Source: Pilasporangium apinafurcum (lineage: Eukaryota; Oomycota; Peronosporomycetes; Pythiales; Pythiaceae). Taken from it: a stretch of 64,000 bases of DNA. The DNA is taken from the NCBI GenBank assembly GCA_001600495.1, contig BCKE01000007.1, forward strand, positions 811,316-875,315, read 5' to 3'. Below the pieces are notes generated by a model. It was given only the letters and a program-made list of their open reading frames with translations, was not told the DNA's origin and made no database searches. A program made the position numbers and the translations under genes. Below, piece after piece: positions 1-64,000 of the stretch (positions within the stretch are counted from its first letter, which is position 1; each line of letters starts with the position of its first letter).

Positions 1-1494
1 ACCAGCGCAGAATCAGTGCTCACTTCCTCCGAACCATTAATTACTCCCTCCTCTGCCACCTCAGCACAATCATCAAATAACAATACTGGTGTGATCAAGA
101 CATTTGTTGAAAAGCGCTATGTTCCGTTCATGATGAAGGGGTCCACGAAGTTTGGTGTACTGGCCACTGCAGCCACACTGCTTGCGATCAGTTTGCTTGG
201 ATGTACGCAACTGCCGTTGGGGCTTGAGCAAGAACTGGCAGTGCCATCCGATTTTTATCTACATGAATACTTCCAGATGCAAACAAAGTACGGGGAAGCA
301 GGGCCGTTAGCGTACGTGGTGTTGGAACAAGGTACAGAATACACCAACGGGCAAGTTCAAGTAGATATCAACGGACTATTGGATCAACTTTCTAATTTGC
401 ACGAGTATGTTCAGTCTCCAATTTATTCGTGGCTTCATACCTTCAATCAGTGGCGACAAATGCGCTTTTTCTTACAAGACAAGATTGATCAAGATTTGTG
501 TGATTGCCCCACACAACCGATGGATCCATTTCCATACGAAATGCTTTCTTTTGTCAATGGGAACGTGACGCCGAATGAGTTGTTTTATCCATTAGTGAAG
601 AATTTTACAGAAATCTCAATTGATTCGCAATGCTGTCAGCAATTTAGCCTCTGTGGCGCTCAGTACGAAGGTGATATTATTTTTACATACAAAGATGATT
701 CCGCTTCTGACGTGAATGGCATCCGCGGTTCACGTATGCGCTTCCAAGTGAATGCGATGACAAACCAGTCTATGTTTGTCAATTCGTACTACTATCTTCA
801 TGAAATCGTCCACAACTGGAATGCCAAGACATCGATCAGTGCCTTTCCCTATACGCTCTACTTCGTGTACTATGAGCAATATACTTACATTCAAGGCGTG
901 GCCATTCAAAGCATTTTGCTGGCACTTGCTGTGGTATTTATCTCGATCTTAATGCTCATGGAGAGAAATGTCCGCTTGAGCATGTTGGTTACACTGTGCG
1001 TTTTGTCAATGACGCTCACGCAGTTAGGCTTCCTATTCGTCTGGAATCAGCTCTCATCCGTCTCAACATCTATTAACGCCGTGTCAGTGGTCAATCTGCT
1101 TGCATGTGTGGGGCTAGGCGTCGAGTTTTGCATCCATCTGACGCATCAATTCGTGTTCTCACAGCGCAATCGGCTCGGTGTTACTGCTAACGATCATACC
1201 AAGCACGCCATTTCCAGTGTTGGTGCGTCCATCATATCCGGGATTACGCTCACAAAGTTTTGTGGTATTGGTGTGCTAGCGTTTGCACCTTCGATGCTGT
1301 TCCGTGTCTATTTCTTCCGCATGTACATGGGTATCGTTGTCTTGGGTTTCTTCCATGGCATGGTGCTGCTTCCAGTATTGCTGTCACTGTTTGGTCAACG
1401 AAAGACCTCTGATTCGAAGGCTATTCGCTCGTTCTTGTTGTCAGAAGAACTCGATGATGATGATCTTGATGACGAAGTTCATCCATATTCGTGA
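1..1494 (+). CDS. NPC1: NPC1-like sterol transporter, C-terminal part (partial)
   Basis: The frame is open from base 1 and stops at 1492-1494, so the 5' part lies outside the window. What remains (about 498 residues) matches the C-terminal third of Niemann-Pick C1 proteins. It has a membrane segment near residue 50, a cysteine-bearing lumenal loop (CDCP, then CCQQFSLCG), and then five hydrophobic helices that form the second half of an RND/Patched-type permease. The protein ends in an acidic tail (ELDDDDLDDE). NPC1 moves sterols out of late endosomes or lysosomes. The nearby GTG is not the true start. It converges with the RPS11 copy at 1664-2735. A Patched-like relative is the main alternative. 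Confidence 0.85.
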   Translation, partial: TSAESVLTSSEPLITPSSATSAQSSNNNTGVIKTFVEKRYVPFMMKGSTKFGVLATAATLLAISLLGCTQLPLGLEQELAVPSDFYLHEYFQMQTKYGEAGPLAYVVLEQGTEYTNGQVQVDINGLLDQLSNLHEYVQSPIYSWLHTFNQWRQMRFFLQDKIDQDLCDCPTQPMDPFPYEMLSFVNGNVTPNELFYPLVKNFTEISIDSQCCQQFSLCGAQYEGDIIFTYKDDSASDVNGIRGSRMRFQVNAMTNQSMFVNSYYYLHEIVHNWNAKTSISAFPYTLYFVYYEQYTYIQGVAIQSILLALAVVFISILMLMERNVRLSMLVTLCVLSMTLTQLGFLFVWNQLSSVSTSINAVSVVNLLACVGLGVEFCIHLTHQFVFSQRNRLGVTANDHTKHAISSVGASIISGITLTKFCGIGVLAFAPSMLFRVYFFRMYMGIVVLGFFHGMVLLPVLLSLFGQRKTSDSKAIRSFLLSEELDDDDLDDEVHPYS

Positions 1495-1628
1495 GGGAGA
1501 TAGAAGAAGTCCTAACGAGAGATTAAGCATCAGCAAGGTAGCAAATTATAAGTGTTGTACCCCTTCAGACGGTCCTTCATCGGATTGATCCAAACTTAAT
1601 CCAAACCGAAACTAACCCAGCTGGATGA

Positions 1629-2735
1629 AAACTATACTAGCATCTAATGTAGCAGGTGCCAGCCTAGAATTGACGGAACTGCTTGCGCACGTTAATTGGC
1701 TTGGTCTCCGAAGCAGATTCGACTTCCAAGACGTTGAAGCGCACAGTCTTGGCGAGTGGACGGCACTGGCCAATGGTCACGACATCACCTTCCTTCACAC
1801 GGAACGCAGGCGACACGTGGGCAGCAACGTTCTTGTGACGCTTCTCGAAACGCTTGTACTTCTTCACAAAGTGCAAGTAATCACGACGAACGATGATGGT
1901 GCGCTTCATCTTGGTCGAGAGCACAACACCCTTGAGGATACGGCCACGGATCGAGATGTTACCAGTGAATGGGCACTTCTTGTCCACATACTGGCCTTCA
2001 ATGGCAGCCTTTGGGGTCTTGAAACCAAGACCAACTTCCTTGTAGAAACGAGGACCCTTCTTCTTGCCGGCAAACTTCTTGCTGGCAAGGAAGATGCCTT
2101 CTTGCTTCTGGAAGGACTTTTCGGTCTATATATTTAGAAGACAAAATCAAAAGGTCAGTACACGTGAGTTTCCTGCAAGCACAGACGAAGAGCTCTTTAT
2201 GCAGCAGCAAAATTGGTTGAACAGCAGCCTTCTCCATTTTCTATCAACACATTCCTGCCGATGATGAATCGGATTTTATTACTTTCGGAATGGAATTCTC
2301 TCTCTCCACACACACTCGGGCGTAGAGAAATGCTTTCGTGCATATTCCATCCGTCTGCTCCTCTCATCCAAACAGAGAGAAGAGCAGATCACAATGGATT
2401 ACAGCCTTGGTGAGCCATCACCTCACCAACTAGCTAGCCAAATCGATCAGTTTCTGTTTTAGACAGACAAAGAAGAACCCTTCTGACACAACAAGTGGCC
2501 GCACAAGAAAGCACTTCCCGAGCTTGCCACACACACACCCACGTGTACGATTCCGCCTCTTATCGCAGCCTGTCCATCCTGTCTAGAAGCTAGTCTCTTC
2601 CTGACTTGAATGGTAGTGGGAGAGAGTGAGCAGTGGAGAGACGTTGATATACTCCATGTCGGCTTCGAGCTTCTACCATCATCTGCCGCGGTTCATCACG
2701 CAGTAAGCGGCGTTTACCTGGTCAACGTGTTCCAT
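1629..2735 (-). repeat. inverted repeat arm A (RPS11 coding region plus intron)
   Basis: This 1107-bp segment is an inverted copy of 17398-18504. Reading by eye I find four mismatches, all in the first 80 nt: one silent change in codon 2 and three early in the intron. Similarity stops at the start codon on one side and 35 bp past the stop codon on the other; the flanks are unrelated. Confidence 0.95.
1664..2735 (-). CDS. RPS11: 40S ribosomal protein S11 (uS17), left copy
   Basis: Two exons on the minus strand: 2718-2735 (six codons, MEHVDQ) and 1664-2125, separated by a 592-nt intron (2126-2717). The 159-residue product is full length for eukaryotic S11. Typical segments are [21 protein letters not shown] and [12 protein letters not shown]. 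It is a small-subunit protein that binds 18S rRNA. The start was chosen because the six-codon exon joins in phase to the family N-terminus. The protein is identical to the copy at 17398-18469, and intron identity is near complete. It is followed in the same orientation (upstream on the minus strand) by a complex I subunit gene, as in the right copy. Confidence 0.95.
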
Positions 2736-2991
2736 GATGTCTTTATGGGGCGTTCTTTACGAAAGTAAATGGGAGCTCAATCAAAGAGTTCATCTAGATC
2801 ACGCTCCAACACCAACCAAACCAAGATGGCTATAAACCGTCCCACAAGTGGGCTCTTATCGGACCACATTTGTAATGATACAGAAGTAACTATATGAAGT
2901 AGCATAGCTTCTTAGTGAAGATCAAAAGCAGAACGACTATCAGGTTGGTGCGAGACATTCATCGTATCTGATTAGATGAATCGTTCAAATG

Positions 2992-3469
2992 CTATTCATT
3001 ATTGTTGTTGTTGTTATGGTGCTGTAAATACCGTGCAACTTCTTCGTCATTACGTCCATAGCCTTGCAGTCGCAGTTCAGAGTTCTGGTATGCCAACATC
3101 CCACCAAGGATCGAACCCACGACACCTGTGAACCACATCGCCGGGCGTGCCATCGATCGGCCAAGTTGTCTACCTATGTAAGATAAGAAAATAATACAAG
3201 TTCATGATTGTAAGTGATGCAATCGGTCAACACAATAGGCACAGTATCGTGAGTTTCATATTCAACTTGCACATACCAACCAAGAATCCCATTGGGAAAC
3301 ACGCAATCCCCACAACGCCCCACTGTATTAAATCTGATTTGCTGAGATTGTTCTTCACCTGCTCAAACGTTGGATGTTCATAAATCACAGGAAATCGCGG
3401 TACACGTGGATCACGCAGTGTTGGCTTCTTGACCACTGGAGCTCCTCCACCATCATCTTCGCTCGCCAT
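2992..3469 (-). CDS. mitochondrial complex I 21 kDa-type subunit (NUXM), copy A
   Basis: Two exons, 3277-3469 and 2992-3173, joined in phase 1, give 124 residues. The protein resembles the plant 20.9 kDa and fungal 21 kDa subunits of NADH:ubiquinone oxidoreductase. The N-terminal RFPVIYEHPTF and the C-terminal pattern M-V-G-GG-AYQNS-RL-GY-ND-EV match that family. Two short hydrophobic segments suggest an accessory subunit of the inner-membrane arm. The C-terminus ends in an Asn run that may be a small repeat expansion. A paralogue with the intron at the same position lies at 16547-16958. In both places the gene precedes RPS11 on the same strand. The assignment rests on remembered family patterns, not on a search. 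Confidence 0.8.
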
Positions 3470-3685
3470 GATTGACCCAATCGAGGATAGCAAACCTACG
3501 AAACAGCATACTCGGCGAAATGTAAAAACATTTTTTACTCAACTGGTCATGTGGTAGGATGTTTTTACGCGTGTTTACGCTCGGTTTTTACGGCCCAGTT
3601 TTGAGGGAAACACACTGAGGATGATGAGGAAGAAGGAAAAATAATCTCCAAGCGGCACCCACTTGGACTGGCAGAAGCGAACGCG

Positions 3686-5744
3686 ATGGACGAGTGCTAC
3701 GCCGTCAAGAATTTCCAGTTCCTAGGAAAGGATGTGACCTACATCTGTCAGAACAGCAATGGACCGTGTCCGCTGTTGGCGATTGCCAATGTCTTGATCC
3801 TGCGCGGCCACTTGTCGATTAAGTCGCTTATTACTGAGGACGGCGTCATCTCGGCACAACAGCTGATGCATGCAGTGCTGCAGCGGCTGCATGAAACGAA
3901 CCCACCGGTAAACTTATTGTATAGCTGCTGTAAATGATTGGATTCTGGTGATGGTGACAATTGTTGGGTGAGCTTAGTGATTGTGAATATGGATACGGAA
4001 TATCTATGTAGATTCCGGAGACAAATGAATTGGCCCATTTAACGCAGAAGAAGACGCTACAGGACGTGACTGAGTTGTTACCAAGTTTACTAGTCGGTTT
4101 GGACGTCAATGTTCGCTTCCACAAGTGCGTATGGCGGTTAATGGGTTGATGATGGCTAGCAGTTGAGCTTCTAACGGATGATGCATATTGATTTGGATCG
4201 TACAGCATCACAGACTTTGAGTATACTGTCGCCTGTGCTGTGTTTGACATGCTCGATATCGCGCTGGTGCATGGCTGGCTGCTCGATCAGCAGGATGAGA
4301 AAACGGTATGCTCCCAAAAATCTCGTTGTTTGAGTTTGATAATTATCGTAATTTTGCTGACATTCATGTTGAATCTTTCATTTTCTAGCAACGTGTTGTT
4401 GGTAACAAATCGTATAATGAGCTGATCGAGCAGCTGGTAGACTATCGGGCTGTTCTCATGACTGAATCAACAACCGATCCATCTCCTTCTGCTGATGAAC
4501 CGCCGAACAACTTCGTTTCCACTACTATAAACGATGCAAAAGCATTGCAAACACCTCTACCATCGCAACAGGAGCCATTAGGGATAGAGGATCAATTGAA
4601 GACGTTGCGAATCGATGTTAATGGAATTGCTGAATCTGCGGAATCGATGCCACCGGCGAAGAAGAGTCCATCTAAGCAGACGGTGCAGACGTTGATGAAG
4701 GAACGACAGATAAGCGACGAAGCAGCCGTGGACAAGGCAACAGCATTACTGGAAGAAGGCCCCATTCTAGAAGAATTTTTCAACTCGACAGCCAGCCAAC
4801 TAACGTACTACGGGCTCGTGAAACTGCATGAAGAAGTGCGAGAGCGACAGCTCTGCGTGTTCTTTCGCAACAATCATTTCTCCACGCTGTTCAAGGTGCG
4901 CAACTGTCTGGAAAGCTAGTGTTTGATGCTGTGCCGGTTGCTTTGATGGTTCTAATACTGTTCTGAACTGTAGTATAATGGAGCATTGTATCTGCTAGTC
5001 ACTGATGCTGGATATCTAGATGAACCCACTGTCGTGTGGGAATTGCTGAACGAAATTGATGGCGATACAGAGTATCTGGATTCGGTATTTCGACCTCTAA
5101 ACGCGTCGGAGACCAAACAACAGACCATTTTGACGCAGCAGGAGGTGGAAAATCAACGGAAGCGAGAGGCTGATCAGCACAATTCGAACTCTGAGACCAC
5201 AAAATCGGATGCTATCACTTCGAATGAAGCATCACCACAGCAAGAGCAGTGTGTGGGTAGGAATCTCAGTGAAGACCAAGACTACCTACTTGCACTACGA
5301 CTCCAGCAAGAGGAAGAAGGGCGTGTAGCTGGACAAAAAGTAGCTTCGCCTGTAGTTGCTTCGCAACGGTTGCAGCCCATTGGAGCGGATCGAGATGCTA
5401 ATCATACCTTTAATGTTGACAACTCAAGTAGTAATGGAGATCCTGGTACGAGTGGTGCCGTTGCACCAGGTGCAAGCGAACATGGCGCTACTGAGGCTGT
5501 GAATGAAAATGAATTTATCCCGATGGTGATCGATGGGCAAATCATCATCACAGAGGAAGAATTAGAAGCACAGCGTCAGGCGGAACGCTTCTATCATGAG
5601 CGAAAACGCCAAATAGAAACTGAAAATTTCCAGCTGCAGCAACAAATACCACATCAGCAACCAGCTGCCAACCAGTCTGTCTACAATCCACGCGGCGCTA
5701 GTCCATCACAAAGACGCCAAACCAGTGAATGCAGCCTCATGTGA
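3686..5744 (+). CDS. MINDY1/2-like: MINDY-family (FAM63/DUF544) K48-linkage deubiquitinase
   Basis: Five exons (3686-3907, 4012-4124, 4206-4305, 4389-4895, 4974-5744) keep phase and give 570 residues. The catalytic centre is clear: QNSNGPCPLLAIANVL near residue 22 carries the nucleophile Cys28, and CVFFRNNHFSTL carries the catalytic His. The segment DFEYT...VFDMLDIALVHGWL is typical of the domain. A C-terminal MIU-type ubiquitin-binding helix (EDQDYLLALRLQQEEE) follows, then a Gln-rich tail. MINDY enzymes trim K48 ubiquitin chains. The protein ends CSLM, a possible CaaX prenylation box. An acidic/Gln-rich insert of unknown role separates the catalytic halves. Confidence 0.92.
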
Positions 5745-5886
5745 AGCTCTAAATCACGAACAGCAGTAAGTCATAAAATTCGTTTTGCCAATTCGAGTCT
5801 GTTGATATTTAAATAAAATAACTACGAAAATTGTATGTGTGCATTCTGATCGCCTATTGTACTATGTCGTTGGTTCTGAAGCTGTT

Positions 5887-7434
5887 TTAAATTTTGATCA
5901 TGACCGCGTCTGTCTCCACTTCAGGTTTTTCTTCGTCCTCGTCCATGACTATGTCCTTGGCGCTGCTGCACGTGTTGCTGAGACGGATAGCTGATGTCTG
6001 TGCAGCAGCCGTGGTGCACACGTCCATATGCTCTCGTGACTGGCGTACGAAATCAAATCCAGCAAAATCGCGTTCGTAGGAACTCGTGAGCTCTTCGGCG
6101 ATGTAAATTTGGTGAGGCTGGGCCGTGTATTGCGGATCAAAGTTGTTGACGAGCGTTGTACCTGCTGGACCGGGTACAAGTGGTGGCACAAGCTGCTTCT
6201 TGAGCACTTTGTCCCAGTCGACACCTGTAAAGAACGGATGCTGTTTGACTTCAGTAACACCCTGGTGGAACCCTAAGCGGTCTTCCTGCTTCTTCTCCAG
6301 CAGCGCCATGAGCAAACTCTTCAGTTCCTTCGACATGTTGTTGGGATACCGTACGCTCTGATACAAGATTCGCTGATGTGTGCTCTTCTGACTCGATTGC
6401 GGGATGTAGAATGGTGGATATCCGCAACGCAGTTCAAAGAGGATGCAGCCGAACTGCCACATGTCCACAGGTAGCCCATGGCCACCCGGGTACCGACAAA
6501 CCATTTCAGGTGGCAAGTACGTGTCAGTGCCACACATGGTTTTTGTGCGTCCATGACGACCATCCAGTCGCTTTGCCAGTCCCATGTCCGCTAATTTGAT
6601 GTGACCGTCAGTGTCAAGCAGCACATTTTCTGGTTTAATGTCGCGATGCAGGATGTTCATGTTATGCATGTGCTCGATCGCCAGCAGCAGTTCGGCGGCG
6701 TAAAACTTGACAGCGTCTTCGTTGAAGCAGCCACCGTGGTTCTGCATGTGCAGAAAGAGATCGCCACCGGGCATGAACTTGGAGATAAGAAAAACCGACT
6801 TACCTCGTGCCAATGCATAGTCAAGTCCCAAGATGAATGGATGATCAGCGACCCACTCCATTACCGATCGCTCCGTGTATACGATCTTGGCTTTCACCTG
6901 ATTGAGCTTCATCTCCTTCACAGCGAAAAGCTCTTTTGTGGTGACACTGCGTGCAAGAATAACACGGCCGTAGTGTCCCTTACCCAACACTTTGAGTGTT
7001 TCGAAGTCATTGATCGATGGGACATGTCGCTGAATGGCAGCAGCCTGACAGGCAAACTTGGCGCGGTCTTTTTCCGTATCGGCCGCAAACAAGATGGCAC
7101 CTTTGCCACTTTCGGGCGTAATGCAAAACACATAGCCTGCTGCATCGTCATCGACCATCTTGATGGTGCAATTCTGCAAGTTTAGGTATTTAAGCGTACG
7201 CTCGTCTCCCTTCGTTGGTGATGCAGATCCACCTTCTTCAGGGTTCTTCGTGACGCGGTAGTAGACCAAATACGTCGACTTGATCATGGCGCAGTACTTG
7301 TGCGAGCTCCAAACAGGGAGGAACTGTCGGCGCTTGCGAAAGAGATTGATAAATGTCGACGGCAACGAATTGATGAAGGCCTTGGCTTCATCACTAATGG
7401 CTCCGTCCTTCCGTGAAAACACATTCAACACCAT
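5887..7434 (-). CDS. PH-domain AGC protein kinase (AKT/PKA-like)
   Basis: A single exon of 515 residues. Residues about 30-135 look like a pleckstrin-homology domain; the kinase domain spans about 144-405. Visible motifs are the glycine loop GKGHYGRV (about 150), AVKEMK with the ATP-site Lys, HRDIKPEN (about 261), TMCGTDTYLPPE in the activation segment, and a C-terminal AGC tail with FAGFDF (about 455). Odd points are DMG in place of DFG, PPE in place of APE, and Asp at the usual Ser/Thr of the hydrophobic motif. PH-AGC kinases usually respond to phosphoinositides. It converges with MINDY, 142 bp apart. The exact subfamily is uncertain. Confidence 0.9.
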   Translation of the reverse strand: MVLNVFSRKDGAISDEAKAFINSLPSTFINLFRKRRQFLPVWSSHKYCAMIKSTYLVYYRVTKNPEEGGSASPTKGDERTLKYLNLQNCTIKMVDDDAAGYVFCITPESGKGAILFAADTEKDRAKFACQAAAIQRHVPSINDFETLKVLGKGHYGRVILARSVTTKELFAVKEMKLNQVKAKIVYTERSVMEWVADHPFILGLDYALARGKSVFLISKFMPGGDLFLHMQNHGGCFNEDAVKFYAAELLLAIEHMHNMNILHRDIKPENVLLDTDGHIKLADMGLAKRLDGRHGRTKTMCGTDTYLPPEMVCRYPGGHGLPVDMWQFGCILFELRCGYPPFYIPQSSQKSTHQRILYQSVRYPNNMSKELKSLLMALLEKKQEDRLGFHQGVTEVKQHPFFTGVDWDKVLKKQLVPPLVPGPAGTTLVNNFDPQYTAQPHQIYIAEELTSSYERDFAGFDFVRQSREHMDVCTTAAAQTSAIRLSNTCSSAKDIVMDEDEEKPEVETDAVMIKI

Positions 7435-8269
7435 GTTTGTGTGTAGTTGGATTGTGTTACTACTTTGCTTGTAGTGATCAGTAATGAATAGACTGTGTTA
7501 AGATATGTGAGGCGATGCTCCAATCCAAATGTGACACACAGGTAAAGCTGTCACTTGGATCGATGAGTGAAAGAGAGAGAGAGACGTTGGAGATATGAAT
7601 GTCTCGTCCGGCAAGAACACTTGCTGTACGTTGCCGAGGTAAGGGTCGAGAGCTAATGTAGCTCCAACACCGACTGTGGATCCGTTAGCTACGTGAACTT
7701 CCTTATTCGTGCGCTATATCGATAAGCATGGAATGATATAAATAGCGAGAGAAAATACACAAACATGCATTTCTCTTGTTTGATAGTCAAGTCCCATACA
7801 TGCGAGAAGAAGCGACATGCCAAAAGTGTTGGGTAATCAGATCGGTCATTAAATAAACTTGTAGCTCTTCATAAATAGATCGCTTTGCCGTTTCCTGCCC
7901 AATCATCGGCGCAATTAAAGAATAAGATCAACTGATTGGACAAATATAGGGACTCCGGTAGAACAAAGTTGAAGTTCTTTGGCTTTATGTGAACACTCAA
8001 AGCTTGCCATCCATTATGACCAGACTAGATGCAAGAAAATTGTAAACCTCGATTGCTAGCGACATGGGTATTATTATTCGAACTTGAGTATGGATTCATT
8101 AACGGACCTCTACTCATCAATGTCAGGTTTCGTGTCGCGCTGAGAAATTCGAAAGGTTAGGAGAAGATTAATGTGTGCAGCGATACGTCTCTTTGTTTTT
8201 TTCTGCCCGTTTCGTACACAACATCTCTGATTAAAGGACACAGAAGATGCGAGTCCCATCTCAACTATC
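7435..8269. other. intergenic, no gene seen
   Basis: This 835-bp stretch holds the 5' flank of the AGC kinase gene and the 3' flank of RPN10. I see AT-rich stretches and short GA runs but no supported gene or RNA. Confidence 0.6.
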
Positions 8270-9997
8270 TCACTTGTCTTCCTTCTTCTCCTCGTCTTTC
8301 TTCTCGTCCTTCTTCGTCATCTGCGCCATCGCGGCTTGGATTTTTGGATCGTTGGGATCAACACCTGGCAGTCCCGAGAGCAGCGAGTTCACGAACGAGG
8401 CATCCATGAACGGCAGATTGGAGGCTGGAGCCGGGGCTGGTGGTGGAACCCCGGCCTGTGCTGATTCGGTTTTCTGTTCTTCTTGCACGGGTTCGGCTTT
8501 TGGTGCAGGAATTGGTGCAGGAGGAGCCTCCTACGATGTTAGATAAAAGAATATGACCAGTTAAGTCACCTATGCAATATTTGCTGTAAGCATATGCGGT
8601 TTTATAAAACATACTGCTTGCTTTGGTGATGCTGGTGCTGGCTCAGATGCTGGAGCAGCCGCTTCTTCCTGTCGTCGTGCTTCCTCTGCCGCACGCTTCT
8701 GAGCTGCTTCTTGACGAGCACGTTCTTCTTCCATTGACACACGAAGCGCCTGGGCACACACACAGATAGTTAGTCACCAGAGCGTTCAAGGTTAAACATT
8801 TGGCGGTTCATCGTTGTTCGTACCAGCGCCAATTCAGGGTCCATACTCGGGTCAACGCCTCCGTACTCTGCAAAGTCACCACCACCACCAACACCACCAC
8901 CCGCTGCTGCCGCAACGGCACTGTCATCGCCATGCAAGACTGGAGAAGACACCAAAACGTCTGAGGGCAACACGCCTGCAGGGACTGTAACGAGATGGCT
9001 AACGCAACAGATAAACAAGTACCATTAGCCACGCTTACTCAGACATAATCTTATCATAATTGCAATCTCCGTACCTGTTATTGTTACTGCTCGCAGCATC
9101 CACAAACACTTGCAGTTTTCCGGCATTAGCGTCCACTTCGCCCATGCTAATCACATCAACAGCAATCTATAACACCAACGGCATAATAACATGTCCGAAT
9201 TAGTTTGAGTTTTGGGGCGACTGATATACAGAGCGTGTAAACAAGTACATTGTTTTTCTTCAGGAGTTTGCCGATCTTGGTGAGTGTTTTCTCGTCTTCT
9301 GCAATTGGAGAGCCGATGAAAACAACCACTCTCTGTGCACCTGAAAATGATAAAGACCATTCAAACTAAGATGAGCTACGGCATCCGTATTCTTCCTGCC
9401 TCAATGCAAAGCATCAGGCACATAAGAGCACCCACCAGTCTTGTTTCTGCGGTGCTTGAGTGCGAGTTGCGCCACTTGAATAGCATTTGAGAGCTTCATA
9501 ATTCCCCCAATTGATACATTATGGATAGCAGTCAGTAACGTCCCCATATTGTCCGTAGGTGATGCTAACACTTGAACACTAGGTTGATTCACACATTCAC
9601 ATATTAAGCAACTTCGTTTTATTATCCACTGTATAATATATATGTGCACGCACCTCTTGCCAGCCATGGTCAATACCCCTACAGTGCTTTCTGGATTCGA
9701 CTGCGTCTTTGTACCACATAACAAATTGGCCGCATCATGCTGGGCCTCTAGTCGTGAGGGGATGTAGTCACCATTCCGCATCCACTCGGAATTATCCAAA
9801 CTATATAGCAAATCCAATATCACCAGATGAGTATCCAAACAAACGACAGCATACCGAGCGTAAAAAAAAAGGGAGATATCAGGAAATCAAGCACTAAAAG
9901 CAAGATCCATGCGCAGTCCATCATTCCTATCTATTCCCCCTTTCTCTATCTGCTGCATTTGGTAACATTACCATATCATCGTCGATTCGAGCGGCAT
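8270..9997 (-). CDS. RPN10: 26S proteasome regulatory subunit RPN10 (PSMD4)
   Basis: Eight exons on the minus strand: 9972-9997, 9654-9800, 9436-9578, 9249-9340, 9075-9166, 8824-8998, 8615-8749 and 8270-8530. They join in frame to give 356 residues. The start MPLESTMICLDNSEWMRNGD is the family N-terminus and is recovered only by adding the 26-nt first exon. A VWA domain (about 1-190) is followed by a Gly/Ala-rich linker and one UIM (DPELALALRVSMEEE), whose codons are split across an intron. Ala/Pro-rich sequence and a Lys/Asp tail end the protein. RPN10 is a ubiquitin receptor of the proteasome. Its start is 182 bp from the divergent gene at 10180. Confidence 0.95.
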
Positions 9998-10179
9998 GTT
10001 GGTCTATCCTCTTCTTCTTCTTAACTTCTTGCTATTTTTCCTCTAGTTGCGATCTCAAAGGTGCAAAAAGCCGCGTTAAGTACGAACCTGTTGCCTTCGA
10101 ATGTCAAAAATCAATAATCGACATTTTCGACATTCGATAAAATACAGCAGTCTGTGATTTGAGCAGCAACTGACTGAAG

Positions 10180-11244
10180 ATGGCACGCGGTGGTGATGAT
10201 GTCTCACCCATGAAGAAGGAGAATAGCAATAGCAAACGGCATTGGCAGGTACTGCGGCGTGCACTGGTCTCGCAAGCAAAATCCACCAATGCAGAGCTAT
10301 CTGCTACGATTTCCACGGCATCATCCATCGCCACCGAGTTTTTTCCTGTGTTTCTCGCTGAACCAACACACCCAGAGCTGCTTGTGACTGCACCCACTGC
10401 AGCGTTTGCATGGCTGACATACAACTTGTCCTTGCCAAAGCCACAAAGAAAGGATGCGTGTCGAGCAGTGATGGTGCATGTGCATGAGAAACGCAAAGAC
10501 AAGAAAATCTCCATTGCTGAATTGTTCAGCCATAAAGTGAATCAAGGCGTTGACAACACTGGCAACATTCGCACGTGGCCGTCGGAGGCTATCCTGCTAT
10601 CATATCTATTGCGACATGAAGTCTGCCAAAGTGTACAGCGTAGAGATGCAAATGGGATTCCAATTCCAATTAATTGTTGTGAACTGGGTGGCGGAATGGC
10701 AGGGTTGGCTAGTTTGGGCCTGCTGGCTCATTACCCTGTCGAGATAAATCGCTTTTTCATCACGGACGGCAATCCACTGGCGGTGCAAAATCTCAAGTTA
10801 TGCGTGGAAGCCAACCTTTCACTGGGTATATTTCCATCTGCCATACTTGCTGATGGTGGGAGTGGTGAGGACAACAAAACCTCTGTGACTGTTGAGCTGC
10901 TCCGATGGGATCGCCACATGTCTGCTTCAGAAGAGTTGCGAAATCGATTCGATTTGATCTTTGCTAGTGATTGCTTGTTTTTTGAAGACTTCCACGTTGA
11001 CTTAGCACACACAATCAAGCAATTGCTTCGACCGCGTACAGGACGTTGTTTGCTGCTGCAACCGAGCCGCAATGGATCAATGGAACGATTCATTCAAATT
11101 GCACAAGCACATGGATTTATGGTGCACCGTTCCGACGATTACGACCCCGAGATCACCCAGAAACATCTCCAGTACCAACAAACGCGACCAGACTACGTCC
11201 CGGACGTGCATTTCCCTATTTTTCTTACGCTCTCGTTGCCATAA
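10180..11244 (+). CDS. CAMKMT: calmodulin-lysine N-methyltransferase
   Basis: An intron-free gene of 354 residues. The segment VDNTGNIRTWPSE, the SAM-binding motif CELGGGMAGLASLG, TDGNPLAVQNL and the DLIFASDCLFF strand match class I methyltransferases of the CaM-KMT group (MTF16 superfamily). The known family member trimethylates one calmodulin lysine. It is somewhat longer than the human enzyme because of an N-terminal Ser/Lys-rich extension. The start at 10180 is the first ATG of the frame and sits 182 bp from the oppositely oriented RPN10 start, so the two probably share a promoter region. Another lysine methyltransferase of the superfamily is the alternative. Confidence 0.85.
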   Translation: MARGGDDVSPMKKENSNSKRHWQVLRRALVSQAKSTNAELSATISTASSIATEFFPVFLAEPTHPELLVTAPTAAFAWLTYNLSLPKPQRKDACRAVMVHVHEKRKDKKISIAELFSHKVNQGVDNTGNIRTWPSEAILLSYLLRHEVCQSVQRRDANGIPIPINCCELGGGMAGLASLGLLAHYPVEINRFFITDGNPLAVQNLKLCVEANLSLGIFPSAILADGGSGEDNKTSVTVELLRWDRHMSASEELRNRFDLIFASDCLFFEDFHVDLAHTIKQLLRPRTGRCLLLQPSRNGSMERFIQIAQAHGFMVHRSDDYDPEITQKHLQYQQTRPDYVPDVHFPIFLTLSLP

Positions 11245-11557
11245 CTTGGGCAAAAGATGGATGCAAAGGTTGTGAGTCATCGGTTTTGCTGTAGAGCTTA
11301 GATAATGTATGCACTTAGTTAAGTACGTATTGGCCAAATCTATTAAGTTCGTGCTCGTTGGTAAGTTTGTTGCAAAAAAGGGAAAGCAGAGGACACGTAG
11401 ATCTGGGCACTTAGGAGGAAACGTAGCCGTGCAGAAGAAAGCGGCAAATCTTTAGTTTTAGTAGCGGATCGTTTGCGTGTGCCTATCTATCCTATTCTCT
11501 GCTGACCAGAGACCTCTACGAGTCGTAAGAAACGCAATAGCATCGAAGTCCTGGGTG

Positions 11558-14451
11558 ATGAGAACAAACGCGTCGAATGTGAGTGGTTTCATAATAAGAG
11601 AAACTGGATATGCGGTTGCATGGATCATTTCTTTTTTTCTTAATGAATCAACGTCTTTGTATAGAGTGAGAATGGCGCGTCAGGGAACGTCCGTGTGTGC
11701 TGCCGTGTTCGTCCGCAGAATGCGAAGGAGTTGCGCATGCCTGACGCGAAGCGATGTGTTATGGTGACGGAGAATACCATTGAAGTGAAGGTACCTACAC
11801 AATCAACGCGTCTTCTTTTTGCTCTTACATCATTTCTTATTTGACTACATGGTCAACATGATTCTGTGGACAGACTGGCGACGGTACACCTCAGAAATTC
11901 ACCTACGACCACGTCTTTGGTGAGCAGGATAATCAGCAGACAGTGTTCGATACAGTTGCCCGCCCAGTAGTGCAAGGTATGGATTGTATGCTAGTATGAA
12001 TTGCTAGGTATTTGGTAATTTTGATCTGATTAAGTGGGCTCGTACGTCTTAAACATAGACATTATGGACGGCTACAATGCCACTATCTTCGCATATGGAC
12101 AGACATCCTCGGGGAAAACGTACACCATGGAGGGTGCATCCATCGATGATCCCGATTTACGCGGCATCATTCCTCGGACAGCCACAGAAATATTTAACAA
12201 CGTCATGGCTGCCGATGAAAATATGGAGTTTATTGTGAAAGTTAGCTATATTGAGATCTACATGGAACGCATCCGTGATTTATTGGACCCATACAAATCC
12301 AAAGTGAACTTGCAAGTTCGTGAAGACGCACAACGTGGGATTTTCGTGGAAGGCATGACCGAGACGTGCGTCACAAGCGATGAGGAACTACTTTCGACCA
12401 TGCGCGATGGTGCAGCGAACCGTGCTGTGGCAGCCACGGGCATGAACGAGGGTAGTTCGCGTAGTCACAGTGTCTTTATGGTCACATTGTTCCAGCGCAA
12501 TCTAGTCAACCAAGCCACTAAAGCCGGTAAGCTCTACCTCGTGGATCTAGCCGGTTCTGAAATGGTGCGAAAGACTGGAGCATCAGGGAAACAACTTGAA
12601 GAAGCCAAGACGATCAACAAGTCGCTGTCTGCATTAGGCATGGTCATCAACGCGTTGACCGATCCGAACGCAACACACATTCCCTATCGGGATAGTAAAC
12701 TGACACGTGTGCTGCAGGAATCCATCGGTGGTAACTCCCGTACTGCACTGATTATCAACGTGTCACCCAGTAGTTTTAATGCACCTGAGACATTGTCGAC
12801 GCTGCGGTTCGGTAATCGCGCGAAATCAATCAAGAACAAGGCCGTGGTGAATGAACAGCGCAGCGTGGAGGAATACAAACTTTTACTCGCGAAAGCAGAG
12901 AAGACAATCACAGTACAGCAGACGTATATCATATCATTGGAGGCTCGTTTGGCGGGTCTAACTGGAGGAACCGGAGATGGTGTGGCTCCAGGCGCGCTCG
13001 ATCTGAAACTGGATCTTGCATTGGACACGAATGAAGAAGCTGCAGTTACAGTGGATACCGATGACAGTAAAGTGGATGCAAGCGACGTCGCGCTAAATTT
13101 TGCGTCATCCTCACGGTCATCAATTTGCTCAGATGAAAATGGAGCTCCCCGTTCACCAACTAGTCGGGCGGCGATAGCGTTGGAAGAGCTTCAAGAGAAG
13201 GTCACCCGACTGGAAGAAGAGTTGGCCGAAGAAAAACTCGAATCCACCCGGCGTGGAGAGGAGATTCGGCTGCTCACAGTGAAAGTAGAAGAGCAGGCTC
13301 ATGCATTGGAGACAACCCGCGTTTTAAACGAAGAGCTTCAGAGTGTAAAGGACCTACAAGAGAAAACATTGGAGGACAAACTACGACATCGTGAGACTTT
13401 GCTTGCGGAATTGCGAGCAGATTATGAACGACTGAGCTTCGATCACAAGGAGCTCGTCATTCATGCCGAAACCATTCAAAGTGAATACGACTCCCTGCTC
13501 CGTGAGCTTCCACCAACAGCACCAGCAGGTTCGCCTGGAAAGCTTGCAGCTGCTGCGGTTGCGTCTAAAACTGCTGATAGGACAGCAGAAGCAGCAGAAT
13601 CAAAATCTGCGGCAGAAGGAACGGAAGCTGAAAGCGAAAGCAATACAATTAACGATGTACCAGCAACTAGCGAAGTTGCATCCGTAGAAGTCTCAGCAGC
13701 AGGCGAAAGTTCGAACGAATCGGTCGATTGGAAAGCGAAGTGCGCAACGCTGGAGACAGAGCTGAGAGAATACGAACGAGAATTCCGACAGCTACAAACA
13801 AGTACTGAGCGCGAGAAAACCCGTTTGCTCGAAGATATTGACCGGAAAAAGGCGCAGATTCAGGAGCTCGAACAGCAAGTGGATGGATCCAAGAATGCAT
13901 CGGCGAATGGCTCAACCTCGCCAAGCAATAGTAACTCTGGTATGTCTGCACGCGAGCGACAGCACATGCGCTCCATCCAACAGAAATTGGAACAATTGGT
14001 CGCGGTACATCGCCAGTTACTGCGCAAATATGCTTCCTTAGAGTTGGAGTTGTCCGAGGCAAAGAAGAAATTGGTGCTTCGTGACGAACGCATTAAGCAA
14101 GTCGAAGCCAACAACCGGATTATGGCTGGTAACATGCGAGCCCAGGCAGAAAAGCATGTCGAGGAGCTGACCCATCTGCGTGACCAAATTGCCGACTTTA
14201 GAGGTGCTCAGCGCTCGCATTTCGAGGCTCAAATGAGCAGCAACAACCTGGACACAAGTGTTATCAAGACGCTTCGTGGCGGTTCGTTCTATAACGATGG
14301 CGTGATTCGTCCGATTCGTGGTGGTGGGCGAAGGAAAACGGCGGCGCTTGGATCAGCAGTAGGTGGCACCTCATCAACTACGACGGATCCTTCAGTTCCA
14401 ACGACACCGTCGTCAGGATTTTTAAATCGTCTCTTTGGGAAAACCACTTAA
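11558..14451 (+). CDS. kinesin-1 type motor (conventional kinesin heavy chain-like)
   Basis: Exons 11558-11578, 11665-11790, 11874-11976 and 12059-14451 join in frame to 880 residues. The motor is N-terminal: VRVCCRVRP opens it, GQTSSGKT is the P-loop (about 97), NEGSSRSH is switch I and DLAGSE is switch II. NINKSLSALG-type sequence is also present (TINKSLSALG). After the motor come a neck and long coiled coil with an acidic Ala/Ser-rich break, then a basic C-terminus (GGGRRKTAALG). Kinesin-1 carries cargo towards microtubule plus ends. The first exon is only seven codons and rests on the GTGAGT donor and phase; an in-frame upstream ATG-less extension exists, so the exact start is uncertain. 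Confidence 0.88.
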
Positions 14452-14719
14452 GAAGAAGAAAATATTAAGAAGAAGTAGCAGATGTACTCGCACATAGAAG
14501 TGTACTCTTCGTTCAACTGTGCTTGCCAAAGTAATGCCAACAAAAATATCAACATGTTCAAGTATCAATTTCATTTTGTCAAGTGCGATGTATGCTCTAT
14601 TACAGGTTGAGTATTCTATAAGTTAGGATTTGGGCTACTGGAAGTGCTGGTTTTGGTCATTGATAGGCAGGAGAGAGAGGGGCAAAACAGCGCGGAAGTC
14701 TCTGCCTTTGAATCCCACC

Positions 14720-14941
14720 ATGTCGGTATATGACGAAGTGGAGATAGAAGATATGGAATATAATGCGGAGGAACAGGTGTACTATTACCCTTGTCCATGC
14801 GGCGACAAGTTCTTTATCCCGCTCGAAGATTTGTACGACGGTGAAGACATTGCGACGTGCCCAAGTTGTTCGCTTACGTTGCGTGTGATATTTGATGAAG
14901 ACGATCTGCCAGAATTGAAGGAAGAAGATGAGGAACCATGA
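14720..14941 (+). CDS. DPH3: diphthamide biosynthesis protein 3 (CSL zinc protein)
   Basis: A 73-residue single-exon protein. The start [14 protein letters not shown] and the zinc ligands in YPCPCGDKF and CPSCSL define DPH3/KTI11. It supplies electrons to the DPH1-DPH2 iron-sulphur enzyme that builds diphthamide on elongation factor 2, and it takes part in Elongator-dependent tRNA modification. An upstream in-frame ATG at 14630 would add 30 unrelated residues; the family N-terminus favours 14720. It lies 268 bp after the kinesin-1 stop on the same strand. Confidence 0.95.
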
Positions 14942-15192
14942 GCAAATCGACAGCTCCACTGGTCGCGAAGAACATGATCAGGCGAAAGTCCCTGTCTTCA
15001 TAAGAGATGCATGCTATAGTGTGCCCATTGTATCCACTGCAGTAGTGTAGGCATTTATATTCATAATATTGGCTTCAACTCCACAGTAGAGAGATGGCAA
15101 CAAGTATGAACTATTTCTAGCCGCGTAGATAGATGAGCAAATGGAAGAAACAATAGAGGGTTTTTATTTATTTCACCATCATCGTCATTCGT

Positions 15193-16222
15193 CTAGCAGC
15201 AAGTGTCTTTCTGTGCCTCATCTGTTTGTGGATTATGGATATGGAAGCTCTGACCGCTAGGCTTCGACCCGCCGGCATTAATATCTTTGGAACGCACGTA
15301 GATCCGCAGCACGAGCGCCTCCAAAGCGTCCGCGACGGTCTTGACCTCGATCGTTGGCTCATACTCGACTGTTTGCTTCTGCACCTTTTTCAACAGATCT
15401 GATACAAGCTCGCTACGCTCGGTTAGCTCGAAAAGCTCGCATTGGTTCGTCACTGCCGACGTGCGTGCGTACATGAGGCTATTGGCGATACGAAAAGGTA
15501 TTGTTTCGCTCGGATCGTGGTCGTGTAGCCATCCGAGTCCCTGTGGTGGGTCTTTAAACACAGTCGTTTCCAGCAGCCGCTTCACTTCATCTGACTGGAC
15601 AAATGTTGGCGGACGTTCCAGCGCTCGAGCATCAAGTTTGTCGATCTTGTTCTCCACGAGCATAACAGCAGACAACAGCGACGGATCGGCGTTGTCTTTG
15701 AGCGCACGTAGCCACTGATTCCCACCTGGGACACCTGGAAATACTTCCTTAAACGTTTGCTTCGCGCTCACATCGAAGACAACCAGTGCTCCTGCAGAGC
15801 GACGAAAAAGCAAATGGTGAATGCAAATCTGACAATACAAGAATGGCAGATGATCTATTACCGTGAGCTCGACGATAATGCGAGCTGGAAATTGCTTGAT
15901 AACGCTCCTGGCCCGCGGTATCCCATACCTGTGCACGAAGAAATTGATTCGGTTCACCAAATTTCCAGTCGGGACGTTGCACTTTCACTAAGTAGGAAGG
16001 ATAAGTGAGAACACTATAATTCTTGCTCTCAGTTGCTTCGCCAATGCTTTGCTGATTACCTGTGACGAACTCGGGCTGTAGTGTTGGTGGACTACGAGCA
16101 TCAAACTGTTGACCCCTCGCAGCTACTGACAGTAGATTTGTTTTCCCCACAGCAGCTGAGCCGATGAGCACGATTTTGTAGACGTACTCACTCTTGGATG
16201 GAGAAGCTGGTGGAGATTCCAT
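15193..16222 (-). CDS. large, atypical Rab-family GTPase
   Basis: Two exons (15862-16222 and 15193-15791) give 319 residues, about 100 more than a usual Rab. G1 is GSAAVGKT, the switch I region reads PTLQPEF where Rabs have T-I-G-x-EF, G3 is WDTAGQERY, and G4 is NKID. HYRRAHGALVVFDV matches the Rab helix 2/strand 4 region. About 30 extra residues sit between switch I and G3, and further insertions follow G3 and G4. The protein ends TCC, a double-Cys geranylgeranylation signal. It should act in vesicle traffic, but I cannot place it in a Rab subfamily. Divergent from the complex I gene at 16547. Confidence 0.85.
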
Positions 16223-16546
16223 TGTGGATTTTCAAGCGTAATTCCGCGTCGATGCGGTATTATATGCCTTTACACCGCGTCGTTTCTTGATGAGGCTGGA
16301 AACACAGACAGAATGACTATTAGACAGCCCGAAAATAGACCAAATTGGCAGTGATAGCAGGAAGAACCTCGCTATTCGTGTCGTTTCGGAATTGTATTTT
16401 AGGTACTCCACTGTACTACATTCATTATTAATTTATAGATTATATTTGTTTAAGGAGGATCATCCACTCCCCTCCACCTCCTCTGTTTTATGGTGGTCCA
16501 GAGTGGAGTGAACAGGAAGAAGGCGCATCAAACAGACAGCAAAGCC

Positions 16547-16958
16547 ATGAGCGACGGACTTCGTGATCCACGTGCGCCACGTTTCCCTGTGATTGTACAG
16601 CATCCGACTTTTGCTGATATCAAAGCCAACTTCGACGGTGCCGATTACCTCAAGTGGGGTGGCGTCACCGCTGCGTCCTTCTCACTCGGCTATGTCTTCG
16701 GTACGCACCATTACATGATGTTTCACTACGTTTTAGGTGATTCACAGACGTTATAGTACTAAGTATTGTGACTGTATGTGTATGTGGCAATAAACAATAG
16801 GCGCGAAATTGCACAAGCGTGTGGCTGGTCCATCCATGTGGGTGACGGGTGTGTTGGGTTCGTTGGGAGGCTTCTTGTGGGCGTACCAGAACTCATCCTT
16901 CCGTCTGCAAGGCTACAAGCAGAACGACGCGGAAGTGAAAAAGTACATCCGAAACTAA
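16547..16958 (+). CDS. mitochondrial complex I 21 kDa-type subunit (NUXM), copy B
   Basis: Exons 16547-16700 and 16801-16958, joined in phase 1, give 103 residues. It shares DPR-PRFPVI and the AYQNS-RLQGY-ND-EV-KY end with copy A at 2992-3469, and its intron is at the same place (after GYVFG). Identity to copy A is roughly 45% by eye. GPSMWVTG...GGFLWAYQNS is especially close to the plant 20.9 kDa complex I subunit. An in-frame ATG at 16490 could add 19 residues; I chose 16547 because it leaves a short leader before DPRAPRFP. The gene is followed by RPS11 copy B on the same strand. Confidence 0.82.
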
Positions 16959-17397
16959 ACAATGATGAACATGAAGCAGCTACAGAGTATTTTTCGTTTC
17001 TTTTTGTCGTCATCAGCCTCAAACAACAAACTTGCGGGCCAGGAATAACAGATAAATATACGAAGCCAACGATGAAGATAGGAGAATTCATCCGAGAGTC
17101 TTTGCTTCCTGCACATAAATATAAAAGAGAATGAATGCCAGTCAGCCAGAAATGCAGGCAGATTAGGTGCGGAGACAAACAACGTAGCATAATGTGTTGA
17201 TGTGGCGATCCACGATCATGAGCCTGCCAGTATTCCAAAGCTGCACATTTTACTTCATATCGCTACTTTTGGAGACCCATGGCAGATGTTTAAAACAATT
17301 TTGTTATAATTATGAGTGGTTTTTATGTGGTTGGTCAGGAACAGAGCTGTAGAAATGAACAATACAGTCACATTCCCGTTTCAGACCGATAGCCACC
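16959..17397. other. intergenic between complex I copy B and RPS11 copy B
   Basis: 439 bp with no gene. Its last part is the RPS11 promoter and leader (AGCCACC before the ATG) and shows no similarity to the flank upstream of the other RPS11 copy. Confidence 0.6.
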
Positions 17398-18469
17398 ATG
17401 GAGCACGTTGACCAGGTAAACGCCGCTTACTGCGTGATAAGCCGCGGCAGATGATGGTAGAAGCTCAAAGCCGACATGGAGTATATCAACGTCTCTCCAC
17501 TGCTCACTCTCTCCCACTACCATTCAAGTCAGGAAGAGACTAGCTTCTAGACAGGATGGACAGGCTGCGATAAGAGGCGGAATCGTACACGTGGGTGTGT
17601 GTGTGGCAAGCTCGGGAAGTGCTTTCTTGTGCGGCCACTTGTTGTGTCAGAAGGGTTCTTCTTTGTCTGTCTAAAACAGAAACTGATCGATTTGGCTAGC
17701 TAGTTGGTGAGGTGATGGCTCACCAAGGCTGTAATCCATTGTGATCTGCTCTTCTCTCTGTTTGGATGAGAGGAGCAGACGGATGGAATATGCACGAAAG
17801 CATTTCTCTACGCCCGAGTGTGTGTGGAGAGAGAGAATTCCATTCCGAAAGTAATAAAATCCGATTCATCATCGGCAGGAATGTGTTGATAGAAAATGGA
17901 GAAGGCTGCTGTTCAACCAATTTTGCTGCTGCATAAAGAGCTCTTCGTCTGTGCTTGCAGGAAACTCACGTGTACTGACCTTTTGATTTTGTCTTCTAAA
18001 TATATAGACCGAAAAGTCCTTCCAGAAGCAAGAAGGCATCTTCCTTGCCAGCAAGAAGTTTGCCGGCAAGAAGAAGGGTCCTCGTTTCTACAAGGAAGTT
18101 GGTCTTGGTTTCAAGACCCCAAAGGCTGCCATTGAAGGCCAGTATGTGGACAAGAAGTGCCCATTCACTGGTAACATCTCGATCCGTGGCCGTATCCTCA
18201 AGGGTGTTGTGCTCTCGACCAAGATGAAGCGCACCATCATCGTTCGTCGTGATTACTTGCACTTTGTGAAGAAGTACAAGCGTTTCGAGAAGCGTCACAA
18301 GAACGTTGCTGCCCACGTGTCGCCTGCGTTCCGTGTGAAGGAAGGTGATGTCGTGACCATTGGCCAGTGCCGTCCACTCGCCAAGACTGTGCGCTTCAAC
18401 GTCTTGGAAGTCGAATCTGCTTCGGAGACCAAGCCAATTAACGTGCGCAAGCAGTTCCGTCAATTCTAG
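17398..18469 (+). CDS. RPS11: 40S ribosomal protein S11 (uS17), right copy
   Basis: Exon 1 is 17398-17415 (MEHVDQ) and exon 2 is 18008-18469, around a 592-nt intron that ends TATATAG. The 159-residue product is identical to the left copy. The start has a good context (AGCCACCATGG). Codons lean to G/C-ending forms, as expected for a highly expressed gene, and L32 and spermidine synthase in this window do the same. It converges with the MORN gene, whose stop lies 115 bp downstream. Both RPS11 copies look intact and both should be translated. Confidence 0.95.
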
Positions 18470-18504
18470 GCTGGCACCTGCTACATTAGATGCTAGTATA
18501 GTTT
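17398..18504 (+). repeat. inverted repeat arm B (RPS11 coding region plus intron)
   Basis: The partner of 1629-2735 in opposite orientation, 1107 bp, nearly identical, with no length difference. The arms are 14.66 kb apart. Confidence 0.95.
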
Positions 18505-18583
18505 CCAATCAGGTTGCTAATCCAATTTAGGATTTGTTTGAAGGGGCATTATGGGAATGAGTTGTGCATCTTTGTTTTTTGTA

Positions 18584-21050
18584 TCATTTGGTTGTGTATC
18601 CAAGCTCTGCCTGCTTCAACTCGACACTCATTTTAGTCAGTTCCATAGTCATAGCGCGCTGCAGTTGTACCTGCTCAGTCAGGGTGATCCGCTCCAGCGA
18701 AGACTCAAAATCCTTCAATTCCTTTTTGCGTGGTGATAAATTGTATTTTTCCTTGCGAAACTTTGCACGATTGGCTTCATATTCCTTCATAGCCAATCGT
18801 TCTTCTTGTACACGTTTCAATTCCTCCGGATTTAACTCTGCGTCGTTCTTGGCCAGTTGCTTCTTTTGAGCCCACTGTTCGTAAAACTCGTCCAGCGACG
18901 TATAATATAGACTCAGGTTGGCAAACTCACGCTGCTGGAGATATTCTTTTTCACGAGTCTGCCGTCGGAGCGCATTTTTCTTTCTTCGATGTTCTAGTTT
19001 CTGAAGTTGTTGAGGAAGAGTATTCGTCAAGAACGGCATTTTCTCAACGCTTCTACCATTTGTAGTAAACGGCAAGTAGTGTGTATGCTTCTTATGAAGA
19101 TCTACATGACGATGACGTGCATGAGTTTCACCATGCACAAAGCTACCTTCATACCAAAAGTCCCATTTATCGTCCTCAGCTTCTCCATTCGACTGCACTT
19201 CTTGTTGCACAGCATGTGTACTCAGATTCGAATTGTTATTGCCCATTTCCAGGTAGTAGAAATCGCCACGTCCGTTCATCATATTGTCATGCCAGAAGCC
19301 AATGTGTTTAGCCGTCTTGCCCATGAAATAGGATTCTCCACGACCTTCTTTCTTCCCGAGCTCAAAGAATCCATCATATGTGTCTCCATTACGTTCTTGC
19401 TGTCGTCCTCGACCATTCAATTCGCCTTTTACAAATCGTCCTTCTTGGAAAGAACCATCAGGAAATGTCCGCCTACAACCGTCTCCATGCAAAAGTCCAT
19501 CGAGAAAGCTCCCTTCCTCAATGACACCTGTCGAAGATGTATATCTTCCCATGCCTGTGACTTTCCCGTGGTACATTTCACCCTCGTACTTGGCGCCGTC
19601 AGGAAACGTCACCACCATTCTCTCGCCATGCTCCACACCATCACGAAAAGCATCTCCATTGAGTAAAGAGCATGGATAGCCACGGCCTTTGTATTTCCTC
19701 CCGTACCCATATCGTTGCGTTGGACGGGCAAATGTTCCCTCGGAAGTTGTGCCTTTGCCATAGACAAGTTTGCCTCGCCCTACACGAGCATTGTTAGCGA
19801 AATCTCCTTCATAAACGCCGCTATTTGTATACTCTTTGCCCATGCCATGCTTCTCGCCAAGCCGCCATTGTCCTGAGTAGACTGAGCCAATTGATGATAT
19901 ATGAAAATCTTCATCATATGGACTCAAAGGCGGCTTCTCCTCGCTTTCAATACTAGTAATTGGTGCCATGTACTCTCCCTCACCGTGCTTCAATCGTTGA
20001 AGCCGTACGGCGCGCATATTGATCTCTTTGGTCATGTCCTTTGCACTGATGACTTCGTTTTCCACCTGATCGTCCTCAAGAAACGCCTTTGGGTGCGGCC
20101 GAGTTTGCACAAGACATACGTAGTTCCAATCGCACTTTTCTATGGCTACGGATGCCAATTCACGACCTCGTGAGCTTATGAAGGCAACAGCCCATGTCCT
20201 AGTTTCAATCTGCTGGTTCGACTGACTATTGTTGCCTGTATCTGATGATTGCTGCTTCCTGTTGTCAACTGGCAGCAAAGATAGTCGCATCGGCTCTGTA
20301 GACAGAAATTTCTCGATTCGTTTCCGTTTCTTCACCAAGGTTTCCAGTTCTTGATCGTATCGGGAAGCGTGAGTAGCGATTGCAACGGAGAGTTTCCGGC
20401 GAATCTCCGCTTGTTGCTCGGCCGTTCCCTCAACGTCTATGGTCGGTATCGCATTTGTTTTTTCCTTGAGCAAAAGCTTCTTCTTCTGCGCCACTTCGAT
20501 TTCTGTCTTCACCTTCTGTAGTGCTGGAAAGTCTTGAGCAATGCCAAACAGTAGCCATGTCTTCACATCCAGCTCTTCACATTGTATAGGAACATAAGAG
20601 AGTACGAGAATCGCTTCGCCAGTGTACATGGGATCTCTTAAATCGTCCTGCGGCGGTGGCTCCAACCGCTCGTGGATAATATAAAACCATCGATCTTTCC
20701 CCGCTGGTGGAAGCACCTGCGTCATCCAATCTTTTGGCCACAAAACATCTGCAAAAGGACTCAGCACATAGTCGAGTGCAATATCTGACTATAGAAGTGG
20801 ATCAAACCCAATGGTTAAGAGGTTTATACTCACTGCCAAAGGGGTCTTTCAGAAATGACGCGTTGCACTGGAAAAGCATGTTGATCTTCTTGAGTGTGAA
20901 ATCCGACCGTAAAACCTTTTGGAATTTGTGATCTTCAGGCTTGGCACACTCTGGATCATATATAGCCACTAGCATTTGGTCCTCTTTCATCATCTCGACC
21001 ATCTTCCCGGTCTTCCGATCCATCACGAGTCGGCCTGTGCGCGTCGCCAT
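18584..21050 (-). CDS. MORN-repeat protein
   Basis: Exon 1 is 20834-21050 and exon 2 is 18584-20784 (phase 1 junction), giving 805 residues. The middle (about 310-530) carries a run of roughly eight MORN units with the usual Y-G-W or Y-G-F, GxG pattern (for example YSGQWRLGEKHGMG, YEGEMYHGKVTGMG, YDGFFELGKKEGRG). A basic, helical C-terminus with Glu/Lys/Arg runs follows. MORN repeats commonly bind lipids or act as rulers in membrane and flagellar structures. The N-terminal 230 residues have no domain I can name. The start follows MATRTGRLVMDRKTGK; an upstream in-frame ATG at 21128 is less likely. Confidence 0.85.
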
Positions 21051-21267
21051 TGTTGCTATGTGTGTGTTCCTTTGCTTCAAGTGCGGAATCGTGAAAAGCC
21101 ACGATATATATAGAAACGTTAGAATCAATTTTTTAATGCTGAGTATGCTTTTAATTTAATATTTAGGATTTTATATATAATATGTAGTATTCTTTTAAAT
21201 AAAACGAAGCTTCAAGTGGCAGACAGATACACCAAAGTCGGTGAACACATAACCTCGCGCTGCAACC

Positions 21268-23239
21268 ATGTCGAACATGTATATTACCGAGCCGAATACG
21301 GAGGGAAAGGTACTCCTGCATACCTCCTTCGGTGACCTCGATGTCGAGCTCTGGCCACAGCAGGCACCAAAGGCGTGTCGCAACTTCGTACAGCTCTGTC
21401 TCGAAGGTGTACGTGGCAGTTTGCCCCTGTTGTCAATGGGAACATTGACTGCGAATGTCTCTGGTAATGATTTGTATTAATTGATTTGATTATGTTGTGT
21501 ATGGCTGGGTGTAGTACTATGACAATACAATCTTTCACCGCCTCATCGCTGGCTTTATGCTTCAGGGTGGCGATCCAACGGGAACAGGTAGTGGTGGCGA
21601 GAGCATCTACGGTGAACCATTCGTGGACGAATTTCACTCGCGGTTGCGGTTTAATCACCGTGGATTACTGGCCATGGCGAATGAGAACAAACAAAACACC
21701 AACCATTCCCAGTTCTTTTTCACATTGGATGCCTGTGAGTTTCTAAACAAGAAGCACACCATATTTGGCAAGGTACGCTTTTCTATATTGAAGCTCCACT
21801 CTTAATTTTTTTAATGTACGCATCTTCTTTTCTGCTGTATGTGTAGATCACGGGAAATACGATATTTAACTTGCTCAGTGTAGCAGAATTGGAGACTGAT
21901 GGACGAGACCGGCCGTTAAATCCGCCCAAATTGGTGAGTACGGAAGTGTTGTGGAACCCCTTCGACGATATTGTACCTAGGTAAGAGCTTTTGGATATAA
22001 GGTTATGTAAAAGCTATTGTCTGTGACGATGCAATTCTGATTATGCTGTTATTATTTCATATCGTAGAGAGATAAAGCGAAAGAGTGCTAGTTCAAATGA
22101 GGCTGAAGACGCTGCGAAGAAGAAAAAACGGGACCGGAAAGCGACCAAAGATTTAAAGTTGTTATCCTTTGGCGACGAAGAAGAGTTCCAACACGAAATC
22201 GGGTCGAAGAGCAAGAAGGCAAAGAAAATAATGAGCAGTCACGATTTACTTGATGATCGCAAGCTCAAGGCTGATGTGGACGAGCAATTGTTGCAAAAAA
22301 TCGCAGAGCAGCACAAAGAAACTCAAAATGGTAATCCTTCGGAAATATCTGGGGATCGAGACAAGAAGGAAGCAGCACGAGCAAGCTTAAAGGCAGCCGT
22401 GTCGAAGGCAGCCTCGAAGAAACAGGCACCTACTTCAGACTCTCCAAGAGATCCTACTGAGAAGAAGGAAGCAAAATTATCTGACGAGGGTACTGACATC
22501 CAGGAGCAAATAAAGAAGAAAAAGAAAGAGAAGATGCGCCAAATTGCAAAAGATCAAGACGAATATGCTCAGTTGCGTAATGAATTGCGAATGAACCGCA
22601 AAGCAGTGCCGTTGCTGATGGGAGCGAAAGCTAAGGAACAGGAGCAACAAAAGGCGTTCGCCGACATGCTGACCCCTCTACAGCAGCAGCGTCAAAAGTA
22701 TTTACAACGGAAGAAGGCGGCAAATCGATCAGCGAGAGAAAAGGATACATTATTAAAGCTACAGAAATTTACTGCTGCTCTGGAAGATATGAACAAACAG
22801 CACGAGAGTTCCAAGAAAGAGGATACAGGAAATATCGAATCTTATCATGGCCAGGTGTTAGAAACTGATGACAGCGACACCGATGGCAAAGATATGTCAT
22901 GGATGGCGGCCAAACTCAAGTTCAAGAAGCACATTGATGTAAGATTGTGTACATATTACCGGTATTTGGGGATATAGCTCTGGAACTTACTCTCTCGGCA
23001 TGTGTATGAATTGGCAATAGGATCAATTTCGGGCAGGCTTCGATCCCTCTACTGACGTATGCTTTTCCGATTGAATGGTCCCATCCTGTGCACTTTTCAT
23101 CTGTCTAACGTCACGCTTCTGCACTCTGCTCTTTTTCTAGGACTACATGACCGTAGATACGCGCGACGAAAGAAAAACGCGCGAGCGCCAGCGTGAGGGG
23201 CGATCTCATCATCCCCACCGAAGTGAAAGGCGACGCTAA
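21268..23239 (+). CDS. CWC27: spliceosome-associated cyclophilin CWC27
   Basis: Six exons (21268-21408, 21515-21772, 21847-21980, 22068-22938, 23021-23056, 23141-23239) give 512 residues. The start [19 protein letters not shown] and the cyclophilin domain (about 1-175; [22 protein letters not shown]) match CWC27/SDCCAG10. A long Lys/Glu-rich helical region follows, and the end ([20 protein letters not shown]) is the conserved tail. CWC27 binds CWC22 in activated spliceosomes. As in animal CWC27 the active-site Trp/Arg set is partly altered, so isomerase activity is doubtful. It lies back to back with the MORN gene, 217 bp apart. Confidence 0.93.
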
Positions 23240-24940
23240 GTTAACTGCTGAATACTCATGTAGAGGCTACGCTCTGCATTTCTAGGTGCGGTTCCAGTGA
23301 TGCTTAAAGAGCGAACTGCGAGAAATATTTTTCCTTTTGCAATCATGTCTCTCATAGTCTGTCGGCATTTTAAATTACATATTCGCAGCAAAAAGCAGTG
23401 TTGATGTATTCACAAACCCAGTACCATAAGTTGCAATTACATAAATGGATGTTGCTAGACGCAATCAAACAACACAGGGAGAGTGAAGTGGATTAGAAGC
23501 GCACGATGCTCTTTCTGCGCACGGATTGATAGAGTTTGCTGCCTTTCAGGCGTGGTATGTGACCACTTCATTTCAGTCACGACCATGATGATTAATAGCA
23601 CATATGGAGATATCATCACCACTGTAGCGAAGCAACGGGTTAGTATACTACTTATTCATACATGACATTGCGGACTTCGGGGTGGCGACGAGTTAATGAA
23701 TATTCCTCTTCTTCTAGACATCCGATTCATTTGCTGTTAGAATGACAGCCAGCGTATCCCTCTCTCAGGACTATCATAAAGTTCAAGGAATTGCATAACT
23801 ACGTCTCATATGCGTAAGGCATGTCAATACAATGATCGTGTGGTTGCTCATATGAAAGTATCATTTGAATGGTCAACGACCTCCACAACACACGATAGTG
23901 GGATTACTGGATTTTGTCTGTTTTTCGAGCACAACACTATGAACGATAGAACGAGTTGCAAAATTGATTTGAAAAAAGTTCGATGCGAAGAAGAATGCGC
24001 GTGGAGGTACCCAGTCGTTTCCCTGCGAGTGGGAAAGCGTTAGCAGGAACACAGCCTCGAGTTTTGTCGTTTTCTGTAACAATTGGACGGATACAATAAA
24101 CTAGAAAATAGGAGAAAAGACAGCCCATTTTCTTTTAAAACAGATCGCGAATACCATATCCATCGCTGTTATTACTTATGTATGGCTAAGCATCGAAGTA
24201 CTATATGCATGATGAGATGGCAAGCGCTGCATTTTGGCACCTTCGCCTTTACTTCCCATGTTATGCCATTTTGGTGTACGTTTAGCAAAAATATCAGCTG
24301 ATACTGTAGTGAAGTAATCAAGTTTAACTTTCAGCCATAAGTTTAGCGTCGCCAATTGATTTGACAACGAATTTCAGTGAAGCAGGTCAAATTTTTAACT
24401 TAGTTTTTGTATACATCGTGCTTTGGGACTCACTCCTCCACATGATTCGTCTAGGAAGCCAGACAGACGGTGGAGTGTGATATGTTCTTTCCCACCTGCT
24501 GTTGCTATCAGTATCACATGATCATTTGCTTGTGCGTCTTGATGATGGTCTAAATGTTCAGTTTCTGCCACATAGAAACAATCCGCCAGTGAATGGTGAC
24601 ATGGCGTGAATTTGACAGCAAAAAAATGAAGGATAGGTAACTTGGTTGTGTATTATTTTTGTATTTTCCGCTTGAGAGACACGAACGTCCTCGTAAGTCT
24701 ATCCGTCGCTATCACCTCTGATTGAAAAAGCGAGAGAGACTATATAGCCTGGATATTTTATAACCATACAAAAGGTCTAAGGCAATAACAAAATTGCCTA
24801 ACCATACGACCAAGGTCTCACATCGTGTTTAATCCCAGGAAAGCCACATAGGCGTCCTGAGATAGGCAGCGCAGACGTGCATATCATTTCATCATTTCCG
24901 ATCCTCCTCCTCTCTCTAGCGGGAAACAGCTGGTAGGAGC
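23240..24940. other. long non-coding stretch upstream of the NADPH oxidase gene
   Basis: At 1.7 kb this is the largest non-transposon gap of the window. I see no protein gene, tRNA or rRNA. It contains a hairpin flanked by a direct repeat (24761-24820) and CT-rich sequence just before the start codon. Confidence 0.6.
24761..24820 (+). promoter_or_regulatory. hairpin between two direct repeats, upstream of NADPH oxidase
   Basis: TAACCATACAAAAGGTCT (24761) and TAACCATACGACCAAGGTCT (24799) flank a perfect 7-bp stem, AGGCAAT / ATTGCCT, with a six-base loop. The element is 120-180 bp before the start codon. A regulatory role is my inference. Confidence 0.35.
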
Positions 24941-27877
24941 ATGTCGTCACGGGGTGGAAAGGAGCTGCGGCGCAAGTCCACAGCTGCTACAGAAGCGAGT
25001 AGCCAGAATAGCAACGTCGCCGAGAGCGTTATGCACCTCACAACTATGAGCGGCGACGACGGCATGGCGTACCCTTCGCCCGCAAGCGATCTCTACAATA
25101 CCCCTGACTCGGACTTCACCCGTAGTCGCGGTTCCAGTTACGCCATGCTGGAGAGTAACACACCGAATGAATGCGGGCAGACCTGTGAGGACACCAAGAA
25201 TCAGACTCGGCAGCAACAACCATTGCCGACGCCCAAGTTCCTACAGCCACCGAAGAGGTCGAATCACCCGATTATGAAGCCGATCGGAAATTCAAAGAAC
25301 AAGCATTCGTCCAAAACGAACGATTTCGCGAGTTCCAGCTTTGGCTATCAGCAGCGATCGAGTTTTATGCCATCAAACAGCGGCTGGAATCCCAACGTGT
25401 CGATGATCTCGAGGCCGTCGAATATGCAACCGAATAAACGGCTGAACAAGAACGAACTGAACGAACTGAAGGACTATCTCTGGCAACGCGGCACCAATGC
25501 CTCTGGATTTGACCCCGGTGCGTCAGTCGGCCCAGGATCATATAACACTGGAACCTCGCAAGGCTCAGTCCCAGTGATGGGACTCGGCTCTTCAGTGGGA
25601 TTAAATGGGTCATTAGGACCGGGTAATTCCAATTCCTACTCTGTGTCGGTTGTAAACCAGAACACCAATGACCAAGCACCATTCTATACGAAAAACTTGG
25701 AGAGCTCTTTTGTCAATATCACTAGAAAGAAAAGCGATGCAGTCAGTAACCGTGTCTCGAGAGTCTATAGTGGGCAATACCGTTCTCGCGCTTCCTCGGC
25801 TACACCGTTCATGGCGGTACCCCGGGAATCAATGGCGTTGATGGTCGATGCCGTTAAAACATCGACCATGAAAGACGACGAAAAATGCCGCTATCTCTTT
25901 GATTTGTTCGACGTGGACCAGAAAGGTATGCTCTCCCGAGAAGGCGTGCGAGCATTCATGGAAGTCACCTTCACGGAGAACAATGTGGTTTTTCTTGGAC
26001 AGTTCGATCTCGACAACGTGGTCGAGAAAGTGTTTGCACACGGTCGCGACCCGGATCAAATGACATACAATGACTTTTGTAAGATCTTTGGAGGATTTAT
26101 TATCAAAGATGAGGCCGACAAGATCCGTGAAGAAGATGAATACGCCAGTGGTCGTGGCGGTGCTTCCGCTGCTACTACTGGTTCGCGGGCCAAGAAAACC
26201 CCCAAGAAGAAAACGTGGTGGACGCGACTCAAGAAGAACGTACGCAAGTACGATTCACAGATCTTCTGGTTGAGTTTCTACTTTGCGCTTATGATAGGGG
26301 TCTTCATTGCCAAGGCCGTACGATTCTCTTATGACCCCGCTGTCAAGTACTGCCCACGGGTTGCCAAGGGGTTTGCGCAGATCATTATGGTCAACACGCT
26401 CTTTGTGCTGCTACCCATGTGTCGCAACTTTGTCACGACGTTCCGGAAATTGCCAGTAGTTGTACGGAATTTGCCTGTCGATGACCACATTGAATTTCAC
26501 AAAATCTGCGGCGTTGTGATGATCATTGCATCGCTCGGCCACACGATCGCATGGGTGATGATTGTCTATTATGCACGTACGGTTTCTGAAGACGTCTGGC
26601 GGAAGTCGAGATATTATCATCTTCATTTTGTGCGTGATGAAAACTTGTTTGACTTTTCTCTGCGGCTCCCGATGTGGACAGGCGTATTGATGCTCGTCAT
26701 CGCAATGATCGCTGTGCCCTTTACGCATCCGAAGCTACGACGTGGCAATTTCAATGCGTTCTGGTTGACGCACCTGTTATTCTTGCCGTTCATTATTTTG
26801 ATTGCTGTCCATGGGCTCGCCCAATGGGTCGCTGCTCCTGAAGCGTACGGGTGGATCATCCCGCCGATTCTGATCTATTTCATTGAGAAACGTCATCGTG
26901 TGGCCACAGTGTTTGGCGGTAAATCCACAATTACCCGCGTACAGCACTCGAAGGAGGCGGTAGCGATCTATATGAAGAAACCACGTTCTTTTGGCAAGAA
27001 CCACCGTTTCCAACCGGGCATGTACATGTTCATCAACGTCCCAGTCATTTCCCAGTTCGAATGGCATCCATTTACGATTTCGTCTGCACCTGAAGACGAT
27101 TTCTTAAGTCTTCACATCCGCAAAGCCGGTGATTGGACGGGGGCATTGTATGTGTTGCTGCAGAAGATCAATGAAAGCAATCCACAGCTGATGCTCGAGG
27201 CCAATGGCTCGACACAATATTCGTCCTATCCGACAGTGTATATCGATGGTCCCATTGGTGCGCCTGCTCAAGATTATGGTCGTTATCGTGAAGTCGTCTT
27301 TGTTGGCGCTGGTATTGGTGTGACACCGTTTGCGTCGATCCTCCGCAGTATCGTGTACCAATGGGAAAGCTACCGCTGCCCATCGTGTCGCCATGTCCGC
27401 TTTCCCCCTTCTTTCCAGCTTCGCAAGATCTACTTTTACTGGGTTACCCGCGAGCAGGAGGCTTTGACATGGTTTACAAATACGATGAACCAATTGAGTG
27501 AACTGGACACAGAGAATCGGCTCGAGATTCATAACTATTTCTCATCAGTGAAAAGCGAGTCGATCATTGCGCCGTTGCAAGCACTTCAGAAGTTCATTCA
27601 CAATACGGAGGGTCAAGATATCGTGTCGGGTTTGAACACAAAGCAAATGACGCACTTTGGACGCCCGGACTGGCACGAAGAGCTGCACCGGATTGCTGAA
27701 AACCACAAACGATTGGAACGCATTGAGCCAGATGGCGAAAAAGAGGAAATTGGCGTGTTTTTCTGTGGACCCAAGCCTCTGGGATATACGATTCATGAGG
27801 AGTGCACGGCATTCAACCAAGACAGAAGTCGCAGTGTCCCCGATGTGGAATTCGATTTCCATAGCGAAAACTTTTAA
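24941..27877 (+). CDS. NADPH oxidase (Rboh/NOX family) with EF-hand
   Basis: A single exon of 978 residues. The first 300 residues are Ser/Asn/Gly-rich and of no known fold. An EF-hand-like region follows (FDLFDVDQKGMLSREG, about 320). Membrane helices start near 440. The paired heme histidines appear as EFHKICG (about 519), LGHTIAW (532), WLTHLLF (610) and AVHGLAQW (622). FAD binding is WHPFTISSAPE (707), NADPH binding GAGIGVTPFASI (789) and CGPKP (942), and the end FDFHSENF is the classic NOX C-terminus. It transfers electrons from NADPH to oxygen across the membrane and makes superoxide. The EF-hand suggests calcium control. The gene stands alone, with more than 1 kb free on each side. Confidence 0.96.
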   Translation: MSSRGGKELRRKSTAATEASSQNSNVAESVMHLTTMSGDDGMAYPSPASDLYNTPDSDFTRSRGSSYAMLESNTPNECGQTCEDTKNQTRQQQPLPTPKFLQPPKRSNHPIMKPIGNSKNKHSSKTNDFASSSFGYQQRSSFMPSNSGWNPNVSMISRPSNMQPNKRLNKNELNELKDYLWQRGTNASGFDPGASVGPGSYNTGTSQGSVPVMGLGSSVGLNGSLGPGNSNSYSVSVVNQNTNDQAPFYTKNLESSFVNITRKKSDAVSNRVSRVYSGQYRSRASSATPFMAVPRESMALMVDAVKTSTMKDDEKCRYLFDLFDVDQKGMLSREGVRAFMEVTFTENNVVFLGQFDLDNVVEKVFAHGRDPDQMTYNDFCKIFGGFIIKDEADKIREEDEYASGRGGASAATTGSRAKKTPKKKTWWTRLKKNVRKYDSQIFWLSFYFALMIGVFIAKAVRFSYDPAVKYCPRVAKGFAQIIMVNTLFVLLPMCRNFVTTFRKLPVVVRNLPVDDHIEFHKICGVVMIIASLGHTIAWVMIVYYARTVSEDVWRKSRYYHLHFVRDENLFDFSLRLPMWTGVLMLVIAMIAVPFTHPKLRRGNFNAFWLTHLLFLPFIILIAVHGLAQWVAAPEAYGWIIPPILIYFIEKRHRVATVFGGKSTITRVQHSKEAVAIYMKKPRSFGKNHRFQPGMYMFINVPVISQFEWHPFTISSAPEDDFLSLHIRKAGDWTGALYVLLQKINESNPQLMLEANGSTQYSSYPTVYIDGPIGAPAQDYGRYREVVFVGAGIGVTPFASILRSIVYQWESYRCPSCRHVRFPPSFQLRKIYFYWVTREQEALTWFTNTMNQLSELDTENRLEIHNYFSSVKSESIIAPLQALQKFIHNTEGQDIVSGLNTKQMTHFGRPDWHEELHRIAENHKRLERIEPDGEKEEIGVFFCGPKPLGYTIHEECTAFNQDRSRSVPDVEFDFHSENF

Positions 27878-28963
27878 GTTTCTATGATGCTAATTCCGTC
27901 GCAGCGACTGTAGATAGAGGGGATAGAGGTGTGCAAAATGATGGTGGAACCCTGTTTGTTATGAGTATAGATGGCGAGCGATGGATCTCATACTGTTCCA
28001 TCGGATCATGTAAAGCAAAATGTTAGTGAACGATCGTCGAGAGTGTGATAAGTAAGGATGGTAAATACTACTGCAATATTTAATACTGCGCAACCTGAAG
28101 TATAAAAGAATGCAAATGTTTTTAAAGGATAATTTTGCTTTTGTCGTCGTTCATTGCTCTTCCAGATAAAGCATCTACTACTAAGCAGAACGAAGCCCTG
28201 CTTACTTGATCCGTCAAGAAATAGATGCCTTACCATCAATTACTCAAAGTTTTATCACGGAACCATACTATCGTGAGCACCCGTATTATATGACTAGCTT
28301 CAAGTCCCTTTACCAGAACTTCGTCCTATGGACAATTCGCCTGACATGTACGTCTACTCATCAGTCAACCGAAGTCTCGTCACGAAAGTCCATACCATGC
28401 ACAGAATGAAGTAAACACCAGTGGTATTGTATGATTAGTCTAAAGCCTGTCCTGAAAGTCAGCCTTCCAATTACTCAATTATCCCAACTTCCTACGACTG
28501 CTCCGTCCCCACCACCATTTGCTTCCAGAGTCTACTAGTTATTAGAATAGGGACCAAACCGTGTGGACACGTTTGAGAGATTGCTAGGCTCTCTCGCTAC
28601 CCACACATTCATTTTTCAGAAACGAATTCTAAGCAATAAAATAATCAACGGAAAAAATTGTGGCCTATTGGCTAGTAATAGTTTGAGGAAAATGAACCCG
28701 GTATGCAGAGAGATCTACTTGTAGCATTTGCAATGGCGAAGGAGGAGGGGCATGAAGTAATATTTATCCCTCCATATCACTCACATCTCTAGCCCATAGA
28801 AACAATATGGACTATTGTCTTGTAATGCACATTCAACTATCGTGTATTTGACCCACTAATTGACAATAATGCTTCTGTGATACTATTTAAGAACACTAAT
28901 GTTAGATTCACACTAAATGAACTAGTCAAACCATCAAATACCCATACGAAAAAGGTCAAAGTG
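27878..28963. other. intergenic, no gene seen
   Basis: 1.09 kb between the oxidase and the ankyrin gene. Only short open frames without family features are present. Confidence 0.55.
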
Positions 28964-31270
28964 ATGATGACAACTGGTAATGCAGTCATTGCTAGTGCAG
29001 TGACGGCGGCAACTACTGCTGTTGATGTGAAAGCACAGGAATTTGCGCATCGACTGGTAGAATTTGCTGATTTCGACAAATGCTGCGCGTTCTTCACAGA
29101 GCGAAACGTGGATTTCAACCAGCCGAACGCCATGGGGTGGAGCATTCTCATGAGTGTCTGTGCGTGTGGTGTGTCTCTAAACGCTCATACGTAGTGATAT
29201 ACTTCGTATCATGTGGATAGATATTCACTGATGCGTCTGTTGGTTATTCTTGTATACGTAGGACGAGCTGATATGGTTGGATTTGTGGCGGATGCAACTG
29301 AGAACGTGAGCTGCGCCACTGCAGCAAATCGTACTAATGTTCTGCATTTGGCTGCCATGTCGAAAAATGTACGTCTAATTTGCTGGTGTGGACTTGCGTT
29401 GATATGAAATTTGGAACAGCTAAAACCGAGTTGATTGTACATTGATTATTTTGTATTGGTGGACAACAGCCACTGGTTATCCAAGAGCTCGTTGCGAAAG
29501 AGGAACGCAGAGCCAAACTGCAAGCGATTGTGAATCAGCCCAATATCAATGGAGACACACGTAAGCTTCCTCAGCTGGTATATCACGACCTTTGTGCAGT
29601 TCTTGGTTAACAACCCTTATTATTACTCGATTTTCTTGGCATATGGTTTAAATTACAGCGCTCATGATGGCATGTGTGGCTAAGAACGTCGAAGCTGTAA
29701 AAGTTCTCTTGTCGGATTTGCATGCGGACCCTTCCTACAAGAATGCAAACGGAATGACACCGCTCATGTGCGCAGCAAGACTCGCTGACGGCACTGACTC
29801 TGTGCTGCATGAGGAGCTGATGCTCAAAAGCAAGACAATCGTCGACGTTTTGCTCAAGCGGGGAGATGTGCAAGTCAACGCCATGGACCGCACAGCTGGA
29901 AATACAGCGCTCCATCTAGCTTTGCTGAGTACCAATATCGCTGCTGTGGAAATTTTGCTCACAGGTTCGTTTGGCTGGACTGTGTTGACTTTATTGACTT
30001 ATCATTGATATTAGTTTAAATATTCTTCCAGGTAGCTTAAAAGAGAAGAACAATCTTGATATCATGCTGAAAAATAAGGCTGGATTCACGGCAATTGATA
30101 TTTCAGAGAAAATGAGAGCACCTAAGGCGATACTTGAGATGCTGAGAACGCGACGAACGCAGTTAGAGTATGAAAACGAGCGAATACGACAGCAGGCAGT
30201 GCAAGAACTGATGAGATTAGATGGAACTGAGACAAAGAAGAGTTGCAAGAAAACAAAGAAGAAGCCAACGCCACCACCATCGCGCCCCATCAAACAAGCG
30301 GAACCAACAAATAAGCAAGGTTTGCGAGCAGTCAAAGAGAAGATGCAGGACGCTGCAGATGAAAAAGCAGAGTCAGTATCAGATAGCAGCGTCACCACAT
30401 TACTATATCCAAGCCAATTGACACCAAATGACGTAGAAAAACAAGTCAACGATGATACAGAGTTGGGAGACTGGCAGAGCGTGTCAACAAAGAAGTCACG
30501 TACGTACAAATCACAATCTTATCATTTGTACTCTTTCTTACCTAAGTGGAACTGACTCAAACCGCTATGTTTTCATAGGATGGAAAGCGTCGAATGCTGA
30601 TGAAAAGAAGGCAGAAACATCTTTGTCATCAATTGGTAAACCGCGCAGCAGGCCACGCTCAACAGTGCAAAAGAAGCATCAGTCATCGCAATCTATGGCT
30701 CAGCCTGGTGCACCACATACTTCACAGCACGCATCACCTGCTGTCGCTTCAAAGCCCATTGTAGGAAATAAGTCAAGCAGTGTCCCGTCATTACCATCGG
30801 TTCCATTGATTGCTCTTCAGAAAATCCAAAGAGACCAACCTGAAGAAGATGAAGAGGGTCTGGAAGCAAGTTCTGCACCACTTTCCCCGACAGCCTCGTT
30901 TGTCTCATATGAGCAATTGGATACGATTTTCAAGCGAACATTTTCCATGGCGGACGAGATGGACATTGGCGTGGAGAAATTTATCATTGCGTCTTCCTCC
31001 ACTGAACAAGAATTGCAGCCTGATAATGGATTGAGTATTTCGCAAGTAGAGGTATTGCAAGAAGCCCATTTACAGGCGTATCACTACCTTAATGAGAAGA
31101 AGGTGAGATTCTGGGTGATTAATAGTAATCCTACTGCTACCAGATGAAAAAAATCTCACGCTGTTCGTGTCCTTGTTGTTGTTGAATAGATGGAATTGAC
31201 CCGGATATTGGAGAGAGAACGCCTCGAGGCGCAATACGCCTTGCAACATGAAATTTTACAGTTAAAGTAA
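28964..31270 (+). CDS. ankyrin-repeat protein with coiled-coil tail
   Basis: Seven exons (28964-29168, 29262-29368, 29470-29560, 29659-29964, 30032-30499, 30579-31102, 31190-31270) keep phase and give 593 residues. Ankyrin units are clear: TNVLHLAAMSKN, GDTPLMMACVAKN, GMTPLMCAARLAD, GNTALHLALLSTN and GFTAIDISEKM. A basic, Pro/Lys-rich middle with Ser-rich low complexity follows, then a helical C-terminus (LERERLEAQYALQHEI). Ankyrin repeats bind partner proteins; I cannot name the function. An upstream GTG in frame is not a credible start, so I used the ATG at 28964 (a second ATG follows directly). Its stop is 33 bp from the TEX9 stop on the other strand. Confidence 0.8.
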
Positions 31271-31303
31271 TCTCGACAAGAAAGAGAGTGACCGTGTTGT
31301 CTA

Positions 31304-32798
31304 CTATCCCAGCTCAAGTGTCTTGCTAAATTCTTCTTCAGTGAATGATAGCATCTTAGCCGCCTATAGACAAACTAGACTTCAGTCCAGATTGAAGCAT
31401 GGAATGACAGCTTTTTTCTTTTTAGGTTGGCATACCTCCATGTGGATGCGCTGACGCTTCAACAAATCGATAAGCTTCATCTGTTTCTTGAATGCAATTA
31501 ATAGTTCGCTCTAGATACACAAGAAGCCAATAAGTCGATGTCTTCACGCAGTTCTAAACGCATAAATTCGAACTTTTTGTTTCTCCAGCTTCTTAGCCTC
31601 CTTGACGATTTGTTCATAGTTGTTTTTAGTGACCATTTGCTCGCCGTGGGCTTTCTTTTCCTCCTGCAATTGCGCCTTCATTTTCTCTAGCTCTTCTAGC
31701 GCACGATTTAATCTCACCTAATAACATAAATCGCACTCTCCAATCAGTAACATGTTGTTAGCAAACACGCAGTACAGCTATATGTAAAAAACTTTACATC
31801 TTTCGATCGAAATTGCTGAGACGCCTGCTTTTCCGCACGCTGAATTTCCTCTACGCGTGCTTGCGCACTCGCCAATTGCGTCTCGAGAATGCGCTGCTTC
31901 GCTTCTTGTGCCGCTCTATCAAATATAGAAAGGTTTCCGTTAGCTTCAACATCCCCTACGAAATAATACAAGTTGTTGCCAGAAAACTATATACGAAAGT
32001 TCGCGCTGTTTCTCCAATAATTGCTGTGTGTGCTGGCATTTCTTTGTGAGTGCGGCATTTTCACTCTTTAGCTCATCCACTTCTGCCTTCAAGGCATTTT
32101 GAGCCGATTGCTGTCGACAACACCCAACCACACACCACAAATGTCAGACAAGTAAGCACAATCAGCCTCTATGATTTCTAGAAAATTGAAATCATTACTA
32201 CCAGTGCCTGAGAGTGTGCTTTTGCTGTATCTGCTTCATCTTGTAAGACACGAAGCCGCGCTTTCTGGTACCGGATTGTAGCTTCTAAACCCAGCCCCTC
32301 AGGGGGAATATCTTCGCCTTTCTCTCCCTCTGCACTCTCTGGTTTTGTCGCTTCCCCTTCACTAGACTCAACTTGTGGAAATGTTTTCGCTGGTTGTTGT
32401 GCCCGAGTTTTTGCAGATCGACGATTGCTGGTGGCTGTGGATTTGCTTCTATCATCTTCTTGTTCATCAACTTGGTGGGGTACTAACTCGCTTTTCGATC
32501 CGAATGAGTCGATAGACGCGCTCAAATCCATCGCCAAAGGGGCTCGATATAAATGACGAGAAGATTTCTGGTGTTGCTGGTCTTCATAGTCAAATGGGTC
32601 GTTTGCCTCATCATCTTGGTGGTCTAGACTACCGTTGTCTACTACATGTTCCGGTGGTCCATTAGATGGAAGCGTGGTAGTGGAGCTGATAGCACGCAAT
32701 TGCTGCTGTCGTCGTTGTTCAATCGCCTCGACCTGCTCATTGAGTGCCGCATTCTTCCGTTCCAATGCAGCCTGGCGAGCTGCAAGACTCTCCTTCAT
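31304..32798 (-). CDS. TEX9: TEX9-like coiled-coil (ciliary) protein
   Basis: Six exons on the minus strand: 32202-32798, 31995-32110, 31798-31915, 31574-31717, 31436-31510 and 31304-31363, giving 369 residues. The C-terminal hallmark KKQMKLIDLLKRQR is followed by HMEAAKM and FTEEEF, which fits TEX9 very closely, and KDV-RLNRALEE and a long coiled coil precede it. The gene occurs in organisms with motile cilia and is thought to act at centriolar satellites or the flagellar base. The N-terminal 200 residues are acidic and poorly conserved. One donor (GTTCGA after LEKQK) is weak, but phase and family sequence support it. Confidence 0.85.
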
Positions 32799-32967
32799 CG
32801 TTGTGTCAGTTTAGTGGCGATGTTGAATCGTGGAAGGTCGCATTAGCAGCGATCATATGTTCTTATAGTGGAGTAGTGCTCCGTTCTAAGATCCTTTGTC
32901 AAATAATTTATTATTCGGATGACACTATTAGCTTTACGTACACCTTTGTATTATGAACATGTAGCCA

Positions 32968-34113
32968 TCATGATGGCGACTGAAAAAGTAGGCCGCGAAG
33001 TCGTAGTTGTCCATCAATGAGGAACTTCTGGAACACAAGCGATGGGTTCTTCGCGAAAAGCAAGCGAACCGCATGTGCCTGTTCTTCAGAGCCAATCTCT
33101 AACAGTAAGCTGGTCGACATAGAATTTTCCTTTGAATGAGTGCTATCAACACGCTGCGGTTTAAACAGCTTTTGTACACTTTGCTCCACATAACGATACA
33201 TCCGGAGACCCTGTGGGTCATCTTCTCGATCTTTTGCTTCTGATTCTTTAAGCGCATCAGGTCCATTAGAGAACAGTGCCAGATGTGGTTCATATGCGAG
33301 TACATCCGGTGCAATAAGCTGTACTTCTGTGACTGGGATGTACGGTGGGTTGCAGAGGATGACGTTGAATTGTTGGTAGAGAAGATTGGATGTTGTGTGG
33401 TCGTTTGCGGGTTCTAATGTCAATAGTTTTTGTAAATTCTTCTGTATAAACGTTGCGCGATGGCTCAAGCCGTTGGTCAATGAGTTTTGTGCTGCAATTG
33501 TTAGCGCGTCTTCGGAGACATCAATGCCAATACCTGTTGCCAAGGGGAATTCGGATAGAGCTGCAAGTAATAAACATCCCGAGCCTGTGCCGATATCTAG
33601 AATCCGCAACGGCGCTTGCTTTGGATATGAATCCTACATTTAAGGAATTGCTATGGGTTAATAACGATTGACCAAGATTTGTAATTTGCTCTCCTGCAGA
33701 CATACCACCAACGTTTCGATGAGCACTTCGCTGTCACTGCGTGGGATCAATGTACTCGGTGTGACTGCAAACTCCATGGACCAAAACTCTTTCTTCCCAA
33801 GGACGTATGCCAGTGGTTCTCCTTCACATCGACGATTTGTAAGAGTTCGTAGCTTCTCTGCTTCTTCTTCGTTCAACTGGCGATTACTGTGCAAAACAAA
33901 GTCATTGCTTCGAGGTAGATGCAGTACATTTGCAATTAGCGCTTTGGCGTCGTTTGGGTTGATGTTCGCGCGCTGTAGCTGCTTCCGGATGCTCTGTAGT
34001 GCGTGTAGGACAGATTGCTGGTGATGGATGCATCGCCGAACCCGTCCGCGAGCAAACAGCGGCTGGGTATGCCTAAGGACCGATCGGTAGGTGCCTACGA
34101 GCATTTTGACCAA
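32968..34113 (-). CDS. HEMK1: peptide release factor glutamine methyltransferase (PrmC/HemK1)
   Basis: Exons 33706-34113 and 32968-33633 join in phase 0 to 357 residues. The N-terminal helical domain (LANVLHL-type, EGEPLAYVLGKKEFW, TLIPRSDSE) and the SAM domain (ILDIGTGSGCLLLA; catalytic NPPYIP) are those of PrmC. It methylates the Gln of the GGQ motif in release factors. An Arg-rich N-terminus without acidic residues (MVKMLVGTYRSVLRHTQ) suggests mitochondrial import. About 30 extra residues sit between the NPPY region and the last strand. ATG at 34104 is a possible alternative start. Confidence 0.93.
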
Positions 34114-34794
34114 CAGTTCATTCCCAAAACAGCGATTGCCTAAAACAAAGATAATATCTTTCGTGTTCCCATTGGATGATAATTATTTTCGTGTTGCCCA
34201 TAGGGTTTAGTAGAAAAATTTCTATTATAGAATTTTTTTGTTAATGGTGCAGATTTAAAAAATTTTGATTGATGTGGTGAACACAAGAATGAGCCTAAAA
34301 AAACTGGTTCCAACTAAAGAGGGACCAGCACCTGGCTATTTTTCGTGCCAGGTTTATGCTCATGAGCTCCAATCGGTTTTTTACGGTATTACTGATACTC
34401 TCGGTAATGACTGCAATTTTAGTAGTCAAACAGGGAATCAGATAGCCTTTAATACTAGTATCAGACTAATTATGTTGCACGAACGTGGTCCGAGTGGAGC
34501 ATGAAAATTGCGTACTTAGCAGCAATCCGTTTCATGCGGAAGTTTCATACTTGAAGAGATACTGAATGTCAAAACGGGAAGGAGCACTGACACAATATGC
34601 AGAAGGGAACGGACTGCTTTGTTGACGTTCTTTCTATTTCATTTTGACGTGATTTCTCTTCCTGATCGCCGTTAACCTCGCGCATACTGTGGTAATTTGC
34701 CACTGGCTCGTCTGTTTGCTTGGTGTAGCTTCACGCTTCGGAATCTGTAGGATCTTATCGGTTGACTAGTCACGATAGCCCCAGTATCGCCAAG
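34114..34794. other. intergenic, no gene seen
   Basis: AT-rich 681-bp stretch between the divergent PrmC and SNARE genes. A 79-codon open frame at 34265-34504 has no family signature and I do not accept it. Confidence 0.55.
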
Positions 34795-36078
34795 ATGAGT
34801 CGCGAACTCGACGGTTTGATGAACAAACTGACCAAAATCAACAATGAAATGGGCGGTGAAGAAGGCAAAAAGAAAAAAGGCAAGAACGGTGGCGATCGAT
34901 TCCATGAGTTGAAGGTGCAAGTCGGAGAACGGCTGCATCGACTGAAATTTGTAGGCCTATCTTTTTTCTTGCACCAGAATATTATTCTAGTGAATAAAGA
35001 CAGAGCTGATTATTTATTTATCTCTGACCTCCAGCTCTTGCAAGATCCAGAAGCGCAAATTAAGAAGAATAAGCACCCGCGTGAAGCGATTCGGCGACAA
35101 CAGGAGATTCGAGAAGACATTCGTATCGTAGGCCAAGATATCGCCGAGCTTCAAACGAGCTATGAACAGGAAATAAAGAAGAAGAAGGTACAGGAAGCAT
35201 GCAATGGAAGATAATCACTCATTCTTACGATCGCTGAACCATTGATAATGTATACGTTGACCAGAGCAAATTTCCTCCAGAAGAACTACAAATTCGTAAA
35301 GAAATTATAGAGCAGTACTCATCGGAGTTTGTGCTGATCAAAGAGCTTGCATCTGCTGGTTATCGTGCGCCTGGCGGCCGTTCATCATTCGATCGGACGG
35401 GAGTTGCATCGACAATTGGTACTTTCGATGATGGATCATTTCGCTCTGGTCCACCTCGGCCTGGAGGGGTTAGTGGAGGGTATGGTGGCGGCTATGGTGG
35501 TGGAGGTGGTGGCAGCGGAGGTGGAGGTTTTAGTGGCAACTTCACTGGCTTGAATGGGACAACAAGCGATGGACCAATCGCAAGAGAGGAAATCACCGAT
35601 GAACAGCGCTCAGTGATGGTTCAAATCAACCAGAACGACCAGCGCTTTGTAAGTTGTCGCCAAGTGGCTTACTTTGATCCGTAGGAGTCTATTTCTCACC
35701 GTGGTCGATTGCAAAATAGGATCAAATGATTGATCAAATTGGAAGCGGTGTGCAAGAGCTGAGTCAGTTAGCAAGAGGACTGAATGAAGAGCTTCAACAG
35801 CAAAGCGTGATGATCGACGGACTGGAGGAACGAATCGATACGACACAAGCACATGGTACAGCCCTATTTGTTTGTCTACCTTGCAATCGTCAATGCGATC
35901 TGCGTGGACTAACTGATCCTCATCTGTTTCTGAATCTGCAGTGGAAAATGTTAACAGGAAAATGCGAAAGACACTGCAACAAGTTGGACGCAGTGGCGAC
36001 AAATGCATGATGGATATGATTTGCCTTATCCTGCTGCTCGGAATCTTGGCTGTGTGCTATAACATGTTTATCAAGTAG
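34795..36078 (+). CDS. Qc-SNARE (SYP7-like syntaxin) with Gly-rich linker
   Basis: Exons 34795-34950, 35035-35187, 35265-35648, 35720-35855 and 35942-36078 give 321 residues. The SNARE helix (DQMIDQIGSGVQELSQLARG, then LNEELQQQ, with a central Gln) is followed directly by a C-terminal membrane anchor (MICLILLLGILAVCYNMF). The N-terminal part is helical and Lys-rich. This is the layout of plant SYP71-type Qc-SNAREs, which act in ER and plasma-membrane fusion. Between the two parts lies a linker with long glycine runs (about 180-215), unusual for a SNARE. Confidence 0.88.
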
Positions 36079-36242
36079 ATACTTTTTTCCATTAACAATA
36101 ACACGAGAGCAACAAAATAACACACATACAGCGCTTGCCTGTATGCTTAACGCTCTCTATTATTTTTTCACGGCACGTCAAGTTCTGTGAGCTTGTCGAA
36201 CTTGAGGTTATGTTGCTTTATTCGTGTTTGTTGTGTTTTCTT

Positions 36243-36884
36243 CTAACTCTGAGGGCCATAGATAGACGGTCTCGGCGGTGGATGCATCATCCCACCCATT
36301 GGTGGGCCACGAGGTGGACCTCCTAATCATTGCATGCAAAACATCGATTAAATTATGTATTTACCATTCCATCAACACATGCGCCTTCTCTCTTACCGTG
36401 ATACGGTGGTGGTCGCATCATACCCGGACCACCTGGTGGCATCATTCCACGTGGTGGTGGTCCACGTGGCGGGAACATTCCACCCGGTCTGGGTCCCATG
36501 TTATGCTGTGGCGGTCCACCCATTGTTGGTCCTCGAAGCCATGCACCCGCTATATATCAACATGAATATAGAGTAATATCGACCAGGTCAGCAGAGTATA
36601 CACTCACGCACTCTTGCATAGAGAATGTTATTGTATGACTCGTACGTGTCATAATAGAGCCTTGACCCGCCAAAAACTGTTCATAGTAGAGCTTGACGTT
36701 CTCGCGGTGTTTCCAACCGCGGTTGTGCTGTTTTCGACCTGCTTGCTATAGGATATCCATGAGGCACACGTATTAGTATAAAAGCGTTACTATACAGCGC
36801 ATAAATAAAGATAAGTGTAGATGCAGCGCATACAGAGTCGTGGGTGAGATATGTATCGCAGTAATCGCAATAGTAGCGCGGCAT
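36243..36884 (-). CDS. SNRPC: U1 small nuclear ribonucleoprotein C
   Basis: Exons 36834-36884, 36646-36745, 36397-36549 and 36243-36322 give 127 residues. The start [17 protein letters not shown] is diagnostic. The U1-C zinc finger continues in exon 2 ([19 protein letters not shown]), and the C-terminus is a Pro/Gly/Met-rich tail ([20 protein letters not shown]). U1-C stabilises 5' splice-site pairing by U1 snRNP. The donor after IMT (GTACGA) was chosen over a stronger GTGAGT 46 nt downstream because only the former keeps phase with exon 3. Confidence 0.93.
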
Positions 36885-38380
<1,496 letters not shown>

Positions 38381-38550
38381 ATTGATGTGCAGCTGATCAA
38401 TAGAAAAATGCACAGCGTGAAGCGTGAAGTCCCTGTCAAAATCCCCACGTATATGATATTTCTCTATGTTGTCCATCTTATTATGTAATTTGCTTCTCAG
38501 CATTGTAGATGATTAACAATTTTGCTCGATGTCGTCACCGTTGTTCAGTC

Positions 38551-41381
38551 TTACTCGGTCACAACGGTCTTGTTGGGCATAAAGAGCGTGATTTTGTCCA
38601 CTTTCCAACAAAAATCAGGCGTTTGCTCATAAATCAACTTCCAGATATAGGGCACAAAAAATTGCTCTGGGTCGGTTTCTTCTTCGTAGAGATAGCTTGG
38701 TTCCTCATCGTCTCCTAATGATGCCGTGCCATTTTCGCCAACGTGCCTAGACTTCAGAGAGGCTGAGGACGCTAACAGGCTCACACACTCGCTTCGGATG
38801 ATGTTGAAAACAGTGTCAACGTCCAGAACCTCTTCAGGGCTTGTCTTCGATTCAACCAGACTCTGGAAACGCGATAATGTATTCCACACCGGTCCATTGT
38901 TGACGTGGTATGTAAAATCAGGATGTCGCTGCAAGGCTGTAAACGTGTCTGCTCGATAGAGGAGTGAATAAATCTGCAGAGCACAAACGGCACAAAATTA
39001 GCGTCATCTTAACCAATACTTCCATACTGATAACTTGCCATACATACAAGTTGAGGGTTTCGGGGCAAAAGCTTCGCCTTTAAGCATGATGAAACAATCC
39101 CCAACAGCAATCGAATGAATTCCACATACGCTTTTTGCTTTTGCGTCAGCATTTCGAGTTCAGTATTATCCAGTGTGCCACGTTTGACCATCTCTTCCAT
39201 CTTTGCAGCAAGTTGCGCCTCTTTTTTCGCCAGCATTTCAATCAAGCTCACAATATTCTGTGCTGCATATACGTGAATGTTTTCTGCATGCCGTGCAAGA
39301 TTCGATAAGCCGGCGAAGGCATTCAGGTGGATAAAACTGTCCTGGAAATGTGTAATGTTCCGATAGATCAGTCGCGTGAAAATCACCATCATCAAACTGC
39401 CCAATGACACATCGAGGATGTATTTCTCAGAGTACCAAGGTACATTGTGTACCATCACTTTTGTGTGCGCATCGCGAACAAAGGCCGGATCTTGCGTATA
39501 AGTCAACAAGACTATGACCAGCATGTAAATGCGGCTCGGTTCGACTGATCGGGCATGGTACAAAGTCTCCAAGAGCGGTAGCATCAGCTGATTGACTTCG
39601 CAATTCGAAATGGTGGCTTCATGCATCATCGCATTGGTATACATTAGCGTATACAACAATAAATGACTGGATTCATAGGGTGCATTCCGGCCAATCGAAG
39701 CAAATAGCTTCGAGAATGGGATCTCAGTCAGTTTTGTCTTTGAAGAAGAGTCGTCATGTTTTGCCTTTCTTGTATCCCCCAAGTTCTCGTCAGCTTCGGA
39801 ATTGGTCATACAACACAATGCTTCTCGGTAAGGATTGTTCACGGAATCGCCATCTCGACAACTTTGCAGTAGAACGAGTAGCAAGAACACGCTTCGATCG
39901 GTTAGCGGGCTCACGTGCTCATTATTGACAAGAAAATACTGATAAAAGCTCCATGGGAAGCGGAATATTGAGTCTGCACAGCAGTTACAATGGCGCATAC
40001 TCACCAATTAGTCCATGTCAAAAGATATTCACATCCGAAAGAGGCGACAGAGACTTACATGCGATCGAACCAATGCCGTCAAGCGTGAGGTACGAAAAAT
40101 TTTCCATTTCTTCGGCAAGATTTGTCGCTTCGGAAATCTGGATAATCGACATTTCTTTGGCATTTTGCAACGCAATCGCAACTGACTCCGAGTTTTTCGA
40201 TGTCAACGGCGATGGTATTTGATCAATATAGTTTTGCAGCAATCGATGAATGACTCCTGCAGCCCAGAATGATTTGTTTGTACCAGAAGCGGCAGCAATC
40301 ATAATCATGTGTAGAAATGGATTATGTGCACTCATATCTCCCGCCTCCTTCGAATGATCACGAGGGAACGCAACCGGAGAAAGCAAAACGAGTAGCGTGT
40401 TAATCACTTCCACATGTAAATCGTATGTCTTTGGTCTAAAAAGAAAAGCAAGTATGTGATTATTTAGTGGAGAAATAAGTGCATTCAGCTAAAGCGCGAG
40501 AACAGAAGCGATTAGCACTCACGTCGGAGGGAAATCAATCAACACAGTCATTAAGGTGTCGAGAAAGCGGAAAGCAAGGTCATCTGGTCGCGTGATCGGC
40601 TCTGATTGATGAACCCCACTCGGTTCCCCAACACGGATCGCAGTATTATCTTTTCCTACATTCAAATGTAGCACAGGTATTAGCTATAGAGTCAGCTCCC
40701 GGTAACGCCATTACCGACAAATTGCCCAAACCGACGTACTATTGCGTGGTGATGTGATCACGTTCCAATCTGCTTCGTGCACAGGTCGATTGAAATGCGC
40801 CAGCAACGCGCATTCGTCCTGTTTCTCAATGAACCGCATAGTAAAATTTCGCATAAGAAAAAGTGCATTTACGGCCTGTAAAATCCAACTCTCAGCTGTT
40901 TGCTTTCGTCCGTCTGCAGAATTTGCTGGTCCATGACTAGGGGCGTGTAATTCAATTTCATCAGGCAGCATCTTTTCCACTCGACAGCAAAACGGCAGGG
41001 CATGGATCAGAAACCGCAACAACACTCGGAAGTTCCCCGATCGCAGGTTGTTCTGTGCTGCTCATATAAAAATCAATCAAGAAAGCATTTTATATCAACA
41101 CCATCACCCATTCCTATCTTCCACATACTGATTAATGCATTCTTACCGAGCGTAGCGCCATATTCCTGGTTCAAGTATTCAACTTGCTGTTGGGTGAGCT
41201 GAGTGAAAGGCTTGGGGGAGGAGAACACCACGTGATATGCTGGGTCTTCGCGCAACACCGGAATATCACCGACAATTTTCTCAAACGCCGCCTTCTCACG
41301 TTCAGATGCAAAGATGTCCGTCTGCGCAGCTACACGCGTGTAGGAAGAAGAGGAAGATGAGGAAGACACTGCTGCGCCCAT
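38551..41381 (-). CDS. DYM: dymeclin (Golgi-associated protein)
   Basis: Six exons on the minus strand (41147-41381, 40740-41057, 40523-40655, 40059-40435, 39048-39973, 38551-38973) join in phase to 803 residues. It starts MGAAVSSSSSS, a likely N-myristoylation site as in animal dymeclin. The segments LTDRSVFLLLVLLQSC, NNPYREAL, NVPWYSEKYILDVSLGSL, IYSLLYRADTF and QFFVPYIWKLIYE follow the family closely. Dymeclin shuttles between cytosol and Golgi and acts in Golgi organisation. Helical repeats fill most of the protein. Junctions 1 and 2 needed non-first acceptor/donor choices to keep phase, so small errors there are possible. Confidence 0.92.
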
Positions 41382-41552
41382 TTTCTTCCAGCTCTTTGTA
41401 TTATAGAGTTGGGCGAATATGTCCACATATCGCACAAAAATAATACTACGCTGACCGATTATTTTTAGCATGTGGTGACAGTAAAACTGAAGTCCTTTTC
41501 ACGTTATTCAAAGTTAAAGGTGGGTTATTTTTAGCTAATATGGCTACGATTG

Positions 41553-42990
41553 TTATGTTGAAGCTGAAGGTGGCTCGAGATGGAATTCACAGAGCAAAGG
41601 TAGATGGTCTGACGGAGAGAATGTGCTGGGCAACGAGATCTCTTTCGTGGCATCCGCTAACGACATGATCTCCAGAAGTGCAGCTGGACGGAGTCTATGT
41701 GTGGTTTCAATATACACAAATGTGTTAATAGGCATTTTTTGCAGTCAGCTGCAGTAGTTCGTTAGCATACCTTGATGATTTGTAGAAAATGTAGTCGAGT
41801 GTCCCGATAAAGTTCGGTACTTCTTGGTCATTTTCACCGTCTATTGCACCATTCACATTGGTAAAGCTGGGCTCGGATGATCCTGCGCCACTTGTGATAT
41901 TGTATTGAGCGTATGCACTTTGAAAGTGCTGTCGATCAATAAGGAATCGATACACTTTGCTGTCTGGAAGTGAATTAAAATCACCTGCAAAAAGAACCGG
42001 CACATCCATGCCACTAGTGAACATTTCTAATTGCCGAGCCATCCGCTGTGTCTGGAGTAATTTCACATCTTCTTGTGCGGGGTCCCAAAATAAGTGCGTC
42101 GTTGCTAAGACGAAATCCATTTGCCCAGCAATGGCTGAGGGTGTCTGAAAGTGTGTGATTAACCCCACGCTGCCTCGCTGTGTCCGTGCCAAGACATCTT
42201 CGCTACAGTCTATATGATAAATAGCATTGTTAGAGATGGATGAATCACACACATAAGGAGCACAGCCGTCTACCTGACTCATCTCCAATCGCATTATCGA
42301 GTGCAATCTCCTGGTGCTTTACGAGCGTCAAGGTATTCGCCTGCCAGAAGATTGCGACGCCATCTTTCTTGGTACTGGCCTTCTTTACGAATATGCTGCT
42401 CACTCAATGAAAAGTAAAATTAGACGCATGTGCGGCAGTGATTATGTTAATCGTGCACTTTTCCACTTACCCTGTGTATCCCAAAGCTTTCATCATCACT
42501 GACCAGAATTCGTCGTATTGATCAACTTCCTATGATGAACGAAATGTGTTTAGCGCATTCGTATCCAGTACTCCATTTATGCCAAGTCTTGGACGCAATT
42601 ACCTGCAAACAAATCACATCTGGCCGAACGGGCAATTCGTTGAACACTTTTTCCTACGATATCAAAGATCAATGTTTTAGCCATGCATCCAAAAGCCCGC
42701 ACACTTAAGTACAGAATCTCGCAAGTATGACGTATCATTTACCAATTGCTTGGACCGATTCTTCCAGCGTAATGCAGTTGACTTGCAGTATGGAAAGTAG
42801 GTGGATCGTACATAGCATTGCGCTAACACATTGTACGTCATCACCCTCAGCTTATCAACACCATCGGCACTACTAGCTGCAAAAAACAAGCAAAGAAACG
42901 GCTATTACCACTAGACCATCCACTTGTGGCGAATAATGGCGGATCCAGCATACCTTTCGCTGCCAGTTGCCGCATCTGCATGTTCATCAT
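41553..42990 (-). CDS. CCR4-like endonuclease/exonuclease/phosphatase-family nuclease
   Basis: Seven exons (42954-42990, 42743-42876, 42603-42653, 42471-42529, 42274-42395, 41771-42209, 41553-41694) give 327 residues. The catalytic motifs of Mg-dependent EEP enzymes are all there: MTYNVLAQ, ICLQEVDQYDEFW, ATTHLFWDP, FAGDFNSLPDS, TLDYIF and PSDHLPL. It most resembles plant CCR4-type deadenylases and nocturnin/Angel proteins, which remove poly(A) or related 3' ends. There is no Leu-rich repeat domain. The N-terminus is uncertain: the frame is open upstream of the chosen ATG. It lies 172 bp upstream of dymeclin in the same orientation. Confidence 0.85.
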
Positions 42991-43405
42991 GTGCTCAACT
43001 TGGGCTTCACAAGTGATGCTGTACTCAAAACTGTACCCGTTACATGCTAATATAACCCAATCATCTTTGTTATATTAATATTTTGTCCAATTAAAAAACA
43101 GGAACATCCTGATAGCATATTATTGGTAGAAAAACGTTTTGAATGGCGGTTCACTGATCATGTGGAACCAGGGCTGTTTTCAGGCGAACCGGTTCCATTT
43201 TGGCGCTGATTGAATGGCCGGGAGCGGTTCATTCGCCCTTCCAGTGCTGCTCTCTACTCACTTTGCTGGTGTGAATTAGTGCTGAAATTCCTCATTGCAA
43301 AGGTAAGGAAGCGATTGGATTTCTATGGGAACAGTATAGACAGGCAATCCAGGTTCAACAGGCGCGCTAATAGCAGGATGTATGCATATATGTCGTCTAA
43401 ACTAG
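42991..43405. other. upstream region of the CCR4-like nuclease and of L32
   Basis: 415 bp between divergent genes. The nuclease frame continues without a stop to about 43047 and then meets an acceptor-like ATTAG. Near L32, an initiator-like CTCACTTTGC occurs at about 43258. Confidence 0.45.
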
Positions 43406-43973
43406 ATGGTGCAAGTTACTCCAGTCGTTCGTCCAAAGATCGTCAAGAAGCGCGTGACCAAGTTCAAGCGTCACCAGTCCAACCGCTTCAAGCGTGTGCC
43501 TGTAAGTAAAGCGCTCCTCAATTCAGCGAAACACAGCTTCCCGTGTCTAGCCTGCATCGCTCACAATGCATCGAAAGACACGAGAAGCTTTCAAAATTTT
43601 TACAAAAAACAAAGCAGCATGGACTAACGACAGGTATATTGTGCAATCCATCATATTATAGGAATCGTGGCGCCGCCCGAAGGGTATTGATGGCCGTGTG
43701 CGCCGAAAATTCAAGGGTGCCATTCGCATGCCCAATGTCGGCTACGGTTCGAACAAGAAGACCGCGCACTTGCTGCCCAACGGCTTCTTGAAGTTCGTTG
43801 TCAACAACGTCGCCGAATTGGAAGTGCTTTTGATGCACAACCGCAAGTACTGCGCTGAAATCGCCCACAACGTGTCTGGCCGCAACCGTCGCGCCATCAT
43901 CGAACGTGCCGAGCAATTGAACGTGCGCGTGACCAACCCGAACGCTCGTGTGCGTGCCGAAGAAAACGAATAA
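43406..43973 (+). CDS. RPL32: 60S ribosomal protein L32 (eL32)
   Basis: Exons 43406-43501 and 43662-43973 join in phase 0 to 135 residues, the usual eL32 length. Typical segments are [54 protein letters not shown] and [13 protein letters not shown]. It is a structural protein of the large ribosomal subunit. Codon use is strongly biased, as in RPS11. Only one gene copy is seen here. Confidence 0.97.
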
Positions 43974-44706
43974 GCGTCTTTGCCTTATTTGTGTTCAGTA
44001 TTCGGAGGGGAGCCGACGACCGACCGCGTATTGTGATCGGAACTTGGGGGAGGATAGCAGCATGGTAAAGGAACTCCAGCGGCAGGCGACTAAGGATAAA
44101 TGCACCCTTTTTCCTGCTTGCAGCCATGTTGAACGTGTTATATTTTTTGGTGTCACTGCTACGAGATGCGTTATAGTTTCATTGTGCGTGTAGTCCAGAT
44201 TTGTTGGATCATGTTGTGTTTGCAGGAGCCTAGTCTGGTGCAGAGATGTCTTCGATGGATTTTCAAGCTAATGCTATGTAGTGGATCCACTCACCACATC
44301 AATCGATATGGACGAGCGCAAAGTAACTGCTACAAAATGTCGAAACGGCGATCCTCAGTTTTTCTGAGGACATGTGAAGTAATGTTGACATTCTCATTAA
44401 TTTCAGTGAGCAGCAGTTCTCACACAATCATCGATATTTACACCTTGGTAAGAAGATATTGCTAAAAGCATCAAGGCACTCTGTCATCTGAATGATGCAT
44501 TGAAGCGAGCAGTACACTTACAGATTAGATGCCTTTTGTTGTCATTTTGCACAGCCACGTCGTTCCAAAGACGTATTTTTCACAGTATTAAATTTCTTCC
44601 CCATACAAAAACTAATATATTTTAGTATTTGCACACCAGTGTTTTAAACTTTATCCAACAAGCTGCATGATGTGTGATAGCTTTTGGGCTCAGTGGACAA
44701 AAAGAC
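43974..44706. other. intergenic, no gene seen
   Basis: 733 bp between L32 and COX11. Short open frames only; AT-rich towards COX11. Confidence 0.55.
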
Positions 44707-45498
44707 ATGCATCGCTCTATGCTGCTGCTCAAACCCTTGCGCACTGCTCAACGGCATGCAGTGTCTACGGTGCATTTACGCTCCACAATTGCTGAACCAC
44801 TCGTCCTAACGCGGTGCTCACCAGCCTTTTGCCATGCGTCTAACATGCGCCTCTTTCTTTTGCCACGCCGGTTCTTGTCCTCCTCTTCCTCTCAGCAGCA
44901 ACAGCAGGAAAAGCTGCGGCGTGCAGGTATGAAAGAGGGCAACCGCCGCGCACTCATGTACCTCGCCGGCGTCGGTGTCGCGTTCCTCGGACTTTCATAT
45001 GCTGCTGTGCCGTTGTACAAGATTTTCTGTCAAGTGACGGGCTTTGGCGGTACGACGCAACGCGCTGACATCTTTGCTGCCGAGAAGCTCACGCCTCGTG
45101 AAGACGCCAAACCGATCCGCATTACATTTGACGGTGGCGTGAGCGCCGCCATGCCGTGGAGCTTCCGACCGCAACAGCGTGAGCTAGTACTCGTGCCTGG
45201 TGAGACAGCATTGGCGTTCTACACAGCTAAGAACAAGACCGACCGTGCTATCACTGGCGTGGCCACGTACAATGTTTACCCACCCAAGGCGGGTGTCTAC
45301 TTTAACAAAATTCAGTGCTTTTGCTTTGAAGAACAGCGACTGAAAGCGCAGGAAGAGATCGACATGCCGGTTTTTTTCTTCATTGACCCAGAGATTTGCG
45401 AAGACCCGACAATGACTGGTGTGCACAACATCACGCTCTCGTACACGTTCTTCAAAACAGACGACGTGAACGACGACGATGTTGACGATGAAGAGTAG
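44707..45498 (+). CDS. COX11: cytochrome c oxidase assembly protein COX11
   Basis: Single exon, 263 residues. An Arg/Ser-rich leader with a Gln run (about 1-75) looks like a mitochondrial presequence. One membrane helix follows (YLAGVGVAFLGLSYAAVPLY), then the copper-binding domain with the invariant CFCFEEQ and FFFIDPEI. COX11 delivers copper to the Cu-B site of subunit 1 at the inner membrane. The C-terminus ends in an Asp-rich stretch. The start 44707 is the first ATG in the frame; an ATG near 44845 is possible. Confidence 0.95.
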   Translation: MHRSMLLLKPLRTAQRHAVSTVHLRSTIAEPLVLTRCSPAFCHASNMRLFLLPRRFLSSSSSQQQQQEKLRRAGMKEGNRRALMYLAGVGVAFLGLSYAAVPLYKIFCQVTGFGGTTQRADIFAAEKLTPREDAKPIRITFDGGVSAAMPWSFRPQQRELVLVPGETALAFYTAKNKTDRAITGVATYNVYPPKAGVYFNKIQCFCFEEQRLKAQEEIDMPVFFFIDPEICEDPTMTGVHNITLSYTFFKTDDVNDDDVDDEE

Positions 45499-45990
45499 AT
45501 TCAAGGGAAACAGCGTGAGGTGGGGCCTCTAGCCCATTGATAGATGATGGAGCCAGAGAATAGAAGTGACGATCAAAGTCACGCAGCAGGCTGTTATTGC
45601 AGTAGCTTCCAGTCAGCATTCACTGCAACTAGTATGGCTTCGGGATCGAATGGCTAACCATTTAATAACTGTAGCAATAATGAGATCGGTCGCTTTCACT
45701 GCTTATGAACAGATCAGAGCGTACTGGGATCTCTATTGTCAACGGATGCCACAACCGCTCACGTAAATTTCTGTAGCAATCGTTATTTTCTTGATAAATT
45801 ACCAGATAATGAGGGGTGCATGATCAAATTTACACCTCAAGTCACTTGAAATATAATGTGAATACTGTGAAAAATAACCGCAAACTGAAAGTAATTAATT
45901 CCAAACTGTGGCTTTTAGCGCGAAACCTCGCTCACTTATCGAACTTGGCTAAGCAACTCGAAAAGAACAAGAGAAGTAAAAGCGATAGAA
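45499..45990. other. intergenic, no gene seen
   Basis: 492 bp between COX11 and NF-YB. A GCTCACTTATCG stretch at about 45928 could be an initiator for NF-YB; weak evidence. Confidence 0.45.
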
Positions 45991-46362
45991 ATGTCGAACA
46001 AGGAAGAGCACGATAACGACGAGATCCGTGAGCAGGATCGCTTCCTACCAACGGCTAACATCTCCCGTATCATGAAGGTCTCCCTGCCGTCGACCGCGAA
46101 GATTGCGAAAGACGGGAAAGAAACCGTGCAGGAGTGTGTAAGTGAGTTCATCTCGTTCATCACGAGCGAAGCGAGCGACAAATGCCAGCAGGAGAAACGC
46201 AAGACCATCAATGGTGACGATATCATCTGGGCTATGAGCACGCTGGGCTTTGATAGCTATGTCGAGCCGCTGAAGCTCTATTTACAAAAGTACCGTGAGT
46301 CGGTGAAAGTGGAGAAGAATGACAAGAAGGACAATGTCGGCACGTTTGGCGCGTCTTCGTAA
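45991..46362 (+). CDS. NF-YB: CCAAT-binding factor NF-YB (HAP3)
   Basis: Single exon, 123 residues. The histone-fold core starts [16 protein letters not shown] and includes [38 protein letters not shown] and [13 protein letters not shown], which is near the animal and plant consensus throughout. With NF-YC it forms a histone-like dimer that, with NF-YA, binds CCAAT boxes. The flanking tails are very short, so this is essentially the DNA-binding core. It converges with the ankyrin gene at 46571, 208 bp apart. Confidence 0.97.
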
Positions 46363-46570
46363 TGAACAAATAAGAGAAGGAAAACATCGCTAGTTTTTTT
46401 TGTATTTTTTTTTTGTATGTGAGAAAGAATGGAGAAAAGGAGGACTGAACACTAATAGCGCTTTTTTGCGAAGTCCGTTATGGGCGCTGCTTTGTTTTAC
46501 TTTTTCCAAAACTAACAGAGAGAACGCTAACGCAGACCAGCTTCAGATTTTGCTGATAACTTACTGATCT

Positions 46571-47763
46571 TTAAGGGCATTCCGTTTGAAATGGCTGCAG
46601 TAATTGCAAAAACTTCTCTTTTTTCTTGCCACGTACCGCTTGGAGGTAATCGACAACAGTATCTCCATAGGAATCGACAATGCTTTGGTCAGCGCCAGCG
46701 TTAAGCAACACTTTGATGCAGGATACAGTTTCCCGTACGAAGGCCACGTGAAGCGGAGACCACCCGTTCATCTAATAAACACGGTGACATGCAATATTTG
46801 GGTAAAAGAGACGAGAGCGAAAAATTGCAGTGCGATCGATGTTTTCTTACATGATCCACTGCGTTCACCTCTGCCCCTTTGGTCAAAAGCAGCGTCAGTA
46901 TGTCGCTATGCCCTTGCGATGCAGCCCAATGCAAACCACTCCATCCATGCTGTGTCAACAAGTACGGCCATCCCGTTGCCAAATTCAGAAATTGGTTGAA
47001 CGAGTTTAATCAATAATACGAACACACAGACCTGGTCGGCGACATTGGCATCAACATCTTCACTGTCCAGCATCTCTCGTACTTTAGCTTTATCGCCACG
47101 ATAAACTGCACGCAGAAGCAGCTTGCTTTCGTTCGAATCACTAATTGTAGTGCGGAACGGGCCACCGGTTTGGCTTTTATTGTCACCATCATCACTTTCT
47201 TCATTAGGAATCCGACCTTTTTGTTTCTGCTTTTTGTGTTGTTTTGTCGTTTTTTCATTCTCATCATCATCTCCAAAGCTCGAGTATTCATCCTCATCGA
47301 GATCGATTTCTTTGGGCTTGCTTTGGGTGTTCGATTTCCTACTCTGCTCAATATTCGTCTGCAGGATCTGAGCTGCCTCTTGCTCTTCCTGCTGAAACTC
47401 TTTTACCGTTTCTGCCAAGACGCTGGCATGAATGCTCTCTTGTTCTTGTTTAACTTCTTTTGCGGTGACTGCTAACGCTGCCTCAACTCTCGCCCTGTCT
47501 GCTTCGTTTACCTCGTCCGCGAGTTGCTGCAACGATTTGGAAGCTGATGTATTAGTCGTCAAAATGTTCTTGCTTTGCTCTGCCTTGGCCACATCCATCA
47601 GTGTCACTGCTTTCTTTTGCATCATATCTGCTTGCTCCTTCGCCACGTCCATCAACGTAACTTGTGCATTGTCAATAGCTGTTCCTGCAGATGTTTGATC
47701 CTTTGCCTTTGACTGACCCATGCTTTTGGCGACATCAACGAGTGAAACGTTGGACATCGCCAT
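46571..47763 (-). CDS. ankyrin-repeat protein with three DVAK repeats
   Basis: Exons 47032-47763, 46851-46949 and 46571-46771 give 343 residues. The N-terminus holds three copies of a short unit, VSLVDVAKSM, VTLMDVAKEQ and VTLMDVAKAE, followed by a helical Glu/Gln-rich part and an acidic/Lys-rich linker. Two to three ankyrin repeats close the protein (SKLLLRAVYRGDKAKVREML, GWSGLHWAASQGHSD, GWSPLHVAFVRETVS). Partners are unknown. A TTTACAG just before the chosen ATG could be the acceptor of an unseen first exon. It lies 162 bp downstream of kinesin-12 on the same strand. Confidence 0.78.
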
Positions 47764-47924
47764 TGCTTCTGTAAACACACGATACCACATGCAAACATAT
47801 CAACACAACAAGATGCACATCAGCATATACAATATAAAACGTGATATGCATTTATCTTCATGGTACAAGTATGCTCTTCTTGACTTATTGATTTGAATAG
47901 TGAGTCGTTACAATACTTGACTTG

Positions 47925-50900
47925 CTATGCACCTTCAGTTTGGGTTCGCGGTCGTTTCTTATTTGGTTTCGGTGATGGACTTCGCAACGTTTTCACGCCA
48001 GCACTCAGTTTCTGTCGATTCACCATCTTCTGTGATGCGGAAGAAATTACGGATGGCCCCGGCGAAACATTCGAGTCCGTGTCGATGTTTTCTTTCTCCT
48101 TCAGCGCGCGCTCCATCTTCTCAACAAGGCATTGCAATCGAAATTTTTCGTCTGTCAGTTGACGAACCTCTCCCAACAGACGATTATTCTCTTCCTTCAC
48201 TTTGATATGATGCTGAATTTTTTGGCGATTGTTCTGATGTCCCACGAGCTTGTCATTCTCTTTTGAGACAACATCGAGCCGCTGAGTCAACGTTTGTACT
48301 TCCTTGCGCAGCTTTTGCTTTTCTTTTGCAAGCTGGATTTTCAGTAACTCTAGCTCTTCCTTGCGCTTGCGGCATTCAGCGAATTCAGTTTTAATTGCAT
48401 TGAGCTCTTTTTGGGTGGTCAAGAATGCATTCTTATGTTCTTCTGCCTTTTCTAGCTCCGCTTCGACCCGTTTCTCTTTTCTTTCAATTTCAGCAGAACG
48501 ATTTTTGAGGTCTTCATCCATGTTTTCTATCTTAGCTTTCGTGTGCTTGTCGTCCTTGAGCAATAAATTTTCATGAAGTGCTGCATCCAGTTTTGCATGA
48601 AGCTTTGTAAGTTCGGCCTCGAGCTCGGTAATTCGGCTGTCTTTGGCCAAGATCTCATCCTTTGTCTTGCTCGCTACTTCGATCGATTGTTTTAATTGAT
48701 GCTGAAGTTTGTCGGACGTTTCGCAGCTGACTTTCAGCTTTGTCTGCTTTTCTTCAAGTGCTAGACCCAGCTGCTCAGCTTTATACACCAACTGCTGGTT
48801 CACATTCTGAAGCTGCATTGAATTTTGCTCACTTTCTTCTAATTGTCGATGCAGAGATCTCTTTTCAGATTGGAAGTTGCGCTCTAGCTCGACCTGCGCC
48901 GCATTTTTTTCTTCAATTAACTGTTCCAGATCCTTCAATTGAAGGTGAATTGCCTCCATTTCTGCTTCGTGATCTGTGCGCTTTGCATCCCAATCAGCCT
49001 CATGCTTTCGAATACACTCCTGTAATGACGAAACTTTATTTTCTCTGTCACTAACCACCGCGTTCTTCTCCCGGAGTTGTTTCTCAAGATTTACAACAAG
49101 TGATTGCTGGTCCTGAAGAGTGTGCTCAAGATCAGCTTTTTGTGCAGTAATGTCTCTCAACATGCTGGCTTTACCATCAAAGTCGCCCTGTAATTGCGTT
49201 AACTTATCCTGGAGCACTGCCAACTTCTCACTCCACACCCCACTTTGCCGATCCCATTCGCGTTGTTTGGCAACAAATTGAGCCTCCAGGTCGCTCTTGT
49301 CGACTTGCTTGTCATGAAATTGCTTTTCTAGGTGGCAGTTTTCACTTTCAAGTCGAGAAATATTTATTTCCATCGCTTCAATGCTTTTCTTATCAGCTTC
49401 GATCTTGAGGCACTGGCGAGTAATCTCGGCTTTTGCTGCATCAATCTCACCATTAAGCGCCTTCAACTTGTTATTTAATTCATGTTCTCTTACTTCATAG
49501 TCGGAGATTTCTGAATCAAATCTCTTACTGAGAGACTGAAGCTCTGCTGTCTTCGATGAAAGCTCGTTTTGATACTGCTCACATCTTGCAATTGACTTTG
49601 TCAACTGGGCCATTAGTGACGCTTTTTCTTCGGTCACCAAGTCTCTCTGTTTCATCTCCGATGCTAAAGATTCACTCAATTTGTTCTTCTCATTGATCAA
49701 GCTGGCGATGGAGGACTCTTTATTGCCCAGGCGGACATTTAACTGGGACATTTCTTCTTTGAGAGAAAGTATGGAAGCTTCAGCCGCTTTTCCTTCTTCC
49801 AACAGAGTTTCCTTTTCCTGAATTTTGCTAGATAACTGAGATGATAACTCAACATTCTCTTTTTTCAGCTGCGAAACTAGTTCACTGGCTGAACGGAGTT
49901 CGTCCTCAACGTGCTTGAGCTTTTTCTCGAATGAGTCGCATGTTGCAATAAACTGTTGCTTTTCGTCGAATTCCTTGCGTTTTTCCTCCTTCAGCAGCTT
50001 AATTTTATTACTCAAATTACGATTATTTCCCGTCAAATCGTTAATAAGTTCCGATTTCGTAGATATATCACTCTCCAAAACATGAATTTGTTTGGCAGTC
50101 GAATCTACGAGTTCTTTGGCTTTTTCTTCGAGCATAGCAATGGTTTGCGCTTTTGTTTCGACGATCTTCTTTTGATTGCCAATATCTTCCTCTAGCTTAT
50201 TCACTTGAGTTGTAAAGAGTGTGATGGCTTCGTCTTTCTGCATATTCCCTTTCTGTAGCTTTTGACATTGTTCATCCATTTTGCTTAATTGTTGCTTGAG
50301 TTCGTTTACGGTTGTTGACAGTTGTTCAGCATGCTCATTCAATTTACATATTTCATTCTCTCTCGATAATTTCTCGTTGCGAAGTTGCTCCAGGGCCTTC
50401 ACAGTGCATTTCAATTCCTGTTGCGTATCGCAAAGCTTACCACGTATATCTCGTATCATTTCATCCTTTACTTGAAGCTGTTGATCTGCCTGCTCTTTTA
50501 TGGCATTTGTTGCAGTATTCAAGCGTTCCAATTCTTCACGATGCGCATGACGAAGATCTTCCAACAACTTTTCCATGTCTCCTTTTGCCGTTTCTAACTC
50601 GGCTTTTGCAAGTTCAAAGGAATCGTTTAGTTGTTTAATTTCTGTCTCGAAGGAGGTTGTCATTTCGGAAAACTTCACGTCTTGTTGCTTCTTACTTTCG
50701 TTTGTTGTCATCTTGAAACATTCAAATTCATTTCGCACTGATTCATGTTCAGCTTCCAACGCATGAAGCACTTCATTGTGCAAACGTTGAGTCTCGATAG
50801 TCTTGGCTTCATTATCGCGCTGAGCCGCGTCAAATTCTTTTCTTAAATTGTCGAGCTCTTGCTGTTTCTCTGCCAAGTCACGTTTGAATTGTGCAGTTAG

Positions 50901-53900
50901 CTCTTTTCTTTCATCTCTTGCACATTGTTCAAGCGATTTTATCGTTTCTGCATGTCTCAAAGAGATTCTTGTTGCATCTTCTTCCAGCTGCCGGTTAAGC
51001 ACTGTCATCTCATCGCACTTTTGGTCTAATGCAGACTTATCGTTTAACAGTTTAACCTTGGTTCGAGAAAGCGTGTCCAGATCACTCTCTAACATCGTGA
51101 TTTGATTCGATAAATTCTTGATTTGCTGGTTGGCTGTTTCTAAAGAGTCTCGTGCATTGTCTAGATCCAAAGTTACAGCTTGGTTGCGTTCTTCAAGCTG
51201 ATGAGCTTTTGCTTGTACTTTAGCCAAAACACTTTCAGTTTCGACTTTCTGCTCTTCAACTCTCTTTAAACTTTCCTCGGTGGATTGGAAATTTGACTTG
51301 AGTGATTCCGTCTCATTTTGTAGTGATGCAATATGATTTACGGACTGAGAAAGCGAAGCTTGAAGATCAGCATTTGCTTTTTCACACTCTGCTAGCTTTT
51401 GAGCGAGTTCACTCAGCTCGCTCTCAAAATTCGTCTTCATGTTGGCTACTTCTTCGGCATGTTGGTCAGCAACCTCAACCGCTGTCATCTGTGCTGCTTC
51501 AAGCATTTTCGACTTTTGTTCTAGCTTATCTGTCAGTTTTGCGCACTCTTTAGTGCTTTCATCCTTGTACGCGTCAAACGATTTGATGAGGTTCTTATAC
51601 GCACACTTTTGACTTTCGTATTTGGCGGACAATGAAAATGTTTCAGCAACCTTTGCCTTCAGTTGAGCGGCAAGTTCTTTAGACATGCGTTCGAACTCGT
51701 CGTGAGCAGGAACAATGCGCTGCATGTCGTTCTTCATGCAATCATACTTCTGTGTAAGTTCCTGTCGTGCTGTGTTGGAATCCGCCAACTTCATCTCAAA
51801 CTCAAGCTTAAGCTCTTCCCTTGCTCGTTCGTTATGCACTGTAATGTCTGCAATCTGGGATTTTGCTTCCATTAGTAGTCGTTGTGTCACAAGTAGCTCT
51901 TGTTCAGCTTGGTGAAGTGCGTTTTTAGTTTCCATCAGTTGCAAATTCATTTCTTTCTGTTGGATATTCCACGCTGCTTCCCGCTGCTTGAGCTGGAGTA
52001 ATTCATGCGACGTGTCAGCTGCTTGTTGTTCCAGATTCGCTTGAATAGATAGTAAAGTATTCGACTTGGACTCGTATTCATATTCCTTCTGTTTCACAGC
52101 TTCTCTCAGCTGAATTGTGAAATGTTCGGAATGACTTTCAACTATTTCTTCATTGTTATTTTTGTCATTTTTGAGCATTTGTTGATGGAGTTTATCCTGC
52201 AGTACATGCTTGTCGCGAACGATGTGGGCTAATTGTCGCGTCAACGTCAAGAGCATCATGTTAAGGTTCTCGATTTCGCCATCTATTTGACTGTTTGAGC
52301 CAACTGCACCACTTAAAACTCGACTTCGTTGAACCTCGTCTTGTAGCTGAGCAAAGTTTTCTTCCATGTCTTCGTACTTGATTCGCCATTCTATCGCATC
52401 TACCGACGGCTCATATTCACTAATATTTCCATCATCCCCCGAAGAAGCTTTATTTACGCCCCGTAATCGATGCATCATTTTCAGATATGCGATGCTTTTT
52501 TTCATTTCGGAACAAAGAGTCTTTAGTCGTTCTTCACGAAGTTGAAGATGTTCATATGAGCGTTTGAGCGTCCCATTTTTTTCGAGTGAATGTGCAAGAG
52601 CTTCTTCAAGTTCCCTGAAACGGCTATCTACGACTGGATCACAATGCATCGCGACTCTCATCGACGGACTTCCTGGAATTCTAACCCCACTGAAAGTAAC
52701 TGTTGGCTGTACCAAGTTTCGTGTATCTGACAGACTTCTGGTACTTTCCATTTGCGCTTGATGCAACTGTCGACGCAGACGTTGTATCTCCTCCTGCAAC
52801 ATGGATACACTTCCTGACGCATCCTCGTTGATGACGGCATTGTTACGAATTAATTTTGCACGTTGTGCAAATTTAAGTGTCGATAGAGTTTCATACGATG
52901 AATCTTCTGCTGGTGAGATCGCTGCAATCATGAACGTCTTCGAGTTCCCACCTAGTGAATCTTTCAGTAGGAACGTTAGCTTCGAATCACGGTAATGCAC
53001 ATGTCGGTTTTTCCCTGCAGACTGCTCCACAAGTCCCATGATCACATTCCCAAGAGCAGACAGCGACTTGTTGATACTTCCTGCTTCTTTCAACCGCTCC
53101 CCTGCAGCTTCAGTGTTTCGTTGCCGCTCCGATCCAGCAAGATCTACCAAGTTAAAGCGGGAGGATCGAATCTTGGTGATCCCTTCGGCAGTCGTTTCTC
53201 TCGACTGGATCTGCAGAATAAACACACTGTGTGAACGACTACTTTCGCGATTCATCGCAGTTTGTCCCACTCGACGATTTTGGGTTCCCACAGTCATAAG
53301 CTCTCCCGCTTGCTTGGCATCAGACACTACACTCTCAATCAATCCTTCCACGAATACGCCCTTCCGACCATTTTCACGCAACTGCAAGCCAGTTGCGTCT
53401 TTTGCGCTCCCACCATCCAAGAGATCGTACACACGCTCGTTATAAATCTCCAAAAATGAACACGCAAACGTGTGTTGCACATTCATAGAGTTGCTATCGC
53501 TACTGTCAACGGAGTCCACGCATTTGTCAAACAGGAAATCAAACACACGCGGCACCAACCCACGCAAGTTCCGCTCTCTGTCCGTGAGGTTGTGTGCTTG
53601 CGAATCGATCACTGCGTCGGGTCCTTGCATTGTGAACGTCTTTCCAGAACCTGTTTGTCCATAAGCAAAGATTGTGCCATTGTAGCCTTGTAAACATGCG
53701 CGAGTGATCGGTACACCGACATGCTCAAACACATCGTTCTGAGTCGATTGTTCTCCAAACACACGATCAAATGTGAACGTCTTTGGCGTGCCATGTTTGC
53801 TATGCAAGAACAGCGTTTGTTGCAATGGATCGCTTGCAGGTACGGTAATACACTTCTTCGCAAATGTGGCCGCGTTGGTCAAACCATCCGTTTCGCGTTC

Positions 53901-53951
53901 GTTTGGTGGTCGGACGCGGCAAAATACTTTGACGTTTGCATCCTCCGCCAT
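47925..53951 (-). CDS. KIF15-like: kinesin-12-like motor with giant coiled coil
   Basis: A single uninterrupted exon encodes 2008 residues. The motor occupies about 1-375: KVFCRVRPPNERE at the start, P-loop GQTGSGKT (about 96), NRESSRSH, DLAGSERQRNTEA and FAQRAKLIRNNAVINED at the neck. The last pattern and the N-RGLVPR segment favour kinesin-12 (KIF15/POK). The rest is almost continuous heptad coiled coil up to a basic tail (KTLRSPSPKPNKKRPR). Kinesin-12 proteins act in spindle maintenance and, in plants, in division-plane positioning. A 6-kb intron-free gene is striking among intron-rich neighbours. Confidence 0.9.
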   Translation of the reverse strand: MAEDANVKVFCRVRPPNERETDGLTNAATFAKKCITVPASDPLQQTLFLHSKHGTPKTFTFDRVFGEQSTQNDVFEHVGVPITRACLQGYNGTIFAYGQTGSGKTFTMQGPDAVIDSQAHNLTDRERNLRGLVPRVFDFLFDKCVDSVDSSDSNSMNVQHTFACSFLEIYNERVYDLLDGGSAKDATGLQLRENGRKGVFVEGLIESVVSDAKQAGELMTVGTQNRRVGQTAMNRESSRSHSVFILQIQSRETTAEGITKIRSSRFNLVDLAGSERQRNTEAAGERLKEAGSINKSLSALGNVIMGLVEQSAGKNRHVHYRDSKLTFLLKDSLGGNSKTFMIAAISPAEDSSYETLSTLKFAQRAKLIRNNAVINEDASGSVSMLQEEIQRLRRQLHQAQMESTRSLSDTRNLVQPTVTFSGVRIPGSPSMRVAMHCDPVVDSRFRELEEALAHSLEKNGTLKRSYEHLQLREERLKTLCSEMKKSIAYLKMMHRLRGVNKASSGDDGNISEYEPSVDAIEWRIKYEDMEENFAQLQDEVQRSRVLSGAVGSNSQIDGEIENLNMMLLTLTRQLAHIVRDKHVLQDKLHQQMLKNDKNNNEEIVESHSEHFTIQLREAVKQKEYEYESKSNTLLSIQANLEQQAADTSHELLQLKQREAAWNIQQKEMNLQLMETKNALHQAEQELLVTQRLLMEAKSQIADITVHNERAREELKLEFEMKLADSNTARQELTQKYDCMKNDMQRIVPAHDEFERMSKELAAQLKAKVAETFSLSAKYESQKCAYKNLIKSFDAYKDESTKECAKLTDKLEQKSKMLEAAQMTAVEVADQHAEEVANMKTNFESELSELAQKLAECEKANADLQASLSQSVNHIASLQNETESLKSNFQSTEESLKRVEEQKVETESVLAKVQAKAHQLEERNQAVTLDLDNARDSLETANQQIKNLSNQITMLESDLDTLSRTKVKLLNDKSALDQKCDEMTVLNRQLEEDATRISLRHAETIKSLEQCARDERKELTAQFKRDLAEKQQELDNLRKEFDAAQRDNEAKTIETQRLHNEVLHALEAEHESVRNEFECFKMTTNESKKQQDVKFSEMTTSFETEIKQLNDSFELAKAELETAKGDMEKLLEDLRHAHREELERLNTATNAIKEQADQQLQVKDEMIRDIRGKLCDTQQELKCTVKALEQLRNEKLSRENEICKLNEHAEQLSTTVNELKQQLSKMDEQCQKLQKGNMQKDEAITLFTTQVNKLEEDIGNQKKIVETKAQTIAMLEEKAKELVDSTAKQIHVLESDISTKSELINDLTGNNRNLSNKIKLLKEEKRKEFDEKQQFIATCDSFEKKLKHVEDELRSASELVSQLKKENVELSSQLSSKIQEKETLLEEGKAAEASILSLKEEMSQLNVRLGNKESSIASLINEKNKLSESLASEMKQRDLVTEEKASLMAQLTKSIARCEQYQNELSSKTAELQSLSKRFDSEISDYEVREHELNNKLKALNGEIDAAKAEITRQCLKIEADKKSIEAMEINISRLESENCHLEKQFHDKQVDKSDLEAQFVAKQREWDRQSGVWSEKLAVLQDKLTQLQGDFDGKASMLRDITAQKADLEHTLQDQQSLVVNLEKQLREKNAVVSDRENKVSSLQECIRKHEADWDAKRTDHEAEMEAIHLQLKDLEQLIEEKNAAQVELERNFQSEKRSLHRQLEESEQNSMQLQNVNQQLVYKAEQLGLALEEKQTKLKVSCETSDKLQHQLKQSIEVASKTKDEILAKDSRITELEAELTKLHAKLDAALHENLLLKDDKHTKAKIENMDEDLKNRSAEIERKEKRVEAELEKAEEHKNAFLTTQKELNAIKTEFAECRKRKEELELLKIQLAKEKQKLRKEVQTLTQRLDVVSKENDKLVGHQNNRQKIQHHIKVKEENNRLLGEVRQLTDEKFRLQCLVEKMERALKEKENIDTDSNVSPGPSVISSASQKMVNRQKLSAGVKTLRSPSPKPNKKRPRTQTEGA

Positions 53952-54552
53952 GCTGAATATATATATACCGTTGGCTGGCTGGCTGGCTACGTTGTCTGGT
54001 TAAGTAATAATTTATTGATTGCTGTTGTATACAGACGGATCTTGATGGATAAACTGCGCTAGAGACTGCGTGCTCTTGTTGCTATTCTCGCTTCTTCCGC
54101 TTCACGCTTCTTGCGGATTTTCCAAAAGCCAAACTTCAAATTTGATTTCTCCACCCCGCGCCAAAAAATGCAAGCATTTAAAAAAAATAAATTATAAAAA
54201 ATTAGGAGTTTAACTATTGAAATTTACCTCAAAATTTGTAATATATGTGGGTCACATCTAAAACGGTCGATGAGTTGCCATCAACGGCCAGAAATGACGG
54301 TGTCAACATGTTGATTATCACTTGACGATTGGCATGAAAAGAAAGATGAAATATAATGCCTACTGCACTCATATTAAAGATTTCTGTAGATCCATCCACT
54401 GGACAAAATCAATGATAAAAAACGGAATATGCTGGATCAGTGCCATGGAAACTCGTATTTTTGTTTCAGGATTACACAGAGTTTGCACAGGAAAATCCGC
54501 TAAAAACCAATTGTATCGTGACCAGAGTAACGTGAACAAATTATCAGTGCAC
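53952..54552. other. intergenic, no gene seen
   Basis: 601 bp between the kinesin-12 start and the H-protein stop. It contains a TA dinucleotide run at 53956-53968 close to the kinesin start, possibly promoter sequence. Confidence 0.5.
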
Positions 54553-55276
54553 TTAGTGTTCCTCATTTTCGCAGTGTTCTTTGTAGGCGGCTTCGTCCAT
54601 GAGATCATCGAGGTCCGATTCGTTTTCAACCTATTCCCAACATAAGGTTAGACAAAAGAGAAACATATTATACAAGAGACGATGAAATTGGTGCCAACCT
54701 CGATCTTGATGAACCATCCGCCAGTCATAGCTTCTTCGTTGACCAGGTGAGGGTTCTCACTCAGCTCCTACACACCACACATCAAAACATCAGTTTACAA
54801 ATAGTTCAACTGCATGATCACACATTGACATACCTCGTTGATAGCAATGACCTTGCCACCAGCTGGGGTGTATACGTCACTCGCAGCCTTGACGGATTCA
54901 ACAGCGCCAAAAGGATCACTAGAATTATCATACATCCAGTATCCATCCACATATGACAGGTAAGCATTTTACTTCGTCTCCACCACATTTACTGTAGCTA
55001 TAATACAACAAGCGCGTACCCTTTCGCGAATGTTTCGCCAACTGATGGCAAATCCACATACACGACATCGCCCAACGAGTTTTGCGCGAAATCGGTGATG
55101 CCAATGGTCGCTTCCTTGCCGTTCAGCGTGACGTACTCGTGTTGCTTGGTGTACTTGGTCGAGAAGAACGCAACCGCTGGGCGCTGCGAGGCCGCACGCC
55201 AGGAAGCAGGGGTCACAAATCCTGATGCGCGTCCCGCGAAGGACTTGGAGAGCACAGACGCTACACGGAGAGCCAT
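54553..55276 (-). CDS. GCSH: glycine cleavage system H protein (mitochondrial)
   Basis: Exons 55020-55276, 54834-54918, 54699-54767 and 54553-54630 give 162 residues. An Arg/Ser/Ala-rich presequence (about 1-40) leads into [10 protein letters not shown] and [20 protein letters not shown]. The lipoylated lysine is in [10 protein letters not shown], and NPHLVNEE with GGWFIKIE complete the fold. The H protein carries the aminomethyl group between the P, T and L proteins of glycine cleavage. Divergent from the pseudouridine synthase gene, 298 bp apart. Confidence 0.96.
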
Positions 55277-55574
55277 TCTATGGTGTTCACTTGGTTCCAG
55301 TGATCTCTAATCTAATCTTGTGATTTCGATGCTGCCGTTGTCCGTCCCACCACCAGGAACGATAGGCAGTCGAGGTTTTTTACTGATATTGTTGCCTTTG
55401 ATTAGTCTGATGGATACTTTATCAGGACATGTACTAATTGAACTTATGCTAGATCCATACATCAAGATGAGGTTTTTCATAAAGTCTTTTATTCGGATGT
55501 AAAAGTGTACCATCATTGGAGGAGCGAAGAGCTCCGTAACGATCAAATTTGATTGACAAATTCGATTGCCCATC

Positions 55575-57547
55575 ATGATCGGTTGGCGCAACGATCGCGC
55601 GCTTGTACGCTCTGCGCTTCAGTTTAGACGGCGATGGCAGTGGTGGCATCAACCTCACGCAGTTGCAATTCCGTCATTGGTGGATCAACGATGGTTCGCA
55701 ACGGAACCATCGACGATGAACAAGCTGGTCAAACGCAAGGTTGCACTGGTTGCTGGGTACTTGGGCACAGGGTACCATGGCGTGCAACTGAACAAAGACG
55801 TCATGACTATTGAGAACGAGTTACGTCAGGCTATCTTCAAAGCTGGTGCTGTGCGCGAGTCCAATGCGGCCGATCTGGCCAAGATTGATTGGTCGCGCAG
55901 CAGTCGCACAGACAAAGGCGTGCATGCTGGTTGCATTGTGGTGCGTTTTGCATAATTCAGTGATGCTTTTATTACAGCGAAGTGACGCTTTACTGATGCA
56001 ATACATTCGCATGTGATTGTGTTTCTACGAGAATAGTTTTCCGGTAAATTGCTCATTGATGAGGAAAACAACGTCGACCCAGTAACCGGTCGTGTGAAGG
56101 GACTCGCAGAAGCACTGAACGCATCGCTCCCACCTACAATCCGCATTTTTTCGTGCACGCGGGTAAATAAGCGATTCTCAGCCCGAAAAAATTGCGTATT
56201 GCGTGAATATGAATACTTCATGCCACTGAAATTCCTTCAAGAAAGCGTTGTAGAAGCCCGCAAACTGAACTCGCCATTAGACGTCGAGGAAGCTGTAGAA
56301 GAGTTCTGTCGAGCACTTCGTCGCTACGAAGGAATTCACGATTTCCACAATTTTACCAAATCAAGATCACATTTTTACAAGCAACAAGCCAAGACTCGCA
56401 ATGGTCAAACACAGAGCCCAACAGTAACGGACGATGACAACGCAGAAGAAGATGAGGAGGAGGAAGAGGAAGAAGTGGCCAGCATAGAGATTGGTGATGA
56501 ACCCATTGAAGGCACGTCTCAATACGCTAACGAAGAAGGAACCATTCGTAAGACGTTGGCTCGGCATCGACGGTCGGTCTACTCCTGCTCAGGCAGTTTG
56601 ATTCATGATTTCTACGGAGAACCATACCTACGCGTACATATCGTCGGACAAGCGTTTCTACTGAACCAAATCCGGTGCATGGTCGGCGGCGCGCTCGCAG
56701 TAGCTACTAAAGGCATCTCTCGAACGATATTCGATGCTGCCTTAGGTGAGTCAGTTCTGTATATGTTCTCTGTTGCGCCTTGATCTTGAGTGACTTATGT
56801 CTGATGTTGCGTATGGTGATTCGTAGATACAAATCGAATTGTACGCATTCCAATTGCTCCAGCCGAGGGTCTCGTTTTGCTTAGCAGTTCGTTTGGTGGA
56901 AAACTGCACACGGTGTCACTGTATGCGGATCCGAACACTGCTCTCGCCAAGGAGCGCAAAGATCTCTCACATCGGATACTTTTGAATCGACGCGAAGATG
57001 AAGCCATGACAAAATTCCGAGAAGACGTGATCTACAAGGAAGTTGTGGGCTCGTGGGACGTGGATGAGAAAATGGATCGATGGTTGGCGTACTTGGAGCG
57101 TGCATACGAATCTAATGATCATCTCGATGAAGATGAATTGGCTGCTTCTCTACGTGAAGTCGATGCGTTACAGAAAGAACTGAAAAACAAGCGCCACTCC
57201 CGTATTCACCAGAATCGCCTTGAGCTCACTGAGGGCAATGTGCAACGCGGTTTACTACCGAAGCAGTTTACGACCAAGCTTTGTGTTCGGTTTGCAGTTG
57301 CACCAGGCATTTTCACATCTGATTTGCGTCGTGGTGTTGCTAAGGTGTGTATATATTTCCAGTCTGTCGCCTTAAAATATATATGTTTGCTGATCACTTA
57401 TCTCTCTGTTCGTTGCTGTAGCATCTGAAGATGGGGAAAATTCCGTTGGAGGCAACTGAGGAACAAGTTTTGGACTATATTGATCAGTACGGCGTTCAAA
57501 ATCTTGCTAAGGAAGGACGGAGACTCCGTCTTAGTATCCAACGATAA
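55575..57547 (+). CDS. PUS1: tRNA pseudouridine synthase, PUS1/TruA type
   Basis: Exons 55575-55940, 56037-56745, 56827-57344 and 57422-57547 join in phase to 572 residues. The catalytic Asp is in SRTDKGVHAG, and YLGTGYHGVQ, RKNCVLREYEYFMP, HDFHNFTKS and LLNQIRCMVGGAL are family landmarks. The enzyme converts uridines in tRNA (typically positions 27/28 and others) to pseudouridine. The first 45 residues are Arg/Trp-rich with no acidic residue before ATEP and may be a mitochondrial presequence; the internal ATG at MNKLVKRK would give a form without it. A run of Glu (about residues 270-285) interrupts the catalytic domain. Confidence 0.92.
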
Positions 57548-57647
57548 GGGTCAAAGAATCATATTACATAGTCACTAAAACTTCAGCTACTTGAAAGCAA
57601 AGCAAAATAGAGAGCTCCTTGCGTTGCTTTTCCATCGCTGAAATGCT

Positions 57648-58745
57648 TCATGAGTCCTTCTCGATTAAAGTAACCAATGTCCCTGATGTAACTTTCGTAC
57701 GATGCACAAGCCCGCACCCCTCCATATCCGCAAGATGATACTCCAACTCAAAGCTAGAATGCTTTAATTTCGATTTCTTCAGCTGCTGTTCAGCCACTTC
57801 CTTGTATTTGGTCCGCTTTAACGTGCTTAGCAGCATTGTGCGCGTTTTCTTCACTGCAGTGACGAGTTTGCCCACACCAGGAATCGAGAGCTGATAAGTC
57901 TCGTCATCCAATCGAACTGTCTGCAACATAAATCCCAGTCGTTGTAACCATCTACACACACAATTAGTAAAGTACACATCAGTTCTGAAAGTGAGAGCTA
58001 CCAGGTTATAAAACTTGAATGGAAGCATACTTGACCGCAGTGCGAACAGCTTTCTCATCCAAAGTCGTCTCATTTGCATTTCCTTGGTTATTAAATGCAA
58101 GATTTTCTTCGATGAACATCCTCAATGAGATTGTAGGTAATGGACATAACCTCGGAAGTGTACGACGGAGCATTGCCAATGCCGTAAGCTTTGCGGAGAC
58201 ACCATCATCATCAGGATGTTGTTCTTGTTGACTTCGAAGAACGCGTTGCCACTTCTCTAGCTCGGCAATGTAGTCAGTCATGCGTATGATCGCTCTGTCA
58301 GCATTACCGGTCGGGATTTTAAATGTCACAAGGATGCTGTTGTTGCGTAGTCGATTTACCTGCAAATAACATATCATTAAGGGATTTCAACCAAACTATA
58401 TCATAACACAAAGTACAAACAGCTAGCATCAACCCGCACTCACGCTCTGATCAACGAACGTCCGATTAGGGAGGATAGTGTATCTAAAATGACACATGTT
58501 GAAGACAATGTCTAGTTAATTTAGCGTCCCAAACTGTCTTCTGATTTGTTTAGTATGTGAACCCACAGTTGGTGCCAGAGCAGCAACGGCGGCAGATCAT
58601 AAGCAGCAAATCCAGCAGCGTTACGAGAACGAAGTAGATCAATGGTAGAGAGTGTATCGTCAATGAGATCGCTCCAGTTGCCGTCCTCTGTGGTTACTGC
58701 GCCTGCGTCTGCAGCAGTTCGCTGCCTTTTGTGTCGCCGAAACAT
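57648..58745 (-). CDS. STK19: STK19-like winged-helix protein
   Basis: Exons 58567-58745, 58444-58483, 58031-58359 and 57648-57951 give 283 residues. DLPPLLLWHQLYTILPNRT, AVKWLQRLGFML, SIPGVGKLVTAVKKTR and TKVTSGTLVTLIE follow human STK19 closely. Despite the name this is not a kinase; the human protein is a winged-helix DNA-binding factor in transcription-coupled repair. The first donor (GTGGGT inside HQL) was chosen because it alone restores the family reading PNRT. The N-terminal FRRHKRQR may be a nuclear signal. Its stop is 100 bp from the PUS1 stop on the other strand. Confidence 0.88.
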
Positions 58746-58974
58746 CTGAGAACCAAAATGACTATCAATCAACAGACATATTTCAAGGGAAAAGTTGTTA
58801 AATTAGGAAATCCCTCAAATATTTATTTGCACCATTATTTTGTCAATGGCCGCCGATCAAGATACTAAATGGTCATCTAGTTCTCTCTCTCATCACCCAA
58901 TGCTAAGGATATACTAATGCCTAGGTTGGATCCTTTTTTGGTAGGTATGGATGGTTCTCGTACTGCCCATTGTG

Positions 58975-60055
58975 TCATTTCTTTTGTTTAGTCTTTAGAC
59001 GCTTCTGCGCTGCAAGAAACTGTTCTTCGCTCGGTTCGTTCTCAAACGGATCGCCAGCAGGTGTTTTGCGACTTTTCTTCTTCGGTCTCGAACTCGATTT
59101 GTCTGCATATTTCGCTTCCAAGCTGGAAATAAGCGACTCAAATCCTTGTTCTCTGCACATCATGTCACACAAACACCCCAATAGAATGGACAATTATAAC
59201 GACGCCAGATGCTCGCACACCAAATATTGCTATTGTATACCTCTTTGCGCTGAGAGCAGTTTCACTGCTACCGTTCGACCGCTTTTGTTGGTTCTGACGA
59301 ATCTTGTTGAACAATTCTTCTGCTTCGCGTGCTTCCTGTTCTTTCTTGGCCTGCTTTCTCATCTGTTGTGCTGCGGTCAGCGGTTTCTTGGGTTTGCTCG
59401 CTTTTTTCTTCATGTATTCGCGCCATTTTGGAAAAGATTTCACCTGTATCCATGAATCACAAACTGTCCCTAAGTTGCCACCCTCGAAGAGACTTATCTA
59501 TTACTGGTATCGGATCCAAAACCTTACCTCTTTGTTCTTGATAGCGTCTTCAATAATTTTCACGAACCGCTCTTCGTCGTCGTCAGTAGAGAGCATGATC
59601 GAATCCATCAGATTTTGCATGTTGCCATTAAATTTAGTGTACGCCTCCACGACATCGCGGCGCTCTTCCTCAGAGAATCGATATTCGCTTTCAAACTTAA
59701 CAATGTCCTCTTCTGTGACTTTGGGGAATATCCGCGCGAAATACTCGACCCACATCTGAAATGATGGTGATTGTTCGTGATCAGAGGACAAAATGGATCC
59801 AGTTTCGTCATAGAAAGCACGTGATTCAGCATCACTCAGCAGTGAATGGATCGCGCTAATAGCTTGAAACTTGGTTGTCGATTTTGCCTTCGATGCTTCA
59901 TCGCCGCGATGTTTATCTGGATGATAACGCAGCGCGAGCTTTCGGTACGCTCTGGTGATTTCTTTGTCTGTGGCATTGGACTCGATGCCTAGTACTTCGT
60001 AGAGATTACATTCCTCACCGAACTCGGCATGGATCAATGCCGCCGTACTGCTCAT
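58975..60055 (-). CDS. DNAJC9: J-domain protein DNAJC9
   Basis: Exons 59528-60055, 59241-59443 and 58975-59152 give 302 residues. The J domain is N-terminal (NLYEVLGIESNATDKEITRA; HPD in YHPDKH). After it come FARIFPKVTEEDIVKFE and KFNGNMQNLMDSIMLS, typical of DNAJC9, then Lys-rich helices. DNAJC9 is an HSP70 co-chaperone that also binds histones H3-H4. STK19 lies 229 bp downstream on the same strand. Confidence 0.92.
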
Positions 60056-60335
60056 GCTTCAATGTAAGTTTCCCGCGAAAAAAGGTCATATCAACGAACT
60101 TATACATAGACTAATTTTATCAAAATTATCGACAAATAACCCTAATTTTAGTACGCATTTATTACTTCGTGCAATTATTTTACCTGGCGGTTAACAGAAT
60201 ATGGACCAGACTGTAGTGTTTATGGGCTTTCGAGGTCGATGATTGGATTAAAATATAATTTTGGATTTATGATTGGCTGAAATAGAAGAAACTCAAAGGA
60301 GGTTGGTGGTGAAGGTGGTGAAGGTGGCGACTTGA

Positions 60336-60468
60336 TGGCAAAATGAAAAGTGAATTAGATGGAGGACTTAGTTCGCTACCACTACATCTAAGCTCCCTTT
60401 CAATGCATTCTTTCCTAATCTGATTACGATCAGCTTTCTACTTTCTTCCTTTACACATGTATTATATG
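60336..60468 (+). repeat. 133-bp direct repeat, copy A
   Basis: About 93% identical to 61222-61355 in the same orientation. Its right end stops ten bases before the hAT left terminus. The sequence before it, with GATTGGCTGAAAT at about 60279, also has a counterpart before copy B. Confidence 0.85.
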
Positions 60469-61221
60469 TGTAATTGGCAGACCTCCTAATTTTCGGAAAT
60501 TTCCTAATATTACGAAATTAGATTATTTTCGGATAAAACGTAATTTTATTTTCGGAATTTCCGGAATGAGCGTAATTTCTGTGTATTTAGACAACAGGAA
60601 GCTTCTGCAAATCTTCAAACTGTTTCGCATGCATAATGCCTTCCAGAGACAAATCCGTTAGGGCAGTTCTGAACGAATTCTTCTCATATCTCAAAACAGA
60701 AAAATCGCTTTCGACTGTCGCGGTACTTGGAAAGGCAGAAGCGAGCCCACCACAATACTGCATCAGAAGGGGGAACCGTTCGCTAGTTATTGCCCACGCT
60801 TGTTCAAAAGTCAAAGTTGCAATGTTTGAATTATCAACAGCGGTCCGAAGTACCAATTCGTTGCGATAAGCAGAAAGGAAATCAACAAATTGTTGGCTGA
60901 GTATTTCGAGGTCGGCATTGGTGAACGAATTCTGAAGTCGACGTAAATGTAGTTTGTAGATTTCAACAAATCGCCGCATGTTCAGTTTGGCAAGTTGCAC
61001 TGGAATAACAGGAGGTAGTTCGTCTCCAGGTGCATTCGATGAGTCTCGCTCGGCAACGATCTCGGTTATCCCTTGCGCCAGTTGAGTGAATATCGATGCA
61101 GTTGCTGTAACAATGACGTACGATGATTGGTCGAAAAACTGAGTACTGAAAGATGATTGGCTGAAATCCGAAACTTGAAACTTGGACGGTCGTGGAACTT
61201 GAGGAGGAAGTAGTGAGTTGT

Positions 61222-61355
61222 TGGCAAAATGAAAAGTGAATTAGATGGAGGACTTAGTTCGCTAGCACTACATCTAAGCTCCCGTTGAATGCATGTTTTC
61301 CTAATCTGATTACGATCATCTTTCTACTTTCTTCCTTTACACATGTATTTATATG
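61222..61355 (+). repeat. 133-bp direct repeat, copy B
   Basis: The counterpart of 60336-60468, located inside the transposon in the stretch that breaks the transposase. A handful of substitutions and one extra T are seen. Confidence 0.85.
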
Positions 61356-61411
61356 CAACTATGTATTTCTGACTATTTTCCCTCTTAATGTATTAAAATG
61401 ACTTTAAGGTA

Positions 61412-61498
61412 TGTAATGTCGTCTGACCTCGAACGCAAGGTCAGGCACATGCCGACGCCACGCTTGTCCCTTGCGTGCGAGGTCAGGCATGTGTTACA
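61412..61498. repeat. 87-bp imperfect inverted repeat (hairpin)
   Basis: The core arms 61423-61439 and 61470-61486 pair at 16 of 17 positions (CTGACCTCG-ACGCAAG), with a 30-nt loop. The outer ends are TGTAA and TTACA. It sits exactly where the transposase core loses its frame. Confidence 0.8.
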
Positions 61499-62461
61499 AC
61501 TGCACCCATGGATAACCATCGAGTGCTAGCCACCTTTGGGCACGTAGTTTTCATTCGAGAGATGAGGATTTGCTGGCGTTGAAGATATCCAATTAGAGCA
61601 GTCAAATTGCCCAAGAACTGCTCGTCTAGAGCACTGGTAAAAATGCGCTCCATTACAAGATCTAGCTGATGCAGACCGCACCAGATTCGAATGATTCCAG
61701 GAGAAGCAACACGTCCAATTCGGGTAGCAACACCAGAGATCCTGCCAGTCATGCTTCGATCACCGTCAGTCGACACACCGATTATTTTCTGCTTCCACGT
61801 AGGGCAAAATGCATCCATGAATTCGACCAGAGTATCGAACATAATTTCACCAGTGTGTCGACCAAAAAGTGGAATAGCGAGCAGATGAAAGTTTTGCATA
61901 GCGCTATTGTAATAGAAACGACAACGAACATCTAGATAAGACATTCCGTGATGTGTTGAACTGTCCAGCGAGACTGAGAATGCCCAAACTTTCGAAATAA
62001 TGTCCGATAGAGTCTGCAAAGAAACTGCACAGACAATTCGAGCATAGTTGGAGGCAATTGTATCATTGACACCTCGTAAATAGCCGAGACCACAATGATC
62101 CAATGTGGCCTGAATCAGACGAGCTGCCATCCGAAACGTAGCACCACACGAGAGGTACCTAACGCACAACGAAAACCGACGAAATGTCTTGATGACAATT
62201 ACATATCCAGAAATCTCACCGTCATTGTTATCGATCTGAGGTTGGAAGATACTAAGAGCACGTGTATGCGTAAGACTTTCAACATCATCGGGGTGAAACA
62301 GAAGTTTCCCAATAATAACTTCAATAATTGATTTGTTCAAAAGGTAGACAGCAGGCTTATCCTTGTCAAAATGAGATTCCAAGGTGTTGACAAACGGAGT
62401 CTCGACGTGGCGGAAGAAGGATTCTCTGTCTCCACTGGTTGATAACTGCTGATACTCGGCC

Positions 62462-63091
62462 TGTAATGGGTCCTGCCCTTACATGTGATTGGTAGATTTT
62501 CCAATCCTCATGGGGAACAATGATTGGATAATATTGGGGAATATTAACCAAGCAGTGAAAGTCATAGAACTTATTCCGATTGGTGATTATTGGGGAATAA
62601 TAGCCAATCGTACGAACTCATCAGTCTATGACACCCATGTATCGACTTGAGTCCTACAGTTAAGAAATCAAGTATAATTGGACAAGAGTCGGTTGGGTTG
62701 AGATACCCAAAATCATATGATGATGCCGCAGCATCATCATTGGAGATTCAAGCTGGTTGCCTCTGGCCAATCAGATATCTCCGTTTTAACAAGGTTCCTC
62801 GTGTTCAAGTCAGTTGAAGAATCTGTCTGGGTTCAACCTCACTTTTGAGAGTGTACCCAAGGTTTAATGTATCAGATTCATAGGTTTTAACATTTCATTC
62901 ATAGGTTTAATGCATTTCACCCCATAGGCGCCTAGTGGTTATATTTCAGNAACCTTTAAGAATTTTAACTCAGTTGCAAATTTGCCATTAAGTCCTCAAG
63001 TCTCCTTCCTCTTTAAAGACAAGCCCTCGCTTCCTCGACTCGCGCTTTTAGTGTAAGCTGTTATTTTGGGACCCAGCGTAGTCCCATTACA
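62462..63091. mobile_element. solo LTR of an LTR retrotransposon, 630 bp
   Basis: It starts TGTAATGGGTCC and ends GTCCCATTACA, giving a 9-bp terminal inverted repeat with canonical TG...CA ends. CGGCC occurs on both sides (62457-62461 and 63092-63096), a 5-bp target duplication as made by LTR-element integrases. Removing the element plus one CGGCC restores an open transposase frame across the junction (KKW-A-EYQ). No internal retroelement genes are present. One undetermined base lies at 62950. Confidence 0.82.
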
Positions 63092-63635
63092 CGGCCCATT
63101 TCTTCGAGTGCTGTCCCGACAAATGAGATTCGTAGTTGTCAGTTCTGAACGATTCAAAATATTTGACGTGGGTTGTTGCCTTGCGCTTGCGCCCAACGTC
63201 TTCTTCTTTGCCGAAAACGATGCAAAAACGACACGCAACACTTGTCGCTTTGGAAGAGTTCGGATCTCTGGCTTTAACTGTCAATCCGAACTTCTCTGCA
63301 TGCTTAGCATTGAATTCCTGCTGTTTTCGCGGCGGCATACTGCTGAATGTAGCTCTGTTCTCCTCACAGTACGCACTCGGCAGTCGACAGTAATTGAGAA
63401 TGACACGAGAACGGTTGAAATAGAAGACTGTCTAGTGAGAGTTGGCTCTTGGTAATGCGACAGAATTAGATTTCATGATGCTCTAGAAATGGATTTGGTT
63501 GCTAGAATTAGATTTGCAGTATCGATAACGCCGTCCAGTTCAATAGCAGTCGTTATTCCGAGCGGGTTCGAAATTGAGCTTTATTTTCGGTATTTTCGGA
63601 TTTCCCCCGGAATTTACCGAAAATTAGGAGACCTG

Positions 63636-63957
63636 GTAATGGGTCTTCATTGCATACCAGACTCAACAGGTCTGAAAACGCGATAAACCTGGACGTGTTG
63701 ATAAAGTACGATTTCCTACTGTGTGTAGAAATGCGAACTTCTGCTAGGTGCGGTTGTTTATTGTTTACGGTTTGTCCGTAAATAAATCATGTTTTACAAG
63801 ACATGGAAGAAATAGTAAACAATACTATTCCCATGTTATCAAAGAGAAACAATCCTTTCATATACGATTTTGTATAGTTGGCTGTGTTCGAATTGGACAC
63901 TCGAACATCAGTAATTCATTTCACTTTCTAGGTGGCTTTATTAAAACACTAATTCAG
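63636..63957. other. sequence between hAT element and second LTR
   Basis: About 320 bp, AT-rich, with no gene seen apart from the 8-bp hAT target duplication at its left edge. Confidence 0.5.
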
Positions 63958-64000
63958 TGTAATGGGTTCTGCCCTTACATGTGATTGGTAGATATTATAA
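63958..64000. mobile_element. start of a second LTR copy (cut by window end)
   Basis: The first 36 bases match the left end of the solo LTR at 62462 with one difference (TGTAATGGGTTCTGCCCTTA), then diverge. The rest lies beyond the window. Confidence 0.75.

Follow-up and report, generated by a model that had tools for sequence, protein, structure and literature searches.

Near-identical inverted RPS11 genes beside strongly diverged complex I paralogues: a probable case of gene conversion in an oomycete genome

The window, a 64,000-nucleotide stretch of Pilasporangium apinafurcum DNA, carries two inverted copies of the gene for ribosomal protein S11 (RPS11, uS17), nearly identical throughout their length, introns included. 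Each is preceded by a gene for the same complex I subunit, and these two neighbours have diverged strongly. From this one genome, we consider it probable that the complex I–RPS11 pair was duplicated long ago in inverted order and that RPS11 was later overwritten by ectopic gene conversion at the DNA level. The pair is best read as a well-formed case of a known phenomenon, the concerted evolution of ribosomal protein genes. It provides a natural experiment in which, of genes apparently copied together, one pair has drifted and the other has been overwritten, with the intron pointing to a DNA template.

Comparison of the window with itself gives a single long inverted pair, 1626-2742 against 18507-17391, which is 99.4% identical over 1117 bp without gaps. 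Each arm holds a complete two-exon RPS11 gene, and the features are collected in Table 1. The sequence-only reading had put the differences at about four in 1107 positions; the alignment yields exactly 4, at window positions 2730, 2694, 2692 and 2666; counted from the A of the start codon, their distances are 5, 41, 43 and 69 bases. The remaining 1037 bp form one unbroken identical run, which covers 540 of the intron's 592 bases. One difference is coding and silent, so that the 159-residue proteins are identical. Searched against the Protein Data Bank, the protein matches 125 distinct sequences, and the 60 listed are nearly all named S11, S17 or uS17. An RPS11 DNA query finds these two places only in the 36.5-Mb assembly.

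Table 1. Positions of the RPS11 arms, their complex I neighbours and associated elements in the window.
Feature	Position	Strand	Basis or remark
Arm A, RPS11 copy A, ATG to 35 bp past stop	1629..2735	-	1107 bp, ungapped match to 18504-17398, 4 differences
RPS11-A exon 2 including stop, 462 bases	1664..2125	-	PF16205 and PF00366; same as copy B
RPS11-A intron, 592 bp, GT...AG, phase 0	2126..2717	-	3 differences, all in first 52 bases
RPS11-A exon 1 (MEHVDQ), 18 bases	2718..2735	-	spliced translation
Spacer between arms, 14,662 bp	2736..17397		predicted to invert if conversion resolves as crossover
21-bp element upstream of RPS11-A, 145 bp before ATG	2881..2901	-	18/21 alike to 17251-17271
Complex I 21-kDa (NDUX1 / 20.9 kDa) subunit paralogue 1, two exons, 103-bp intron	2992..3469	-	PF10785 1.1e-18; PDB NDUX1 chain 6x89_X1 1.2e-11; splicing
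Complex I 21-kDa subunit paralogue 2, two exons, 100-bp intron 16701-16800	16547..16958	+	PF10785 2.1e-23; similarity to paralogue 1; splice sites
21-bp element upstream of RPS11-B, 126 bp before ATG	17251..17271	+	18/21 alike to 2881..2901
Arm B, RPS11 copy B, ATG to 35 bp past stop	17398..18504	+	alignment to arm A
RPS11-B exon 1	17398..17415	+	spliced translation
RPS11-B intron, 592 bp	17416..18007	+	spliced translation
RPS11-B exon 2 including stop	18008..18469	+	spliced translation; Pfam RPS11 domains

The next gene upstream of each RPS11 copy is a complex I gene of family PF10785, in the same order and orientation on both sides, which bears out the proposal of an inverted pair of two-gene units. 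Paralogue 1, the one searched, is akin to NDUX1 and to the plant 20.9-kDa subunit, and a search of the whole 36.5-Mb assembly with the complex I protein returns these two genes only. Their introns interrupt the same aligned residue in the same phase, as had been stated from the sequence; the identity, put there at about 45%, is slightly higher (51 of 99 aligned residues), and the strong divergence stands. No further gene is common to the arms: apart from the RPS11 block and the two complex I exons, matches between 1-6000 and 14001-22000 have E values of 0.04 or worse. The spacer contains both complex I paralogues together with MINDY, kinase, methyltransferase, kinesin, CSL zinc-ribbon and Ras-like coding stretches; of the ten coding stretches scanned, seven have Pfam matches, namely these six and one to MORN.

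The comparison of synonymous divergence that had been proposed as a check separates the two gene pairs clearly. One silent change over 105 sites in RPS11 compares with 50 over 70 sites between the complex I genes, corresponding to dS of 0.01 versus about 2.2, a contrast of age that assumes one joint duplication. We infer such a joint duplication of the genes; given it, the RPS11 paralogues are closer than copies of that age should be, which is the mark of interlocus gene conversion or concerted evolution. The identical order and orientation on both sides, together with an upstream element shared by the two copies, favour one old paired duplication.

That element is the sole common stretch in the 300 bp upstream of the arms, where 4 of 500 shuffles reach its score; the score was also matched by 3 of 1000 random window draws against the upstream region of arm A, draws near the arms being skipped yet counted among the 1000. 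The 300 bp downstream are no more alike than shuffled sequence (169 of 500 shuffles reach the score). The description of the flanks as unrelated thus applies downstream, while upstream it needs amending for one 21-bp stretch; similarly, the description of the two copies as lying under different promoters is to be qualified, since this element seems common to both. The single 21-bp match hints that the upstream regions are paralogous too, and that the RPS11 promoter may have been part of the old duplication. A role of the element as a general motif is not supported: at eight loci of other ribosomal protein and histone genes its best matches have 5-8 mismatches, against 6-7 in shuffles.

The near-identity and very low silent divergence of the RPS11 copies would also be expected if RPS11 alone had lately been inserted next to complex I paralogue 2. 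The five other ribosomal protein families examined each seem to be present once, which places the RPS11 duplication outside any general doubling: four have one match each, and S8e has a second, weaker one, taken as a different protein (match counts are lower bounds for large families). A whole-genome doubling, by which many ribosomal protein genes should be doubled, is at odds with these five families. It would take an improbable coincidence for a recent copy to come to rest next to the paralogue of its own neighbour, facing the same way and bounded by the ATG and a point 35 bp beyond the stop. The differences are non-uniform, the intron is present in the copies, and copy B has no poly-A tract after it. 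The upstream element, seemingly common to both copies outside the identical block, likewise speaks against a recent landing of RPS11 alone, and we regard this course of events as quite improbable.

Introns are normally free to drift, and the identity of the RPS11 intron rules out protein-level selection alone. A stronger form of the argument, in which no exchange took place and the whole gene, intron included, is extremely constrained, can appeal to the conservation of RPS11 and to an intron position that recurs in the two ciliate-like RPS11 genes found in genome_contigs. Against it stand 540 bp of intron free of differences with neither an Rfam match nor a long open frame, and we find it scarcely credible. 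Positions 1-20500 of the window give no Rfam match at E up to 1, which speaks against a structured RNA in the intron, and with a longest stop-free stretch of 81 residues there is no case for a nested gene. The genome_contigs search returned three RPS11 loci, two that we label ciliate-like and one from an archaeal record, none of them a close relative; one of the ciliate-like pair has in-frame stops in its read-through translation at points where the other encodes residues. None of the three loci showed a complex I neighbour, in a comparison whose rows mixed in the window's own loci. RPS11 and complex I queries had no match in viral_contigs, and a plasmid search gave none.

Gene conversion accounts for the intron differently. 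Homogenisation of non-coding DNA within the tract, a further mark of interlocus conversion, is what is seen, the exactness of the intron run being subject to the assembly; the homogenised intron also argues for a template of genomic DNA rather than spliced RNA or cDNA. In the proposed course of events, an old duplication would have placed the complex I subunit gene and RPS11 in inverted order on one chromosome, after which promoters, intergenic DNA, 3' flanks and complex I genes would have drifted to near saturation. The conserved RPS11 coding sequence would have kept homology sufficient for ectopic recombination, so that a break in one copy could be repaired off the other, with a repair tract running through exon 2, the intron and the exon 1 region until it met non-homologous flank and ended. 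Repeated or recent events of this kind would hold the body of the gene nearly identical. Both copies were presumably kept by dosage selection. Any direction and date assigned to the conversion would likewise be inferred; the sequences of relatives would date it and test the role of distance.

The sharp borders noted from the sequence were found, in that the match spans no more than the ATG to a point 35 bp beyond the stop; they call for no special mechanism, since conversion halts where homology ends. The crowding of differences near the upstream limit of the block would likewise follow if copying is least frequent there. All four lie in the terminal 70 of 1107 bp, an arrangement reached in 2.5e-5 of random-placement trials; this figure is post hoc and is inflated by the alignment edges. 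Because alignments weaken towards their limits, some clustering of differences there is expected. The mosaic pattern is one that both edge effects and assembly collapse can mimic.

Other near-identical pairs were compared in 264 kb of the contig (200 kb upstream plus the window) and at histone loci from one PF00125 search, a small sample that was not randomly drawn. The RPS11 arms are the sole inverted pair of at least 98% identity and at least 300 bp within 30 kb in the 264 kb scanned; one further such inverted pair, a dispersed repeat, lies in a 3.6-kb stretch 13 kb beyond it. The names H2A, H2B, H3, CAP and Fanzor are our own assignments from the sequences, the histones coming from the PF00125 search. 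An inverted H2B pair has one difference in 875 bp, 2 bases from an end, and an inverted H2A pair one in 458 bp, 7 bases from an end. The CAP-like direct pair is identical over 516 bp bar one N and begins exactly at the ATG. In a direct pair of Fanzor-like fragments (507 bp), the differences fall within 31 bases of one end, with a single-base gap 16 bases from the other, and the dispersed-repeat inverted pair (1803 bp) differs 2 and 91 bases from one end. The intron identity and the edge-crowded differences make conversion after an old pair duplication the best reading, but RPS11 stands out only within its own gene pair, as the H2A, H2B, CAP-like and repeat pairs present the same picture.

The members of each near-identical pair (RPS11, H2B, H2A, CAP-like, Fanzor-like and dispersed repeat) lie at most about 25 kb apart on the same contig. 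A third H2B copy, 80 kb away, matches at 98% over 368 bp. Among dispersed H3 and repeat copies, similarity ranges over 76-93%, and three intact H3 copies on different contigs stand at 81-83%. For one repeat, 38 of 40 scored copies (from 240 first-look candidates) are 86-93% alike, and the remaining two are the query itself and a copy close to it; for a second, matches over 300 bp reach at most 85% among the 40 scored of 316 candidates. Local pairs seem to be homogenised generally in this assembly, RPS11 being one among them, and since copies on other contigs are diverged, the pattern fits conversion that declines with distance.

The same uniformity bears on the assembly. A k-mer assembler merging nearly identical copies would yield clean interiors with differences at the edges only, and a draft assembler may have placed one consensus at two similar RPS11 copies, losing the inner differences and keeping those near unique flank. 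Among seven distinct near-identical pairs (RPS11, CAP-like, Fanzor-like, H2A, the H2B pair, the third H2B and the dispersed repeat, a gap artefact being excluded), none differs at a base 96 bp or more inside both ends, and the deepest difference lies 91 bp in; the CAP-like pair was counted on its 516-bp block, since its longer alignment (95.5%, 579 bp) contains one difference 96 bp or deeper, taken as the N. That N lies 76 bp from the end of the identical block. The 264 kb also contain three runs of N (100, 155 and 3974 bp) along with eight single Ns, and a further locus, L051, has one double and six single Ns more; the 100-base gap has identical 312-bp ends on both sides. Some of these Ns may not be assembly gaps, and the sole N in the window is at 62950. 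Against collapse, the two RPS11 copies have separate junctions at both the 5' and the 3' end and are told apart by a silent difference. Moreover, 3 of 37 alignment rows under 97% retain differences flanking identical runs of 116, 135 and 167 bp (49 rows remained once alignments shorter than 250 bp had been removed, along with fully identical ones joining two records, which come from overlapping loci; some rows repeat a pair).

Collapse also requires copies that are already nearly identical, so that strong homogenisation stays true even so. The draft assembly may exaggerate the exactness of the RPS11 match; that collapse accounts for the pattern we hold to be unlikely, and equally so that it produced most of the exactness. 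Conversion, and not the assembly, probably lies behind the final increment of identity. Nevertheless, where repeats in a draft assembly have clean interiors, a check against reads is called for before concerted evolution is claimed.

Conversion between yeast duplicates of ribosomal protein and histone genes was reportedly described by Evangelisti and Conant in 2010. A literature search on the present locus found nothing. Homogenised inverted pairs, intron conversion, a fall-off with distance and concerted evolution of ribosomal protein genes are each already described in the passages considered (PMC9731477, PMC3966223, PMC4679983, PMC4700949). In yeast, highly expressed members of complexes among the ribosomal protein and histone duplicates are kept alike by conversion (PMC4700949), as RPS11 probably is here; unlike the RPS11 pair, those duplicates stem from genome doubling, and the ribosomal protein ones lie on different chromosomes. 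The introns of yeast ribosomal protein paralogues are described as divergent (PMC5755908), in contrast to the homogenised RPS11 intron, and set beside that account this is the most distinctive feature of the pair. In plants, duplicates of RPL9 and other ribosomal protein families are closer within than between species (PMC4679983); the RPS11 copies are unusually alike within this one genome, but form a single inverted local pair, whereas the plant families are larger and were retained after genome doubling. Caenorhabditis offers local paralogues, some of them inverted, such as the hsp16-48 modules, in which conversion may include introns; these are mostly very short there (median 65 bp), compared with 592 bp in RPS11 (PMC3966223). 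The same source describes conversion declining with distance for worms, with one human study dissenting.

On the accounts considered, the closest parallel is the flip/flop region of Saccharomyces chromosome XIV, in which homogenised 4-kb inverted repeats surround 24 kb and also invert the enclosed DNA (PMC9731477). Its authors credit the identity of the repeats to conversion in non-allelic recombination, and the case there is made across strains and species, both orientations having been observed. The present locus likewise has near-identical inverted repeats around unique DNA, with 1.1-kb arms on one chromosome and a 14,662-bp spacer of similar scale; it differs in being known from one genome, in its shorter arms, in the intron-bearing ribosomal protein gene they carry and in an inversion that is only predicted. 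By analogy, the RPS11 arms might act as a standing recombination switch, in which crossover-type conversion is predicted to flip the 14.7-kb spacer, a tentative possibility that we rate as somewhat unlikely. Were it true, a flip would swap the promoter and partner ahead of each RPS11 3' end, and both spacer orientations would be present in populations, as in the yeast region, for a ribosomal protein pair. Since a complex I paralogue precedes each arm in the same order, either orientation of the spacer would retain the complex I–RPS11 order.

The tandem gene pair on the window's own contig, whose product we take to be a CAP-like protein, is without difference over 516 bp except for one N. The identity begins precisely at the ATG and stops at the start of a Thr-rich tail, and the flanks 5' of the genes are unrelated. 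Near-identical pairs are also found among the histone genes of two other contigs. The inverted H2B copies, which enclose an H3 gene, show one difference in 875 bp, and a third H2B copy located 80 kb off is 98% identical over 368 bp. The divergent H2A pair likewise carries a single difference in 458 bp, situated close to an end, and is surrounded by unrelated flanking DNA.

The inverted pair of a dispersed repeat exhibits 99.9% identity across 1803 bp, and one of its copies starts directly at an N run; elsewhere, the same repeat is 86-93% alike (38 of 40 copies scored, from 240 first-look candidates). Both of the near-identical 507-bp stretches translate to something resembling the C-terminal zinc ribbon of Fanzor/TnpB proteins. 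Identical 312-bp stretches lie on both sides of a 100-base N run, an arrangement that probably reflects an unmerged contig overlap of the assembly.

Features noted, with coordinates in the window, in contigs of the source assembly (C7, the window's own contig; C47 and C63, other contigs) or, for L003 and L004, in contigs binned in bacterial genomes (L, locus handles)
Feature	Location	Loci
CAP-like gene pair, tandem	C7:731092-731607 and 734088-734603	within L027/L028
H2B pair, inverted	C47:198929-199803 and 203007-203881	L042, L043
H2A pair, divergent	C63:93361-94426	L046, L047
Dispersed repeat, inverted pair	C7:595035-596837 and 621850-623652	L051, L017
Near-identical 507-bp stretches (two)	C7:789750-790255 and 796563-797069	
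N run with flanking duplicates	C7:782288-783011	
RPS11 with short intron	4383-4420 and 467-504	L003, L004
Stop-free frame opposite RPS11 exon 2	window 1616-2137 (+) and 17996-18508 (-)	
Direct repeat	window 60269-60468 and 61153-61355	

RPS11 with a short intron is also present on two contigs (L003 and L004) that are binned in bacterial genomes and that we infer to be ciliate-like. This intron matches the site of the window RPS11 intron, following a Gln codon close to the beginning of the gene, which hints at an old intron position. The strand antisense to RPS11 exon 2 has a stop-free run of 173 codons in arm A and one of 170 codons in arm B, perhaps a by-product of codon bias. Close to the contig end, self-comparison of the window reveals a direct repeat with units 84% alike.
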